Assembly (NCBI RefSeq): GCF_027942865.1
Contig: NC_134517.1
Coordinates: forward strand, 18,110,009-18,174,008
DNA: 64,000 nt
From: Odontesthes bonariensis
Lineage: Eukaryota > Chordata > Actinopteri > Atheriniformes > Atherinopsidae
Direction: 5' to 3'
This document shows positions 1-64,000 of this stretch, in pieces. The notes beneath the pieces are model-generated. The model saw only the letters and a program-made list of their open reading frames with translations. It was not told the DNA's origin and made no database searches. Within the stretch, counting starts at the first letter, position 1. Each line of letters starts with the position of its first letter. Position numbers and translations under genes: made by a program.

Positions 1-452
1 CAGTCAGGCCAGTCAGGCCAGGCCCAGCGTGGTTTAATGGTCCCTCCAAAGCAGCCTCGGGCATCATAATGGTGCTTTTCTGTCTTTTCAGACAGAGCAG
101 TGATCAGACACCGCTTGGCCTGTGAGATCAGGACTGAAGGGGATCAGAGTGGGAGAAGGTTTAACTGAAAGTGCTGCAGCTGCCCTGTGGATGGAACATA
201 TCGATGAGCAGCAGATGTATTGATCGGCCGTTTACTTCCGATCCAACTGACACAGACATTCATCACAGCACCAGCATGTAAACAGTCAACCAGACAACAG
301 GCCGGAGAGGATGAAAACAACAGCATGTGCGCAGCAGGCCGGACAACAGGCAGCCGCGGACACCGCACCGGTGGGCGGTCAAACCTCCGTCCAAGCAGGA
401 CGAAAACAGCGTGAAAAAAAAAAAAAACACACCTAAACATGCCATCACTGAC

Positions 453-697
453 CTGACGATGGGTCCGAGCTGCAGGATGTGCAGCAGCAGGACGAGCGGT
501 CTGTCTCTGCTCAGGTCCCGATGGATGAAGGTGAGGGTCAGCTGCACGAGCACGGACGGAACGAGCGTGAAGAGAAGCGTGAGTCCCTGCCAGATCTGGT
601 CTCCGGCGGAGCGGTACGTGGAGCTGAGGTACAGCGCTGCAGTGGTCTCGGCCGTGAACAGAGACACCGACACAAAGATGGAACTGGGGAGTCGCAT
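453..697 (-). CDS. xk: xk first coding exon (XK membrane transport / scramblase-family protein)
   Basis: This is the first coding exon of XK, a multi-pass membrane protein that in mammals pairs with Kell and works with VPS13A in lipid scrambling at the cell surface. Reading minus from the ATG at 697, the protein begins [20 protein letters not shown], followed by a segment with [12 protein letters not shown], a second hydrophobic stretch, and [11 protein letters not shown], all closely like the XK N-terminus as I know it. The frame ends at ATCGTCAG, followed by a GT donor at 452-451 (gtcagtg), so it stops after LQLGPIVR. The remaining exons would lie left of the window. The surrounding GC-rich DNA (about 320-950) fits a promoter or first-exon region. 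No defect is seen. The neighbour on the same strand, lancl3, precedes xk as in mammals. Confidence 0.88.
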
Positions 698-3600
698 CCT
701 CGATCACTCCGCCATGTGGGGGGTGCGGCGCGCTGCTTTGCTCCCGGTCTGCACATCCATAACGGAACCACCGAACCGACTCTCAGGCGCCCGCAGGACG
801 GGACGGCGTTGTGTCGGAGGCACGCCGCCGCCGCAGCAGCTTCATCCGAGACTCGAGGCAGGCGGGAGGTCTTTACAGTCCGACGCAGTTCCGAGCGGAG
901 ACTGCAGGGGGCGCAAGAGGCGCCCGTCAGTGAGAAGATGACGCCCATGCAGACAGTGATGTGATAATCATCATTATCCTAACAGACCCAGGATGATACT
1001 GTAACATGAAAGTAATACCCTATACTAAAACACTGCCATTAAACCGAATCTGTCCCAACATGGTGAAAGAAAATGTAGATATAAACAAAATATAGCCACA
1101 GTAAAACAATCTGTAAATAATAGAGAGTTCAAGAATAAAGTGTGAGGAATGACATTAATGGCCCCTTCAAATAAAAAGATAAAAAAATCGATTTCTTTCC
1201 TCAATTTTTTTTCATTTATTGATTTATTCTAGTGAAAGAGGAATCCAGCCAATGTTCTACGGTGCGGGAATCACACATTTTACAGCCAGGAGTCAGATTA
1301 AGAATTTTCACTTGAATGGTGAAGCCGTTTTAGAGCTTCAAACAGGCTAATGCTGTGGAAACTTTAAATCGCGCCTGCTCAAAAATGAGAGACATATATC
1401 CAACTAAGATTTGTCCTCTACTTAGTAACAAGCCTTTAGAGATATCTGTGCAGTTTGAAGGATGACTGGGGTCGTCAAGTATCAAAATGTTCAGATTTTA
1501 AATATTTCTTCTTTCCTTTTTTAAGCTTTCAAAGGACAAAAATAAAGAAATCAAAATGAAATACCACCCTGATATATAAAGTCTGCTAAAAACTGAAGAT
1601 GCACTAATTTGATTTCTTTATGGAATAAATCAGTGAAATTCCTGGCTAAAACAACCTGACGATTTAAAGTTTGGATTCCAGATGATCGCATTCAGATAGT
1701 CACTTTTGACCTCAGAATGAGCTACTTTCTATCTATTCAAGTCGTTGTGGGAGAACAAACAGTCCAGATAAGCGGAGACTCTACAAGTTGGGGGTACATT
1801 CTGAACTAACCAACATTGAAATTAAACTTCACAAGGTGATTGAAACACAGTTATTCTTTGTGTCAAAAGATTTCCATGGTGAAATATGCAAATGAAGCAG
1901 TTTCAAATTTTCTATGCACCAATTTACATACATGTAAAGTGAATAAGCTGCTTTAAATATGCACCAAAACGTGACAACTATCATGTTGGCTTTGCTTTGC
2001 AGGCAAAACACCCCAAAATCATGGAGATACATATACAGAAACACACAAATAGTGTATATATATCTATCTGTGGGCCTCCTCCTATGTGAAACTGGGCCCC
2101 TTGATTTGTGTCTGAGAGAAGTAAGATTTTTCTCACAGAAAGGGAAGATATACTGATTTAATGATCTTTGGCTCAGTTCAACCTGTAAGACACCTTCTTA
2201 AGGAGCAGCAGCAGCACCTCTCTTTGCCAGATCGTGAAACCATTTACAGTGGTATTCAGGCCAGATGCTTTTGCCTCAAGTCTAAAATAATCTGTGTATG
2301 TTCTTAAGACCTCTTTGCTTCCCAGAGTTGTGTATCCTGCACCCTGTTCATCATTCCCCAGAGGAACTCACTCACCTGGTTTCATCTGCCTGCTCGCCCT
2401 TCTACCACTACGGATTCATCTCCAAGTCAGCCGATCTCAGCGTCCCGCTCCCATTGATGTTTTCCCCTGCAAGAACTGTGAGACCATTTCACTCCTCACT
2501 GACTCACCTGAACTCACTCTCTCATATTCATCTCTCCGTACAGTTATCCAGCCAAGGTTTTCACCAATGCTTTTCCCGGCTGTTCTCCAGTACTCCTATT
2601 TTTCCCTGCATAAACCTGTAATCTTGCTCTTGAGTCCATTCCTCGTTTTGGCTTTAGCCACCGAGACAAATTCACTTTATACAATCTTAAGCAAATCTCA
2701 CCTTTCAACATTTCAAATCATTTAGACTGCAGCTGCCCCATTCCTCAGTAATACCAACAGAAGATAAAACAACCCTTTTAGAAATGATTCTAAGATTCTT
2801 ATCATTACTTTTAAGGCATATTTTGTACCGGCCCCTGAATGTCTCACCCAATATGAGTTTGGAATTCTTCAGTGGGTCTTTGTATGTATTTAAAAGAACA
2901 AATATATGCACATTTGTAAAGAAATTCTCTTATCACCTTACTTTTTATGTACCTCTTACATACCTCTGCGCAGCACTTTGAAAATGAGTTTGTCAGGTGA
3001 CATCATAGAGGAGTGTCTACAAGCCTTTTCAGAGAAAAATAATACAATCGACCCATCGTTTCTTTTGTCCAGACACTTTATTCGTAACAATAATTATGTA
3101 GACGTCTGTAGAGGTTGGACTGCAAATGCAAAAAGACACACACACAGCTCGTAAATGTTCAGCAACAGGCACAGATAACATGCGGAAACTGCTTTGGTTT
3201 GCTGCTGTTTGCAGGCCTTTTTACCAGCACGACCCACCCGTTCATAGCCGCTGTCCAAAGCATCCTCCAGTGTCCTTTTGACTCCGAGATGTGATCATGT
3301 GCACGTTAGCTCTGTTTTTAAGGCGAACATATCATTTAAGTAAAGACATCCATCACTGACTCTAATGCACATAACCAACCTGCAAAAATAAAACAAATAA
3401 ATCACCTCTTGAACAGACTGAACTGGAAGAAAAATGATTTCCATCACAACGATAACACCTTTTGGTCTTTTGTTCTCTGTGTCGTCACAAAGCTACGTGG
3501 AGCAAGCTCTTCATTTTCTACACGGGGTAAAACAAATCGCAACATCACAAGTCCCAACACAGCAGCTAACACAGTTGGAAACATCGATAAACAGCTGTCA

Positions 3601-5247
3601 CCTCGGGTCAAACGGGTGAGTCATAATGTCACAGAGTGAGACTATGTTAACACTAAACAGCAGTTATTTCTCCTCAGTAATTTCCAGCTGTACAGCTTTA
3701 CCCAGTATTTATGTTATATGCGCAACCCTAATTCCATACAAATTTGGGACACTGTGTAAAATGTAAATAAATGAGAAGGCAATGATTTGTGACTCTCATA
3801 AATAATAATTTAATTAAAAAATTCAATTAAAAAAAATAATATTTTATCCATGATAGTCCATCGTGGTAAAACATTCCAAATCTGTTGGTCTAATGGTTTA
3901 ATCCACTGAGGACAAAACAGCCTATATAAGTTAAAAGTTTACTCCAAAAAGACTGGAGTTAAGTCACGTGATTCCCTCTAGGAAAATCAACTGGTAAATC
4001 AGGCACGGAACATTATAAGTCAACCTCAGCATATTTTATCTTTTGAGTTTTTGGTCATATCTTCAGGCCGCTGAAGAGAATCAACTGATCCTGTAAACGT
4101 TTTATTGCCTTTGCTATTAGGGGTTGTTAAACTCAAACAGAAGTAAATTCAAATGACATCTTTAATGACAGTATCTTACATGGAAACACGTGTAACAATG
4201 CCTGTTTATGATCTATTTTCATTGCTTTTTATGTGTGTTTCCTTGATCATTTTCAGCCTAATTTGCTGTCCTCCACTGACGTAGAAGACCAAAGACTGTT
4301 GGGCAGCTAGAAGCTTATATCAGACAAGAATGGGACAGCCTTCCTCTCCCAAAGGTGCAGCCGCTGGTTTCCTCAGTTCCCAGATATTTACAGACTGCTG
4401 TAAAAAGATATATACATAGTGTTAAACACGACCCTGGCCTCACTTTTCTGAGACGTTTTGAATGCCATCAAATTCAAGATGAGCAGATCATTTTTTTAAT
4501 GAACGAGCAAAATGTCTCCCTTTCAAAATGTGATATGTTTTTCCATGTCTCTTCTTGGGAATGAAAAATGGGTTTATGAGATTTGCAAGTCTTTGCCTTC
4601 TGTTTCAGTTCACATTTTACATAAACTGTTTTTGGAACTGAGGTCGTGTCATTTGAGACTGTGAGTGAGAGATAACGCCCCTAAAGACGTAAACTCACAG
4701 GTCTGCTTTTGGGGACGTCGAGCTGGTGAAGTGAACTTTAAAGGCATTATGTGAGGCTTGTTTTTCTCCTTTTTTTTTTTTTTAAATGTGTGAGACTTGG
4801 GAGGGATTCCATTTAGTTTAAGCTGTCAGTAGTGCACAGGCGTGTTTCTGGCCATCTTTTAAGGTTAAGCTGCTATTTCAGGATACCGCTTTTTAAAAGT
4901 CCCAGCACTTCAGAGAATGGTTTTCATAGTCTGCAAAAGGGTTTGGGAGATAGCAAAAGCATTATAATGTTAGCGGAGCCATTGAGTTAGCTGTGGCCTG
5001 ATAAATGGTCAATAAATGTCTCAGTTCTATCAATCTATACACCCCTTAAATCTGCTGTGCCTCATTTTTTTTTTTTTTACTTTAGCTGACTACACTGTGA
5101 ATCAGAATGAGTGTTGTTACAGTAAGTGCAATGAACCTGATGACGCCTGGAACCTGCACATTCACGCAAAAACATGACCTTGTTTCATCCGCAACTGACC
5201 TCAAATGTGATTTTCTTTTGTTCAGCTCAGTGGAAAACCAGGTCCAT
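698..5247. other. Intergenic region between xk and the lancl3 3' end
   Basis: No convincing coding exon is seen on either strand. The first ~250 bases are GC-rich with CpGs and probably hold the xk promoter. The rest is AT-rich with short homopolymers. A stretch near 3725-3790 resembles the end of a common fish DNA transposon, but no matching opposite end was found. Confidence 0.6.
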
Positions 5248-8047
<2,800 letters not shown>

Positions 8048-9783
8048 ATGTCCAGATTTCTCAATGGCAGAATATCTGGTGGTGTCAAGGATGCGTTATG
8101 TTGGCAGTTGGGCTACAGAGCTCGAGATTCAAGCTGCAGCAGACTGTTTAGGTGTGAGTATTTTCACATATCACAATGACCGTTGGCTTGAATATGGTTG
8201 TCACAAACATCAATTCTCCAAACAAGCAGTTTATGTAAAGAATTGCAATGGTAACCATTATGAAAACGTAGTGTGTGTTCAACAGCCTGAAACACAGGCG
8301 TGTTATGGTTATTGTAAAGTGCAGACGTGATGGATACAATTTCAGACACCAAACACCGTATGTATTTAACGAGCAACCTGCAGAACAGGCAAGACAAAGA
8401 GTGTTTACGTATACAGGAAAGCCAGAAGGAAAGAAGTAAAATAAATTGTGCTCAAAATAGTTTGTATAAGGAAAAGCATAAGGCTTTGAGTAAATTGAAG
8501 TATAGGTTACATAGACAGAGTGTCAAGGAAATGAGTAGGGCCATGTACAGGACTAATGTCAGGTATCAAGCCAAGAAGAAGGAAATGAGTAGGATCATGT
8601 ACAGGACTAATGTTACGTATCAAGCCAAGAAGAAGGAAATGAGTAGGATCATGTACAGGACTAATGTTACGTATCAAGCCAAGAAGAAGGAAATGAGTAG
8701 GATCATGTACAGGACTAATGTCACGTATCAAGCCAAGAAGGAGATGAGTGGAACACAGTATGCAAATGTTGAATATAAACAGCGTGTTGCAGCAGGTATG
8801 AAGCTGAATAGGCAGCAGTTGAAAGAAAAGCGCCTGCAATTTGACTTTGTTATGCAGCAGTTTTTAGATAAAAGTCAGAGATGGACCAGATTTTGTGTGT
8901 TGTGTTTGCCACAGGTTGTTGTTTAAACATCAGGTTTTAACCTGTAAAAGGGCAGATTATAATAAGACTGGAGTTGTAGCTGCTGTAGCCGCAAAGTGCA
9001 TTACTGACCATTATCTGCACAAATGTGATGCCAGTTGTGTGATGCCGTGTCACTTGGTTGACACACCTAGAGGGAAGCTTTCGATCTGTTACACATGTCA
9101 TAGTAAGATACTAAGAGGACAGGAACCGGCAGAATCTGCAGGGAACAATTTGACTGCGTGTCCCATTCCAGCAGAACTGGCCTGTTTGAATAGTTTAGAA
9201 CAGCATTTGATCGCGCTACATATACCGTTTATGAAGATGTTAGCTTTGCCCAAAGGTGGACAAAATGGAGTATATGGCCCAGTGACATGTGTTCCAGCAA
9301 ACATTGTTCAACCGAATAATTTGTTACCCCGTTCCAATTCTACATGTGTGAGGACAGGGTGATGTTGTAAATTTGGACATGGCATGATTTTATGTTGTAA
9401 AGGTTTGGCACTTGTATTTATTATGTATATGTGTACATGAAATAATTATGTATCATTATTATAGGCACATGTGTATATATTGTCAATATTTATATAATAA
9501 TGTATTTTGTGTTTGTAATCAATTGTAACATGTATTTTCTGTTTAAAATTATGAATGAATTTATTGTTTATCACTAAGAAATTGTAAGTACTGATACCAT
9601 CATTTAATATTCTAGTGATCATGAGGCGTTACTTAATATTTTTGAATAACTACAAAGAGTGATGGTGTCAGTGTTTACAACTGTCAGCACAACACCAAAA
9701 CAGGGACAGTCAACAGATAGCACTGAAATACAAGGTGGCCTCGGCTTACCATTGCACACTCTACATGAAAACACAAAAACACT
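8048..9783 (+). pseudogene. Truncated, internally deleted Helentron copy (OTU and Lys-rich repeat part joined to the 3' end)
   Basis: This is a second copy of the Helentron at 48-55 kb, on the opposite strand. Homology starts inside the OTU-like domain ([15 protein letters not shown]) and runs through the OTU His region ([12 protein letters not shown]), the 18-residue repeats, the Cys-rich segment (LCHKCDAS-like) and [14 protein letters not shown] to LLPRSN near 9340. There the sequence jumps directly to the 3' non-coding end of the element (tctacatgtgtgagg), which in the large copy lies ~4.8 kb further on. Rep, helicase and endonuclease are therefore missing. A 2-base deletion near 8327 and a 1-base insertion near 8870 break the frame. 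It cannot be autonomous. Confidence 0.85.
8525..8748 (+). repeat. 54-bp tandem repeats coding for 18-residue Lys-rich units
   Basis: Near-identical 54-bp units encode variations of MSRIMYRTNVTYQAKKKE. Four units are visible, the last shortened by one codon. The large Helentron copy has the corresponding repeat with a different sequence and more units. Confidence 0.85.
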
Positions 9784-9902
9784 CTCATTATTAAAGGCAC
9801 ACGTGTATATATTGTCAATATTTATATAATAATGTAATTTTGTGTTTGTAATCAATTGTAACATGTAATTCCTGTTTAAAAATATGAATGCATTTATTGT
9901 AT
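9454..9902 (+). repeat. Direct repeat of Helentron 3' non-coding sequence
   Basis: About 115 bases at 9454-9570 (cattattataggcacatg to gaatttattgt) recur at 9786-9902 with a few changes, 332 bases apart. The first copy lies in its normal place in the Helentron 3' region. The second is attached after that region ends, so the 3' end is partly duplicated. Confidence 0.75.
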
Positions 9903-10378
9903 ATTTTTATAGATTTTTTTATTTCTTAGATGCCATTTCCTGCATTCTAGTGCATTTTAGGGTGACCTGTACAAATCCTAAACCCATGAAATATATACTG
10001 TATAGAACAGTAGATTTCAGCCCTTGGTCCAAATGTGAGCCCTTCCCAAAATATTTATATTGAAAATGTTGTACAATTTTCATATAGGTGTATTGATAAA
10101 GATGTGCTTGTATAGAACATAATTTTTAAGAAATGCAGTATAATGACCAATTAACAAGTTACAATTCAAAGCTCGTTTTTTATTGTATGTCAAGTAGCAA
10201 AACACAAATACAAAATGTGCAATTGTAAACTTATTCCATACTATTACACACACACACAGATATATTTCATCAGAATACAGAAATGCTAAATTACACGTAA
10301 AATGGCTTCTTAAACAAAGAGAAGTGATATTCTGATTAGTAGGTCAAAAAGAGCATAGAAATATATCTAAATAAGAAA
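9903..10378. other. Non-coding AT-rich interval
   Basis: No gene is seen. There is a short (AC)n run near 10243. Confidence 0.5.
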
Positions 10379-10470
10379 GCCCAACAGCGCCTCTACTTCT
10401 TGCGCAAACTGAAGAATGACCAGTGCATGTAAATAAATTGGCAATAAAGCCAACTTGACTTGATTTGACT
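10379..10470 (+). mobile_element. Short 3' fragment of an L2/CR1-like LINE
   Basis: The first part translates as QQRLYFLRKLKN, the conserved phrase just after the RT core of fish L2/Rex1-like LINEs. The end (ggcaataaagccaacttgac) resembles the 3' tail of such elements. It is too short to place further. Confidence 0.5.
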
Positions 10471-10643
10471 TAAATAAATGGCCCAAAAGTACGGAGGTGT
10501 TCCCCATTCAACTCTACAAATCTCTGACAGATCTGTCTCCTGTTAAATGCATCCAATTTCTCTTGATGGACATGGCAAATGGCAAGATTGTTTAGCCGGG
10601 TTTGTGCCATTGATGTTCTCAGCCATGTCTTCAGGCGTCTTAA

Positions 10644-11369
10644 GCCTGATTCTTACTCGGCGCAACCTCGCTTTGACCCATTCTTACTAGCTGGTCGCAA
10701 ATGGCACAAACGGTCACGTGACCCAAAATTCCACCACGCCCCTCGTCGCAAGCTAAAAAATCCTCGCGCGTCGCAAGGGCGCGCACACAACTTTTTTTCT
10801 GACTTCGCGCGAGCTCAACCGGAAACAGCTGACCAAGAGAAAGGAAACATGAACACTGCAGAGACCGCGGTGACCGAGAGGGTGCGCCTCTACAAACATC
10901 TGTACGACACGTCTATGAAGTTACACTGGGACAACACGGCAGTGTCGAATTCCTGGGGGGAAATCGGCAGGCATCTGGGGCAGTCGGTGGTGGAGGTGAA
11001 GAAAACATGGAAATGCATCCGTGACCGATTCGTGAAGGCGAAGAAGAAGGTTGCGCACAGAAGTGGCGACGGATACACCCAGAGTAAATTCATTCCGCAT
11101 CCGCATCAGATGTGCCAGCCTCTGCTGACGTGACACCACAGGTGGCATTGTGTATGCTTTCTTCGTATGCTTTTCTTCGTCCGGTTCTTCAGCTTGTTTC
11201 CTCAACAGTGACGCCCGCTGGTCTGGAGAGAACTGCAAATGTGACGCATACTCGGCGCAAACTGCGCTTATGAGCTGAAGGAACTGTGAAGGGGCTGGCG
11301 CTTTCGATGACGTCATTAATGGTTCTCGAGCCAGAACAGTTGCGCGGTTGCGCCGAGTAAGAATCAGGC
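10644..11369 (+). mobile_element. 726-bp DNA transposon with 24-bp perfect inverted ends and TTAA flanks
   Basis: The ends at 10644-10667 and 11346-11369 are perfect inverted repeats beginning GCCTGATTCTTACTCGGCGC. TTAA flanks both sides (10640-10643, 11370-11373). A TTAA duplication suggests piggyBac or Kolobok type, but the internal MADF frame is more usual for PIF/Harbinger elements, which duplicate TTA or TAA. The sequence does not settle this. The element splits the hAT dimerisation motif of the surrounding transposase relic. Confidence 0.8.
10849..11133 (+). CDS. MADF (Myb/SANT-like) domain protein remnant within the 726-bp element
   Basis: From the ATG at 10849, a ~94-residue frame contains TERVRLYKHLYDTSMKLHWD, NSWGEIGRHLG, then VKKTWKCIRDRFVKAKKK. 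This is the spacing of Trp and basic residues of a MADF-type DNA-binding domain. PIF/Harbinger transposons carry such a second protein alongside a DDE transposase. No transposase is present, so the element is non-autonomous. The last ~20 residues look unrelated to the family and end at a TGA at 11131-11133. Confidence 0.65.
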   Translation: MNTAETAVTERVRLYKHLYDTSMKLHWDNTAVSNSWGEIGRHLGQSVVEVKKTWKCIRDRFVKAKKKVAHRSGDGYTQSKFIPHPHQMCQPLLT

Positions 11370-12845
11370 TTAAGGGCACTAAAACTTCGCCCAGCCTCTG
11401 CTGAGGAGGCAGGAACAACCATGACAAGTCGCAAGAGGGCCTCCACTTCCCTAAAAAGATGTCGTACCTCTGGCGTCATACCCTTCAAAATCTCTGCTAC
11501 CTCTGAGAGACTTGTACTGGAGTAGTTGGCCTTGAACATTTTTAACTGTATGTCCAAAGACATGGCATCCAACTCTGGGTATTCATTGATGAGTGTATCC
11601 ATCTTCCCAGTGATGACAATGTTTTCTAACTTCTGTAGCCTCTGAAGCCCCTCTTGGCTAAGACGCTCTGAGCACTGTGTAACGACAGTGTCTAAAGTGC
11701 CAAAGTACTGCACTCTGTAGTAGTCTTCAGCCGTATGATGCTGATGCTGCATGGCTGGACCAGTGAAGCGTTTTGGGGGCATTCTCACATGAGGCATCTT
11801 GATGGGCTGCACACTTACAGATGTAACAACCTGAGATGCTCTCGTGTACAGCTGGCCAAAATGCCCTTCTGATCTTTTCTCCTGGATCCCTCTCTTCACA
11901 TGCTCCACGGCAGCCAGCATCCCTGATGTCGTCTGTCTTCTCTGCTGCAGAGAAATGTTCAGCTCCTCCAACATCGACATTACATCTTCTGCAAGAAGAA
12001 GGCCAAGAACTGTATTGCCCCTCAAAAACTTCTCATGAAGGCCACTTACTTTTGCAGACACACACATCCATCATGGAGGACTGAGCCATTTCCTCTGTTG
12101 CAGCAAGCACAGAGTGGTACTGATTGAGAACAGAGTGATAGGCCGGCGTTGGAACAACACACCCAATTCATTCACCAAATGAATTGCATCTCTTATGATG
12201 GTGGAGGATGCACAGGCAGCTTGGGTGATGAGATTTACACAATGTGGCCCACAGTGAACATACACAGCCAGAGGTTGCTCCTTCTTTAGATGTGCTTGCA
12301 CACCCTGCATTCGTCCCGACATATTGGCCGCCCCATCGTAAGCCTGACCTGGTAGTTGGGAAAGAGGTAGATTCAGGCGAATCGGGACATCTTTGGCAGC
12401 GCTTGCGATATTTTAGTAGTAGATGTAACTTGGTAGAAGCCGATGAATTCCTCTCAGGGTTGCAAGTTTTTGTCAATGTATCGCAGACAGAAGGACTCTT
12501 GCTCGATTCCTGCTGCATCCTGTGTCCCATCAATGATGACAGCGTATTGGATGAGGGGCAATGACAGGATCTCCTTAACGATGTCATCTACAATTTTGTT
12601 GCAAAAAATAATGTCCTAGGCCGAAGTGTTCAAAGTTTTCAGTGTTTGAAAATGTGGCTCATTTACACCTTGCAGTTGCAGATTTAGCCCACCAGATGGC
12701 AGCATTTAGCATACAAATAACTTGGTCACTATGAACACAAGGCATGACTTCAATGGAAGACCGAATACTGGTGCATACATTGTCTATCTCCTTAACCATT
12801 AGTAAGGTAGTGGTGCGCACATCCAAGACGCAGGTGCAGGACAAA

Positions 12846-12975
12846 AGTGAACGTTTTCAAGCTACAAGCTATTTTATTTTTTTACCAAGTGAACGTTTTC
12901 AAGTTACACGCTCTTCATCAGACTGACTGACGAAGAGTGTGTGACTCGAAAACGTTTACTTGGTGAAAATAAAAT
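12846..12975. ncRNA. Pair of hammerhead-ribozyme-like motifs in an inverted repeat
   Basis: The two arms around 12886-12926 and 12923-12966 are inverted copies. On plus, CTGACGA (12927-12933) is followed by a short hairpin GAGT-GTGTG-ACTC (12935-12947), then GAAA (12948-12951) and ACGTTTACTTGG. On minus, CTGATGA (12921-12915) is followed by a weaker hairpin, GAAA (12900-12897) and ACGTTCACTTGG. CUGANGA, stem II, GAAA is the hammerhead core, and motifs of this shape occur in Penelope-like elements. A third partial copy of the GAAAACGTT side lies at 12846-12866. The stem III and cleavage site are not clear. Confidence 0.5.
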
Positions 12976-13081
12976 AGAAAAAGCAAAACGGGAGCAAGTA
13001 TGGAGACATTCAACTTTATTTGCACCTATGCACTAGGCCATGGCTGCCACTCTCATGACTAACATTATCCATTAACCTCAC

Positions 13082-13262
13082 CTGTGAATTTCCAGCCTCT
13101 GTCTCTGCTTGTCTTCCTCCTCCTCTATCTCCAACTGTGGGTTCTCCTCCACTACCACCTCCATCCTCTCTCTCAGCCTCTGCTCCTCTATCTCTTTCTG
13201 CCTCTTTTCCTCTACCTCCTCTGTCCTCGCCTCCATCTCCTCCAGCCTCTGCTGTCTGTCAC
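13082..13262 (-). CDS. Orphan exon-like coiled-coil segment
   Basis: On minus, an acceptor (ttttgtaag) precedes 13262 and a consensus donor (cacag|gtgagg) follows 13082. Between them is an uninterrupted 60-codon frame rich in Glu, Arg and Gln, including RLEEMEARTEEVEEKRQKE and LEIEEEEDKQRQRLEIH. It looks like a coiled coil. The plus strand reads as CT-rich low-complexity DNA. I do not recognise the gene. It may be an exon of the nearby hAT relic or of a lost host gene. Confidence 0.4.
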
Positions 13263-13539
13263 CTTACAAAAATATGTTGATGCATGGCATACGAACAGAT
13301 TAGGGATAGCATTTCATGGTAAGTTAAGTTGAAGCAAAAAGGGCTTGCCAAAAAGGACAAAATTATTACATCAACATAATTTATTCAACACAAAAACATG
13401 TTTGCACAATATCACATGTTCTTCCAGGATCTGACGATACACCACACAATTCCCAATTTGTGTTTTAAGCAGTAGCCTACTGTCGCTTCCACAGAAATAC
13501 ATGTAAATAAGAAAAAAAAACTTGTTATTGTTGTTGTTA

Positions 13540-13542
13540 TTT

Positions 13543-13573
<31 letters not shown>

Positions 13574-13768
13574 CAGCAGTATTTTAATTCATTATCTGTT
13601 TTGTTTGATCTTCAAAATTCACTGAATGAAAACTTCTGAATAAAGAAATATTCTTCTTATTATTATTATTCTTAATCTTCTTCTTCTCATTATAATTATT
13701 ATTATTATTATTAGTAGTAGTAGTAGTAAGTAGTTGTAGTAGTAGTAGTAGTAGTAGTAGTAGTATTT
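13540..13768 (+). repeat. TAG/GTA and ATT trinucleotide microsatellites
   Basis: (GTA)n at about 13541-13574 and 13710-13765, with ATT-rich runs at about 13660-13712. Confidence 0.9.
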
Positions 13769-14226
13769 AATTAATATCCTATATTGTTGGGATATACAGT
13801 GCTACTTAATTTGTAGTGTAGCCAGCTTTTTAATCTTTCCTTTTTTGTCATTTTTTGTATGCTACATTTTCAGTAGCTTAATATTCATGCTGCAGTTACC
13901 ACTGTTTATCTGTAGGTGGCAGCAAAAGCCTAGGTATGGCTTGTTGATCTACTAGTAGTAGTACGGGTAGTAGAAAGAGCTCGGTCTCTGTAAAACTCAT
14001 TCAAATTTGAGGAGAGTATTTATTAAAGTGTGCAACACATTGCTATACTTCTAATTTACATTCAGTTTGGTGTATAGGTGTATAGCCAATAAGAATCGGC
14101 GGTGAGCTACGGTATCTTAGCGCATTCATTGAATATAACATAGGCTTACTGTGCGCGCGTTTGACAGTGTGTTGGACTCTGTGACGATTCTGTCGGATTA
14201 AAATGGATTACTTCATGTCATGGCAT
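13769..14226. other. Non-coding interval
   Basis: No gene or recognisable element is seen. A few further TAG trinucleotides occur near 13950. Confidence 0.5.
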
Positions 14227-14277
14227 TTATACAGGCACAAACTATGCTGTTTATAATTTATTAATTACTGTACACTA

Positions 14278-17200
14278 CCTCCCCCTTGAGCTGTCACCTT
14301 ACCGTGGTGGGGGGGTTTGCGTGCCCCAATGAGTCTGGGAGCTATGTTGTCTGGGGCTTTAAGCCCCTGGTAGGGTCACCCATGGCAAACAGATCCTAGA
14401 TGAGGGACCAGACAAAGAACAGCTCACAAGAACCCCTATGATGAGTGATACTTTTGGACGCCGTGTTCCCTTGCCCGGACGCGGGTTACCGGGGCCTCCC
14501 CCTGGAGCCAGGCCCAGGGGTGGGGCCCGCCGGCGAGCGCCTGGTGGCCGGGTCTGTGCCCGTGGGGCTCGGTCGGGCACAGCCCGAAGAAACAACACGG
14601 GTCCCCCTTCCTATGGGCTCACCACCCGTGGGAGGGGCCATGGGGGTCGGGTGCAGTGTGAGCTGGGCGGCAGCCGAAGGCAGGGACCTTGGCGGTCTGA
14701 TCCTCGGCTACTGAAGCTGGCTCTTGGGACGTGGAACGTCACCTCTCTGCTGGGGAAGGAGCCTGAGCTGGTGCGCGAGGCTGAGCGGTTCCGGCTAGAT
14801 ATAGTCGGACTCACCTCGACGCATGGCTTGGGCTCCGGAACCAGCCTCCTCGAGAGGGGTTGGACTCTCTTTCACTCTGGAGTTGCCCGCGGTGAGAGGC
14901 GTAGAGCAGGTGTGGGCATACTTATTGCCCCCCGGCTGTGCGCCTGTACATTGGGGTTTACCCCGGTAGACGAGAGGGTAGCCTCCCTCCGCCTTAGGGT
15001 GGGGGGACGGGTCCTGACTGTTGTTTGTGCTTATGCACCGAACGGCAGTTCGGAGTACCCACCCTTTTTGGAGTCCCTGGAGGAGGCACTAGAGAGTGCT
15101 CCTCCGGGAGACTCCCTCGTCCTGCTGGGGGACTTCAATGCTCACGTGGGCAATGACAGTGAGACCTGGAGGGGCGTGATTGGGAGGAACGGCCCCCCCG
15201 ATCTGAATCAGAGTGGTGCTTTGTTGTTGGACTTCTGTGCTCGTCACGGATTGTCCATAACGAACACCATGTTCAGGCATAAGGGTGTCCATATGTGCAC
15301 TTGGCACCAGGACACCCTAGGCCGCAGCTCGATGATCGACTTTGTAGTCGTATCGTCGGACTTGCGGCCGTATGTCCTGGACACTCGGGTGAAGAGAGGG
15401 GCGGAGCTGTCAACTGATCACCACCTGGTGGTGAGTTGGCTCCGCTGGTGGGGGAGGAAGCCGGTCAGACCTGGCAGGCCCAAACGTATTGTGAGGGTCT
15501 GCTGGGAACGGCTGGCGGAATCCCCTGTAAGGAGGAGTTTCAACTCCCACCTCCGGCAGAGCTTCAACCATGTCCCGGGGGAGGTGGGGGACATTGAGCC
15601 CGAATGGGCCATGTTCCGTGCCTCCATTGTTGAGGCGGCCGACCGGAGCTGTGGCCGCAAGGTGGTCGGTGCCTGTCGTGGCGGCAATCCCCGAACCCGC
15701 TGGTGGACCCCAGTGGTGAGGGAGGCCGTCAAGCTGAAGAAGGAGTCCTATCGGGCCTTTTTGGCCAGTGGGACTCTGGAAGCAGCTGATGGGTACCGAC
15801 AGGCCAAGCGGAACGCAGCCTCGGCGGTTGCGGAGGCAAAAACTCGGGCTTGGGAGGAGTTCGGGGAGGCCATGGAGAACGATTTCCGGACGGCCTCGAG
15901 GAGATTCTGGTCCACCATTCGGCGGCTCAGGGGGGGGAAGCGGTGCACCGTCAACACCGTGTATGGTGAGGGCGGGGCTCTGCTGACTTCAACTAGGGAC
16001 GTCGTGAGTCGGTGGGGGGAATACTTCGAGGGCCTCCTCAATCCTACCGACACGCCTTCCGATGAGGAAGCAGAGTTGGGGAGCTCGGACGTGGGACCTC
16101 CCATTTCTGGGGCTGAGGTTGCCGAGGTGGTCAAAAAACTCCTCGGTGGCAAGGCCCCGGGAGTGGATGAGGTCCGTCCTGAGTTCCTCAAGGCTCTGGA
16201 TGTTGTGGGGCTGTCTTGGTTGACACGCCTCTGCAGCATCGCGTGGACATCGGGGGCAGTGCCTCTGGACTGGCAGATCGGGGTGGTGGTCCCCCTCTTT
16301 AAAAAGGGGGACCGGAGGGTGTGTTCCAACTATAGGGGGATCACACTCCTCAGCCTCCCTGGTAAGGTCTTTTCGGGGGTACTGGAGAGGAGGATCCGCC
16401 GGATAGTCGAATCTCGGATTCAGGAGGTGCAGTGTGGTTTTCGTCCTGGCCGTGGAACAGTGGACCAGCTCTATACCCTCCGCAGGATCCTGGAGGGAGC
16501 ATGGGAGTTCGCCCAACCGGTCTACATGTGTTTTGTGGACTTGGAGAAGGCGTTCGACCGTGTCCCTCGGGGACTCTTGTGGGGGGTGCTCCGGGAGTAT
16601 GGAGTGCCGGACTCCTTGATATGGGCTGTTCGGTCTCTGTATGACCGGTGTCAGAGTTTGGTCCGCATTGCCGGCAGTAAGTCGGACATGTTTCCTGTGA
16701 GGGTTGGACTCCGTCAGGGCTGCCCTTTGTCACCGATTCTGTTCATAATTTTTATGGACAAAATGTCTAGGCGCAGCCAGGGCGTTGAGGGGGTCCGGTT
16801 TGGCGACCTCAGAATCGGGTCTCTGCTTTTTGCGGACGATTTGGTTCTGTTGGCGTCGTCGGGCCGTGACCTTCAGCTCTCACTGGAGCGGTTCGCAGCC
16901 GAGTGTGAAGCGGCTGGGATGACCATCAGCACCTCCAAATCTGAGACCATGGTCTTCGGCCGGAAAAGGGAGGAATGCTCTCTCCGGGTCGGGAATGAGA
17001 TCCTTCCCCAAGTGGAGGAGTTCAAGTATCTCGGGGTCTTGTTCACGAGTGAGGGACGAATGGAGCAGGAGATTGACAGACGGATCGGTGCGGCGTCTGC
17101 AGTGATGCGGGCTCTGCACCGGCCCGTCGTGGTGAAGAAGGAGCTGAGCCAGAAGGCGAAGCTCTCGATTTACCGGTCAATCTATGTTCCTACCCTCACC

Positions 17201-17652
17201 TATGGTCACGAGCTGTGGGTAGTGACCGAAAGAACGAGATCGCGAATACAAGCGGCCGAAATGAGTTTCCTCCGCAGGGTGGCTGGGCTCTCCCTTAGAG
17301 ATAGGGTGAGAAGCTCGGTCATCCGGGAGGGGCTCGGAGTAGAACCGCTGCTCCTCCGCATCGAGAGGAGTCAGATGAGGTGGCTCGGGCATCTTGTGAG
17401 AATGCCTCCTGGACGCCTCCCCGGTGAGGTGTTCCGGGCCCGTCCCACTGGGAGGAGACCCCGGGGAAGACCCAGGACACGTTGGAGAGACTATGTCTCT
17501 CGGCTGGCCTGGGAACGCCTCGGGGTCCCCCCAGAGGAGCTGGAGGAAGTGGCCGGGGACAGGGACGTCTGGGTCTCTCTGCTCAAGCTGCTGCCCCCGC
17601 GACCCGATCCCCGGACCAGCGGAAGATAATGGATGGATGGATGGATGGATGG
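14278..17652 (+). mobile_element. Full-length Rex3-like RTE-clade LINE
   Basis: The element begins with cctcccccttgagctgtcac, a 5' leader I know from many fish copies, then one long ORF, and ends in a (GATG)n tail, a trait described for Rex3. It is flanked by a perfect 11-bp duplication (actgtacacta) at 14267-14277 and 17653-17663. Its GC content (above 55 percent) stands out from the AT-rich surroundings. Complete length, intact ORF and perfect flanks indicate a recent insertion. Confidence 0.9.
14438..17629 (+). CDS. RTE/Rex3-like LINE protein: endonuclease and reverse transcriptase, 1063 aa
   Basis: This is the single ORF needed for retrotransposition of an RTE-type LINE: it nicks the target and copies the RNA there. 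Residues ~1-90 are Arg/Gly/Pro-rich. The APE-type endonuclease runs from [12 protein letters not shown] (about 93) through [10 protein letters not shown] (about 230) and [10 protein letters not shown] (about 325). RT follows at about 530-800, with [54 protein letters not shown] and the catalytic [10 protein letters not shown]. The C-terminus has [15 protein letters not shown]. One oddity: the position where most APE endonucleases have Glu reads LTSTHGLG. No stop or frameshift occurs. The ATG at 14438 gives the longest frame; a later Met is possible. Confidence 0.92.
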
Positions 17653-17928
17653 ACTGTACACTAGCACTGATAACGTGGAGGTGCGTCGCTTACTTAAAAA
17701 AATCCGGGTTACTACTTTTGAATTTTAGCCGAATGCATAAATAGGCAGCAGGTCTGTGGGCTGTCTGTGGTAGTAGCACGACGAGGACGTCAGTAACACC
17801 CACTTTACGACAAAAATTCAAAATTACAGTAACCCGGATTTTTTTAAGTAAGCGACGCACCTCCACGTTATCAGTGCTAGTGTAGAGTAATTAATAAATT
17901 ATAAACAGCATAGTTTGTGCCTGTATAA

Positions 17929-18546
17929 GCTTGCCCATAGGAAACCGTTTCATGGCCGAATATCTCAAGAGAGCAGCCAGACGCCTCTCGAATATCTTCG
18001 GAACAGCTCCAAATTACCAACAACAAGCAGGGGTGAGTAGAACATCATGTTATAATGTGAAATCAAGGGCCCAATGTCAAAAAACCGGTCTTATCCTTTA
18101 AGTTCTCTGCAACTGTTCAGTAGCCTAGCTCTAACATTGCTAAAACCTGTCTAGTGCCTAAAGAGCAGAAGAAGCCTTAATGCTTTTATGAAGGTTTCCA
18201 TTCATGAAAGGGATTTTGCTTAGTTTTTAAAGCATGAGATGGACCCTGCACTTACATTCCTGACTTTGAAAAATGAACAAATGTCTCGTTTCTTGGGAGG
18301 GGGGCCATCCATCAATGTCACCGAAGTCTAGCTCAAGAGAGAGAATGAGATAGGGACGGGGGTCTTTGGGGGGGTCGATGGGCGGGCGCGGCCACTGTGG
18401 GAACTGTGGTGCTTGGAGTGACAACCGGGATAGCCAACGAATTCGTTCAAACGAATCCGCAACTTGACATTCTGGGCTAAACCAAGTTCACAACGGGGGA
18501 AGGGGTTCGCAATGTTTATTCCCTTGATTGTTTGGTTGATTCGGAT
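17929..18546. other. Non-coding interval
   Basis: No coding sequence supported. Confidence 0.5.
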
Positions 18547-18580
18547 GCTGTTTACACATACCCGGGTATGTGTAAACAGC
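18547..18580. repeat. Perfect 34-bp palindrome
   Basis: Starting GCTGTTTACACATACCC, the sequence is its own reverse complement, centred on CCCGGG. The flanks do not continue the symmetry. Confidence 0.95.
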
Positions 18581-19434
18581 ACCTCGTTCTCGTTTCCCAC
18601 ATTGAAAGTAAATCTGGAACAGCAAGGGACTGATCTAGGAAAGAAGGAGGACTTTTATATGTCACATACTAGATAAAATATTGGAGGGGACAGATTGGTA
18701 CTTTCCCAACATTGGGGGGGACGTGACAGAGCCGTTCTAAGAACGCAGTTATCAGAACTGTCCTACTCGAATTTGTTTCTGATAACTGTCCTTCTGTTTC
18801 AGTCTGCATTCGCACATGAGTCGGGACCTGATAGGGACTGATGAGCCGCGCGCAGCCGTCTGCGTCAGTGACGTGTTACGTTAGCCGTTTAGCGCCACAT
18901 TCAACAACAAAACAAAACCCGGAAAAACTTGGCTTGTGAATAAACTCGGTACGTTTATCTAGGTAGGTGAGGTAGCTCATGGTGGTAACCACTTAAATCC
19001 TACATAAGAGGGGAAATTGTGACAAATAATGGTAGGATTAAGTTAACAAGTGCATGCGAAATCAAATGTATAGGCTATCCTAATAAACTACGATTGCTGA
19101 ACAGGAGGACGACGTACAGCTTTAAGTTTATTCACTGCGCATTTCATACACAAAAAATAATGGGAAAATATCTTTAACTTACAGGTTCATCCGCTGCTGA
19201 AGCCCCTTGTTGTGTCATGCTTTAAATCACAAACGCAATCCAGTAAATATTTACTAGTATAGTAGCCTATAGTAAATATAGAGTAATATAGAGTCCGCAC
19301 TGCAGTCAAAGTCAAAATATGTTCTAGTATCACCGGCCGCGCTGATGGGGTGATCAAATTTTCTTCTGCTGGTGATGCCTGTGACGTGATGACTTCAGCG
19401 ATGACGTATTTTTGTCCCCTTTCCTGCACTCAAG

Positions 19435-19545
19435 AAATTCGTATTCGTAACTTTTGAATTCGTAACTTTTGAATTCGTAACTTTTTGATTCGTAACTTTT
19501 CGATTCGTGTATGTATTTTTTGATGTCGTAACTTTTCGATTCGTA
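19435..19545 (+). repeat. Short tandem repeat based on GATTCGTAACTTTT
   Basis: Five to six imperfect units of 17-18 bases (variants of gaattcgtaacttttg) follow one another. On minus they read AAAAGTTACGAATC. No function is apparent. Confidence 0.85.
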
Positions 19546-19589
19546 TTTTGACAAATATCAAAACACAACCCCCTATAAACACAGATGGA

Positions 19590-19775
19590 CTCATTTTTAG
19601 AGATTGCACATATTTATTTTATGCTCAACTACAACCAAAGACGCACATATTTCCCAAATATGCGCGGATTACTTGCACGGATGGACGTTTCTTTTTGACC
19701 GATTTCTTACACCATACGGGAACCATTTTTAAGCATCGTAGGGGGCGCTTCACTGCTCGGTCCCTAATTATGCTC
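19590..19775 (-). repeat. Short solo piece of the 40-46 kb repeat family
   Basis: On minus the sequence reads agggaccgagcagtgaa followed directly by gcgccccctacgatgcttaa and aaatgg. Both strings also occur at the start of the 40 kb array (39985 and 40209), but there they lie ~200 bases apart. It is therefore an internally deleted or differently built member of the same family, in reverse orientation. Confidence 0.65.
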
Positions 19776-20221
19776 TTCAGCAACAGGCTGTTAAGTCCTG
19801 TCGCTTTGTGGAGCCCAGCCTATGTCAGTGTTTGCAAATGTAGGGGACCTATAGGTCTTAAACACAACCCAAGTCAACCTGTAAGCACCTCCTTTAGCTC
19901 CTCCCTTACATTCTTTCGTTTCTTCGCAGCAGCAGCAGCTTTACTTAAGTTTTATTCATAAATAGTATTTTCAATAAATATATTTTCTCTACTTTACTGT
20001 CTCTGCCTCCTCAGTCACGACCCTGCGTCCTTATAGCAATTGGGTTTCAGTTGTCATATCCTGGGGTGCAAGTCCCTGCAGGTGGCGTTGTTGGCTCTAA
20101 CAATTTCATCCTATACTCCGCTCCTTGCCACACAAACAACAATGATGAAGGTAAAAACGCATAAAACACGAACACGAACTTCACGTGGTGTTATCTATTT
20201 AAAGACTGATCGTACAACCCT

Positions 20222-20365
20222 CCGTCGCAGTCGCTGAGGTCAATGGGGACCTTATAGACGGTGGAGAGAGACGATGGCGGGAATGGTGGCCTCGGCGCTC
20301 TGGCCCGGGAGCAGCGCACCTTTGTAGTCGGAGGAGCAGTTGGCAAAGCAGCGGGTGTTTTCCAT
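20222..20365 (-). pseudogene. lancl3: Truncated first exon of lancl3
   Basis: From the ATG at 20365 (minus) the frame reads MENTRCFANCSSDYKGALLP then GQSAEATIPAIVS, which matches the N-terminus of LANCL3 (human begins MDTKRCFANRF). After this the frame meets a TAA at about 20249. In a shifted frame, SDCDGGLYD near 20222 matches the following conserved GGLYGGVAG, showing a frameshift. Similarity ends right after GGLY, with AT-rich DNA beyond, so the rest of exon 1 is missing. It lies ~13 kb upstream of the other lancl3 exons on the same strand. Confidence 0.7.
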
Positions 20366-21644
20366 CACCGATAGAAGGACGCCAGAAACAGCACAACGTA
20401 CAGGGCCACGCTGATAACGCGGATCTGCGGTCTCTGCTCAAGGTATCCAAGGATGAGGGAGGAAAAACTCTTGGATCACTCATCCCGCAGCTGATTGGAT
20501 GTGAGCAGTGATGGACCAGCAGCTCGTCAGCCTCCAGGAGTTGCACCGTAACAGACAAAAGTGGATGGTGTTCCATAAAGCTGCTGAAAAACAGTTTGTT
20601 ACTTCAAGCCAATCTCTACATCAAACTACATCATTTTGGAGACTGTGAATAATTTAAAAATGAAATCTAACACTAATTGTTACAACACAGTAAAACTAAA
20701 AGAACCACAAATTATAATCAGAATAAGCCTAAAGGATTTAGCTTGTGAAACTATTTTTATTTTTTCCTTTGGTCCTATATCCTGTTAGAGTTAACTTTTT
20801 AAAGCAAAGCTACATAAACTGGCAACTACCCGCTTCAAGTCACACTCCAGCTATTCATCCCTCAAACACTCATGTCATAGTTGTACTTTCTGAAGTTTAT
20901 TCCATGAAAAACCTCTCTTTGCCTTAAAATTACTTTGGCTTTTATGTTTTATCATTCAGATGATGATAATACAAATAGTTAAGTGTAGCCTACATAAATA
21001 AGTCCTAACCCCATGCTCCATAATTAGGAAATGTAAGCAAAGGCAACTTCTTCCCCTAAAAATATTCCACTTATATACACTTTAACATAATGTTAAACTC
21101 ACACCAAACACATAACCTTTAACTTCTAGGAAACATTTATTGTAGTTTTAGGTGTTGAGTCTGAGTTTTTATTTCAAGTGTCACAAAACACTAACTGCTC
21201 CAGTGATTTATCAGTAGTGACTTTCATATTTCCACATTTCATCATCAGGTGGCGACAAAAGCCCATAAACTGAACCGGCTGCTGTCCATGGTACCATTTT
21301 TTTTTTTTTTTTTTCGAACAGAGGATGCAAAAATAGTTTGATCTGGGCTGGAGGTTCAGTTCAGATTCTGTCGTACAGCTACAAAGGAGACAAAGTGACT
21401 CCAAATACACATTTAAGGAAGAAAAATATACATGAAAATGACAAAAAAAAAAGGTTTAATAGGAAAAAGGCTACAAAGAGATAGATGGGCCAATCGGAAA
21501 AAAAAAAACCTTCCTTTTGGAGTTAGATAACAATAATGATAATAATATTAAAAAGTCTAACTCAATTCAAACCCACAAGGTTCAATAGTTCAAAATATGT
21601 GTCCTACAATGTATTTTAAAAACCACCATTATGAATGCATTTAG
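20366..21644. other. Non-coding interval upstream of the lancl3 remnant
   Basis: No coding exon could be supported. A poly-T run lies at 21298-21315. Confidence 0.5.
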
Positions 21645-22085
21645 TGTCAGGCTTAGGTGGTGAGGTAGGACATGGATGCGGACTCAGAGGATGGGAAAAG
21701 CAAACTTGGTTTTATTCAAGAAACAAACGTTAAACAAAAGGCACGGCTGACAAAACTTAAACTGTGAAATCAAAACATTAACAGGACTATGACAAAAACA
21801 ATTGACTAAGCATGGCATGGATAAATACTTAACTCTAACGCGCCGTCTTGGCATGAAGGGTGAAAATCAGGTATCAAGGTAAAGATCTGACAAAAGGACA
21901 GGGGAGCTGGAAACTAAATAGGGAACTGGGTGATTGTGAATGAGTGCAGCTGGGGACAAAGAACAGGTGACGTGAAGGAAACTAATGAGCTGGTATGTGA
22001 AGTGAGGGGAAAAGCAAATGGCAAAACATGAACTCAAGAACCAAAACATAACCTAAAACATGGGGAAAATCCCATGGGCGTGACA
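21645..22085 (-). mobile_element. Solo LTR (441 bp)
   Basis: The sequence begins TGTCAGGC and ends GTGACA (TG...CA ends with TGTCA/TGACA inverted pentamers). It is flanked by the 5-bp direct repeat TTTAG (21640-21644, 22086-22090). On minus an AATAAA (21716-21711) lies about 70 bases before the end, as expected of an R-region polyadenylation signal. No internal retroelement genes are present, so it arose by LTR-LTR recombination. The family (Gypsy- or ERV-like) cannot be assigned. Confidence 0.75.
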
Positions 22086-22090
22086 TTTAG

Positions 22091-25074
22091 CACTTTTTTA
22101 CACAGATTTATGATCAGCCAAAGGCAGTACAGAAACTGTTACTTTAAGTTAATCTGTAATTGTATGTGTAGTGGGTGGTAGAAAACAAGATCACTCGTGA
22201 GCTTTTAAGGTTTTACTTGAAATACCATGTTGTAACCTTTGTTTTTGGTTTCACTCAAAACGTGCACAGACACACACACACACACAAAGTTAAATTAGAT
22301 TTTCTAATGAGCTTTTTTCAATGAAACAACTGATTTTTGAGTAGTTTTTCTTTGATGCTGTTGGTTATTCTGGCACTGTTTTTTTTTTTTACATCTGTTA
22401 TGATACATAACCATGGCAACAGGAAAGTTGTTTACATATGGGTGCTGCTGATTGACCTTTCCAAAGCCCAAATAATGCCTAGAAAAAGACCCAAAATCCA
22501 GTTGTGTCGAAACGAAGATGGCTAGGATGCAGAACAGAAACAAAATGGAGAGAAAAGAAGCAAGGAATTTAAATAATTTCTTCCCTTGATCATCATAGGA
22601 AGTTTGATATCACTGGCAGACAGTGAACCCCCCCCCCCCTCCACCCCCCACACACACCTCAATCCCTTGATAGTGATTTCTGAAGATTTTTTATCACACC
22701 TCTGTCTCAAAAATAATTTCATCTTGCTGATAAATAAAGTATTATTGAATTAAATTGAAAAATCTCAAGAAACATAAAGCAAGTTGCATTGCATGGCTTT
22801 AGATAAGAAACATCAAACATTCAGAATCATTACAGGTGACAAATACTGCTGTATTCATTAAACCTTTATCGCACTGTGTGCCATTTCCAAGATGATCCAC
22901 GTGGTTATCTGACTGAGATTTTGATAGCCAGAGACGCTTTGAACATTTTAATTTGAAAAGTTTTTTGTCCCATTTGAAAAGGCAGCGATAAAGAAAAGAG
23001 GACAAATGCCATGGTGATATGAAGCAAAGGTCGTTTTATGAATATAAAACTAATTACATTTTTCACTGCTAAATGCAGTTTCTCTAAAAAAGAAGCAAAG
23101 TACTATGAAGAAAGCAGAAGCTTTTCTGAGTGAGTGAGTGAGTAAGAGGAGGACGGAGAAGACGGCATTCAGAGCTCCAGTTCTGGTTATTACTGAAAAT
23201 AGCAGGCGGTGGAATCAGCATGGTGTCTGGAGTGTGTTGCTGTTTGCGTTTACAGATAAAAAGTCTGGCTCTAGTTACTTTGAAGGCCATCTTCCCTTAG
23301 ACTCGCACTCTCTACAAGGGTGAAATATTGAGAACTGCCACAGATGCAGTCAATTTGTTCTTAGCATGCAATTTTTGGTTAAAGTTCTCAGATGCGGACA
23401 ACTGAGAAGTCTAGAAAATTAAAATGGTATAAGTCATGCTCAGAGGACCATATTTTCTTCGGTCTTATCTGTTGCAGCGATAAAAGAAAACTCAATTTGC
23501 ATTTATATGAGAAAATGATTTGGGGCTCAAATGGTCCCATCTGATGCTGCAGAAAATAATGTCCCTGCTTGTCTCCAGTGTGAAATACATTCGCCTCGAA
23601 CCGTGTGTGGGTGAAAAGTTGAGTTGAGACTAAAGGCAAACAGATAAGTTTGAGGGTCTGACCTTTACTTCCATGATGACGAAGATGAAGATGAAGATTC
23701 TCACAAAAGCAGTAGAATCCAGCTGTGACAGAGTTAGTGTCAACAGCAAGAAACAACCCAGTTTTTCTTCCCTTTCCCCACAGACAAAATGGAGTAAGTT
23801 GATGCTATACACGGTGAAGATTCTCCAGCAAATCTATATCGCAAGGAGTTTTTCACGTTTCTCTTAAATCAATCTTTATGTTGATTATATTTTTGTTCAC
23901 CTTCCTGTAAAGACACATTTGTTCCAATGACACGTTTGTTCGGGGTAAATATGCTCTCTGAAGCAGAGCTGGAGTCATTGCCAGGCTTCTTCAGTCTGAC
24001 TTTGCCAAATCCTGTGGATATGTTCCACAATAACAGTCCGATTTGATAGAAAATGACAACAACTACATGGTTAATATTCATGAAACTTGGTTTGGACGTG
24101 AAGCATGGGCGAAGGCAAGGATCCAGATGTTTCATTCATTAAATTTCTAAACCTGCTTCGGGTTGCAGGGAGGCTGAAGCATATCAGCTGCTATGGACAT
24201 GTTTGTGTTATTTTAAGATCGACGTAAACACAGAACATACATTTATCCTTTAATTATATCATCAATTGGAGCTTGACATTTGTGGAACCCAAAATATAAA
24301 AACTTACACACATGAGACACATTTGTTGGAATATAGGGACAAAATAACAGCTGAAACTCTTCGTCTTTTGATATCTCCAATGGCAGAACATATTTTATGT
24401 GTCATAAAAAGGAATGGGAACATTGCAAAGTAGCAAAAGCTTTACCGCTTTGTTACAGTCAAGTAAATAAATGTCAAAGTAAAATAAAGAATCACTGCAT
24501 TTTTTCTTTGTTAACATTTACCACACTGTCCTGACTTTCTCTGAGCTGGTGTTGCATTATTTATATTTGACAGTTTTTCTGACACCGTTTAAAAGGATAA
24601 CTGTTCAGAAAACCGTGTTGGTCAGAACAAAAAAAAAAAAGGTTCGTCTTTAGCACACAGTTATTACTATTAATGTTTAAGCGTGTGCAGCCAAAGTACT
24701 CAATTGTGTCTGAACTCTTTCTTTTCAAATGACCAGATACGTCACACTGAATTTGGACGAAATGTGTGCAAAACTCTGCACGTCCGTTATATTCCCACTT
24801 CTTAGTACATTTTGAGTTCTGTCTGAATATTTGTCTCAGTGTAAACATCATACAGCTTTGATAACGAAGTGAAACACCACGACAAATAAGTAACAACACA
24901 AACCTGTGTTTGAACACACTCAACTTTGTGATTTTAACTACACTGAAGATGCGGGAGAAATGATATGTTTGGTCGTGTGACACGACTCGTGTCACTCTAG
25001 AATTCAGCTCAATCTTCTCTTGATTCAGCCCGCGGTGCGTAAAGTGACGCACGCGCCTGCAGGAGGGCGCATAC
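22091..25074. other. Intergenic region upstream of the bombesin-receptor gene
   Basis: No exon is supported. It holds a (CA)n run at 22268-22286 and a C-rich run at 22628-22650. Confidence 0.55.
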
Positions 25075-25082
25075 TTTATAAA
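25043..25082 (+). promoter_or_regulatory. Candidate promoter of the grpr-like gene (TATA-like and CRE-like sites)
   Basis: A TATA-like TTTATAAA (25075-25082) lies 63 bases before the start codon, preceded at about 25044 by gtgacgcac, close to a CRE half-site. Positions fit a short 5' leader. There is no experimental support. Confidence 0.4.
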
Positions 25083-25144
25083 CCAGACAGAAAAGGGCAC
25101 CAGGACGCATTGGACTGGCGATCTGTGTCCTTTACAGACTTGAT

Positions 25145-25560
25145 ATGTCCCTGAAGGATCAGTTCATTTTAACCCCGGAGGACAGCAGGGTTTTACACCT
25201 CAATGTCTCCAGAGGATTCTGGGACTCCCCCACGGAGCAGCACCAGTATAGCATCTGGCTCCCCGGCTTGGGGATCGCGGCCGTCTATGGTATCATTATC
25301 ATCGTGGGTCTTGTTGGAAATATCACCTTAATGAAGACCTGTCTGCTGGTGAAGTCCATGCGCACCGTGCCCAATTTGTTCCTGTCCAGTCTGGCTCTGG
25401 GGGACGTGCTGCTGCTGGTGACCTGCGCCCCGGTGGACGCCAGCCGCTACCTGGTGGACGAGTGGCTCTTTGGCCGCGTTGGGTGCAAACTGATCCCGTT
25501 CATCCAGCTCACCTCGGTGGGAGTCTCCGTGTTCACCCTCACTGCGCTCTCCGCTGACCG
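25145..25560 (+). CDS. grpr: grpr-like bombesin receptor, exon 1 (TM1-TM3)
   Basis: This exon encodes the N-terminus and first three membrane helices of a class A GPCR for gastrin-releasing peptide / bombesin, which signals mainly through Gq. The N-terminus has a glycosylation site (NVSR). TM1 includes [17 protein letters not shown]2 [17 protein letters not shown], and TM3 [19 protein letters not shown]. The exon ends GCT GAC CG with donor gtacct, splitting the DRY motif exactly as in mammalian bombesin receptors. The Gln in PFIQLTS is the residue that helps separate GRPR from BRS3 (Arg there). The three exons sum to 1083 nt, 360 aa. Confidence 0.9.
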
Positions 25561-26894
25561 GTACCTGTCACACATTCAGGCGGACGCTGAATTCAAATAA
25601 CCTTTTCCCTCTGGATTTCTTCCCTGTCTTAGATTCGCGCAAAGCCAAAGATAGATTACAATAAAGTGATGTTATACAACTCATAACTAGTGAAAAATCC
25701 TGTTTGCACGCATGGCATTGGCATTAAAAAAACAGAATTTCTATTGAATTGGTATGCGTTAAGAGAAAAGTCTGACAAAACTTTAATCTGCAAAAATAAC
25801 CTGACACCTTGACTTCTTTGAATCATTACTATGGAAACCAACTACCCTTTTCATATGTCTCGGAATTACGTTTATTTCCTTTGTAATCATATGCTAAATT
25901 ACATTTCTATTAAGGCAAATTCCAGGCAAGGTTCCATTTTTTTTACGTTGTATTGATAGAAAACAATTGACAATTTTTTAAAAACAAGCCTGTATTTTCT
26001 TGATTTAACAACAGCTTCTGTATCTCTTATTACACAGTGTGATACACAACTTTATGTATGACTCTTTGGACCACTCGTGTTTTTGCCTGAAAATGGTTTA
26101 CCTTGCTTTGTATTGCTTTCACTTAAAAGCAATAAAAACCTATAATCTATTTTTTCCTCATAAAAAGAAGAAGAAATAAACAAAGTGAGGGGTGCACTTT
26201 ATTCTGAACAAACGCAAAGTTTGAACATTTTATTATTTGCATTTCTTTAGTGTTAATATTTACTCCAGAATATAAACGAGAAGGAACCCAGGTAATCTAG
26301 ATTAATCTTTCAGACTATCCCCTATCATCCGCTGGGAATTGTTTGACTCTAAATGCAGTCATTTAATTGTTATAAGGGCTGTTTTGCTGGTGTGCGATTA
26401 GCTCTATGGCAAACAGAGAGGTCACAGATGCAGCTTTTGGTGTGAAAATATAGGGCTGAAAATGTTTTTGAAGTTCTTAGTATTTCCTGAGTTTTTGACA
26501 TCTTGTAGCTTCCCATGGACAAAACACATATTGCCAAAGAGGGAACAACACTCTCTTTCCAGCAAATAGCTGAGTAACCAGCTATCTTTCATTATGTTGC
26601 CATTTAAGACAGATTGGACATTCACCAGCAGTTGTGACTGATCAGACCCTCACCAAGCACAGCTCGCATCACCTGTTTTCATTCAAAGCCTGCTTCAATT
26701 TCCTTTGTTGTACAATTTATTTCCATGACTAATCTGTCTTTCATCAAAGGTTTGTTGGGATAAACTGATCACTTGAAATCAGTGATGAGACGATAAAACC
26801 CTCTTCCTCTATTTGATTAAGATTACATGCTCAATATAGATGGTAATGTGATATCTTCAGGGCTCAATATACACTGCTTTTCCTCCCCCCACAG
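25561..26894 (+). other. Intron 1 of the grpr-like gene
   Basis: GT donor at 25561 and AG acceptor (ccccacag) at 26893-26894. No further feature is seen. Confidence 0.8.
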
Positions 26895-27246
26895 GTACAA
26901 AGCTATCGTCAAACCACTGGACATCCACAGGTCGAGTGCCACACTCAGCATCAGTTTACGTGCGGGGGCGATCTGGCTGCTGTCTGGGACTCTAGCCATT
27001 CCCGAAGCCGTCTTCTCTGACCTGCACACCTTCACCACCAGCCAGACCAATGAGACCTTTGTGACCTGTGCGCCTTACCCCCATGCTGGGGATCTGCATC
27101 CAAAGATCCACTCCACCGCCTCCTTCCTCATCTTCTACATCATCCCGCTCCTCATCATCTCTGTTTACTACTGCTTCATCGCTCGCAGTCTGGTCAGGAG
27201 CTCTGCAGACATCCCCGCTGAAGGACAACTGCACCTCCACAAACAG
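26895..27246 (+). CDS. grpr: grpr-like bombesin receptor, exon 2 (TM4-TM5)
   Basis: Exon 2 is 352 nt, the length I recall for the corresponding mammalian GRPR exon. It begins by completing DRYKAIVKP and encodes TM4 ([20 protein letters not shown]), the second extracellular loop with a glycosylation site (NETF) and the disulfide cysteine in TCAPYPH, the conserved DLHPKIHS, and TM5 ([18 protein letters not shown]), then the start of loop 3 ([12 protein letters not shown]). The Pro of LHPKIHS, another GRPR affinity determinant, is present. The exon ends at CAC AAA CAG with donor gtgcgg. Confidence 0.9.
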
Positions 27247-30200
27247 GTGCGGATCTGGACTGCACTGTTTGATTATGTCGTTTTAAAATGGCCTCTTTAT
27301 ACTTTTGGACAGCATTGGTCCTCATGCACACCTGCCCTTCATTTTCTACATGCTTCCCTGCTTTAACACATCAGATTCAACTCGTCAGCTCTTCATCGAG
27401 CTCTACAAAAGATTGAAAATGAAACATTTATTTGAATCAGGTGTCTGAGCAGGGAAATATGTCAAATATGGAAACATTGCTTTAATCCCACAAAGAAAAC
27501 AATAGATTGATTCCATTTTTTTTTTCTCCCTTGACAAGCTAGTCAGCTTAGTTTAAAAATGGATACAAGTAGAGCAGCTTGTCTGGCTCTGTCCAAACCC
27601 TAATGATTACTAAGTCATAAAAAGAATGTATTTTAGATCTATCCATGATTATCTTTTAACGCCAACTAAGACATTTGACCCTAACCAATTGTCTAAACCC
27701 AACCAGGAAATGAAGAAAGTGTTTTTGTAAAGTGCTTTTATCTTATTGATGGAACGTATGTTGGTCTGGACCTCACGTTATGAGGATTCCACAGAGACAG
27801 AAACGTGCATAGAAAGAGAGGAGAGTCCTGAGGTCCTGAACTGAGGCTGCAGAGTTTATGCTTTTGTCAGATTAAATGTGTGTCATGCAGCATTCAGAGT
27901 TTAAAACATTTTCAAAAAGTATGTGATGCTGTAAAGATATATTTTATTTCAATGTTTATTGTATTGTTTTGCAGAGATATCAATTGTGCTTAGTTCGCTA
28001 ACTAGCTGGACGGACTTGTAATACTGCTCTGTTCTCTCAGCTGAAGCTAATAAGTTGTTTTACTGTGCAGGCCACCTTTAATCCAACATGGCATGAAAAA
28101 AGCAGTGCTATGAGAGGTCATGTTTTTCCTTTGATGAAATCTCTCATTCCAAACTTGTGAATGAGGTTGATGGACAGGTGTTGTATGAATGACATAATTA
28201 ACAATGATGGCTGAAGTTTCTAACAACTCTGGGAGAGCAGTATAAGGGTATAGAGAAAATGTTTTGTTTAAACATGCGCAACTTCTTTAGAAAATCATTG
28301 AACTGATGGCTGTCTGATCATTTCAATGTGGTAGCAGTGTCTCACACTGGTAAAGACACATTTCTCCTATGACAACGCGTAAAAGTAATAAAAGAAAGCC
28401 GAGCAAAGGATCAAAGAGGATCCAGACAGACACAATAGTTACCCCCTGTTTGGTCAACAATACTGATAATCAACTGAATAGAATTTAAATGCGAAAAGGA
28501 CCAAAAGTTCTCAGGTGCCAGCTTCTTTAATGTGAATATTTACTGTTTTGATAGTGTTTTTTATGTTAATCACATACTTGGATTTGTGAGTGTTGCTCTG
28601 ACAAAACTGCACTTTAGAATATATTAAACGTGGTGTCATGGAATGACGGGAATATTTCACTGTTCATTTGAAACAAAATGAAGAAGTTCATTGTCAAAAC
28701 TTGTACTGATTGTGAACATAACTGTTCGTTTCAGTCTATATGTGTTATATAAAGCCTCCTCCTCAACTGCCTCGTACACTCAACACCCTTCAAGTCGATT
28801 GTTTGAGCCTTTATTTCTCCTTTAAGTCCACCATCCGCCATTCACCTAATGTCAACTTAGCGTATGTGTTCGCACAAGAATATTAACACCTCATTCTGTG
28901 TATTCTGGAACCTGTTATAATACCACAAAGTTTCCAGAGGTTTTCTTTATGTTCTTTGTTCGCAGGTTGCCCTGCAGCTTCTCTCAACCAAAAATGAGTC
29001 AAACCACAAACTGCACTTCACGCCTTTGTACAGATTTCAAAAGATTAGACGTTATGTTTTGTTTGTTGAGCTTTAAGAAGCTGGAAGGCAGATTCTGTCA
29101 CTCTCGACAGAGCTGGGCCACCTTTTCTTTTTTTGTTTTCAGTCTTAATGCTCTTAAAGGTGGGGTAGGGGATCTTTTTCTGGAACATTTTTTTTTACAT
29201 ATTGCTTGAAATACTCTTCACACCCCCATTGCAACCAATTAATTAAATGTTTTGACACAAATATGAAAAGTTTTAGTGGCCTCCAGAACGTACAATCTAG
29301 GAAAAACAGTATCCAATCATACTGAACGGACCGTTAACAATGATTGGATTCTGATGCCGTCTATCAAACTGCAATCTGCTCCTCCCTCCCCCTCCTTCCC
29401 CCTGTGCGCGTACCCTGCTCCGTGAACGAATTACGCGTCCAGAAGCTTGGCAGGAAGCTAAACTAGAGCCAGCTTGGCTAGCACCTAGCATTATTAAACG
29501 TATAGTTAGCATATACTAAATACTAAATACTAAATACTAAATACGGCAGCGATCGATGCTTGCTGTCAGAACAGCGCTCGTGCACCTTCGTGCTCGTGCG
29601 CGTTCATGTACTCTAGAGGCGTGCCTTCGGGGGGAAAGTGAAGAAAAGGGTTGGGACTTTTTACCTGTGTATTTTCAAAATGCAGCTTCGCTGGACTCAA
29701 AATCCAGGATCTCCTACCCTACCTTTAATGCTACTTGAATGACATTTCACCTATTATATGTAAGCACTTAAACCCATTTTAATGCAATTTAATGCGCATA
29801 GACTTCATGTGGAAGGAGATGATGAGAAAATTTTGGTTTGCTGCGCTGTCAGACAAAGTAATTCATCTGCAGAAGATAGAAATTAAATTCTTAGTCATAG
29901 ATAATCGTAACAATTTTAATTATAGTAAGTAGGTCAGGCCAGTTTCAGAGAAGGAGTTGTTTATCTCTGCACAACGTATGTCAGACTACACAATGTCTCA
30001 TTATGTGCCAAAGGAAAAAATAAATAAAATGATAACATGAAATCTGCTGTATTTATGCACTGTTTCGGGATACCAGTTTGCTTAACGCTGCATTGATACT
30101 TGCTCTGGATTTCATACGCATTGATTTAACAATGCACGCAGCTGTGTTTCCCAACCTCAAGGAGAGAACCCACAAGGGGCATGCGTTACAAATCTAAGGA

Positions 30201-30700
30201 ATATATAGATTGTTCGAAATAAAAAAAGAAAGGAATGCTCATTAATGTTTTCTTTTAAATCCTAAAATGTCTACATATTCCCAGCAGCCGGTTGACTTCA
30301 GTGCTGATGATGATCATGGGATATGATTGAAAGCTCAAGAATAGGTTCTAAATTGACCTCGAAGAGTACTTGCTGCTATAATTGTGTTAACTCTGAATCT
30401 GTGTGTGAGTGAGTGAACAATGAATAGCTAAAAGCATGTTTTCTGTCAAGATGAAGGGCAAATTCACCAATCAAGACTTTCCTCTAATATGCCTTTTAAA
30501 ATGTGAATTAGTAGTTCATTTTGTCTTCGACGCACTTTTGGTTATAATCAGAAAAAAAGTCAAATACTAATTAGAAGCAGAGTACAACTGAGGCTGATTA
30601 GATTGTCCTTGACCAAGTAGATATTTGATCACAAATTTAAAATGTTCACTCGACGACAGCAGATCCGGAATTTAATTTCTCCTCCCTCCTCTCCTGTCAG
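27247..30700 (+). other. Intron 2 of the grpr-like gene
   Basis: GT donor at 27247-27248, acceptor ctcctgtcag ending at 30700. It contains the TTAA-flanked MITE at 29158-29724. Confidence 0.8.
29158..29724. mobile_element. 567-bp MITE with TTAA target duplication
   Basis: The ends are AGGTGGGGTAGGGGATC and its near inverse GGATCTCCTACCCTACCT, flanked by TTAA (29154-29157, 29725-29728). This is a piggyBac/Kolobok-style target, and the terminal sequence is common in fish genomes. A CpG-rich core lies at 29390-29630. No transposase is present. Confidence 0.78.
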
Positions 30701-31015
30701 ATCAAGTCCAGGAAGCGTCTGGCCAAAACTGTCCTGGTGTTTGTCGGCTTGTTCGCCATCTGCTGGCTCCCCAGTCATGTGATCTATCTGTACCGCTCCT
30801 ACCACTACGACCAGGTGGACACGTCGCTGGGTCACTTCATCGCCAGCGTGTGCGCTCGCATCTTGGCCTTCACCAACTCCTGCGTGAACCCGTTTGCTCT
30901 GTACCTGATGAGCAAGAGCTTCAGCAAACACTTCAAAAAGCAGCTGCTGTGCTGCAGCTCGCCCAGACAGCTGCACAGCCAGAGTAGTGCAAGTACAAAT
31001 GTAACCACGGTCTGA
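30701..31015 (+). CDS. grpr: grpr-like bombesin receptor, exon 3 (TM6-TM7, C-tail)
   Basis: The exon begins [20 protein letters not shown] and has the TM6 CWLP motif, YLYRSYHY in loop 3, TM7 with [20 protein letters not shown], and a short tail with a likely palmitoylated Cys pair (QLLCCSS). It ends STNVTTV and TGA at 31013-31015. The Arg in YLYRS and the Ala in CARILAF are, with the Gln and Pro of the other exons, the four residues that distinguish GRPR from BRS3 in published mutagenesis. I therefore prefer grpr over brs3 or nmbr. The C-tail is shorter than in mammals. Confidence 0.9.
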
Positions 31016-32252
31016 AGGAATCTGAGTTTACTCTGACTCGCTATCTGGGCTTTTGCAGGACTCTCCTGCTTTTAATTTCAGTGAACACACTGGAAGATGA
31101 TTTTCGAAGTGCTTGTTGCTAAAAGTTCAGTTGAAAACACAAGAACCATCTTTTCAAACAAATTCATGACTGAAAGATGAAGGTGGTTCTGAAGCTGCTT
31201 GTCACAAACACTGCTCCGGTTCAGATGTATGAGGCTCCATTTGGGCCAAAAATATGTTCACATGCGCACTGCTCATGTCCACTGAGCGTGTGACAAAACA
31301 ATGACCCATGTTTGTGTAACTTGTGACACAACCACAGTGCCGAAGTAGATTGCTAACTTGACGAAACATTTGACTACGTCAATTCAAGTTTAGTCCAAAT
31401 TTCTGTGGTCTTCTTGGACTCAGACTTTGTCTGTATGATTTTCCCCCTCTTGTGTCGTCCTGATGTGTCATTTGACCATGTTGTGATGAACATTGTTTTG
31501 CATACAAGACAGAAACTGAGAAAAATGTAAAACAGACACCAACTTACATAAATGGCTAAATAAATAAATTCATAATCCAACAAATAACACAAAGAATGAC
31601 GTCAAAAATGTATTTAGACAATAATGACAAAATGAAATGTGAAACTAATTACTTTAGTCTTCATCTGTGTTCATTTAATTTTGCATTGACATCCTAATTT
31701 AGTCACCAATATTTGAAACTTTTTAATTTAATTTGCAATCTCATTCATAATAATTAGTATATAATACAAAATTGCAGATGGAAATGCATAAATTAAATGA
31801 AAATAGATGCATATGTGGAGAACATAGGTAATGTTTTCCACACATTAAAAGGTTCAGAAATGATTACATCTATAAATGACCAAAAAAAAAGCAAAAATTT
31901 TGAATTAATTGAATGAAATACCTGAATAAATATGCTTTTGGAAATAAGTCGGAGGACTATGCATAGGAATAAATAATACAATGATAAAAACAAGGATTGA
32001 AATACATAAATGTATAAATCAATTGATAAGAATAAATTTTCGACACTGAAAAACAACACAAGACAATACGGTCAAATGACACAACAGGATGATAATCAGA
32101 GAAGGTCGACAGAGAGTCCAGAAGACAACAGAAGTTTGGACAAAACTTGAACTGACACAGTCAAATGCTACTTTTTTTTGGTTCACATAGAGCCTCATAC
32201 ATCTGAATCCGTTTGGCTTGTGTTCATTTTCCACTGATGCCTTGGTGTAGAT
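31016..32252 (+). other. 3' UTR of the grpr-like gene and downstream spacer
   Basis: An AATAAA at 31559-31564 could serve as polyadenylation signal. Beyond it the DNA is very AT-rich with no exon. Confidence 0.5.
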
Positions 32253-32430
32253 AGATAGATAAGTACTTTATTCATCCCAGTTTGGGAAATTATTGTGTTG
32301 CAGCAGCATACAGTATAAAAGATATGTAAACAATTAAAGGAAAAACAAGCGAATAGAATAAAAATAGAGAATAAACATCAGAGAAATAAACATTAGCTAT
32401 ATACAAATCTACAGTATGAAGAGTAGGGTA

Positions 32431-32466
<36 letters not shown>

Positions 32467-33965
32467 CATCAATAAAATAAATAAAAACAGATTTGTACAT
32501 TTAACAATAAAGGTAAAAATAAATTTAACTGAGCAGACTGAACCCATAAGAAATATAGGGTATATGGGGTATATGGATAATTTACATTATATTGTACTAT
32601 GATGATATTTGTGCAAATGTTATTAGTGCAAAATGAGCAGTTGTGCAAATTGTCATTGTTATAGTTTTTAGGAGAGACTTCAAGCCTATTGAGCTTGAAG
32701 TTCTCTTCCAGCCAGAGGGCAGGTGTTGTAGATGGTGATGGCTGCTGGTAGGAAGGATTTCCTGAATCGGTCCTTGTGACAGCGGAGCTGGATGAGCCTG
32801 TTGGAAAAGGAGCTCCGCTGTCCAACCAGCAGCTGGTGGAGAGGATGGGTGGGTTTATCCATGATGGATAACAGTTTGTTCAGTGTCCTCCTCTCCACCA
32901 CAGATTCAAATGAGTCCAGTTTGCAGCCGATGACAGAACCAGCCTTCTTAATAAGTTTATTAAGCCTGCTGGTGTTACCGGCTCTGATGCTGTTCCCCCA
33001 GCAGACCACAGCGAAGAAGAGTGCACTGGCAACAACAGACTGATAGAACATCTCCAACATCTTGCTGCACACGTTGAAGGATCTCAGCTTCCTCAGAAAA
33101 TAGAGTCGGCTCATCACCTTCTTGTAGACAGAATCGGTGTTGGTCCTCCAGTTCAGTCCGTTGTCTAGGTGCACTCCCAGGTACTTGTAGTCCTCCACCA
33201 CTGCAACGTCCTCTCCCAGAACGCACAGAGGCTTTGGAGCCGTCCTCCTCCTTCTGAAGTCAATGACCATCTCTCTGGTCTTTGCCACATTCAGAAGCAG
33301 GTGATTTCTGCCAGACCAATCCACAAAATCCTCTACCAGCGCTCTGTACTCCCCCTCCTGTCCATCCCTTATACACCCAACAACTGCAGAGTCATCCGAA
33401 AACTTCTGCAAGTGGCATGACTCTGAGTTGTATTTAAAGTCTGTGGTGTACAAGGTAAACAGGAAAGGAGACAGCACAGTCCCCTGAGGAGCTCCTGTAC
33501 TGCCAACCACCACATCAGACAGAACACTGCCCAGCCGGACATACTGTGGTCTGTCTGTCAGGTAGTTGGCAATCCAGGAGATGATGGATGTGTCGACCCC
33601 CATGACCTGCAGTTTGTCCCTCAGTAGACCCGGCCGGATCATGTTGAATGCACTCAAAAAAATCAAAGGAAGACAAAGTTGAGGAGTGGAGGACAAAGGC
33701 GTTGAGAGTAGTCGGGGATTGATGTCCACAGGATGTGTGGTGGTGGTGGTGGGGAGGTGTGAAGTGGAGGAGGCAGCTGAGGGTGGGCCCTCTCCAGGGT
33801 GCCCACAGTCTGTCTGCCTTTCACCTTGAAGCCGGTTATATCTTTCATCCCCGATCACACATCTCTGGTGTTGTTCTGTTGTCCTTGGCCTCCAGCTTCC
33901 TCCTGTAGGAGTCCTTGCACTGCCGCAGTTTGTCCCTCAGGTCGTGCTGGATGCTGGATGCTCCT
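32253..33965 (-). mobile_element. 5'-truncated L2/CR1-group LINE (Rex1-like)
   Basis: The element reads minus. It begins near 33965 (DSYRRKLEAKD), covers the RT from SAFNMI onward, and ends at its 3' UTR with ttcccaaactgggatgaata followed by a GATA/TATC microsatellite at 32253-32270. The 3' UTR also includes an (AAT)n run at 32428-32465. Flanking duplications were not identified. Confidence 0.8.
32686..33858 (-). pseudogene. L2/Rex1-like LINE reverse transcriptase fragment
   Basis: A 390-codon open frame contains RT motifs: SAFNMIRPGLLRDKL, VGSTGAPQGTVLSPFLF, the catalytic-site motif FSDDSAVVG, YLGVHLDNGLNW, SRLYFLRKLRSFNVCSKML and CWGNSIRAGNTSRLNKLIKK, up to FLPAAITIYN. The endonuclease and the first RT blocks are missing. 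The first ~60 residues (Pro/Ser/Thr-rich) come from a shifted frame, since the authentic upstream reading (DITGFKVKG) sits in another frame at 33.8 kb. It cannot be active. Confidence 0.82.
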
Positions 33966-34599
33966 ATTAAAAAAGGCCACCTGCGGGTCTACAACTCACA
34001 GGCATTTCGATGTAAGGATTGTGTGTCGTCTACGGATTCTGAAAATGAATGAAAATTAAGTGTTCTCAGCCGGCCTTTTTGCTTTATTGTGTGAAGTTTT
34101 TATCTGCAGGAATGATTTCTTTTCTTTCTTTTTTTTTTTAACATCACTCTGTGTGGAGCAGTGTTTTTTTTCTGACATTTAAAAGTACGATGGCTGTAAA
34201 GTATTCAAACTCATCGCGCAACATTTACTTGTCATATGTTTTCAAAATGTTACAATATTAAAGGAACGGTGAAGTGTCACTCAGTGTTTATATAGTGACG
34301 TATAATGTGAGCAAGTTAATGATGTGTGTCGGATTGTTGTGCATACAAATCAATGCAGCTATTTGTTTTGTAATAAAGTGTTTAAAGCATAATGTAACAC
34401 ATCTAAAGTCTTGTTTCACGTTGATATGAATCAATAGGGCAGGAACTAAATTATTTCAGTACTGACAGATCTAACAGCTGTTTAGATAAGACTGAATTAT
34501 TGTCTTATTGTAAAACTACGGCAGCCGAGAGGGGCCAAGTTTTTTTTTTTGGGGGGGGGCTTTTATGGCTTTTCATAGGGTTAGGGGTTAGCTCACCTG
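33966..34599. other. Non-coding interval
   Basis: AT-rich, with poly-T and poly-G runs near 34130 and 34540. No gene is seen. Confidence 0.5.
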
Positions 34600-35725
34600 A
34601 ACGGCAAACGCCAAACGGCAAAGAAAATAGCAAACATCCTGGAAAATTTGCACAAATGCAAATTTCTGACCAAATCCCAAATACAATACTTACAAGGAGA
34701 ACAACCCCACAGACCCCGATGCCTTTACCTCTTACCCAAGATACACAAGGAACCAGAAAAATGGACGGTACCAAACCAAATACCGGCAAGCCGCCCAATC
34801 GCTTCCGATTGCGGTAGCAAATCCTACAGTACAGCACAGCTCTTGGACCACTACCTGAACCCACTTTCTAACCGCCACAACAGCTACATTCAGGACACCC
34901 ATGATTTTCTGAAAAAGATTACCGCACTCAAACTCGCCCCAAACTGCATGCTATTCACCTCAGATGTAGAGAGCCTCTACACCAACATAGAAACAGAAAA
35001 AGGCCTACAGGCCATCACCGAATGCCTCCAAACCAACCCGGATCCACTCAGATCAGACTCCTAGATCCTGGAACTCCTCAAAATCAACCTGGAATGCAAC
35101 GATTTCTGCTTTGACGAGAAACGGTACCTCCAGATCAAATGATGCATTCACCAAATGCAATAAACTCCCACTAACACATAACCGCTACCTGGGTGACATC
35201 TGAGGCGTTTGGAACCACTCCCCAACAGAGTTTAAACAGTTCATCCACACACTCAACCAACACCACTAATCAATTAAAATCAAACCATCCACCAACCACC
35301 AGGAAATCCACTTCATAGACACCACCACATTCAAAGGCCCAAACGTCCACCTAACTGGTAAACTGGACCACAAATGATGTCAAACCCACAGATACACATG
35401 CCCTACTACACCACGATAGTTTCCACGCCAAACACACCTTCTCGGGGATATTCAAATCCCAACTTCTCCGATACGAACGAGTCTGCTCTCTGGAAGAGGA
35501 TAAAGATGACACCACCAAAACACTCTTCAAAGCCCTCAAACACAGAGGCTACAAACGACACGCACTAAGAAAAACCCAACAAACCCGAACCAAACAAACT
35601 CAGACTGACAACCCAAACCAACAAATCCTACCATTAACTGGAAACTTCTCACAGCACACATTGAAAATCTGCGAGCCAAACCAATCCAACACAACCCCGA
35701 CTGAACGTGTAACCCAGGTGTAAAA
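34600..35725 (+). pseudogene. Penelope-like reverse transcriptase relic
   Basis: The plus frame reads CLYLLPKIHKEPEKW, RPIASDCGSKSYSTAQLLDH, HNSYIQDTHDFLKKI and LFTSDVESLYTNI, which are RT blocks typical of Penelope-like elements. A stop at 35062 is followed by ILELLKINLECNDFCFDEK. The block that should hold the catalytic Asp pair reads RYLGDI-stop-GVW near 35190, so the first Asp is Gly and a stop follows. Further on EIHFIDTT, HALLHHDSFHAKHTFSGI and KALKHRGYKRHAL match the C-terminal part in shifted frames. The copy is dead. Confidence 0.7.
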
Positions 35726-36129
35726 TTCGGTTGACTAAACCATGGGTTTAACCTGAGAAGGAAATTGTTGTTTTAGTAGTTGTTTCATGTGTTAAAATGT
35801 ATTTTCTGTTTTTTCTGAGTTGCACTTGAAAGCAACACCTTCCAACTGCACTTGAAGGCAGCACTCAGGTTCACCGCATCTAAAGGCAGGTAGCCTTTTA
35901 GCATCCAATTAGCGTACACGTCCCGCCTATTGTGTAGGAAACAAGTCTGTAAGCAATAATTGGCGTCTTCCTTTTGACTCCGGCCGCGATAGTTGAAGAC
36001 AGCACTCCACTGAACAAAAGTGGTAAGATATTTATTGTTGTAAAAGTGCCGCTTATCTTTTAAGTTGAAGTTAGCTCCAACTAGTTTTTGTTTACAGTTT
36101 AGCACTGTGCTCAAGGCGTGAACCGTCTT
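35726..36129. other. Non-coding interval
   Basis: No supported exon. Confidence 0.5.
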
Positions 36130-36420
36130 TCAACGTGTGAAGGCTCTAGCATGGTTGTCGCGTCTGTCCCGTAGCTTCTTTTTGGGAGTTTACTGGTCCC
36201 TGTGCTGTTTCACTGCAGTTTCGTACAGCTGCCTGTACAAATGCACCTCCTCACTGAGCCTGGTCTCACAACGGTCCATCCAGTTTTTCGTTGGTGGCGC
36301 CGCCAAAATCGACTGGTGCACGACAACGCGCTGCGCCGTCTTTTCAAGGGAAGCGCCAGGCCTGATACGTCATTTTGATACCCAGGCTCCGCCCTCGCAG
36401 TGACGCAACACCTTCGGCTC
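36130..36420 (-). pseudogene. MADF-like domain relic of a PIF/Harbinger element
   Basis: On minus, between about 36290 and 36200, the reading is WMDRCETRLSEEVHLYRQLY then ETAVKQHRDQ and a stop. This resembles the first helix of the MADF domain at 10.9 kb (RVRLYKHLYDTSMKLHWD). Only the start of the domain is present. A 40-base stretch at 36137-36176 recurs inverted at 39612-39655, so the two ends of this nest are related. Confidence 0.5.
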
Positions 36421-36610
36421 TGCTACACTACTCAGGCCAACTGCTCATTCAGGTGGATTCGAGTTCCCGAAAAAATGGGAACTCCACCCACTTTGTCGGG
36501 AAGCAATCAACTTTGAGCAGCGCCAACCAAGGCGGGTTCAAGGTAGTGACGTGGTTGAACTGCCACTCAACCCATGGATTGTACACGGAAGCGCTTCATT
36601 CAATATCAAC

Positions 36611-36655
36611 ATGGAGCAGCATCAAGCTTTTGACACTGCTGTAGATGCTGTAATC
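36611..36655 (+). pseudogene. RecQ-like helicase relic, first piece
   Basis: From the ATG at 36611 the frame reads MEQHQAFDTAVDAVIK and is cut by an insertion. The upstream leader and this start resemble multicopy RecQ-like helicase genes of fish. The next part of the protein appears at 39266 beyond the insertion. Confidence 0.5.
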
Positions 36656-37660
36656 AAGGGCGTCAGTTTGGTTTTAGAAGTGGTGGGGACAAAAAACGTA
36701 ATGCATTCTATGCCCCCCACGGACCACCCACCAACCAGGACATTAAAAAGTAACGCATTCTAGATCTATTCCAGCGTCATGTTTAATAAGCTGCCCTTTT
36801 TTTTTATGGACGCATACAGAGTTTATAAAATATATCCTTTAATTTCATGTTTCCATATCATTATGATCTGATTCGAAATTATGTATTTATTCATGAATTA
36901 ATTACTGTTAATTAATTACGCTACTGTACTGTTTGTAAGAAAGAACAGTGAAAATGATCTGAACAACAGAAAAAGGGGAAAAGTGCAACTGCAACTGCAG
37001 TTGTTAGTCCGGACAGACTATCAAAACAAACACAGACTTCGGCCAACGGGCCCTATAACTAAGCAGAAACCTGTAGTCTGTGGGGCTCCTCATTCCTCCT
37101 CATCGAGCCTCTCACTACCACCTTTCCATCAACTACATTTGACACTGAGCATATACAGAATGTTATTTTCAGGAGTTGCTAAAAAAAACAAGCAAATAAC
37201 TAGCTTAACCTTTCCTTGGCTAACCTAATACTAAAATGCTAACGCTGCACGCGGAGACTTCATAGCCACCATGGCAAATTATATTCATAATATTATAGTC
37301 TACACATGACAAATATTTAACACACATTTCACACACAGACAATATTTCAGATGATTTCTATGGATCGTATATGGTTTGCTTATCATTACAAAACATGAAT
37401 GTGGAAGGCTATTGAGTAGCCTACTGATAAAAATAAAACGTTAGACAATTTACCTTGATAACTGTGTATATACTCCACAAAGAACTTGTACCCTTTCCTC
37501 AGCCTGGACTGTGGTGTTGGTGAGTGTGACTCCACGACCCTGTGTATATCCTCTAAAGTTATCCTTGGAAGAACCACCAGCGAAGTTGCGAAGAAACGCT
37601 GCATTTTTGTTTGTGTAGAAGTAGCTCTAAATGAGTTTCGCCGGGAAAGCGGTTTACCCG

Positions 37661-38973
37661 GGGTCCGTTTCACAAAGCAGGTTCAACAAACTCTGAGTCT
37701 GTTCCTGAACTCAGAGTTGATTAACTCTGAGATAGAAAATTCTGAGTTTTCGGTTCCAGAAACGCTGATTTGAGTGAGTTTAATCAACTCTGAGTAGGAC
37801 CTTGAGTTTAGCGCGTGCGCCACAACTTTAAAAAGCCAGCATCAATGGAGCCCCGATTCGACGAGTCACCATGGCAACGGGGAAGAGGAGGGGCTACGTT
37901 TTTCACCAACCTCGAATGCGCTCATACGGCGAGTTTCAATACGTTTTTAGAAATAAGTGCAACACCGCTGCAGCAGTAAAAGTGTCATTTTAAATGTAGT
38001 CCTTTGCAATCACAATAATATTACAGGGAAACTGCTTGAATGGTAGCCCATTCATTTATTTCATTTAGGTGCAATCCCGCGGGGGAGAAGCGCACTTGGC
38101 AGCAGTTTAAGATGAAATATAAAAACATTGTTCAAACAGGTGAGACCTCGGCATGGAGGTACCTCATTCTGATCATGTTTTACACTGTAAAGTAAATAGG
38201 CAATGCAAGGCAAGGCATCTATTTATATAGCGCATTTCATACTACAGGCAACTCAATGTGCTATATTTAAATATTAAGTGGCTATTTGACTGTGCAGTTA
38301 TTTTATTCCCAACATAATGCTGTTTTCACACACATAAACTATGTCTTCTCATCTATATCATGTTCTGTTAAATAATTAAGCCTATATTTAAACTATCACA
38401 GACTTCTACTAAGCCAACAGAAAGAAGGATGCCCGTAAAACGGGTGCTGCCCAGCACCGCCACCTCTAACGGGAGCAGTGGCTGAGGGAATCCCCGGAGG
38501 GAATCCACCCCCAAGAGACAAGTGTCTTTATAAAATATAATAGGCCTATATAATTTTTTTTAAGCCTATTCATACAAATATTTATTTGTATTTTATGTCT
38601 TTTTTTTCTTTTGTCCCAACAAAATTCTGATGGTGCCGATCAAAAAGATAATTGTCTGTAAATGCAAAAATCTATGCGGTCTGATAACCATCTCCTGAGG
38701 AATATTTAATTCTCTGCGCAGTAATGCTGCACCTTCATCCACGGGATCGTTGTCAAAAGGACATTTTGGTGGAAACAGTCGCCTCCTACTGTGCCAAATG
38801 GACTTCTTGAAGTAGAAGAACTCGCTCTGCTGACTGAATGAATGAGGAAATCAAATGGCTGAAAGAGGGCGGAGACAGAGAGAAACTCAAGGTTTATTGA
38901 GTAAAAGTTTCTCTCATTTCAGAGTTAATCAACTCAGAGTTTTCACTAAACCTGCTTCGTGAAACGGACCTCT
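37661..38973 (+). mobile_element. Harbinger-like non-autonomous element with Myb/SANT gene relic
   Basis: The ends GGTCCGTTTCACAAAGCAGG and its inverted near copy (CCTGCTTCGTGAAACGGACC) enclose ~1.3 kb. Inside on plus, at 38095-38140, TWQQFKMKYKNIVQT followed by a gtgag donor, and at about 38417 NRKKDARKTGAA, match the two-exon Myb/SANT (trihelix) accessory protein of fish Harbinger elements. A premature stop follows. No DDE transposase was found. Confidence 0.65.
38205..38268 (+). repeat. Fragment of a common teleost interspersed repeat
   Basis: The stretch ggcaaggcatctatttatat and agcgcatttcatactacagg resembles a widely dispersed fish repeat with GGCAAGGCAAG and GCACATTTCA phrases. Class unknown to me. 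Confidence 0.4.
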
Positions 38974-39265
38974 GGTGTGACGTCATTGGAATGCACCGAC
39001 TCCGCTGTCATTTTACAACTTCATGTTTCTACAGTGGCTCACAGTCGGCAAATCAAACGACTAAATACCAAATTGGGGTTTTCACATGTTCGTGCGCGCC
39101 TATCGCATGATTTAGACAGGACGATTTCGGTTGAGTATGTGGGGATTTTTTTTCGGTCGCATCAGAGCACATTTTTAAAAGTCGTGGGGACAAAATTCAA
39201 ATCATAAATAGTGGGGGGGACATGTCCCCACCGTCCCCCCCGTAATCGACGCCTATGGCTGTAAT

Positions 39266-39425
39266 GAAAGTGTTCGACGGGAGATTCTCGTTAAAAATCG
39301 AGCAAAGAACAGCCCTTGAATCGTTTCTTGACAGGAAAGACGTTTTCGCCTGGCTTGCTCCCTACTGGCTTTGGTAAGAGTTTAATCTACCAGTTAGCCC
39401 CGCTGGTAGCTAAATCATACGTCAG
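39266..39425 (+). pseudogene. RecQ-like helicase relic, second piece with Walker A
   Basis: The reading is VFDGRFSLKIEQRTALESF then LDRKDVFA and, after a small frameshift, LPTGFGKSLIYQLAPLVAK. LPTGFGKS is the Walker A motif of RecQ-type DEAD/DEAH helicases. It continues the piece at 36611-36655. No further helicase motifs follow, so the gene is broken. Confidence 0.6.
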
Positions 39426-39969
39426 AGGAAAGAGTGGTGTGATTGGCTTAAGCTTAGGTACAGCCTTTTCTGGCCACAACCAGTAGCAACCCGAGGGAGG
39501 CGGGTTGACCAGGCCATTTCGAATCGTATTCGTTATGGTCTTGGTCAGACCAGAATCTCGAAGAGATTTGAAAGTCTATGTTAATCAGGCTATCATTTTG
39601 ATGTCACGGTCCGCCACCCCCGTGACAGACGCGTCAACCATGCTAGCGCCTTGACGCTAGGCGTCCATTGTTCAGTCAACGCAAGCCGTATCCAACGCAT
39701 TCAGTTCATTTTCAATGAAATCCAGCAGATCGTTGTCGCCGTGTTCGCAAAGCATGCTGGGATTCCGGCACGGCGAGCGGGGGACCTCCGGCACGTCAAA
39801 AAGTTGGGCTCGCTCGAAGTTTATGCAAATTTGCCACGGCAGACGGAGTGCGTTACCCAATGACAGTAGATCATGTAGGCGTGTCATGATAGGTTTGTCG
39901 TGAAGAAAGGATCGAGGAGAAAAAAAAAAAAAAAAGATGGAGGAGTGTTTGATTACAGCGGTTAGCGGA
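39426..39969. other. Unassigned sequence before the repeat array
   Basis: A minus frame of about 110 codons (39672-40007) includes MTRLHDLLSLGNALRLPWQI, but I recognise no family. It is probably part of a decayed transposon. Confidence 0.35.
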
Positions 39970-39983
39970 TTCCCCGTTTTATT

Positions 39984-42900
39984 AGGGACCGAGCAGTGAA
40001 ACTGCAAGGACCCTATTGTATCTGTAAGGTTTATTAGGGACCGAGCAGTGAAACTGCAAGGACCCTATTGTATCTGTAAGGATTATTATTATTATTATTA
40101 TTCTTATTCTTTGCAAAAGGTATGCGAAAACTCAGGAAATTTTGCAAGCGCCACGTGCTAGTCGACGACATGAAAGAATCTAAACATTATATCTTTGGGA
40201 GTTGCTCATTGGCTCTGTAGCGCCCCCTACGATGCTTAAAAATGGTGCCCGCAATGGGGTTAGTTTCGCGTAGGACAATGAAATTCGGTACACTCATTCA
40301 CCATGCCCAGACACACAAAAAAGTCTCTTGCCGCCATGGTCCCATGTACACAGGAAGGCGGCCATTTTGGATGGAAAGTGCGTTTTCGTGCCATTTTTGA
40401 CCGATTCCACGCCTTGCTTAAGATCGAACTTGTCCTACAGATTTCATGCTACAAGCTTCAAACTTGGACAGGTTACTCTTAAGACATGGGGGGGGGAATT
40501 CATGGAGAAACTTTTTCAAAACTTAAAGGGCGTGGGCGTGGCAACTCCTCAAAGTTCGATGACTCGCCATCACTCGCCACAAAAAATGAAGTCGCTTATA
40601 ACTCCCACATACATTATCCAATCTGTCCCAAACTTCATACGGTGAATGCTGGACCCAGCCTGAACGCGTACATATTATCATAACGACATCCACCTATAGC
40701 GCCACCTGCTGGGGGTTGGAAACATCTCTTTTTTTCCACATCTCGCATTTGATCGAACTCGTCCTACAGATTTAATGCTACAAGCTTCAAACTTGGCCAG
40801 ATTACTCTTAAGACATGGGGGGAAAGAGTCATGGAGAAACTTTTTCAAACCTCAAAGGGCGTGGCCGTGGCGACGCCTCAAAGTTATGACTCACCATGAA
40901 GAATTAAGTCGCTTATAACTTCCACACTCATTATCCAATCTGTCCCAAACTTCATACGGTGAATGCTGGACCAAGCCTGAACGCGTACATATTATCATAG
41001 TGACATCCTCCTATAGCGCCACCTGCTGGTGGTCGGAAATGTCATTTTTTGCCACACCTCACATTTTATAAAACTCCTCCTACAGATTTAATGCTACAAG
41101 CTTCAAACTTAGCCAGGTTACTCTTAAGACATGGGGGCAAAAATTCATGGAGAAACTTTTCCAAACTCTGAACAATTCGGGCGTGGTCAGGCGGTGAAAA
41201 TCGTGTGATGGTGTTTGTGATTTGAAAGCCTTATCATCATCACAACGTCATGAAACTTGGCACACACGTCCATCCTGAACACCTCGTACGTATGTGAAGG
41301 GTATCGTGTGTGGAAGGAGCAAAGTGGCTCAGTGGCGCCCCCTAGGGTACTTAAAAATGGTCCACACATTGGGGTTAGTTTTGCGTGGGACGACGAAATT
41401 CGGTACACTCATTCATCATGCCCAGACGCACAAAAAAGTCTCATGCCGCCATGGTCCCACGTCCACAGGAAGTCGGCCATTTTGGATGGAAAGTGCGTTT
41501 TCGTGCCATTTTTGACCGATTCTACACCTTGTATAAGATCGAACTTGTCCTACAGATTTAATGCTACAGACTTCAAACTTGGCCAGGTTACTCTTAAGAC
41601 ATGGGGGGAAAAATTCATGGAGAAACTTTTTCAAACCTCAAAGGGCGTGGGCTTGGCGACGCCTCAAAGTTTGATGACTCGCCATCACTCGCCACAACAA
41701 ATTAAGTTGCTTATAACTCCCACATACATTATCCAATCTGTCCCAAACTTCATACGGTGAATGCTGGACCCAGCCTGAACGCGTACATATTATCATAGTG
41801 ACATCCACCCATAGCGCCACCTGCTGGTGGTTGGAAACATCTTTTTTTTTCACACCTCGCATTTGATCAAACTCCTCCTACATATTTAATGCTAAAATCT
41901 TCAAACTTGGCCAGGTTACTCTTAAGCTAGGGGGGAAGAAAACTCTTGAGAAGCTTTTCCAAACTCTGAACGGTGTGGGCGTGGCCAGGCGGTGACAATC
42001 GTGTGATGGCGTTTGTGATTTGAAAGCCTTATCATCATCGCAACTTAATGAAACTTGGCACACACGTCCACCCTGATGACCTCGTTCGTATGTGAAGGGT
42101 ATCGTGTGTGGGCTGAGCAAAATGGCTCAGTGGCGCCCCCTAGAAATTTTCAAAAACCCCTCCTCATTGGAGTTATTATGTGCTCGTACGTACGCAGAGG
42201 GTATTGTGTGTGTGGGCAGAGCTGCGGCTCCAGCGTCCAGCGCATGCCCCAACGTGCGCACATCCCAACGTACGCACACCTCGGTCCCGCTCACAGCTGC
42301 TTGCAGCTTTCTAGTTATTCTTTCTTATTCTTTGCAAAAGGTATGCGAAAACTCAGGAAATTTTGCGAGCGCCACCTGCAAGTCGACGACATGAAAGAAT
42401 CTAAACTTTATATTTTTGGGAGTCGCTTATTGACTCTGTAGCGCCCCCTATGATGCTTAAAATGTGTCCCCGCAATAGGATTAGTTTTGCGTGGGACGAC
42501 GAAATTTGGTACACTCATTCATCATGCCCAGACGCACAAAAAAGTCTCAGGCCGCCAATGTGCCACGTCCACAGGAAGGCGGCCATTTTGGATGGAAAGT
42601 GCGTTTTCGTGCCATTTTTGACCGATTCCACGCCTTGCATAGGATCGAACTTGTCCTACAGATTTCATGCTACAGACTTGAAACTTGGCCAGGTTACTCT
42701 TAAGACATGGAGGGAAAAATTCATTGGCCAACTTTTTCAAAACTTAAAGGGCTTGGCCGTGGCGACGCCTCAAAGTTTGATGACTCGCCATCACTCGCCA
42801 CGAAAAATGAAGTCGCTTATAACTCCCACATACATTATCCAATCTGTCCCAAACTTCATACGGTGAATGCTGGACCCAGACTGAAAGCTCACATATAAAA

Positions 42901-45900
42901 TAGTGACATCCACCTATAGCGCCACCTGCTGGTGGTTGGAAATGTCTTTTTTTTTCCACACCTCGCATTTGATCGAACTCCTCCTACATATTTAATGCAA
43001 AAACCTTCAAACTTGGCCAGGTTGCTCTTAAGACATGGGCCGAAAAAATCATTGGCCAACTTTTTCAAAACTTAAAGGGCGTGGCCGTGGCGACACCTCA
43101 AATTTATGACGTGCCATAAAAAATTAAGTCGCTTTTAACTCCCACATACATTATCCAATCTGTCCCAAACTTCATACGGTGAATGCTGGACACAGCCTGA
43201 ACGTGCACATACAAAAAAGTGATATCCACCTACAGCGCCACCTAATGGTGGTCGGAAACTTCATTTTTTTTCCACACCTCTTATTTGATCAAACTCCTCC
43301 TACATATTTCATGCTAAAATCTTCAAACTTGGCCAGGTTACTCTTAAGACATGAGGGCAAAACTCCATGGAGAAACTTTTCCAAACTCTGAACGGTGTGG
43401 GCGTGGCCAGAGGTGAAAATCGTGTGATGGCGTTTGTAATATGAAAGCCTTATCATCATCGTAAAGTCATGAAACTTGGTACACACGTCCACCCTGATGA
43501 CCTCGTACGTATGTGAAGGGTATTGTGTGTGGGCGGAGCAAAATGGCTCAGTGGCGCCCCCTAGAAATTTTCAAAAACCCCTATGCATTGGGGTTATTGC
43601 GTGCTCGTACGTACGCAATGGAAATCGTGCGCGTGGGCAGAGCTGCGCGACTACGGCGTCCAGCGCATGCCCAACGTGCGCACATCCCAACGTACGCACA
43701 CTCGGTCCCGCTCACAGCTGCTTGCAGCTTTCTAGTTATTATTATTATTATTCTTATTCTTTGCAAAAGGTATGCGAAAACTCAGGAAATTTTGCGAGCG
43801 CCACGTGCTAGTCGACGACATGAAAGAATCTAAACATTATATCTTTGGGAGTTGCTCATTGGCTCTGTAGCGCCCCCTACGATGCTTAAAAATGGTGCCC
43901 GCAATGGGGTTAGTTTCGCGTAGGACAATGAAATTCGGTACACTCATTCACCATGCCCAGACGCACAAAAAAGTCTCTTGCCGCCATGGTCCCACGTACA
44001 CAGGAAGGCGGCCATTTTGGATGGAAAGTGCGTTTTCGTGCCATTTTTGGCCGATTCCACGCCTTGCTTAAGATCGAACTTGTCCTACAGATTTAATGCT
44101 ACAGACTTCAAACTTGGCCAGGTTACTCTTAAGACATGGGGGGGGGAATTCATGGAGAAACTTTTTCAAAACTTAAAGGGCGTGGGCGTGGCAACTCCTC
44201 AAAGTTCGATGACTCGCCATCACTCGCCACAAAAAATGAAGTCGCTTATAACTCCCACATACATTATCCAATCTGTCCCAAACTTCATACGGTGAATGCT
44301 GGACCTAGCTTGAACGCATACATATTATCATAACGACATCCACCTATAGCGCCACCTGCTGGTGGTCGGAAACATCTCTTTTTTTCCACATCTCGCATTT
44401 GATCGAACTCGTCCTACAGATTTAATGCTACAAGCTTGAAACTTGGCCAGATTACTCTTAAGACATGGGGGGAAAGAGTCATGGAGAAACTTTTTCAAAC
44501 CTCAAAGGGCGTGGCCGTGGCGACGCCTCAAAGTTATGACTCGCCATGAAGAATTAAGTCGCTTATAACTTCCACACTCATTATCCAATCTGTCCCAAAC
44601 TTCACACGGTGAATGCTGGACTCAGCCTGAACGCGTACATATTATCATAGTGACATCCTCCTATAGCGCCACCTGCTGGTGGTCGGAAATGTCATTTTTT
44701 GCCACACCTCACATTTTATAAAACTCCTCCTACAGATTTAATGCTACAAGCTTCAAACTTAGCCAGGTTACTCTTAAGACATGGGGGCAAATATTCATGG
44801 AGAAACTTTTCCAAACTCTGAACAATTCGGGCGTGGTCAGGCGGTGAAAAACGTGTGATGGTGTTTGTGATTTGAAAGCCTTATCATCATCACAACGTCA
44901 TAAAACTTGGCACACACGTCCATCCTGAACACCTCGTACGTATGTGAAGGGTATCGTGTGTGGGCGGAGCAAAGTGGCTCAGTGGCGCCCCCTAGGGTAC
45001 TTAAAAATGGTCCACACATTGGGGTTAGTTTTGCGTGGGACGACGAAATTCGGTACACTCATTCATCATGCCCAGACGCACAAAAAAGTCTCATGCCGCC
45101 ATGGTCCCACGTCCACAGGAAGTCGGCCATTTTGGATGGAAAGTGCGTTTTCGTGCCATTTTTGACCGATTCTACACCTTGTATAAGATCGAACTTGTCC
45201 TACAGATTTAATGCTACAGACTTCAAACTTGGCCAGGCTACTCTTAAGACATGGGGGGAAAAATTCATGGAGAAACTTTTTCAAACCTCAAAGGGCGTGG
45301 GCGTGGCGACGCCTCAAAGTTCTATGACTCGCCATCACTCGCCACAACAAATTAAGTTGCTTATAACTCCCACATACATTATCCAATCTGTCCCAAACTT
45401 CATACGGTGAATGCTGGACCCAGCCTGAACGCGTACATATTATCATAGTGACATCCACCTATAGCGCCACCTGCTGGTGGTTGGAAATGTCTTTTTTTTT
45501 TCCACACCTCGCATTTGATCGAACTCCTCCTACATATTTAATGCAAAAACCTTCAAACTTGGCCAGGTTGCTCTTAAGACATGGGCCGAAAAAATCATTG
45601 GCCAACTTTTTCAAAACTTAAAGGGCGTGGCCGTGGCGACACCTCAAATTTATGACGTGCCATAAAAAATTAAGTCGCTTATAACTCCCACATACATTAT
45701 CCAATCTGTCCCACACTTCATACGGTGAATGCTGGACCCAGCCTGAACGCGTACATATAAAATAGTGATATCCACCTACAGCGCCACCTAATGGTGGTCG
45801 GAAACTTCATTTTTTTCCACACCTCTTATTTGATCAAACTCCTCCTACATATTTCATGCTCAAATCTTCAAACTTGGCCAGGTTACTCTTAAGACACGAG

Positions 45901-46130
45901 AGCAAAACTTCATGGATAAACTTTTTCAAACCTCAAACGGCGTGGCCGTGGCGACGCCTCAAATTTATGACTCGCCATGAAAAATTAAGTCGCTTATAAC
46001 TTCCACATACATTATCCAATCTGTCCCAAACTTCACACGGTGAATGCTGGTCCCAGCCTGAACGCGCACATATAACAGTGACATCCACCTACAGCGCCAC
46101 CTGCTGGTGGTCGGAAACGTCAAATTTTTT
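39984..46130 (+). repeat. Higher-order tandem repeat array, Helitron-like 3' ends
   Basis: The basic subunit is ~316 bp, recognisable by ccaatctgtcccaaacttca (40618, 40936, 41735, 42840, 43157, 44268, 44586, 45386, 45703, 46017). The larger period is ~3650 bp: 40.1-41.83 kb recurs at 43.75-45.48 kb almost unchanged. The second large copy lacks ~1.1 kb, consistent with exchange between subunits. Units end in cagctgcttgcagct, a hairpin, followed by ttCTAGtt (42288-42315, 43709-43737), and the next unit starts with an (ATT)n run and tctttgcaaaagg. The array opens with two copies of a 52-bp motif containing agggaccgagcagtgaaact. The open frames inside are not protein genes. Confidence 0.8.
40699..46107 (-). 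promoter_or_regulatory. Array of CTCF-core-like motifs
   Basis: The string gcgccacctgctgg, whose reverse complement CCAGCAGGTGGCGC fits the vertebrate CTCF core CCASYAGRKGGCRS at every position, occurs at 40699, 41016, 41814, 42919, 44349, 44666, 45464 and 46094 here, and at 62364 and 63780 in the second array. All lie in the same orientation. Some subunits have lost it (cacctaatggtgg near 43240 and 45785). Binding is an inference from motif match only. Confidence 0.45.
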
Positions 46131-47118
46131 TAAACGACTCGCATTTTAGCCACACATGATATGTTGAATAGCCTTCAAGAAGTCCTCGCCAATCCTTCGC
46201 CACTAAACAGGAACTGACAGTTACTCAATTTTTTCCATTTTATTTATTAACAAGACAGTGCATATTAATAACAGTACATCTGTAACATGCCAAAATTTCT
46301 ATCTTTAGTCCTGGTGAACAGTTTTACATTTGCACCCTAAAAAAAATATATAAATAAAATGTTAAACAATAAAATCAACAATTAAGAACTCCTGTCTGGA
46401 AGGTGACACATCACTTCAATTTCAAACACATTCCACTCATAATGTTGTGGAGTGAACGCCATTTGGGAGATTCGTCAAATACTCTGCCTCGTGCTCGGGT
46501 GCAGGAAAGGCGTGACACAATTGATGACGCCACTGGAGCGGCAGTGTTGGCCCTTTTGCAGTCAAAAGGTCGTAGCGTTGTTCAGCAGCGACACTTTCTG
46601 TGTGTCATAACAGACCAGAATTAATCACATCGACACCAACAAAAATCCTACAAGAATTTCTATTATGCTCATGTTTCTCATAACTTCTTTACATTGGCAC
46701 AAAACATCTTTGAACGCACACTTTGCCAGTCCAGAGTTTAAAGGTTTTCTACTTGTCATCAAAATTTGTTCAAACTTGTCAGCACAAATCAGCAGGGCAA
46801 CACAGGGATTTGAACCCCGTCCCACAAGTGGGAGTACCAATACCATTGCCTTTTGCTTTTTTTAATGCTATATGACAAGGTAAAGCAAAACTTGCATTAA
46901 GAACAGCATGCTAATTTCTGTATGTTAACTTATATTAATAGCCGTTTATCACTACTTTCAAATATATTTCTGTGGAAGTTAAATAAATGCCGTCTTAATG
47001 CAAGAAACGAAACCTTTACACAATAAAGACTTTTGTTTACTGTTAAATAGAACACAAATTTTATGCAAATTTCAAAACATAGGTAATTAAAGCGCTTAGC
47101 ATTCTCACAAGCACTTCG
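46131..47118. other. Non-coding interval between the array and the Helentron
   Basis: A part near 46250-46330 looks like a dispersed fish repeat. At 46795-46855 (minus), GGGGTTCAAATCCC resembles a tRNA T-arm / B box, but a full cloverleaf is not evident. No gene is supported. Confidence 0.5.
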
Positions 47119-47421
47119 CTAATGCGCCACCTCCGGGACAGGCGGAAGGGCCACTATGAGTTCCTGCAAGGTTGCAGCCTCACGGTCTGCATCCTCGCCC
47201 GTCTTAGTCTCTGCCTTCGTCTTCAGTCCTGACTTACTGAGCGGCAGCTCCTTCCGTGCACAGAAGTATGCATCGGGATGCTTCCTCCTGATGTGAAGTG
47301 AGAGCCCCCTTTGGGACAGGAAAGAGACGGGGCAGGTCACACAGGCAAATCGTGGCGGAGAATCCCCCTCTTGCCTGTGAGCTGTCACATCGTTCAACTT
47401 TTTGGGATTCAGAATTGTCAT
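47119..47421 (-). pseudogene. C2H2 zinc-finger fragment of a possible R2/NeSL-type LINE
   Basis: A 100-codon frame contains FACVTCPVSFLSQRGLSLHI and RRKHPDAY, one C2H2 finger (C-x2-C-x12-H-x4-H). The RGLSLHIRRKHP wording is typical of the N-terminal fingers of R2/NeSL-clade retrotransposon proteins. The remainder is Lys/Glu-rich and ends at TAG. No RT follows on this strand, so it is either a truncated LINE or an unrelated small zinc-finger protein. Confidence 0.45.
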
Positions 47422-48074
47422 TTTTTAAACCTTGTAACATATACAGAAAACAAACTTCATTTAAAATAAAAACTAATAGTTATATAAATAACATGTACAA
47501 AAATACTCTTCTCCCCCCAATATACTCTCATCTGTACTTAAAAAAAAACTACATAATAATTATTTCATTAAAAACTACATCAGCTTAAAACCACACTCCG
47601 GTGTTGTTCGTTTATGTGCTGTGTGCAATGGAGTTGTTAAGCTCCTTGAGAATGTTTGTGGATTTTTATGTACAGTGTGCAATGGTAGGCCGAGGCCACC
47701 TTGTATTTCAGTGCTATCTGTTGACTGTCCCTGTTTTGGTGTTGTTGCTGTAAACCCTGACACTATCACTCTTTGTAGTTATTCAAAAATGTTAAGTAAT
47801 CCCTCATGATCACTACAATAAATTCATTCAAATGTTTAAACAGGAAGTACATGTTACAATTGATTACAAACACAAAATACATTATTATATAAACATTGAC
47901 AATATATATACACATGTGCCTTTAATAATGATACATAATTATTTCGTGTACACACATACATAAGAAATACAAGTGCCAAACCTTTACAACAAAATCATGC
48001 CATGTCCAAATTTACAACATCACCCTGGCCTCACACATGTAGAAATGGGTAAAGTACTTGTCTGAACTCACACA

Positions 48075-51000
48075 TTACCAGCAACGAAACACTATTGCCT
48101 CATGATCACTAAAATATGTGGGCACCACCGAAGCCTCTACATTATACTGAGTGGTTTTTACATATACGTGATCAATGAGCGTCCCTCTCTCTGTTGTGGG
48201 TTCTGTCACTAACTGGACATACCCTCTACTTGTAAGAAACTGGGAGATTGTTGATGATTTCAAAATGTCATCATTGAAATCTCCCATGACAGCAACTGTG
48301 TTACTCAGTGAATTAAGCCAAACAACCAACTGCCCTAGATTTTCCTTAAACAAAGAGATGGGATAAGATGGTGGTCGATAAACGACTGCCAGAACTACGT
48401 TGTAAGTAGCAAACCTACACACTACACATTCCAAATTGACACGTGGGACATCTAAAATGTCACATTCCACACTGTCAGCGGCATACACGCCAACTCCACC
48501 ATGTTGTTGGTCTTGAAGTGCGAGCAAGGCAGGATGGCTGCTACTGTAGGATAAACTTCGTGGACAGTTGTGAAAAGTGAACCCAGAAATCTTAGTTGTC
48601 TCTGATGAGAAGGCTGCAGGCAGCCACGTTTCTGTGACAGCAATGCAGTTAGGCTTCAAGGGCTGTGCACACAATGCCAAATCCACTACATGTCTACTCA
48701 AACTTTGCACATTCATTGAAAACACAGTGAAACTGTTTTGGCTCAATGTGTGCCGAGGTATAGCGCCTGTCACAAAAGGAACCATACTGTTAATGGCATC
48801 CTTAACATCTTCCCTGCAATATATGCGCTTCTCTTCAAACTCCTGAATGATTAACCCTGAAAGAGTCCTAACACGACTTAATGCCACATATGCTTGGCCA
48901 GAGGAAAATATCTTTGCCAAATTAACTACAGCATTATCAACAGTTAGGCCTTGTACTTTGTGGACTGTACAGGCCCACGCTAGTTTCAGTGGGAATTGCC
49001 GCCGCAATCCACCGTTTTTGGTGGCTCTGTCTTCTTCAGGTTCAATACCTATAGAGCCTTGCAAAGGTAATGCCAAGTTAGGGCACTGCTTTCTCCTCTG
49101 TTGTCCAACCAAATCGTCATCAAATTTAACATAGACTTTGAGTGGAAACTTGCTCTTTTCTGACATATGCACTTCAGTAACTACACCACAGACACCATTG
49201 ACAAGGCCATCTGCCACATCAACATTTTTACACAGCATTACACGCGCATCCTTCCCTAAGAACAGCGTCTCTGCCAAACAGGTGTTTTGTGCTTTGGCAT
49301 GATGGCCATCTAACAACCTCAGTTGTCCTGTTTTCGCATCATTAATGAAATCCTGCGCATTTACTTCTACGTATTCAGGACAAGCCTTTAATAGCTGTTG
49401 CATGTTATGCTCATTTACTTGTCTATTAGTTGCAAATATGTGCAAGGCAGAGCTTTCCTCAGCAGTTTCACAGCGTCTCAACACATCCAAATCACTTTTC
49501 AACATCGGAGTCTTTTTGCTACGACACCTAACCCGATTCAACAACTCAGCAAAGACTTTGTCTTTCTGTCTAACTATTTCAGTTAGCTCAACAACTTTAA
49601 ACAAGCTTGACCACAAGGTGTTACTAACGTCCTCCACATACAACGGCTTGCCTCTTACAGGCGGCAACTGGAAAAAATCTCCTACTGCAACTACAGCAAC
49701 ATTGCCAAACGGTGAAAAATCACCCGTTTGTTTTATCTGTCTCAATCTACCGTGAATATATGAGAACAGATTGTGATCCACCATGGATATCTCATCTATT
49801 ATCAACAGCTGCAGATCACAATATTTGGCACGCAACGAGTTCAGTTTCTCCTCCCCCAAAGGAGTGTACGGTAAGCGTACATCCTTTCCTATACCAAATG
49901 TTGAATGGATTGTTGCCGCCTGCAAATTGAATGCAGCAATCCCTGTAGGAGCCATCAACAACACACATATGTTGTCTGGATGACGGCACGTCGGTGACAA
50001 CAGCCTCATTGATTCGTACTGAATCGCCTTTATCAAATGACTCTTGCCAGTACCTGCACCGCCTGTAATAAATACATGCAACGGTGCAAGAGTTTTGCCA
50101 TGTATCCTATCTAAACACCATTGCCTCACCTGATAAAAAACAGACATCTGGGTGTCATTTAGAGATCTAACTAAAGCCAAACCATCACTTCTACACATGA
50201 CATTACTTCTCTTCTCTACATTTCTTGACTCTACACTTCCGGACTGCAAATCTGGAATATCTTCAACATCCTCTACCAGTATCTGTTGCTGCTCTCCTCT
50301 TTCCTCCAGACACTCTAAACGTTCTAGCTCCTGCTCTGGACATAGCTCACACCATGCATTTTCCACTAGTCCATCACAATCGATATTATTCCTAATATCA
50401 TCTAAATCTTCTGCTTCTCTCTCAAAAATTCTGCCATTTTCATCAACGACCACCTGCACCGAACGTCTAGAACCATCACTAAACCTAACATGCCCATTAC
50501 TGTAAAACTGTTCAAAGGTTTCACAGTTTGCAGGTTTCAGTTGTTCATCACATCTATAGGGCAGGAACAGTTGCAATTTACTGCGGAAAAAGTTTTCCGA
50601 GTTCTTGGTTTTTGAAAACCGCGCATACCGAATGACAGCTGGTTGTGTGCGTGTTCTTTTGACTATAAAACCACACCGATTCTGTAACTGGATTGGATTC
50701 CGACATTTTTCATTTTTACTCAATATGCGATATTCTGATGCAAATGTTGCCAAACACATGTCTTCAAATGCCACATCTATTGGCCTACTCTTATAGCGGT
50801 CAACTAAACTAGTCATCCACATATTTTGAGATGTGACATCCTCTGATGCAGCCCTCTGTCTTAAAATACTCAACGGTAAACTCATCCTCACAATATTATC
50901 CCCTGTGGGCACAAAGACGACTTTCCTTGAACATTCCTTTAAGTGCATATTTGTTAGTCTATAAACTGCTTCTTGTGCGCTAACATCTCTGTTATGCAAG

Positions 51001-54000
51001 TACACAGTACCTAGATTTTTTAAGGCCTCCTTTGCACTAAGATTGCCCTCTTTGGATGCCTCTCTTTGGGCATTGCTCAACAGCAGCCCCATCTCCCTTT
51101 CTGCCTTAGAAATATAGGAGATGATGTACACAACACATGCATACGCATCCACAACGTACTGGATGTCTATATTAGCATTCCAGCATTTCAAGAGGGACGT
51201 ATTATACTGATTAATCCACGACTCCTTAACATCCCTTTTTAAAATAACTTCTGTCTTCTTGCCAAGACGTTTATACGCCGCCTCAAAAATCTCCTGATTC
51301 ATGCGTAAAGCACCAAACAACTGCTGTACATTTTCACAACTACCATCGTTCAATGCCTTCTTAACGCTTGTTAAAATGTCATCAGCATGCTCTTTCTTCA
51401 TCTCCCACCTGTTCTCTCCATGCTTTTCACATGTTGCATCCGTCACATTTTCCTGACACTTGCAGACTGGTTCTACTCGCTTACGACTAATAAACGTGCG
51501 TGCAGATACTGGTCGAGGAAAATTGAAACGACATGTTGTATTCCTCTTTTTGCACGACTTTGAGTGTCGAGTGGAATGTTGTTGTACAGATGTGATAATG
51601 TCCAATAATGTGTCATCATCTGCTGGTAGTTCACATGTTACATATTTGTCAATAAACTGAACTACCTCTTCGTCACTGTTCCTGTCAATTAACGGAGCGT
51701 TCTCGATCCAGAACAAACAATGAACATGTGGGGAACCACGCTGCTGAAACTCGACCCTATAAAAGTAGTCAATTATTTTACCTATCGGATTGCATGGAGA
51801 CATCAACACCTCCTTTAAAAAACAATGCCACCGAAAGTCAAACATCCTGGCTGCAGTTACCGGATTCTGCCGCAACAGCTCACACCTATCAGCCCACTCC
51901 AACTCGTCAGCTGTCTGTGTTCTTCCAGCCTGTCGCAAAGCGCTATCAAGCAGATTTTGCCAACGAAGATCAGCTGAAGAAAAGGAACAAAACCAAGTAG
52001 GGACACCTAACTGACGAACACAAGCTAACAGGTCATTCTGCGCTCCCTGCCAGTACACTGGGGTTCCTCTAATAGGTTTCAAAAACCGATAGCCATCATC
52101 ACACGCCAACAACCGTTTCAACCCATCGTCACTCTTCAATAGATTGTTAACCTTTGTCAGTGTGCCACCTCCCCTTCCTTTTCTTAACGCTATGGACACA
52201 TTGGAAACGACGTGTTCGACCTCCGACATGTACTGAGCAAAAAATATGTATTCTACATTCCGGGAAAATCTGCCATCAGCATGCAGAACACGGTTATTAA
52301 AATAACGCGTTAATGTCAAACGCTGTGGTCGGCTATCATGATAGGTATGCTGTCCCTGCGGAAACAACACTGGAAAACATTTGGCTTCATTGCCATGATC
52401 AGACAGCAAGCTAACAGGGCTGTTTCCCTCTGCAGGAGCCACGTTCACAACACCATCAAAATACTGGTCCAACACTTCTTGACCAATGTCTACAGGCATC
52501 AGACAACTGTCCTGAAACATACAGTGTTGCTGTCTGTCATGTAGAAGTTCATCCTCGCCACCATCACTGGCTTCTACATTACAATCATTGTCTGCTCCTA
52601 AAATTACCTCATCGTTCTCCCTACAAAACTCATTAAGCCATGCTTCATTAAACTGTATATCTTTATAATGTGCATTAATGTTTTTTAAACACTGCAACGC
52701 TTGCCTAACACGCATGGTATCCACAAATTCATACTTGTAATGACCCTTGTAGGTTAACTTACGCTTCAGCTTCACAGGCAACAAAGACCCCTCCATATTG
52801 GAACGAGGTAACAAATTACTTGTTTGAACAATGTTTGCTGGAACACATGTCACTGGGCCATGTACTCCATTTTGCCCACCTTTGGGCAAAGCTAACATCT
52901 TCATAAATGGTATATGTAGCGCGATCAAATGCTGTTCTAAACTATTCAAACAGGCCAGTTCTGCTGGAATGTGAGACACAGTCAAATTGTTCCCTGCAGA
53001 TTCAGCCGGTTCCTGTCCTCTAAGTATTTTACTATGACAGGTGTAACAGATCGAAAGCTTTCCTCTGGGTGATTCAACCAAGTGACACGGCATCTCACAA
53101 CTGGCATCACATTTGTGCAGATAATCATCAGTAATACACTTTGCGGCTACAGCAGCTACAGCTCCAGTTTTATTATAATCTTCCCTTTTACAGGTTAAAA
53201 CCTGATGCCTAAACAGCAACCTGTGGCAAACACAACACACAAAATCTGGTCCATCTCTGACTTTATCTAAAAACTGCTGCATAACAAAGTCAAATTGCTG
53301 CCGCTTTTCTTTCAACTGCTGCCTCTTCAGCTTCATACCTGCTACAACACGCCGTTTATATTCAACATTTGCATACTTTGTCTTACTCATGTTCCTCACC
53401 TTCTTCCTATGTACCTTGTTTGTACGATATTTATTTTTACTCATTACTTTCAAGTTTTCTTTATGTACTACATTTGTACGATATTTATTTTTACTCATTA
53501 CTTTCACATTTTCTTTATGTACTACATTTGTACGATATTTATTTTTACTCATTACTTTCACATTTTCTTTATGTACTACATTTGTACGATATTTATTTTT
53601 ACTCATCGCCTTCAAGTTCTCTCTATGTACCACATATGTCCTGTACTTCCATATACTAATCTCTTTCTTCTTGGCTTGATACAATACATTAGTCCTGTAC
53701 ATGTTCCTACTCAATTCCTTCACACTCTCTCTCTGTAACCTATATGTCAATTTACTCATAGCCTTATGCTTTTCCTTATACAAACTATTTTGAGCATAAT
53801 TTCTTTTACTTCTTTCCTTCTGGCTTTCCTTCCTCCAAAGCTTTCCTGTATATGTAAACACACTTTGTCTTGCCTGTTCTGCAGGTTGCTCGTTAAATAC
53901 ATACGGTGTTTGCTGTCTTAAATTGTATCCATCACATGTCTGCACTTTACAATAACCATAACATGCCTGTGTTTCAGCCTGTTGAACACAAACTACGTTT

Positions 54001-55424
54001 TCATAATGGTTACCATTGCAATTCTTTACATAAACTGCCTGTTTGGAGAATTGATGGTTGTGACAACTATATTCAAGCCAACGCTCATTGTGATATGTGA
54101 AAATACTTACACCTAAACAGTCTGCTGCAGCTTGAATCTCGACCTCTGTAGCCCAACTGCCAACATAACGCATCCTTGACACCACCAGGTATTCTGCCAT
54201 TGAGGAATCTGGATTTCTCAAAATACCTTGATATGCCACAGGATTGCTTTCCATCTGCTTGACAACGGCAAGCCTAATCTTCCGATGATTCTTCTGTGTG
54301 CCACTAATGGCCTGACTAACTGCCCTAAAGAAACAGTTTCCATCACCAACTATTTCCTCTGTCCTGCATGGAGCCCCTAACACACCAACTGTACCAGATG
54401 CTACATGACTAATCTCAGACTCTATATTTAATCGCTTGCATAGGGAGTCTGCATCACCTTTACACAATGGATTAAATTCTAAGCATTTACTTCCAACATC
54501 GCTAACAAAAACTACATCTAAATTAACACTAGTAACATCACTTCCTGAGTTCCTGTCAATGACACGCACACCGACAAGTTCAAACAACTTAGGAGAAACA
54601 TTAAGTGCTTCTGTAAACTTGCACAAATGGCAGAACAGATGCTCAAGATCATTAAAATACACAACTACACTCGTCCCTTCACCATCTACCATCCCATCTG
54701 AACTGCGTGCATGCGAGTCAACCACTGCATACTGTCCACTCTGACGAATGATGGCACATGTACCACCACACAATGTCAGAAGACAGGTGTCATATTTCCT
54801 ACATATTTCTGTCAACCCTGTTCTAAGACTGATAAGCACCCCTGTTGCAATTAATTCACTCTCTCCAGCAGCATCTCCAGTTACATAATCACCATACTCA
54901 AACTCAAACTTCTGTCCATCTATAACACGCTGCTTGGGCAAATCTGGAACAGAAAGCATATCTGCCCCACTACTAATCTGATCACAGTCACGCAAATCTG
55001 AATACAACGCATCACCTAAAACTACAACCTTATCCAGTGTAGCCGCTTGCCACAAAAACACACTGTCAGTTGTGTGTTTTGCTACAGCTACCAAACTTAT
55101 AGCCATACACTGCAATCCAGCATTTATAAACCGACTATCACCCTGGTGAAAATTTCCCTGAACTGATGTACGCCCACTGACAAATGTACTACCAACTAAC
55201 TCGTCAGACAGTGGAACACCCTGTGAAGGCAAGCATGAACTGGACTTAACACTCAAACCTTTGGTGAATCTTTGAGAGCGCCGCACACCAACACCTCTGT
55301 CCTCCTGGTTCTCCACCACCTCCACAGAGCAGACAGGCACCGGAACAGGACGAGCAGAGACCTCAACAGGACTGGTGGGCAGCGGCACGTCACAGGCACA
55401 CACAAGGCTAGTTGTGGCCTCCAC
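48075..55424 (-). CDS. Helentron giant exon: OTU, Lys-rich repeats, Rep, helicase, endonuclease (2449 codons)
   Basis: It begins with GTG after the acceptor tcctag, not a true start. Domains in order, counted from there: OTU-like cysteine protease ([11 protein letters not shown] about 358, GNHYENVV about 475); 18-residue repeats [18 protein letters not shown] (about 575-665); Cys-rich zinc segment [12 protein letters not shown] (about 728); Helitron N-domain [16 protein letters not shown] (about 1030); HUH motif [11 protein letters not shown] (about 1230) and catalytic-Tyr region [10 protein letters not shown] (about 1435); PIF1 helicase Walker [11 protein letters not shown] (about 1787), Walker [10 protein letters not shown] (about 1878), [13 protein letters not shown] (about 2155); APE endonuclease [30 protein letters not shown] and SDHE at the C-terminus. 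The C-terminal endonuclease marks it as a Helentron rather than a canonical Helitron. Confidence 0.93.
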   Translation of the reverse strand: MEATTSLVCACDVPLPTSPVEVSARPVPVPVCSVEVVENQEDRGVGVRRSQRFTKGLSVKSSSCLPSQGVPLSDELVGSTFVSGRTSVQGNFHQGDSRFINAGLQCMAISLVAVAKHTTDSVFLWQAATLDKVVVLGDALYSDLRDCDQISSGADMLSVPDLPKQRVIDGQKFEFEYGDYVTGDAAGESELIATGVLISLRTGLTEICRKYDTCLLTLCGGTCAIIRQSGQYAVVDSHARSSDGMVDGEGTSVVVYFNDLEHLFCHLCKFTEALNVSPKLFELVGVRVIDRNSGSDVTSVNLDVVFVSDVGSKCLEFNPLCKGDADSLCKRLNIESEISHVASGTVGVLGAPCRTEEIVGDGNCFFRAVSQAISGTQKNHRKIRLAVVKQMESNPVAYQGILRNPDSSMAEYLVVSRMRYVGSWATEVEIQAAADCLGVSIFTYHNERWLEYSCHNHQFSKQAVYVKNCNGNHYENVVCVQQAETQACYGYCKVQTCDGYNLRQQTPYVFNEQPAEQARQSVFTYTGKLWRKESQKERSKRNYAQNSLYKEKHKAMSKLTYRLQRESVKELSRNMYRTNVLYQAKKKEISIWKYRTYVVHRENLKAMSKNKYRTNVVHKENVKVMSKNKYRTNVVHKENVKVMSKNKYRTNVVHKENLKVMSKNKYRTNKVHRKKVRNMSKTKYANVEYKRRVVAGMKLKRQQLKEKRQQFDFVMQQFLDKVRDGPDFVCCVCHRLLFRHQVLTCKREDYNKTGAVAAVAAKCITDDYLHKCDASCEMPCHLVESPRGKLSICYTCHSKILRGQEPAESAGNNLTVSHIPAELACLNSLEQHLIALHIPFMKMLALPKGGQNGVHGPVTCVPANIVQTSNLLPRSNMEGSLLPVKLKRKLTYKGHYKYEFVDTMRVRQALQCLKNINAHYKDIQFNEAWLNEFCRENDEVILGADNDCNVEASDGGEDELLHDRQQHCMFQDSCLMPVDIGQEVLDQYFDGVVNVAPAEGNSPVSLLSDHGNEAKCFPVLFPQGQHTYHDSRPQRLTLTRYFNNRVLHADGRFSRNVEYIFFAQYMSEVEHVVSNVSIALRKGRGGGTLTKVNNLLKSDDGLKRLLACDDGYRFLKPIRGTPVYWQGAQNDLLACVRQLGVPTWFCSFSSADLRWQNLLDSALRQAGRTQTADELEWADRCELLRQNPVTAARMFDFRWHCFLKEVLMSPCNPIGKIIDYFYRVEFQQRGSPHVHCLFWIENAPLIDRNSDEEVVQFIDKYVTCELPADDDTLLDIITSVQQHSTRHSKSCKKRNTTCRFNFPRPVSARTFISRKRVEPVCKCQENVTDATCEKHGENRWEMKKEHADDILTSVKKALNDGSCENVQQLFGALRMNQEIFEAAYKRLGKKTEVILKRDVKESWINQYNTSLLKCWNANIDIQYVVDAYACVVYIISYISKAEREMGLLLSNAQREASKEGNLSAKEALKNLGTVYLHNRDVSAQEAVYRLTNMHLKECSRKVVFVPTGDNIVRMSLPLSILRQRAASEDVTSQNMWMTSLVDRYKSRPIDVAFEDMCLATFASEYRILSKNEKCRNPIQLQNRCGFIVKRTRTQPAVIRYARFSKTKNSENFFRSKLQLFLPYRCDEQLKPANCETFEQFYSNGHVRFSDGSRRSVQVVVDENGRIFEREAEDLDDIRNNIDCDGLVENAWCELCPEQELERLECLEERGEQQQILVEDVEDIPDLQSGSVESRNVEKRSNVMCRSDGLALVRSLNDTQMSVFYQVRQWCLDRIHGKTLAPLHVFITGGAGTGKSHLIKAIQYESMRLLSPTCRHPDNICVLLMAPTGIAAFNLQAATIHSTFGIGKDVRLPYTPLGEEKLNSLRAKYCDLQLLIIDEISMVDHNLFSYIHGRLRQIKQTGDFSPFGNVAVVAVGDFFQLPPVRGKPLYVEDVSNTLWSSLFKVVELTEIVRQKDKVFAELLNRVRCRSKKTPMLKSDLDVLRRCETAEESSALHIFATNRQVNEHNMQQLLKACPEYVEVNAQDFINDAKTGQLRLLDGHHAKAQNTCLAETLFLGKDARVMLCKNVDVADGLVNGVCGVVTEVHMSEKSKFPLKVYVKFDDDLVGQQRRKQCPNLALPLQGSIGIEPEEDRATKNGGLRRQFPLKLAWACTVHKVQGLTVDNAVVNLAKIFSSGQAYVALSRVRTLSGLIIQEFEEKRIYCREDVKDAINSMVPFVTGAIPRHTLSQNSFTVFSMNVQSLSRHVVDLALCAQPLKPNCIAVTETWLPAAFSSETTKISGFTFHNCPRSLSYSSSHPALLALQDQQHGGVGVYAADSVECDILDVPRVNLECVVCRFATYNVVLAVVYRPPSYPISLFKENLGQLVVWLNSLSNTVAVMGDFNDDILKSSTISQFLTSRGYVQLVTEPTTERGTLIDHVYVKTTQYNVEASVVPTYFSDHEAIVFRCW

Positions 55425-55611
55425 CTAGGACAAAAATAAATAAACATAAAGGACAACAAAACAACCTTATAAGCAACATGAAAGACTCGTATTTTGCTAA
55501 ATTGCTCATTTAACAATATCCCTCTTTTTTTTTTTAACTACATACCCAATGACAATAATTCCCTTTGCATGGCTACTTTAAAAATAACAAAAAAAATAAA
55601 ATAAAAATAAC

Positions 55612-55644
<33 letters not shown>

Positions 55645-58271
55645 GTTGTACCGACCTCTTGGTCCAGGACCCCAGCTTCTGGACGAGCAGACACCGCAAT
55701 TGGTGTGGCATCGACCTAAAGAGAGTAAAAACAATTAAATAATGTCAGAACCACAATACATAAAGAAAAACCTTTTGTGTACTTTTCACTTTTTTGTCAC
55801 AATGGTTTAACACAGTTTCTCTGAAAGTCAAATGATATTTAACTGACACAAAATATAACCTCACATACTGCAAGCCAAAATAATTTCCCTAAATTCAGGA
55901 GAAACCATTCAAACAAATTGAACCAACCTTCTCCAGCGCCTCCACTTTCATGCCTTCAACAGACACCTCTGCACCTGGTGTGGCCAACACCTACAAAAAT
56001 ACATGACATGAATACACAAATGCTAAATATTTCCCTCCTGCTCTCCAACTAAAAATGCACCACATATGCTGTTCAAATGAATTCAATCATTACATACCTT
56101 ACGCCTAACTTGTCTGCGTTTCAATACAGCCGTTTTTCTCCGGTGTTCCACAGGCAGCGTCTAATGTGAGACAAACACAATTGCGTTTTAAAATATTTGT
56201 GCAATAGATTTGTGTACACAATACACACAGTCTCAAGGATGAGGGAGAAGAAGTCATTTTACAATAATGCTTAATCCATCACACACAATTTAAAAGCAAT
56301 GTACCTCTTTACTTGTAGGAACATCACAATCAAGTGATGATGGAACCACCTTCTCCATGGCAGCCAATATATCAGTGGAGAACCGCACAGGATTCAGTGG
56401 AATGAAACACTCCCTCAAAACCACTGGAGTTCCATCCACCTGTACAATGTAGACAAAATTAGTTCAGATCAACATTGCATACTCATCTTAGTTAAATATA
56501 AATAAAACATAATCATAGCAAACCTTGTATTGAGCCTTTCTCCTCTTGGATGCACCAGAAGCATGAGCCTGAGCCAGCTCAGGCTCACCAGAACGGTTCC
56601 TCTGTAAAGACAAATAGCACATGAATATAAGAACAGTTTCACCATAGCTTTGATGTTCTCTTTAACAACAATAGCACTTTTCTCAAATATGAATTTAAAA
56701 AAAATACATAGCAAACCTCATGTTCAGGCGTTCTCTTGGGTGCACCAGAAGCAACTTCAGGGTCACCAGAAGGGTTCCGCTGTAAAGACAAAAAGCACAT
56801 GAATATAAGAACCATTTCACCATAGCTTTGATGTTCTCTTTAACAACAATAGCACTTTTCAATTAAAATATAATAACTGTCAACCTTCTTACCTTCCTAC
56901 CCGATCCTACAACCGGCCACTCAGAGGCAGGTAGAGCATTCCGCGGCACTGATGTCAAAGCAGACACCGAGTGAGGTACCTGTGGTTGAGGAACCGGTAT
57001 CTCCAGTTGATGGTAAGCAGCAATCCACATCAGCTGCACAAGGAGCGGCATCCCGAAGTCGTCGCTGAGGTGCACCTGTGAAAAAACAAAGCAAAAAAAC
57101 AAATGTCAAAAAATAATGAAACATTTAATATTAAGTTTCAAATTACATTAAATATTTTTCCATTTCTTATACCAAAACAACAACCCAACAGCTACTTACC
57201 CCATCACGGCACCACAACTTCAGACAGTTGACAGGGAAATAGTCAGCTGTGTTCCAAAACTTCACACCTTAACACAAATTAAACAATGTTAATTTATAAC
57301 TATTTACACAATAAAACATAATCCATCGTACACCCTTTTTAAAACATACCAAGCTCTGATGCCACACGGTGGAATTCGTCTCTCATCAGCTTTTGGTATT
57401 CAAAGTCCACGGTCAAGCGTGGAGGCATGTCCACAACAAAAACCTAGACAAATGAAATAGGGATTCATTATCAATTGTATTATCTGCATAATGCCACACC
57501 ATTAAAATAGATACACTGTCATTACAATAAACAGGATACAAATGAAATTAATATACCTTTGTCCAGTATGTACAGACAGTGGAAAGGAACTCTTTGAAGG
57601 AGGCAGCCGCCTCATCAACCGTCCTGCTGCTTGTTAGGTTGTTGCTAGGGGCCAAGATGCACACGGCGTCAGGCTTCCGAGGAAGAGCAGCGTGCAACAC
57701 TTCAGTCCTCAGCTGGTCAGCACTGGCCCCCGGCGTTGACATCACACCAAAGGACAGGCAGCCCTCTGGCATCTGAACAATGCCGTCTGCGATGGAACGC
57801 AGGTGGGAGTCCCCGACAAGAAGCACGAACTGGAACAAAAGCAAAGATTCCTTTAGAATAAGATCAAATAATAATTCCACAAAATAACTCTGTTGTATAT
57901 AAATTGTACATACCTTCTTGTCTGGAAACTCAGCAGGGACGACCAATTTGTGACTTCGCCCAGTGTGCAAAGAAATTTGCCATCGTTTCACTTTATGGCG
58001 CCAGCCGGTACCACAAGCTATTTATCAACAGACACAAAAAGCAACATAAACATTTACTAGTCATATTAGCCGCAAATAATATCATTACACACTTTACTAT
58101 TACAAAAATAACCCAAATGTTATCTCAAATATTGCAAATATGGAGAAACAGATAATGATAATACATACATGCACGAAACTTGCTGGAAGCCATCCGGATT
58201 CCCACAGACTCAGTTGATCTGCAAGCATTCCTCTTCTTCAACGCCTCACGATGACTCTTGCCACGCGGCAT
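48075..58271 (-). CDS. Spliced 13-exon Helentron gene: SGNH hydrolase + OTU + HUH Rep + PIF1 helicase + APE endonuclease, ~2878 aa
   Basis: I infer one gene with exons (minus) 58271-58169, 58017-57914, 57829-57557, 57443-57350, 57267-57200, 57075-56893, 56779-56717, 56601-56524, 56439-56305, 56160-56098, 55990-55928, 55715-55656 and 55424-48075. Every boundary has an AG acceptor and GT donor, and the phases fit without a single break (coding sum 8637 nt). The start is the ATG at 58271, directly after an acceptor (ccacatctag), so a non-coding exon should precede it. The product would combine an N-terminal hydrolase with the complete rolling-circle transposition machinery. There is no stop or frameshift, so it may be active. 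The exon model is read by eye, without transcripts. Confidence 0.78.
53430..53720 (-). repeat. 54-bp coding tandem repeat in the Helentron
   Basis: Six to seven units of 18 codons ([18 protein letters not shown] and variants) follow one another, three of them nearly identical at the DNA level. The matching region of the copy at 8.5 kb has about four units with a different consensus (VTYQAKKKEMSRIM). Confidence 0.85.
55610..55640 (+). repeat. Poly-A run of about 28 bases
   Basis: A long A tract lies in the intron between exons 12 and 13 of the Helentron gene (poly-T in its transcript direction, upstream of an acceptor). Confidence 0.9.
55656..56779 (-). CDS. Helentron gene exons 7-12: small phase-0 linker exons
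   Basis: Six short exons (63, 78, 135, 63, 63 and 60 nt), all multiples of three and all phase 0, encode a low-complexity linker. Exons 7 and 8 both open with RNPSG or RNRSG followed by EPE-like and GA-KR segments and are clearly duplicates. Exons 11, 12 and 13 open with VLATP, VDATP and VEATT. Exon 9 holds [20 protein letters not shown], the least simple part. Exon 10 is Arg/Lys-rich ([17 protein letters not shown]), a possible nuclear localisation signal. Because all are phase 0, exon skipping would keep the frame. Confidence 0.65.
56524..56860 (-). repeat. Tandem duplication of an exon plus intron, ~178 bp
   Basis: Exon 8 and exon 7 start at 56601 and 56779, 178 bases apart. Their upstream introns share a long nearly identical stretch (agcacatgaatataagaac, caccatagctttgatgttct), so both exon and intron were copied recently. 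Confidence 0.85.
56893..58271 (-). CDS. Helentron gene exons 1-6: SGNH/GDSL-type hydrolase domain
   Basis: Spliced, the six exons (103, 104, 273, 94, 68, 183 nt) encode ~275 residues. Exon 1 is basic ([15 protein letters not shown]). Exon 3 has [13 protein letters not shown], the GDS block with the nucleophile Ser, and [14 protein letters not shown], the Asn block. Exons 5-6 join to give [13 protein letters not shown], the Asp-x-x-His block. Thus Ser, Asn, Asp and His of an SGNH hydrolase are all in place. The exon 4 part includes [19 protein letters not shown]. Splicing is required to form the active-site DGVH. The role may be lipid or ester hydrolysis, or a protein-binding fold. Esterase domains are known from CR1/L2 LINE ORF1 proteins. 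Confidence 0.7.
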
Positions 58272-59576
58272 CTAGATGTGGATTAAAACAATGAATTAAC
58301 ATCATTACATAACACTATGCTCACCAGAAGGAAAACAAATACAGCCACCATCAGCTGAACACTATTAAAATGTTCCTATATTTCCAATTAATGTTTTCAT
58401 TATCAATACACATTGATATTCACTGTATTCAATTTCACATTATAAATACTACCTTTAAAAACCATAAAAACTATGTACCAAAGTTTTAAACTTGTTCAAA
58501 AAAAAAAAAAAGTTAAATTCTCATTAATACACATTATCAACTACTTTGGCATAATCCTACATTAGCGTTTTTTGACACTGAATAAAATAAATGGAACACC
58601 ATCATTTTGCATATTATAACTAACACGTCAACTTCCTAAACGGTCAAAACAGTGTAACCAACATTTGACGAACCATTTTGTTCATCTGTGTAAGAAAATC
58701 ATATTACAGGAAACAATATCACAATGAAGGACCCATGATTAGCCCAACTGTTACATGCAAAAGTTAATAACTCTTTGAATTCTTCATAATTTGACATTAT
58801 TAGGGTATAACCGTAGGAACCATTTATAACTTATAATAACTGTAAAAATAATTATCCTAGTTATTTAAAAATCTTAACATCAAGGACATGTACTTGAATA
58901 GCTGTCCATCATAATGCCTGTTAAATTTGAATTTAAATTGAAAAGGAGTAAAATGGCCATATTCTGCATTTTCACAAATCAGAAAAACGTTTCACGAATC
59001 CCAAACAAAGTTTTAATAAATCTACAGCGTCTATATAATAATTCTATCCAAATTTGAGCAGTCTAACTAGTGTAGTTTTCCATACAGGACCTAGCCCCCC
59101 CCCCTTCTCTTCTCCCCCCCTCCCCTACCTCCCGGTTAAACTCAGCATTTGAGAAAATGGCGAACAACTTGTGCCTCTAAAGTTCCTTTGTGCTTACTGC
59201 ACAAACGCCATGCACAGCGGCGCTTTCTCCTTGATGCCGTTTCTTTATTTTCGACGCCTTATAAACTAGAGTAATATCGTCATTTCCGACATCCTCTACA
59301 CGACCCCGGGAAAAATTCAAACCCAAGCAGAACAAAGACACATACACCACGTGTTTCACCGTCTACAAACACGTTCAATTTGACTTTCAACCGAGTTATC
59401 TCGGGATCTTAATGTAATTGCGAGTAATAAGATAGCATCAAATTCCTTGGAATTTATACATTAACTTAATAACTCACTGTTATTGTAATTTAGACAATAA
59501 TAACGTCCTTTCCGTGCAATGTAACCATACAATTCCACCGTGTTACACTACAGTAAAAAACAACACAGATTTACTC
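58272..59576 (-). other. 5' intron of the Helentron gene, AT-rich
   Basis: Between the first coding exon and the candidate non-coding exons no other exon is seen. A C-rich run lies at 59095-59125. Confidence 0.45.
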
Positions 59577-59760
59577 ACCTCAAGGCCAAATAAATTCCTT
59601 TTGAATCCTTCTTGATAATGTAAAAATGTGGTATAGTTCGGTCTCTATCTAATTACGTACAAAGTGATTATTCTCGGATCTGAATAAGTTTTCACTAACA
59701 CAGACGTCTCGAACAATCACGCCAAAAAAGAGCTTACCTGCGTTTATATTGACACATATC
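59577..59760 (-). other. Candidate non-coding first exon(s) of the Helentron gene
   Basis: Two strong donors read minus: CCTTGAG|gtgagt with the last exon base at 59579, and AACGCAG|gtaagc with the last exon base at 59738. Either could splice to the acceptor directly before the ATG at 58271. They may be alternative first exons or alternative donors. Confidence 0.45.
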
Positions 59761-59762
59761 CG

Positions 59763-59952
59763 CCAATCACAACACAGCAGGAGACAGCCAATCAGCGTGA
59801 TATACGGGTGCTTAATCCCGCCCCTGACAACAATGACTCTTACTGCGCATGCTCCATAGATGGCAAAACACGGAAGTAAACCGGAAAAAAAATCGCCTCA
59901 CATTTCAGATTGGCTGCTGAACACGTCGCACAATATAGTACATTACGATTGG
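59763..59952. promoter_or_regulatory. Candidate TATA-less promoter with CCAAT, ETS, NRF1-like and GC-box sites
   Basis: Two CCAAT boxes on plus (59763-59767, 59788-59792) and two on minus (59909-59913, 59948-59952, read as attgg), a cccgcccc GC box at about 59818, TGCGCATGC (59844-59852, NRF1-like), CGGAAGT (59871-59877, ETS) and a CCGGAA (59881) are packed within 190 bases. This is the makeup of vertebrate housekeeping promoters, often bidirectional. It sits just upstream of the candidate first-exon donors. Confidence 0.5.
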
Positions 59953-60161
59953 CTGTACCTGCCACCATGTTAGGTAGGTCCCTCATGTTGCCATTTTACT
60001 GGACACGTTAAGAAAATAAAAATATATATTTATTTTATGTATTTATGGTAAAATAATGGGTGATTAAAACCAAAAGTTTATCATGTAAAATCATAATAGA
60101 AAGAGAAATTACTTTATTTAGTTAAAATGGATTAACTGGACCAACTAGTAATTTTACTAAA

Positions 60162-60700
60162 CAGTGTTTCCCAACCGGGGCTCTGCGTACCCCTAGTGGT
60201 ACGCGGAGGTACTGCAGGGGGAGAGCTTTTTCTTTTTTTTATTAAGGCATCACACTTTTATGGAGGACTGTTTATGAAGGAGACTCCAGTTTTGTGATGA
60301 ATGTTACATGAGTTAGGCCTGCTAATGTATTCTTAAAAAGAGAGAAATGAGTTATGTTCATGTATTCTTAAAAAAATTGAGAAATGTTTCTTATTTCAGT
60401 TAGATAACAAAACAAGACTATTTTGATTTAGTATTTATACTATTTTGGTTAATTATTTATATTTCAAGAAAATGTTTTTTATTCTTATGTTGAATTCAAC
60501 TGAGGTTAAGAAAAAATATAGAGAAAGCCAGAGAATTTTATGTTCAAGTTAAGGATTAAATAAAATGATTTTCATGTAATAACCACTGTGTTGCTCAACT
60601 TTTTGAGAATCATTGCACGCGTTGTATGTGTGAGGGGGTACTTGTGGTGTGACAAGAAGGCTCAGGGGGTACTCAGGCCAAAAAAGGTTGGGAAACACTG
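60162..60700. mobile_element. hAT-type MITE, 539 bp
   Basis: It begins CAGTGTTTCCCAACC and ends GGTTGGGAAACACTG, perfect 15-bp inverted ends of a kind known from hAT elements. The 8-bp flanks (ttactaaa and gattaaag) are only partly alike, so the target duplication is eroded. No transposase is present. Confidence 0.78.
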
Positions 60701-61079
60701 GATTAAAGGACCTGTAAACAAACTTTAGCCAAATAGACAGTTTTTAATCGCATTATTACAATGGCAGGTTATCACTGTCACAGACAGTTTAAATAGCTGC
60801 ATGGCTAACAATGCTGTGAATGTGTTAATGTAGGAATAAATAAATTCCTAATAAATAAATCCTTGAATCCAATATATAAGCTTGTATGTATGTCTGTCTG
60901 TAAGTTAGAGAGAAATAAAATCAAATGATCAATCAAACTTCTTTCTTGATAAAAAGATAACATTTATATTTAAATTCATTTATATACTTATCAATATGCC
61001 ATAGCCTAACATATATCTTTGTTAAAAAGCACAATACAAAGTCTTTCAGCATGAAAGCACACATTTTTCATTTTATTCA
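60701..61079. other. Non-coding interval
   Basis: No gene is seen. Confidence 0.5.
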
Positions 61080-61500
61080 ATGCAATTCGATTCATTTTTA
61101 TTTTTATTTGCGCCGAATACAAAAAACAGCTTTCTCATCTCAAAGCACTTAAATAATAAAGTCCAATTCAAACCAATTGGAATTCAATTATTTGTAATCA
61201 TAATTATTTTGAAAATAATCCAATTCATTCATACAGAGCCAATTCAAAAACAATTTCCTAGCTAAGGAAACCAACAGATTGCACAGAAACTTGTCTTCAG
61301 TCCAATCTCCCGTCCTGAGCGTGCCTGAGGCGACTGTGGAGATAAACGACTCCCTTTTTACAGGCAGAAACCTCTGGCAGAACCAGAACCAGGAAGGGCT
61401 GCCATCCGCTTCCACCAACTGGGGTTTAAGAGGACAGGAAAGAGGGGAAAAAACCACCGTAACACCATTCAAAGGATACCTGTTGGAAAAGGGAAACACG
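61080..61500 (+). repeat. Teleost interspersed repeat of unknown class
   Basis: The order of phrases (tcaatgcaattcgattcatt, then ggaaaccaacagattgcac, then tttttacaggcagaaacctc) matches a repeat I know from many fish genomes, but I cannot name its class. It abuts the second array. Confidence 0.45.
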
Positions 61501-61506
61501 AGTTAA

Positions 61507-64000
61507 TGACCACATACGACCTCGTACGTATGTGAAGAGTATCGTGTGTGGGCAGAGCAATATGGCTCAGTGGCGCCCCCTAGAAATTTTCAAAAACCCC
61601 TCCGCATTGGGGTTATTATGTGCTCGTACGTACTCGGAGGGTATCGTGCGTGTGGGCAGAGCTGCAGCTCCAGCATCCAGCGCATGCCCAACGTGCGCAC
61701 ATCCAACGTACGCACACCTCGGTCCCGCTCACAGCTGCTTGCAGCTTTCTAGTTATTATTCTTTCTTTCTTATTCTTTGCAAAAGGTATGCGAAAACTCA
61801 GGAAATTTTGCGAGCGCCACGTGCTAGTCGACGACATGAAAGAATCTAAACATTATATCTTTGGGAGTCGCTCATTGGCTCTGTAGCGCCCCCTACGATG
61901 CTTAAAAATGGTGCCCGCAATAGGTTTAGTTTCGCGTGGGACGACGAAATTCGGTACACTCATCCATCATGCCCAGACGCACAAAAAAGTCTCATGCCGC
62001 CAATGTGCCACGTACACAGGAAGGCGGCCATTTTGGATGGAAAGTGCGTTTTCGTGCCATTTTTGACCGATTCCACGCCTTGCTTAAGATCGAACTTGTC
62101 CTACAGATTTAATGCTACAGACTTCAAACTTGGCCAGGTTACTCTTAAGACATGGAGGTAAAAATTCATTGGCCAACTTTTTCAAAACTTAAAGGGCGTG
62201 GCCGTGGCGACGCCTCAAAGTTTGATGACTCGCCATCACTCGCCACGAAAAATGAAGTCGCTTATAACTCCCACATACATTATCCAATCTGTCCCAAACT
62301 TCATACGGTGAATGCTGGACCCAGACTGAAAGCTCACATATAAATTAGTGACATCCACTTATAGCGCCACCTGCTGGTGGTTGGAAATGTCTTTTTTTTT
62401 CCACACCTCGCATTTGATCGAACTCCTCCTACATATTTAATGCAAAAACCTTAAAACTTGGCCAGGTTGCTCTTAAGACATGGGCCGAAAAAATCATTGG
62501 CCAACTTTTTCAAAACTTAAAGGGCGTGGCCGTGGCGACACCTCAAATTTATGACGCGCCATAAAAAATTAAGTCGCTTATAACTCCCACATACATTATC
62601 CAATCTGTCCCAAACTTCATACGGTGAATGCTGGACCCAGCCTGAACGTGCACATATAAAAAAGTGATATCCACCTACAGCGCCACCTAATGGTGGTCGG
62701 AAACTTCATTTTTTTCCACACCTCTTATTTGATCAAACTCCTCCTACATATTTCATGCTAAAATCTAAAACTTGGCCAGGTTACTCTTAAGACATGAGGG
62801 CAAAACTTCATGGAGAAACTTTTCCAAACTCTGAACGGTGTGGGCGTGGCCAGAGGTGAAAATCGTGTGATGGCGTTTGTAATATGAAAGCCTTATCATC
62901 ATCGCAAAGTCATGAAACTTGGTACACACGTCCACCCTGACGACTTCGTACGTATGTAAAGGGTATTGTGTGTGGGCGGAGCAAAATGGCTCAGTGGCGC
63001 CCCCTAGAAATTTTCAAAAACCCCTATGCATTGGGGTTATTGTGTGCTCGTACGTACGCAATGGGAATCGTGCGTATGGGCAGAGCTGCGCGACTATGGC
63101 GTCCAGCGCATGCCCAACGTGCGCACATCCCAACGTACGCACACTCGGTCCCGCTCACAGCTGCTTGCAGCTTTCTAGTTCTTCTTATTCTTTGCAAAAG
63201 GTATGCGAAAACTCAGGAAATTTTGCAAGCGCCACGTGCCAGTCGACGACATGAAAGAATCTAAACATTATATCTTTGGGAGTTGCTCATTGGCTCTGTA
63301 GCGCCCCCTACGGTGCATAAAAATGGTCCCCTTAATAGGATTAGTTTCGCGTGGGACGACGAAATTCGGTACACTCATTCATCATGCCCAGACGCACCAA
63401 AAAGTCTCTTGCCATCACGGTGCCACGTACACAGGAAGGCGGCCATTTTGGATGGAAAGTGCGTTTTCGTGCCATTTTTGGCCGATTCCACGCCTTGCAT
63501 AAGATCGAACTTGTCCTACAGATTTCATGCTACAGACTTCAAACTTGGCCAGGTTACTCTCAAGACATGGGGGGAGAAATTCATGGAGAAACTTTTTCAA
63601 AACTTAAAGGGCGTGGGCGTGGCAACTCCTCAAAGTTCGATGACTCGCCATCACTCGCCACAACAAATGAAGTCGCTTATAACTCCCACATACATTATCC
63701 AATCTGTCCCAAACTTCATACGGTGAATGCCGGACCCAGCCTGAACGCGTACATATTATCATAACGACATCCACCTATAGCGCCACCTGCTGGTGGTCGG
63801 AAACATCTCTTTTTTTCCACATCTCGCATTTGATCGAACTCGTCCTACAGATTTAATGCTACAAGCTTCAAACTTGGCCAGGTTACTCTTAAGACATGGG
63901 GGGAAAGAGTCATGGAGAAACTTTTTCAAACCTCAAAGGGCGTGGCCGTGGCGACGCCTCAAAGTTATGACTCACCATGAAAAATTAAGTCGCTTATAAC
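61507..64000 (+). repeat. Second higher-order repeat array, same family as 40-46 kb
   Basis: 61.5-63.18 kb matches 42.06-43.74 kb, and 63.18-64.0 kb matches 43.75 kb onward. The hairpin plus CTAG ends lie at 61723-61753 and 63152-63180. Subunit markers (ccaatctgtcccaaacttca) are at 62286, 62601 and 63699. It starts in mid-unit and runs off the window. Confidence 0.8.

Follow-up and report, generated by a model that had tools for sequence, protein, structure and literature searches.

Spliced genes encoding SGNH hydrolases, named texim, were published in 2014 as genes captured by Helitrons in fish (Tomaszkiewicz et al., PMC4021074), with structures backed by ESTs, RT-PCR and RACE and with a Helitron situated in the last intron of teximY/1 (PMC4021074). 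The gene examined here lies in a window of 64,000 nucleotides from the fish Odontesthes bonariensis (C17:18110009-18174008; the genome searched comprises 945 Mb) and resembles platyfish texim and teximY, likened by description: these too are multi-exon SGNH genes, patchily present in fish and tied to a Helitron whose coding region lies inside the last intron or begins 3 kb downstream, but they were interpreted as host genes that had been captured and end in a stop of their own, and the available text describes no in-frame join to the Helitron (PMC4021074). Zebrafish VTD-containing Helentrons share with the window gene an AP-type endonuclease, a tegument-type deubiquitinase (VTD), whose activity was measured in zebrafish, and partly an OTU domain; unlike the window gene, they are presented in a main text without mention of SGNH, GDSL, esterase or intron, as far as it is available (PMC9741609). 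The Helentrons of Thomas et al. 2014 likewise combine Rep/helicase with a C-terminal endonuclease, OTU being reported for the group, whereas their mite ORFs are intronless and SGNH is unmentioned in the available part of that paper (PMC4067079), in contrast to the spliced, SGNH-bearing window gene. An accessory esterase domain is also found in mobile elements such as CR1/L2 LINEs (SGNH) and rotifer Terminons (GDSL); these are, however, retroelements, and in the available text their esterase is not spliced to a rolling-circle transposase (PMC4021074, PMC6431247). What is already known is therefore the link of texim with Helitrons (2014), VTD and OTU in Helentrons (2022, PMC9741609) and uncharacterised fused models in databases. 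The open-access literature searched has no paper pairing "Helentron" with "SGNH" and no description of SGNH exons in frame with a Helentron gene with short texim as its splice form, which other papers could have. The claim of a new architecture made in the sequence-only reading of this DNA consequently holds for the in-frame join as far as that literature goes, but not for texim, known since 2014, nor for the single-protein arrangement, models of which are already in databases.

By sequence comparison, the locus is well supported as a spliced SGNH-OTU-Rep-Hel-EN gene of a Helentron. We consider it likely that it is one Helentron gene, in which native 5' SGNH exons are in frame with a giant exon and the choice of donor probably gives either a long transposase or a short SGNH protein. 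Splice reconstruction rebuilt the 13-exon minus-strand gene base for base (58271-48075): 12 of the 12 introns are GT-AG, the phases match, and the spliced ORF of 8637 nt encodes 2878 aa with its only stop at the end, so that the twelve upstream exons proposed earlier, with their phases and total length, came out unchanged. The giant frame of exon 13, 2449 aa when taken alone, had been said to lack a true start and to open behind an acceptor, and the in-frame TAG directly before it is indeed part of that acceptor. Reading through an intron leads to a stop or a frame shift in 11 of the 12 introns; the exception is intron 2, which alone could be read through because it has no in-frame stop and its length is divisible by three. 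Exon 1 opens with an ATG that sits immediately behind an AG acceptor, both in the window gene and in four of five loci of a second Helentron family of this genome (family B) or related to it (L020-L023; none was found in L028), and exon 1 is therefore probably not the first exon. By eye, GCATGCGCAG at 59843-59852 (minus strand) lies upstream of two donor-like sites (Table 1) and is a possible promoter of the window gene; we take it to resemble the vertebrate NRF1 promoter site. Exons 7 and 8 are a tandem duplication with introns that are related too (internal matches 56860-56757 versus 56682-56579), while family B possesses a single such exon. Exon 7 together with its intron is tandemly repeated in two copies in the window (56524-56779) and in more copies in the genomic copy C21 and in the database model P0039 (noted at locus L011).

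Table 1. Coordinates of the features of the Helentron gene and element, numbered within the 64,000-nucleotide window
Feature	Position	Strand	Basis or remark
Non-satellite part of the Helentron	46149-61752	-	5' end CTAGAAAGCTGCAAGC at 61752; 315-bp satellite arrays beyond the 3' side to about 40.0 kb
Putative ends of 5' untranslated exons, with a donor-like GT after 59738 and another after 59579	59579-59740	-	sequence; AG acceptor before the ATG of exon 1
Coding exon 1	58271-58169	-	starts with ATG; family B exon has the same length
Coding exon 2	58017-57914	-	rebuilt model, family B comparison
Coding exon 3, SGNH block with GDS and PSNN	57829-57557	-	rebuilt model, family B comparison, homolog alignment
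Coding exon 4	57443-57350	-	rebuilt model, family B comparison
Coding exon 5, last codons D and G of DGVH	57267-57200	-	rebuilt model, family B, database-model junctions
Coding exon 6, first codons V and H of DGVH	57075-56893	-	rebuilt model, family B, database-model junctions
Coding exon 7	56779-56717	-	rebuilt model
Coding exon 8	56601-56524	-	rebuilt model
Coding exons 9-12, linker	56439-56305, 56160-56098, 55990-55928, 55715-55656	-	rebuilt model
Giant exon 13: VTD deubiquitinase, OTU, DUF6570, Rep, PIF1 helicase, endonuclease	55424-48075	-	ORF list, Pfam, structure-chain match
Part of exon 13 retained in the short product; internal donor caccaaag/gtttgag behind 55259	55259-55424	-	P0039, P0040
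ATTAAA, possible poly(A) signal of the long product	47921-47926	-	inferred
Alternative last exon, C2H2 zinc finger	47119-47381	-	P0039; weak Pfam finger match

The order of Pfam domains in the giant exon is OTU, DUF6570, Helitron_like_N, PIF1 and Exo_endo_phos. Rep and helicase lie in one ORF (PF14214, E 3.4e-29; PF05970, E 2.9e-26), as is the case in Helentrons, and the endonuclease (PF03372, E 3.4e-9) occupies residues 2237-2441 of the giant ORF. The Pfam search of the spliced product, suggested together with the gene model, thus returned OTU, Helitron_like_N, PIF1 and endonuclease as anticipated, but the GDSL/SGNH match in the small exons (PF13472, E 4e-5) stayed below the curated cut-off with 24.6 against 32.9 bits; precomputed annotation lists PF13472 for 11 of 38 long homologs. 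GDS, PSNN and DGVH, which we take to be the SGNH motifs, can all be read in the spliced protein as had been proposed, with DGVH split across the junction of exons 5 and 6, and the spliced gene has the S, G, N and H blocks by which texim is recognized. Further readable motifs are HVH, GGAGTGKS and DGNCFFRA, presumably those of Rep, helicase and OTU, respectively. Among the 147 homologs with a near-complete SGNH part (158 were fetched), the catalytic S, G, N, D and H are each kept in 143-145, while the D of GDS is replaced by A in 31 and by N in two. The sequence search found no solved structure matching the SGNH part. The earlier domain list, SGNH-OTU-Rep-Hel-EN, was incomplete, as a herpes-tegument-type deubiquitinase (VTD) located between SGNH and OTU had been missed; it matches the solved chain 8add_A (E 5e-10), presumably zebrafish DrT1-VTD2 of PMC9741609, with the VTD Cys and Asp-x-His aligned as GLQC and VDSHAR, and five other structure matches are weak. 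The first Met of the window's giant frame is situated just behind the VTD cysteine, so that a start at an internal ATG would lose this residue. The giant exon of family B has an ATG at its very start, which makes an internal start possible in that family, and the argument from the VTD cysteine fails there.

SGNH and Rep are matched in one predicted protein for 30 of the 38 full-length homologs (P0001-P0027, P0029-P0031), while P0028 and P0032 have an SGNH match without Rep and P0033-P0038 no SGNH. The names shown for the 38 belong to about 20 teleost species, those of the fused 30 being all teleost; O. bonariensis is not among them, its models listed being short ones. Poecilia and Gambusia proteins are found among the homologs at 46-50% identity. 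The fused proteins are uncharacterised database predictions, some of which may be chimeras of neighbouring elements. Two short O. bonariensis models from sister copies were compared with the rebuilt junctions: P0039 spans ten of them, from 3-4 to 12-13, and matches at all ten (10-12 of 12 residues), and P0040 spans all 12 and agrees at ten (8-12 of 12 residues), the exceptions being 6-7 and 7-8. In the genome, C6 (99.9% over 18 kb), C21, C15 and C4 carry the small exons along with the Helentron frame, and in C6, C21, C15 and C3 each of the 12 small exons is bordered by AG and GT; C4 is without most of exon 3, C3 is without a Rep/Hel match and two C19 loci are partial. Family B, studied in detail at L022 and in three more fetched loci (L020, L021, L023), is more distant. 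Exons 1-5 of L022 are exactly 103, 104, 273, 94 and 68 nt long with the same phases as in the window, at 50% SGNH identity, while introns 1-5 align to those of the window at just 26-47%; the frame is open into the giant ORF, one exon replaces the 7/8 pair and there is one extra intron. It could be objected that database proteins are predictions and that the small exons are a product of chance or of gene prediction and not a gene at all. Equal exon lengths at such a protein distance amid diverged introns, selection on the exons, the kept catalytic residues and the platyfish texim cDNAs speak against this, family B refutes its strong form, and we regard it as extremely improbable.

SGNH exons are not present in all Helentrons of this genome. 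From 129 genome matches 51 SGNH exon-3 rows were picked, the SGNH and Helitron_like_N searches scoring the best candidates only; Helitron_like_N was found 5.2-8.7 kb downstream on the same strand for 42 of the 51, and in opposite orientation within 12 kb for none of them. Seen from the other side, and again among the best candidates, Helitron_N loci are paired with SGNH in 37 of 42 cases in family B, four of five in the window family and one of 31 in others and fragments, while pairing was seen in none of 29 in family A and none of 19 in family C (families were grouped by rank and ORF length), and no SGNH exons were found in two fetched loci each of families A and C. Nine SGNH loci are unpaired, and in the three of them that were compared (C3, C19 and C24:32456119) Helentron ORF pieces lie downstream. 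The family C frame, too, begins at an acceptor-like site. In two family A loci, which have no SGNH, the start peptide is MPRKGIRSRAQKLRR..., compared as MPRKGIRSRAQK and close to many texim-type protein starts: 12 of 20 residues are identical to the best of 118 such starts, and three of 5000 shuffles with MPR fixed were as good, in a test devised post hoc, while in an earlier test with MPRK fixed the top of 2000 shuffles was 13. As the start of a family without SGNH resembles that of texim-type proteins, SGNH looks like an optional cassette in the Helentron gene. Short stretches 76-80% similar to window positions 59.5-59.3 kb were also seen upstream of the frames of L024 and L025 (family A), in inverted orientation.

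In P0039 and P0040 the transcript model leaves exon 13 after RSQRFTK at an internal donor, 55 codons inside the exon, and skips the Helentron ORF. The short product computed for the window has 571 aa and a last intron of 7877 nt, and in these gene models (P0039 and the spliced window model) the Helitron coding region is placed in the last intron, as in texim. P0039 continues into a C2H2 zinc finger that lies at 47381-47119, past the Helentron ORF. P0040 reaches the second half of the zinc finger sequence via a different path, and the family B model P0091 exits at the matching place (CSQTR/G) and ends in a different tail, for which the fetched downstream DNA of two family B loci gave no match. 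Of 20 short models with more than 75% identity to a long one in the alignment, P0040 and P0091 exit at the internal donor and the rest end at various places. The zinc finger exon has 47 matching rows at about 40 loci and travels with the element, but it is broken in many family B copies, its Ka/Ks being 0.33-0.66 (six loci), so this tail may be dispensable. The zinc finger as a general end of texim was considered and is unsupported, the intact motif being present in P0039 only of the 158 fetched proteins. A joining of the same exons to another 3' end in an unrelated host gene had been named in advance as a refutation of the long gene; models with such an end exist (P0039, P0040 and, in the family B counterpart, P0091), but these ends look like another product of the same element and not like an unrelated host gene.

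The short models bear on the view of 2014, which sees in texim a separate esterase gene that has a promoter and a 3' end of its own and was caught and carried by Helitrons; the transposase would then come from a different transcript, and the open frame across the join would be incidental. This view is in accordance with the existence of those models, with the absence of SGNH from families A and C, with platyfish texim cDNAs (RT-PCR, RACE) that have the Helitron in the last intron or downstream, and with texim-like genes of amphioxus, sea urchin and Oikopleura that are without a Helitron (PMC4021074). Against it speak a join that can be read through in both families and in 30 of the 38 database proteins, the first Met of the window's giant frame lying behind the VTD cysteine, the Helentron ORF pieces at all three compared unpaired loci and the likeness of the family A start to texim exon 1, and we find it improbable. 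To read the exons purely as a neighbouring gene was considered and set aside, a reading that both the open frame of the two families and the 30 fused proteins weaken.

Exons 1-6 of the window gave Ka/Ks of 0.18, 0.19 and 0.21 against C21, C15 and C4 (Fisher p 1.2e-5, 1.4e-4 and 9.8e-4), three comparisons that are not independent because the window sequence is common to all and C21 and C15 are near copies; against C3 selection was not significant (Ka/Ks 0.63, p 0.22). The SGNH exons are under purifying selection in three of the four copy comparisons. Values for exons 9-12 were 0.43, 0.51, 0.21 and 0.34 and for Rep-Hel 0.19-0.20, and the endonuclease part of C4 reached 2.58 on two synonymous changes; exons 7 and 8 were omitted from these counts because they are duplicated. 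Conservation of exons above that of introns was not seen among the near copies. Synonymous divergence of C21 and C15 from the window is 0.08-0.09 in the SGNH exons, higher than in introns (about 0.03) and than in Rep-Hel (0.004). Our guesses for the excess over introns are CpG decay or mosaic copies. Copies in the genome are mosaics, with a diverged 5' part and a nearly identical 3' part.

SGNH and Rep had been expected to be strictly co-inherited, which the comparisons did not bear out. Across 27 proteins the distance correlation is 0.42 for SGNH-Rep and 0.46 for SGNH-Hel as against 0.97 for Rep-Hel, each above all 2000 permutations, and the trees differ: six proteins whose Rep parts group as one clade, supported at 100/100, are dispersed over the SGNH tree (29 rows) with 4 changes, and they form a single clade there in none of 200 bootstraps. 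A single origin of SGNH in these six is not rejected (AU p 0.077), the starred branches forcing at most one change. SGNH parts 54-60% identical to that of the window occur in proteins whose Rep is near 41%. The simplest reading of these comparisons is that elements may exchange 5' cassettes, with chimeric gene models as the main caveat. An explanation built on this would have the SGNH module recombined between Helentron lineages, functional in some and decaying in others; it is compatible with the one-gene explanation, yet denies SGNH a fixed role in transposition. The scattered Rep clade, the high SGNH identity at low Rep identity and the mosaic copies (against C21, Ks is near 0.08 for the 5' exons and 0.004 for Rep-Hel) are in accordance with it, while the single origin that the AU test does not reject, the correlation, though weak, of SGNH and Rep distances and the possibility that some models are chimeras of neighbouring elements weigh on the other side; we hold it to be a serious possibility, a little short of an even chance.

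The 5' border of the element at 61752 is common to C6, C21 and C15, each with different upstream sequence. Four copies have the same 5' border in a AATAATAA setting, and by eye a GGGACCGAG/CTCGGTCCC pair lies between the end motifs. The 5' end motif recurs at 42279, 43700 and 63143, and hairpin end motifs are present at 39985 and 40037. Arrays of a 315-bp satellite flank the Helentron at 39978-46148 and 61753-64000, with further copies of the 5' end motif inside, an arrangement that looks like a head-to-tail row of short related elements. Other features of the window, all on the plus strand, are a relic of another Helentron copy at 7920-9362, in several frames, with OTU and DUF6570 parts and 54-nt repeats at 8525-8740; an intact-looking LINE ORF at 14363-17629, an open frame of 1088 aa with endonuclease and reverse transcriptase domains; and two open frames of a 7-transmembrane receptor at 25082-27366, the first with Pfam 7tm_1.

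Returning to the reading that we prefer, the one-gene explanation, the 12 small exons (SGNH hydrolase and linker) would be the native 5' part of the transposase gene, spliced in frame to the giant exon, and the long product would be a 2878-aa SGNH-VTD-OTU-DUF6570-Rep-PIF1-endonuclease protein. We infer that RNAs of the window locus differ in donor choice: when the internal donor is skipped, the mRNA would encode the long transposase, and when it is used, the whole Helentron core would be removed as an intron to give a short SGNH protein, as in platyfish texim cDNAs. In the Drosophila P element, whose transposase is unrelated, alternative splicing also sets transposase against a shorter protein, one small intron being kept or removed. 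Compared with this, the window gene would lose nearly the whole transposase core as an intron. The role of SGNH would most likely be an accessory one in the germ line, possibly the cleaving of lipid or acyl esters as proposed for CR1 esterases, and the two deubiquitinases beside it may protect the transposase from degradation. Whether this extends to fish in general we regard as evenly balanced: texim genes would then not stem from the capture of host genes and would represent a short splice form of the Helentron transposase gene, the internal donor would decide, as a switch, whether a germ-line SGNH protein or the complete SGNH-VTD-OTU-Rep-Hel-EN transposase is made, the transposase core serving as the intron, and the SGNH cassette would have been passed between Helentron lineages. 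The analysis suggests that the texim genes known from fish form the first half of a gene that belongs to the transposon and were not captured from a host. On this reading an SGNH enzyme would be one of the domains of the Helentron protein, and RNA data could show how often the splice site identified here is used.
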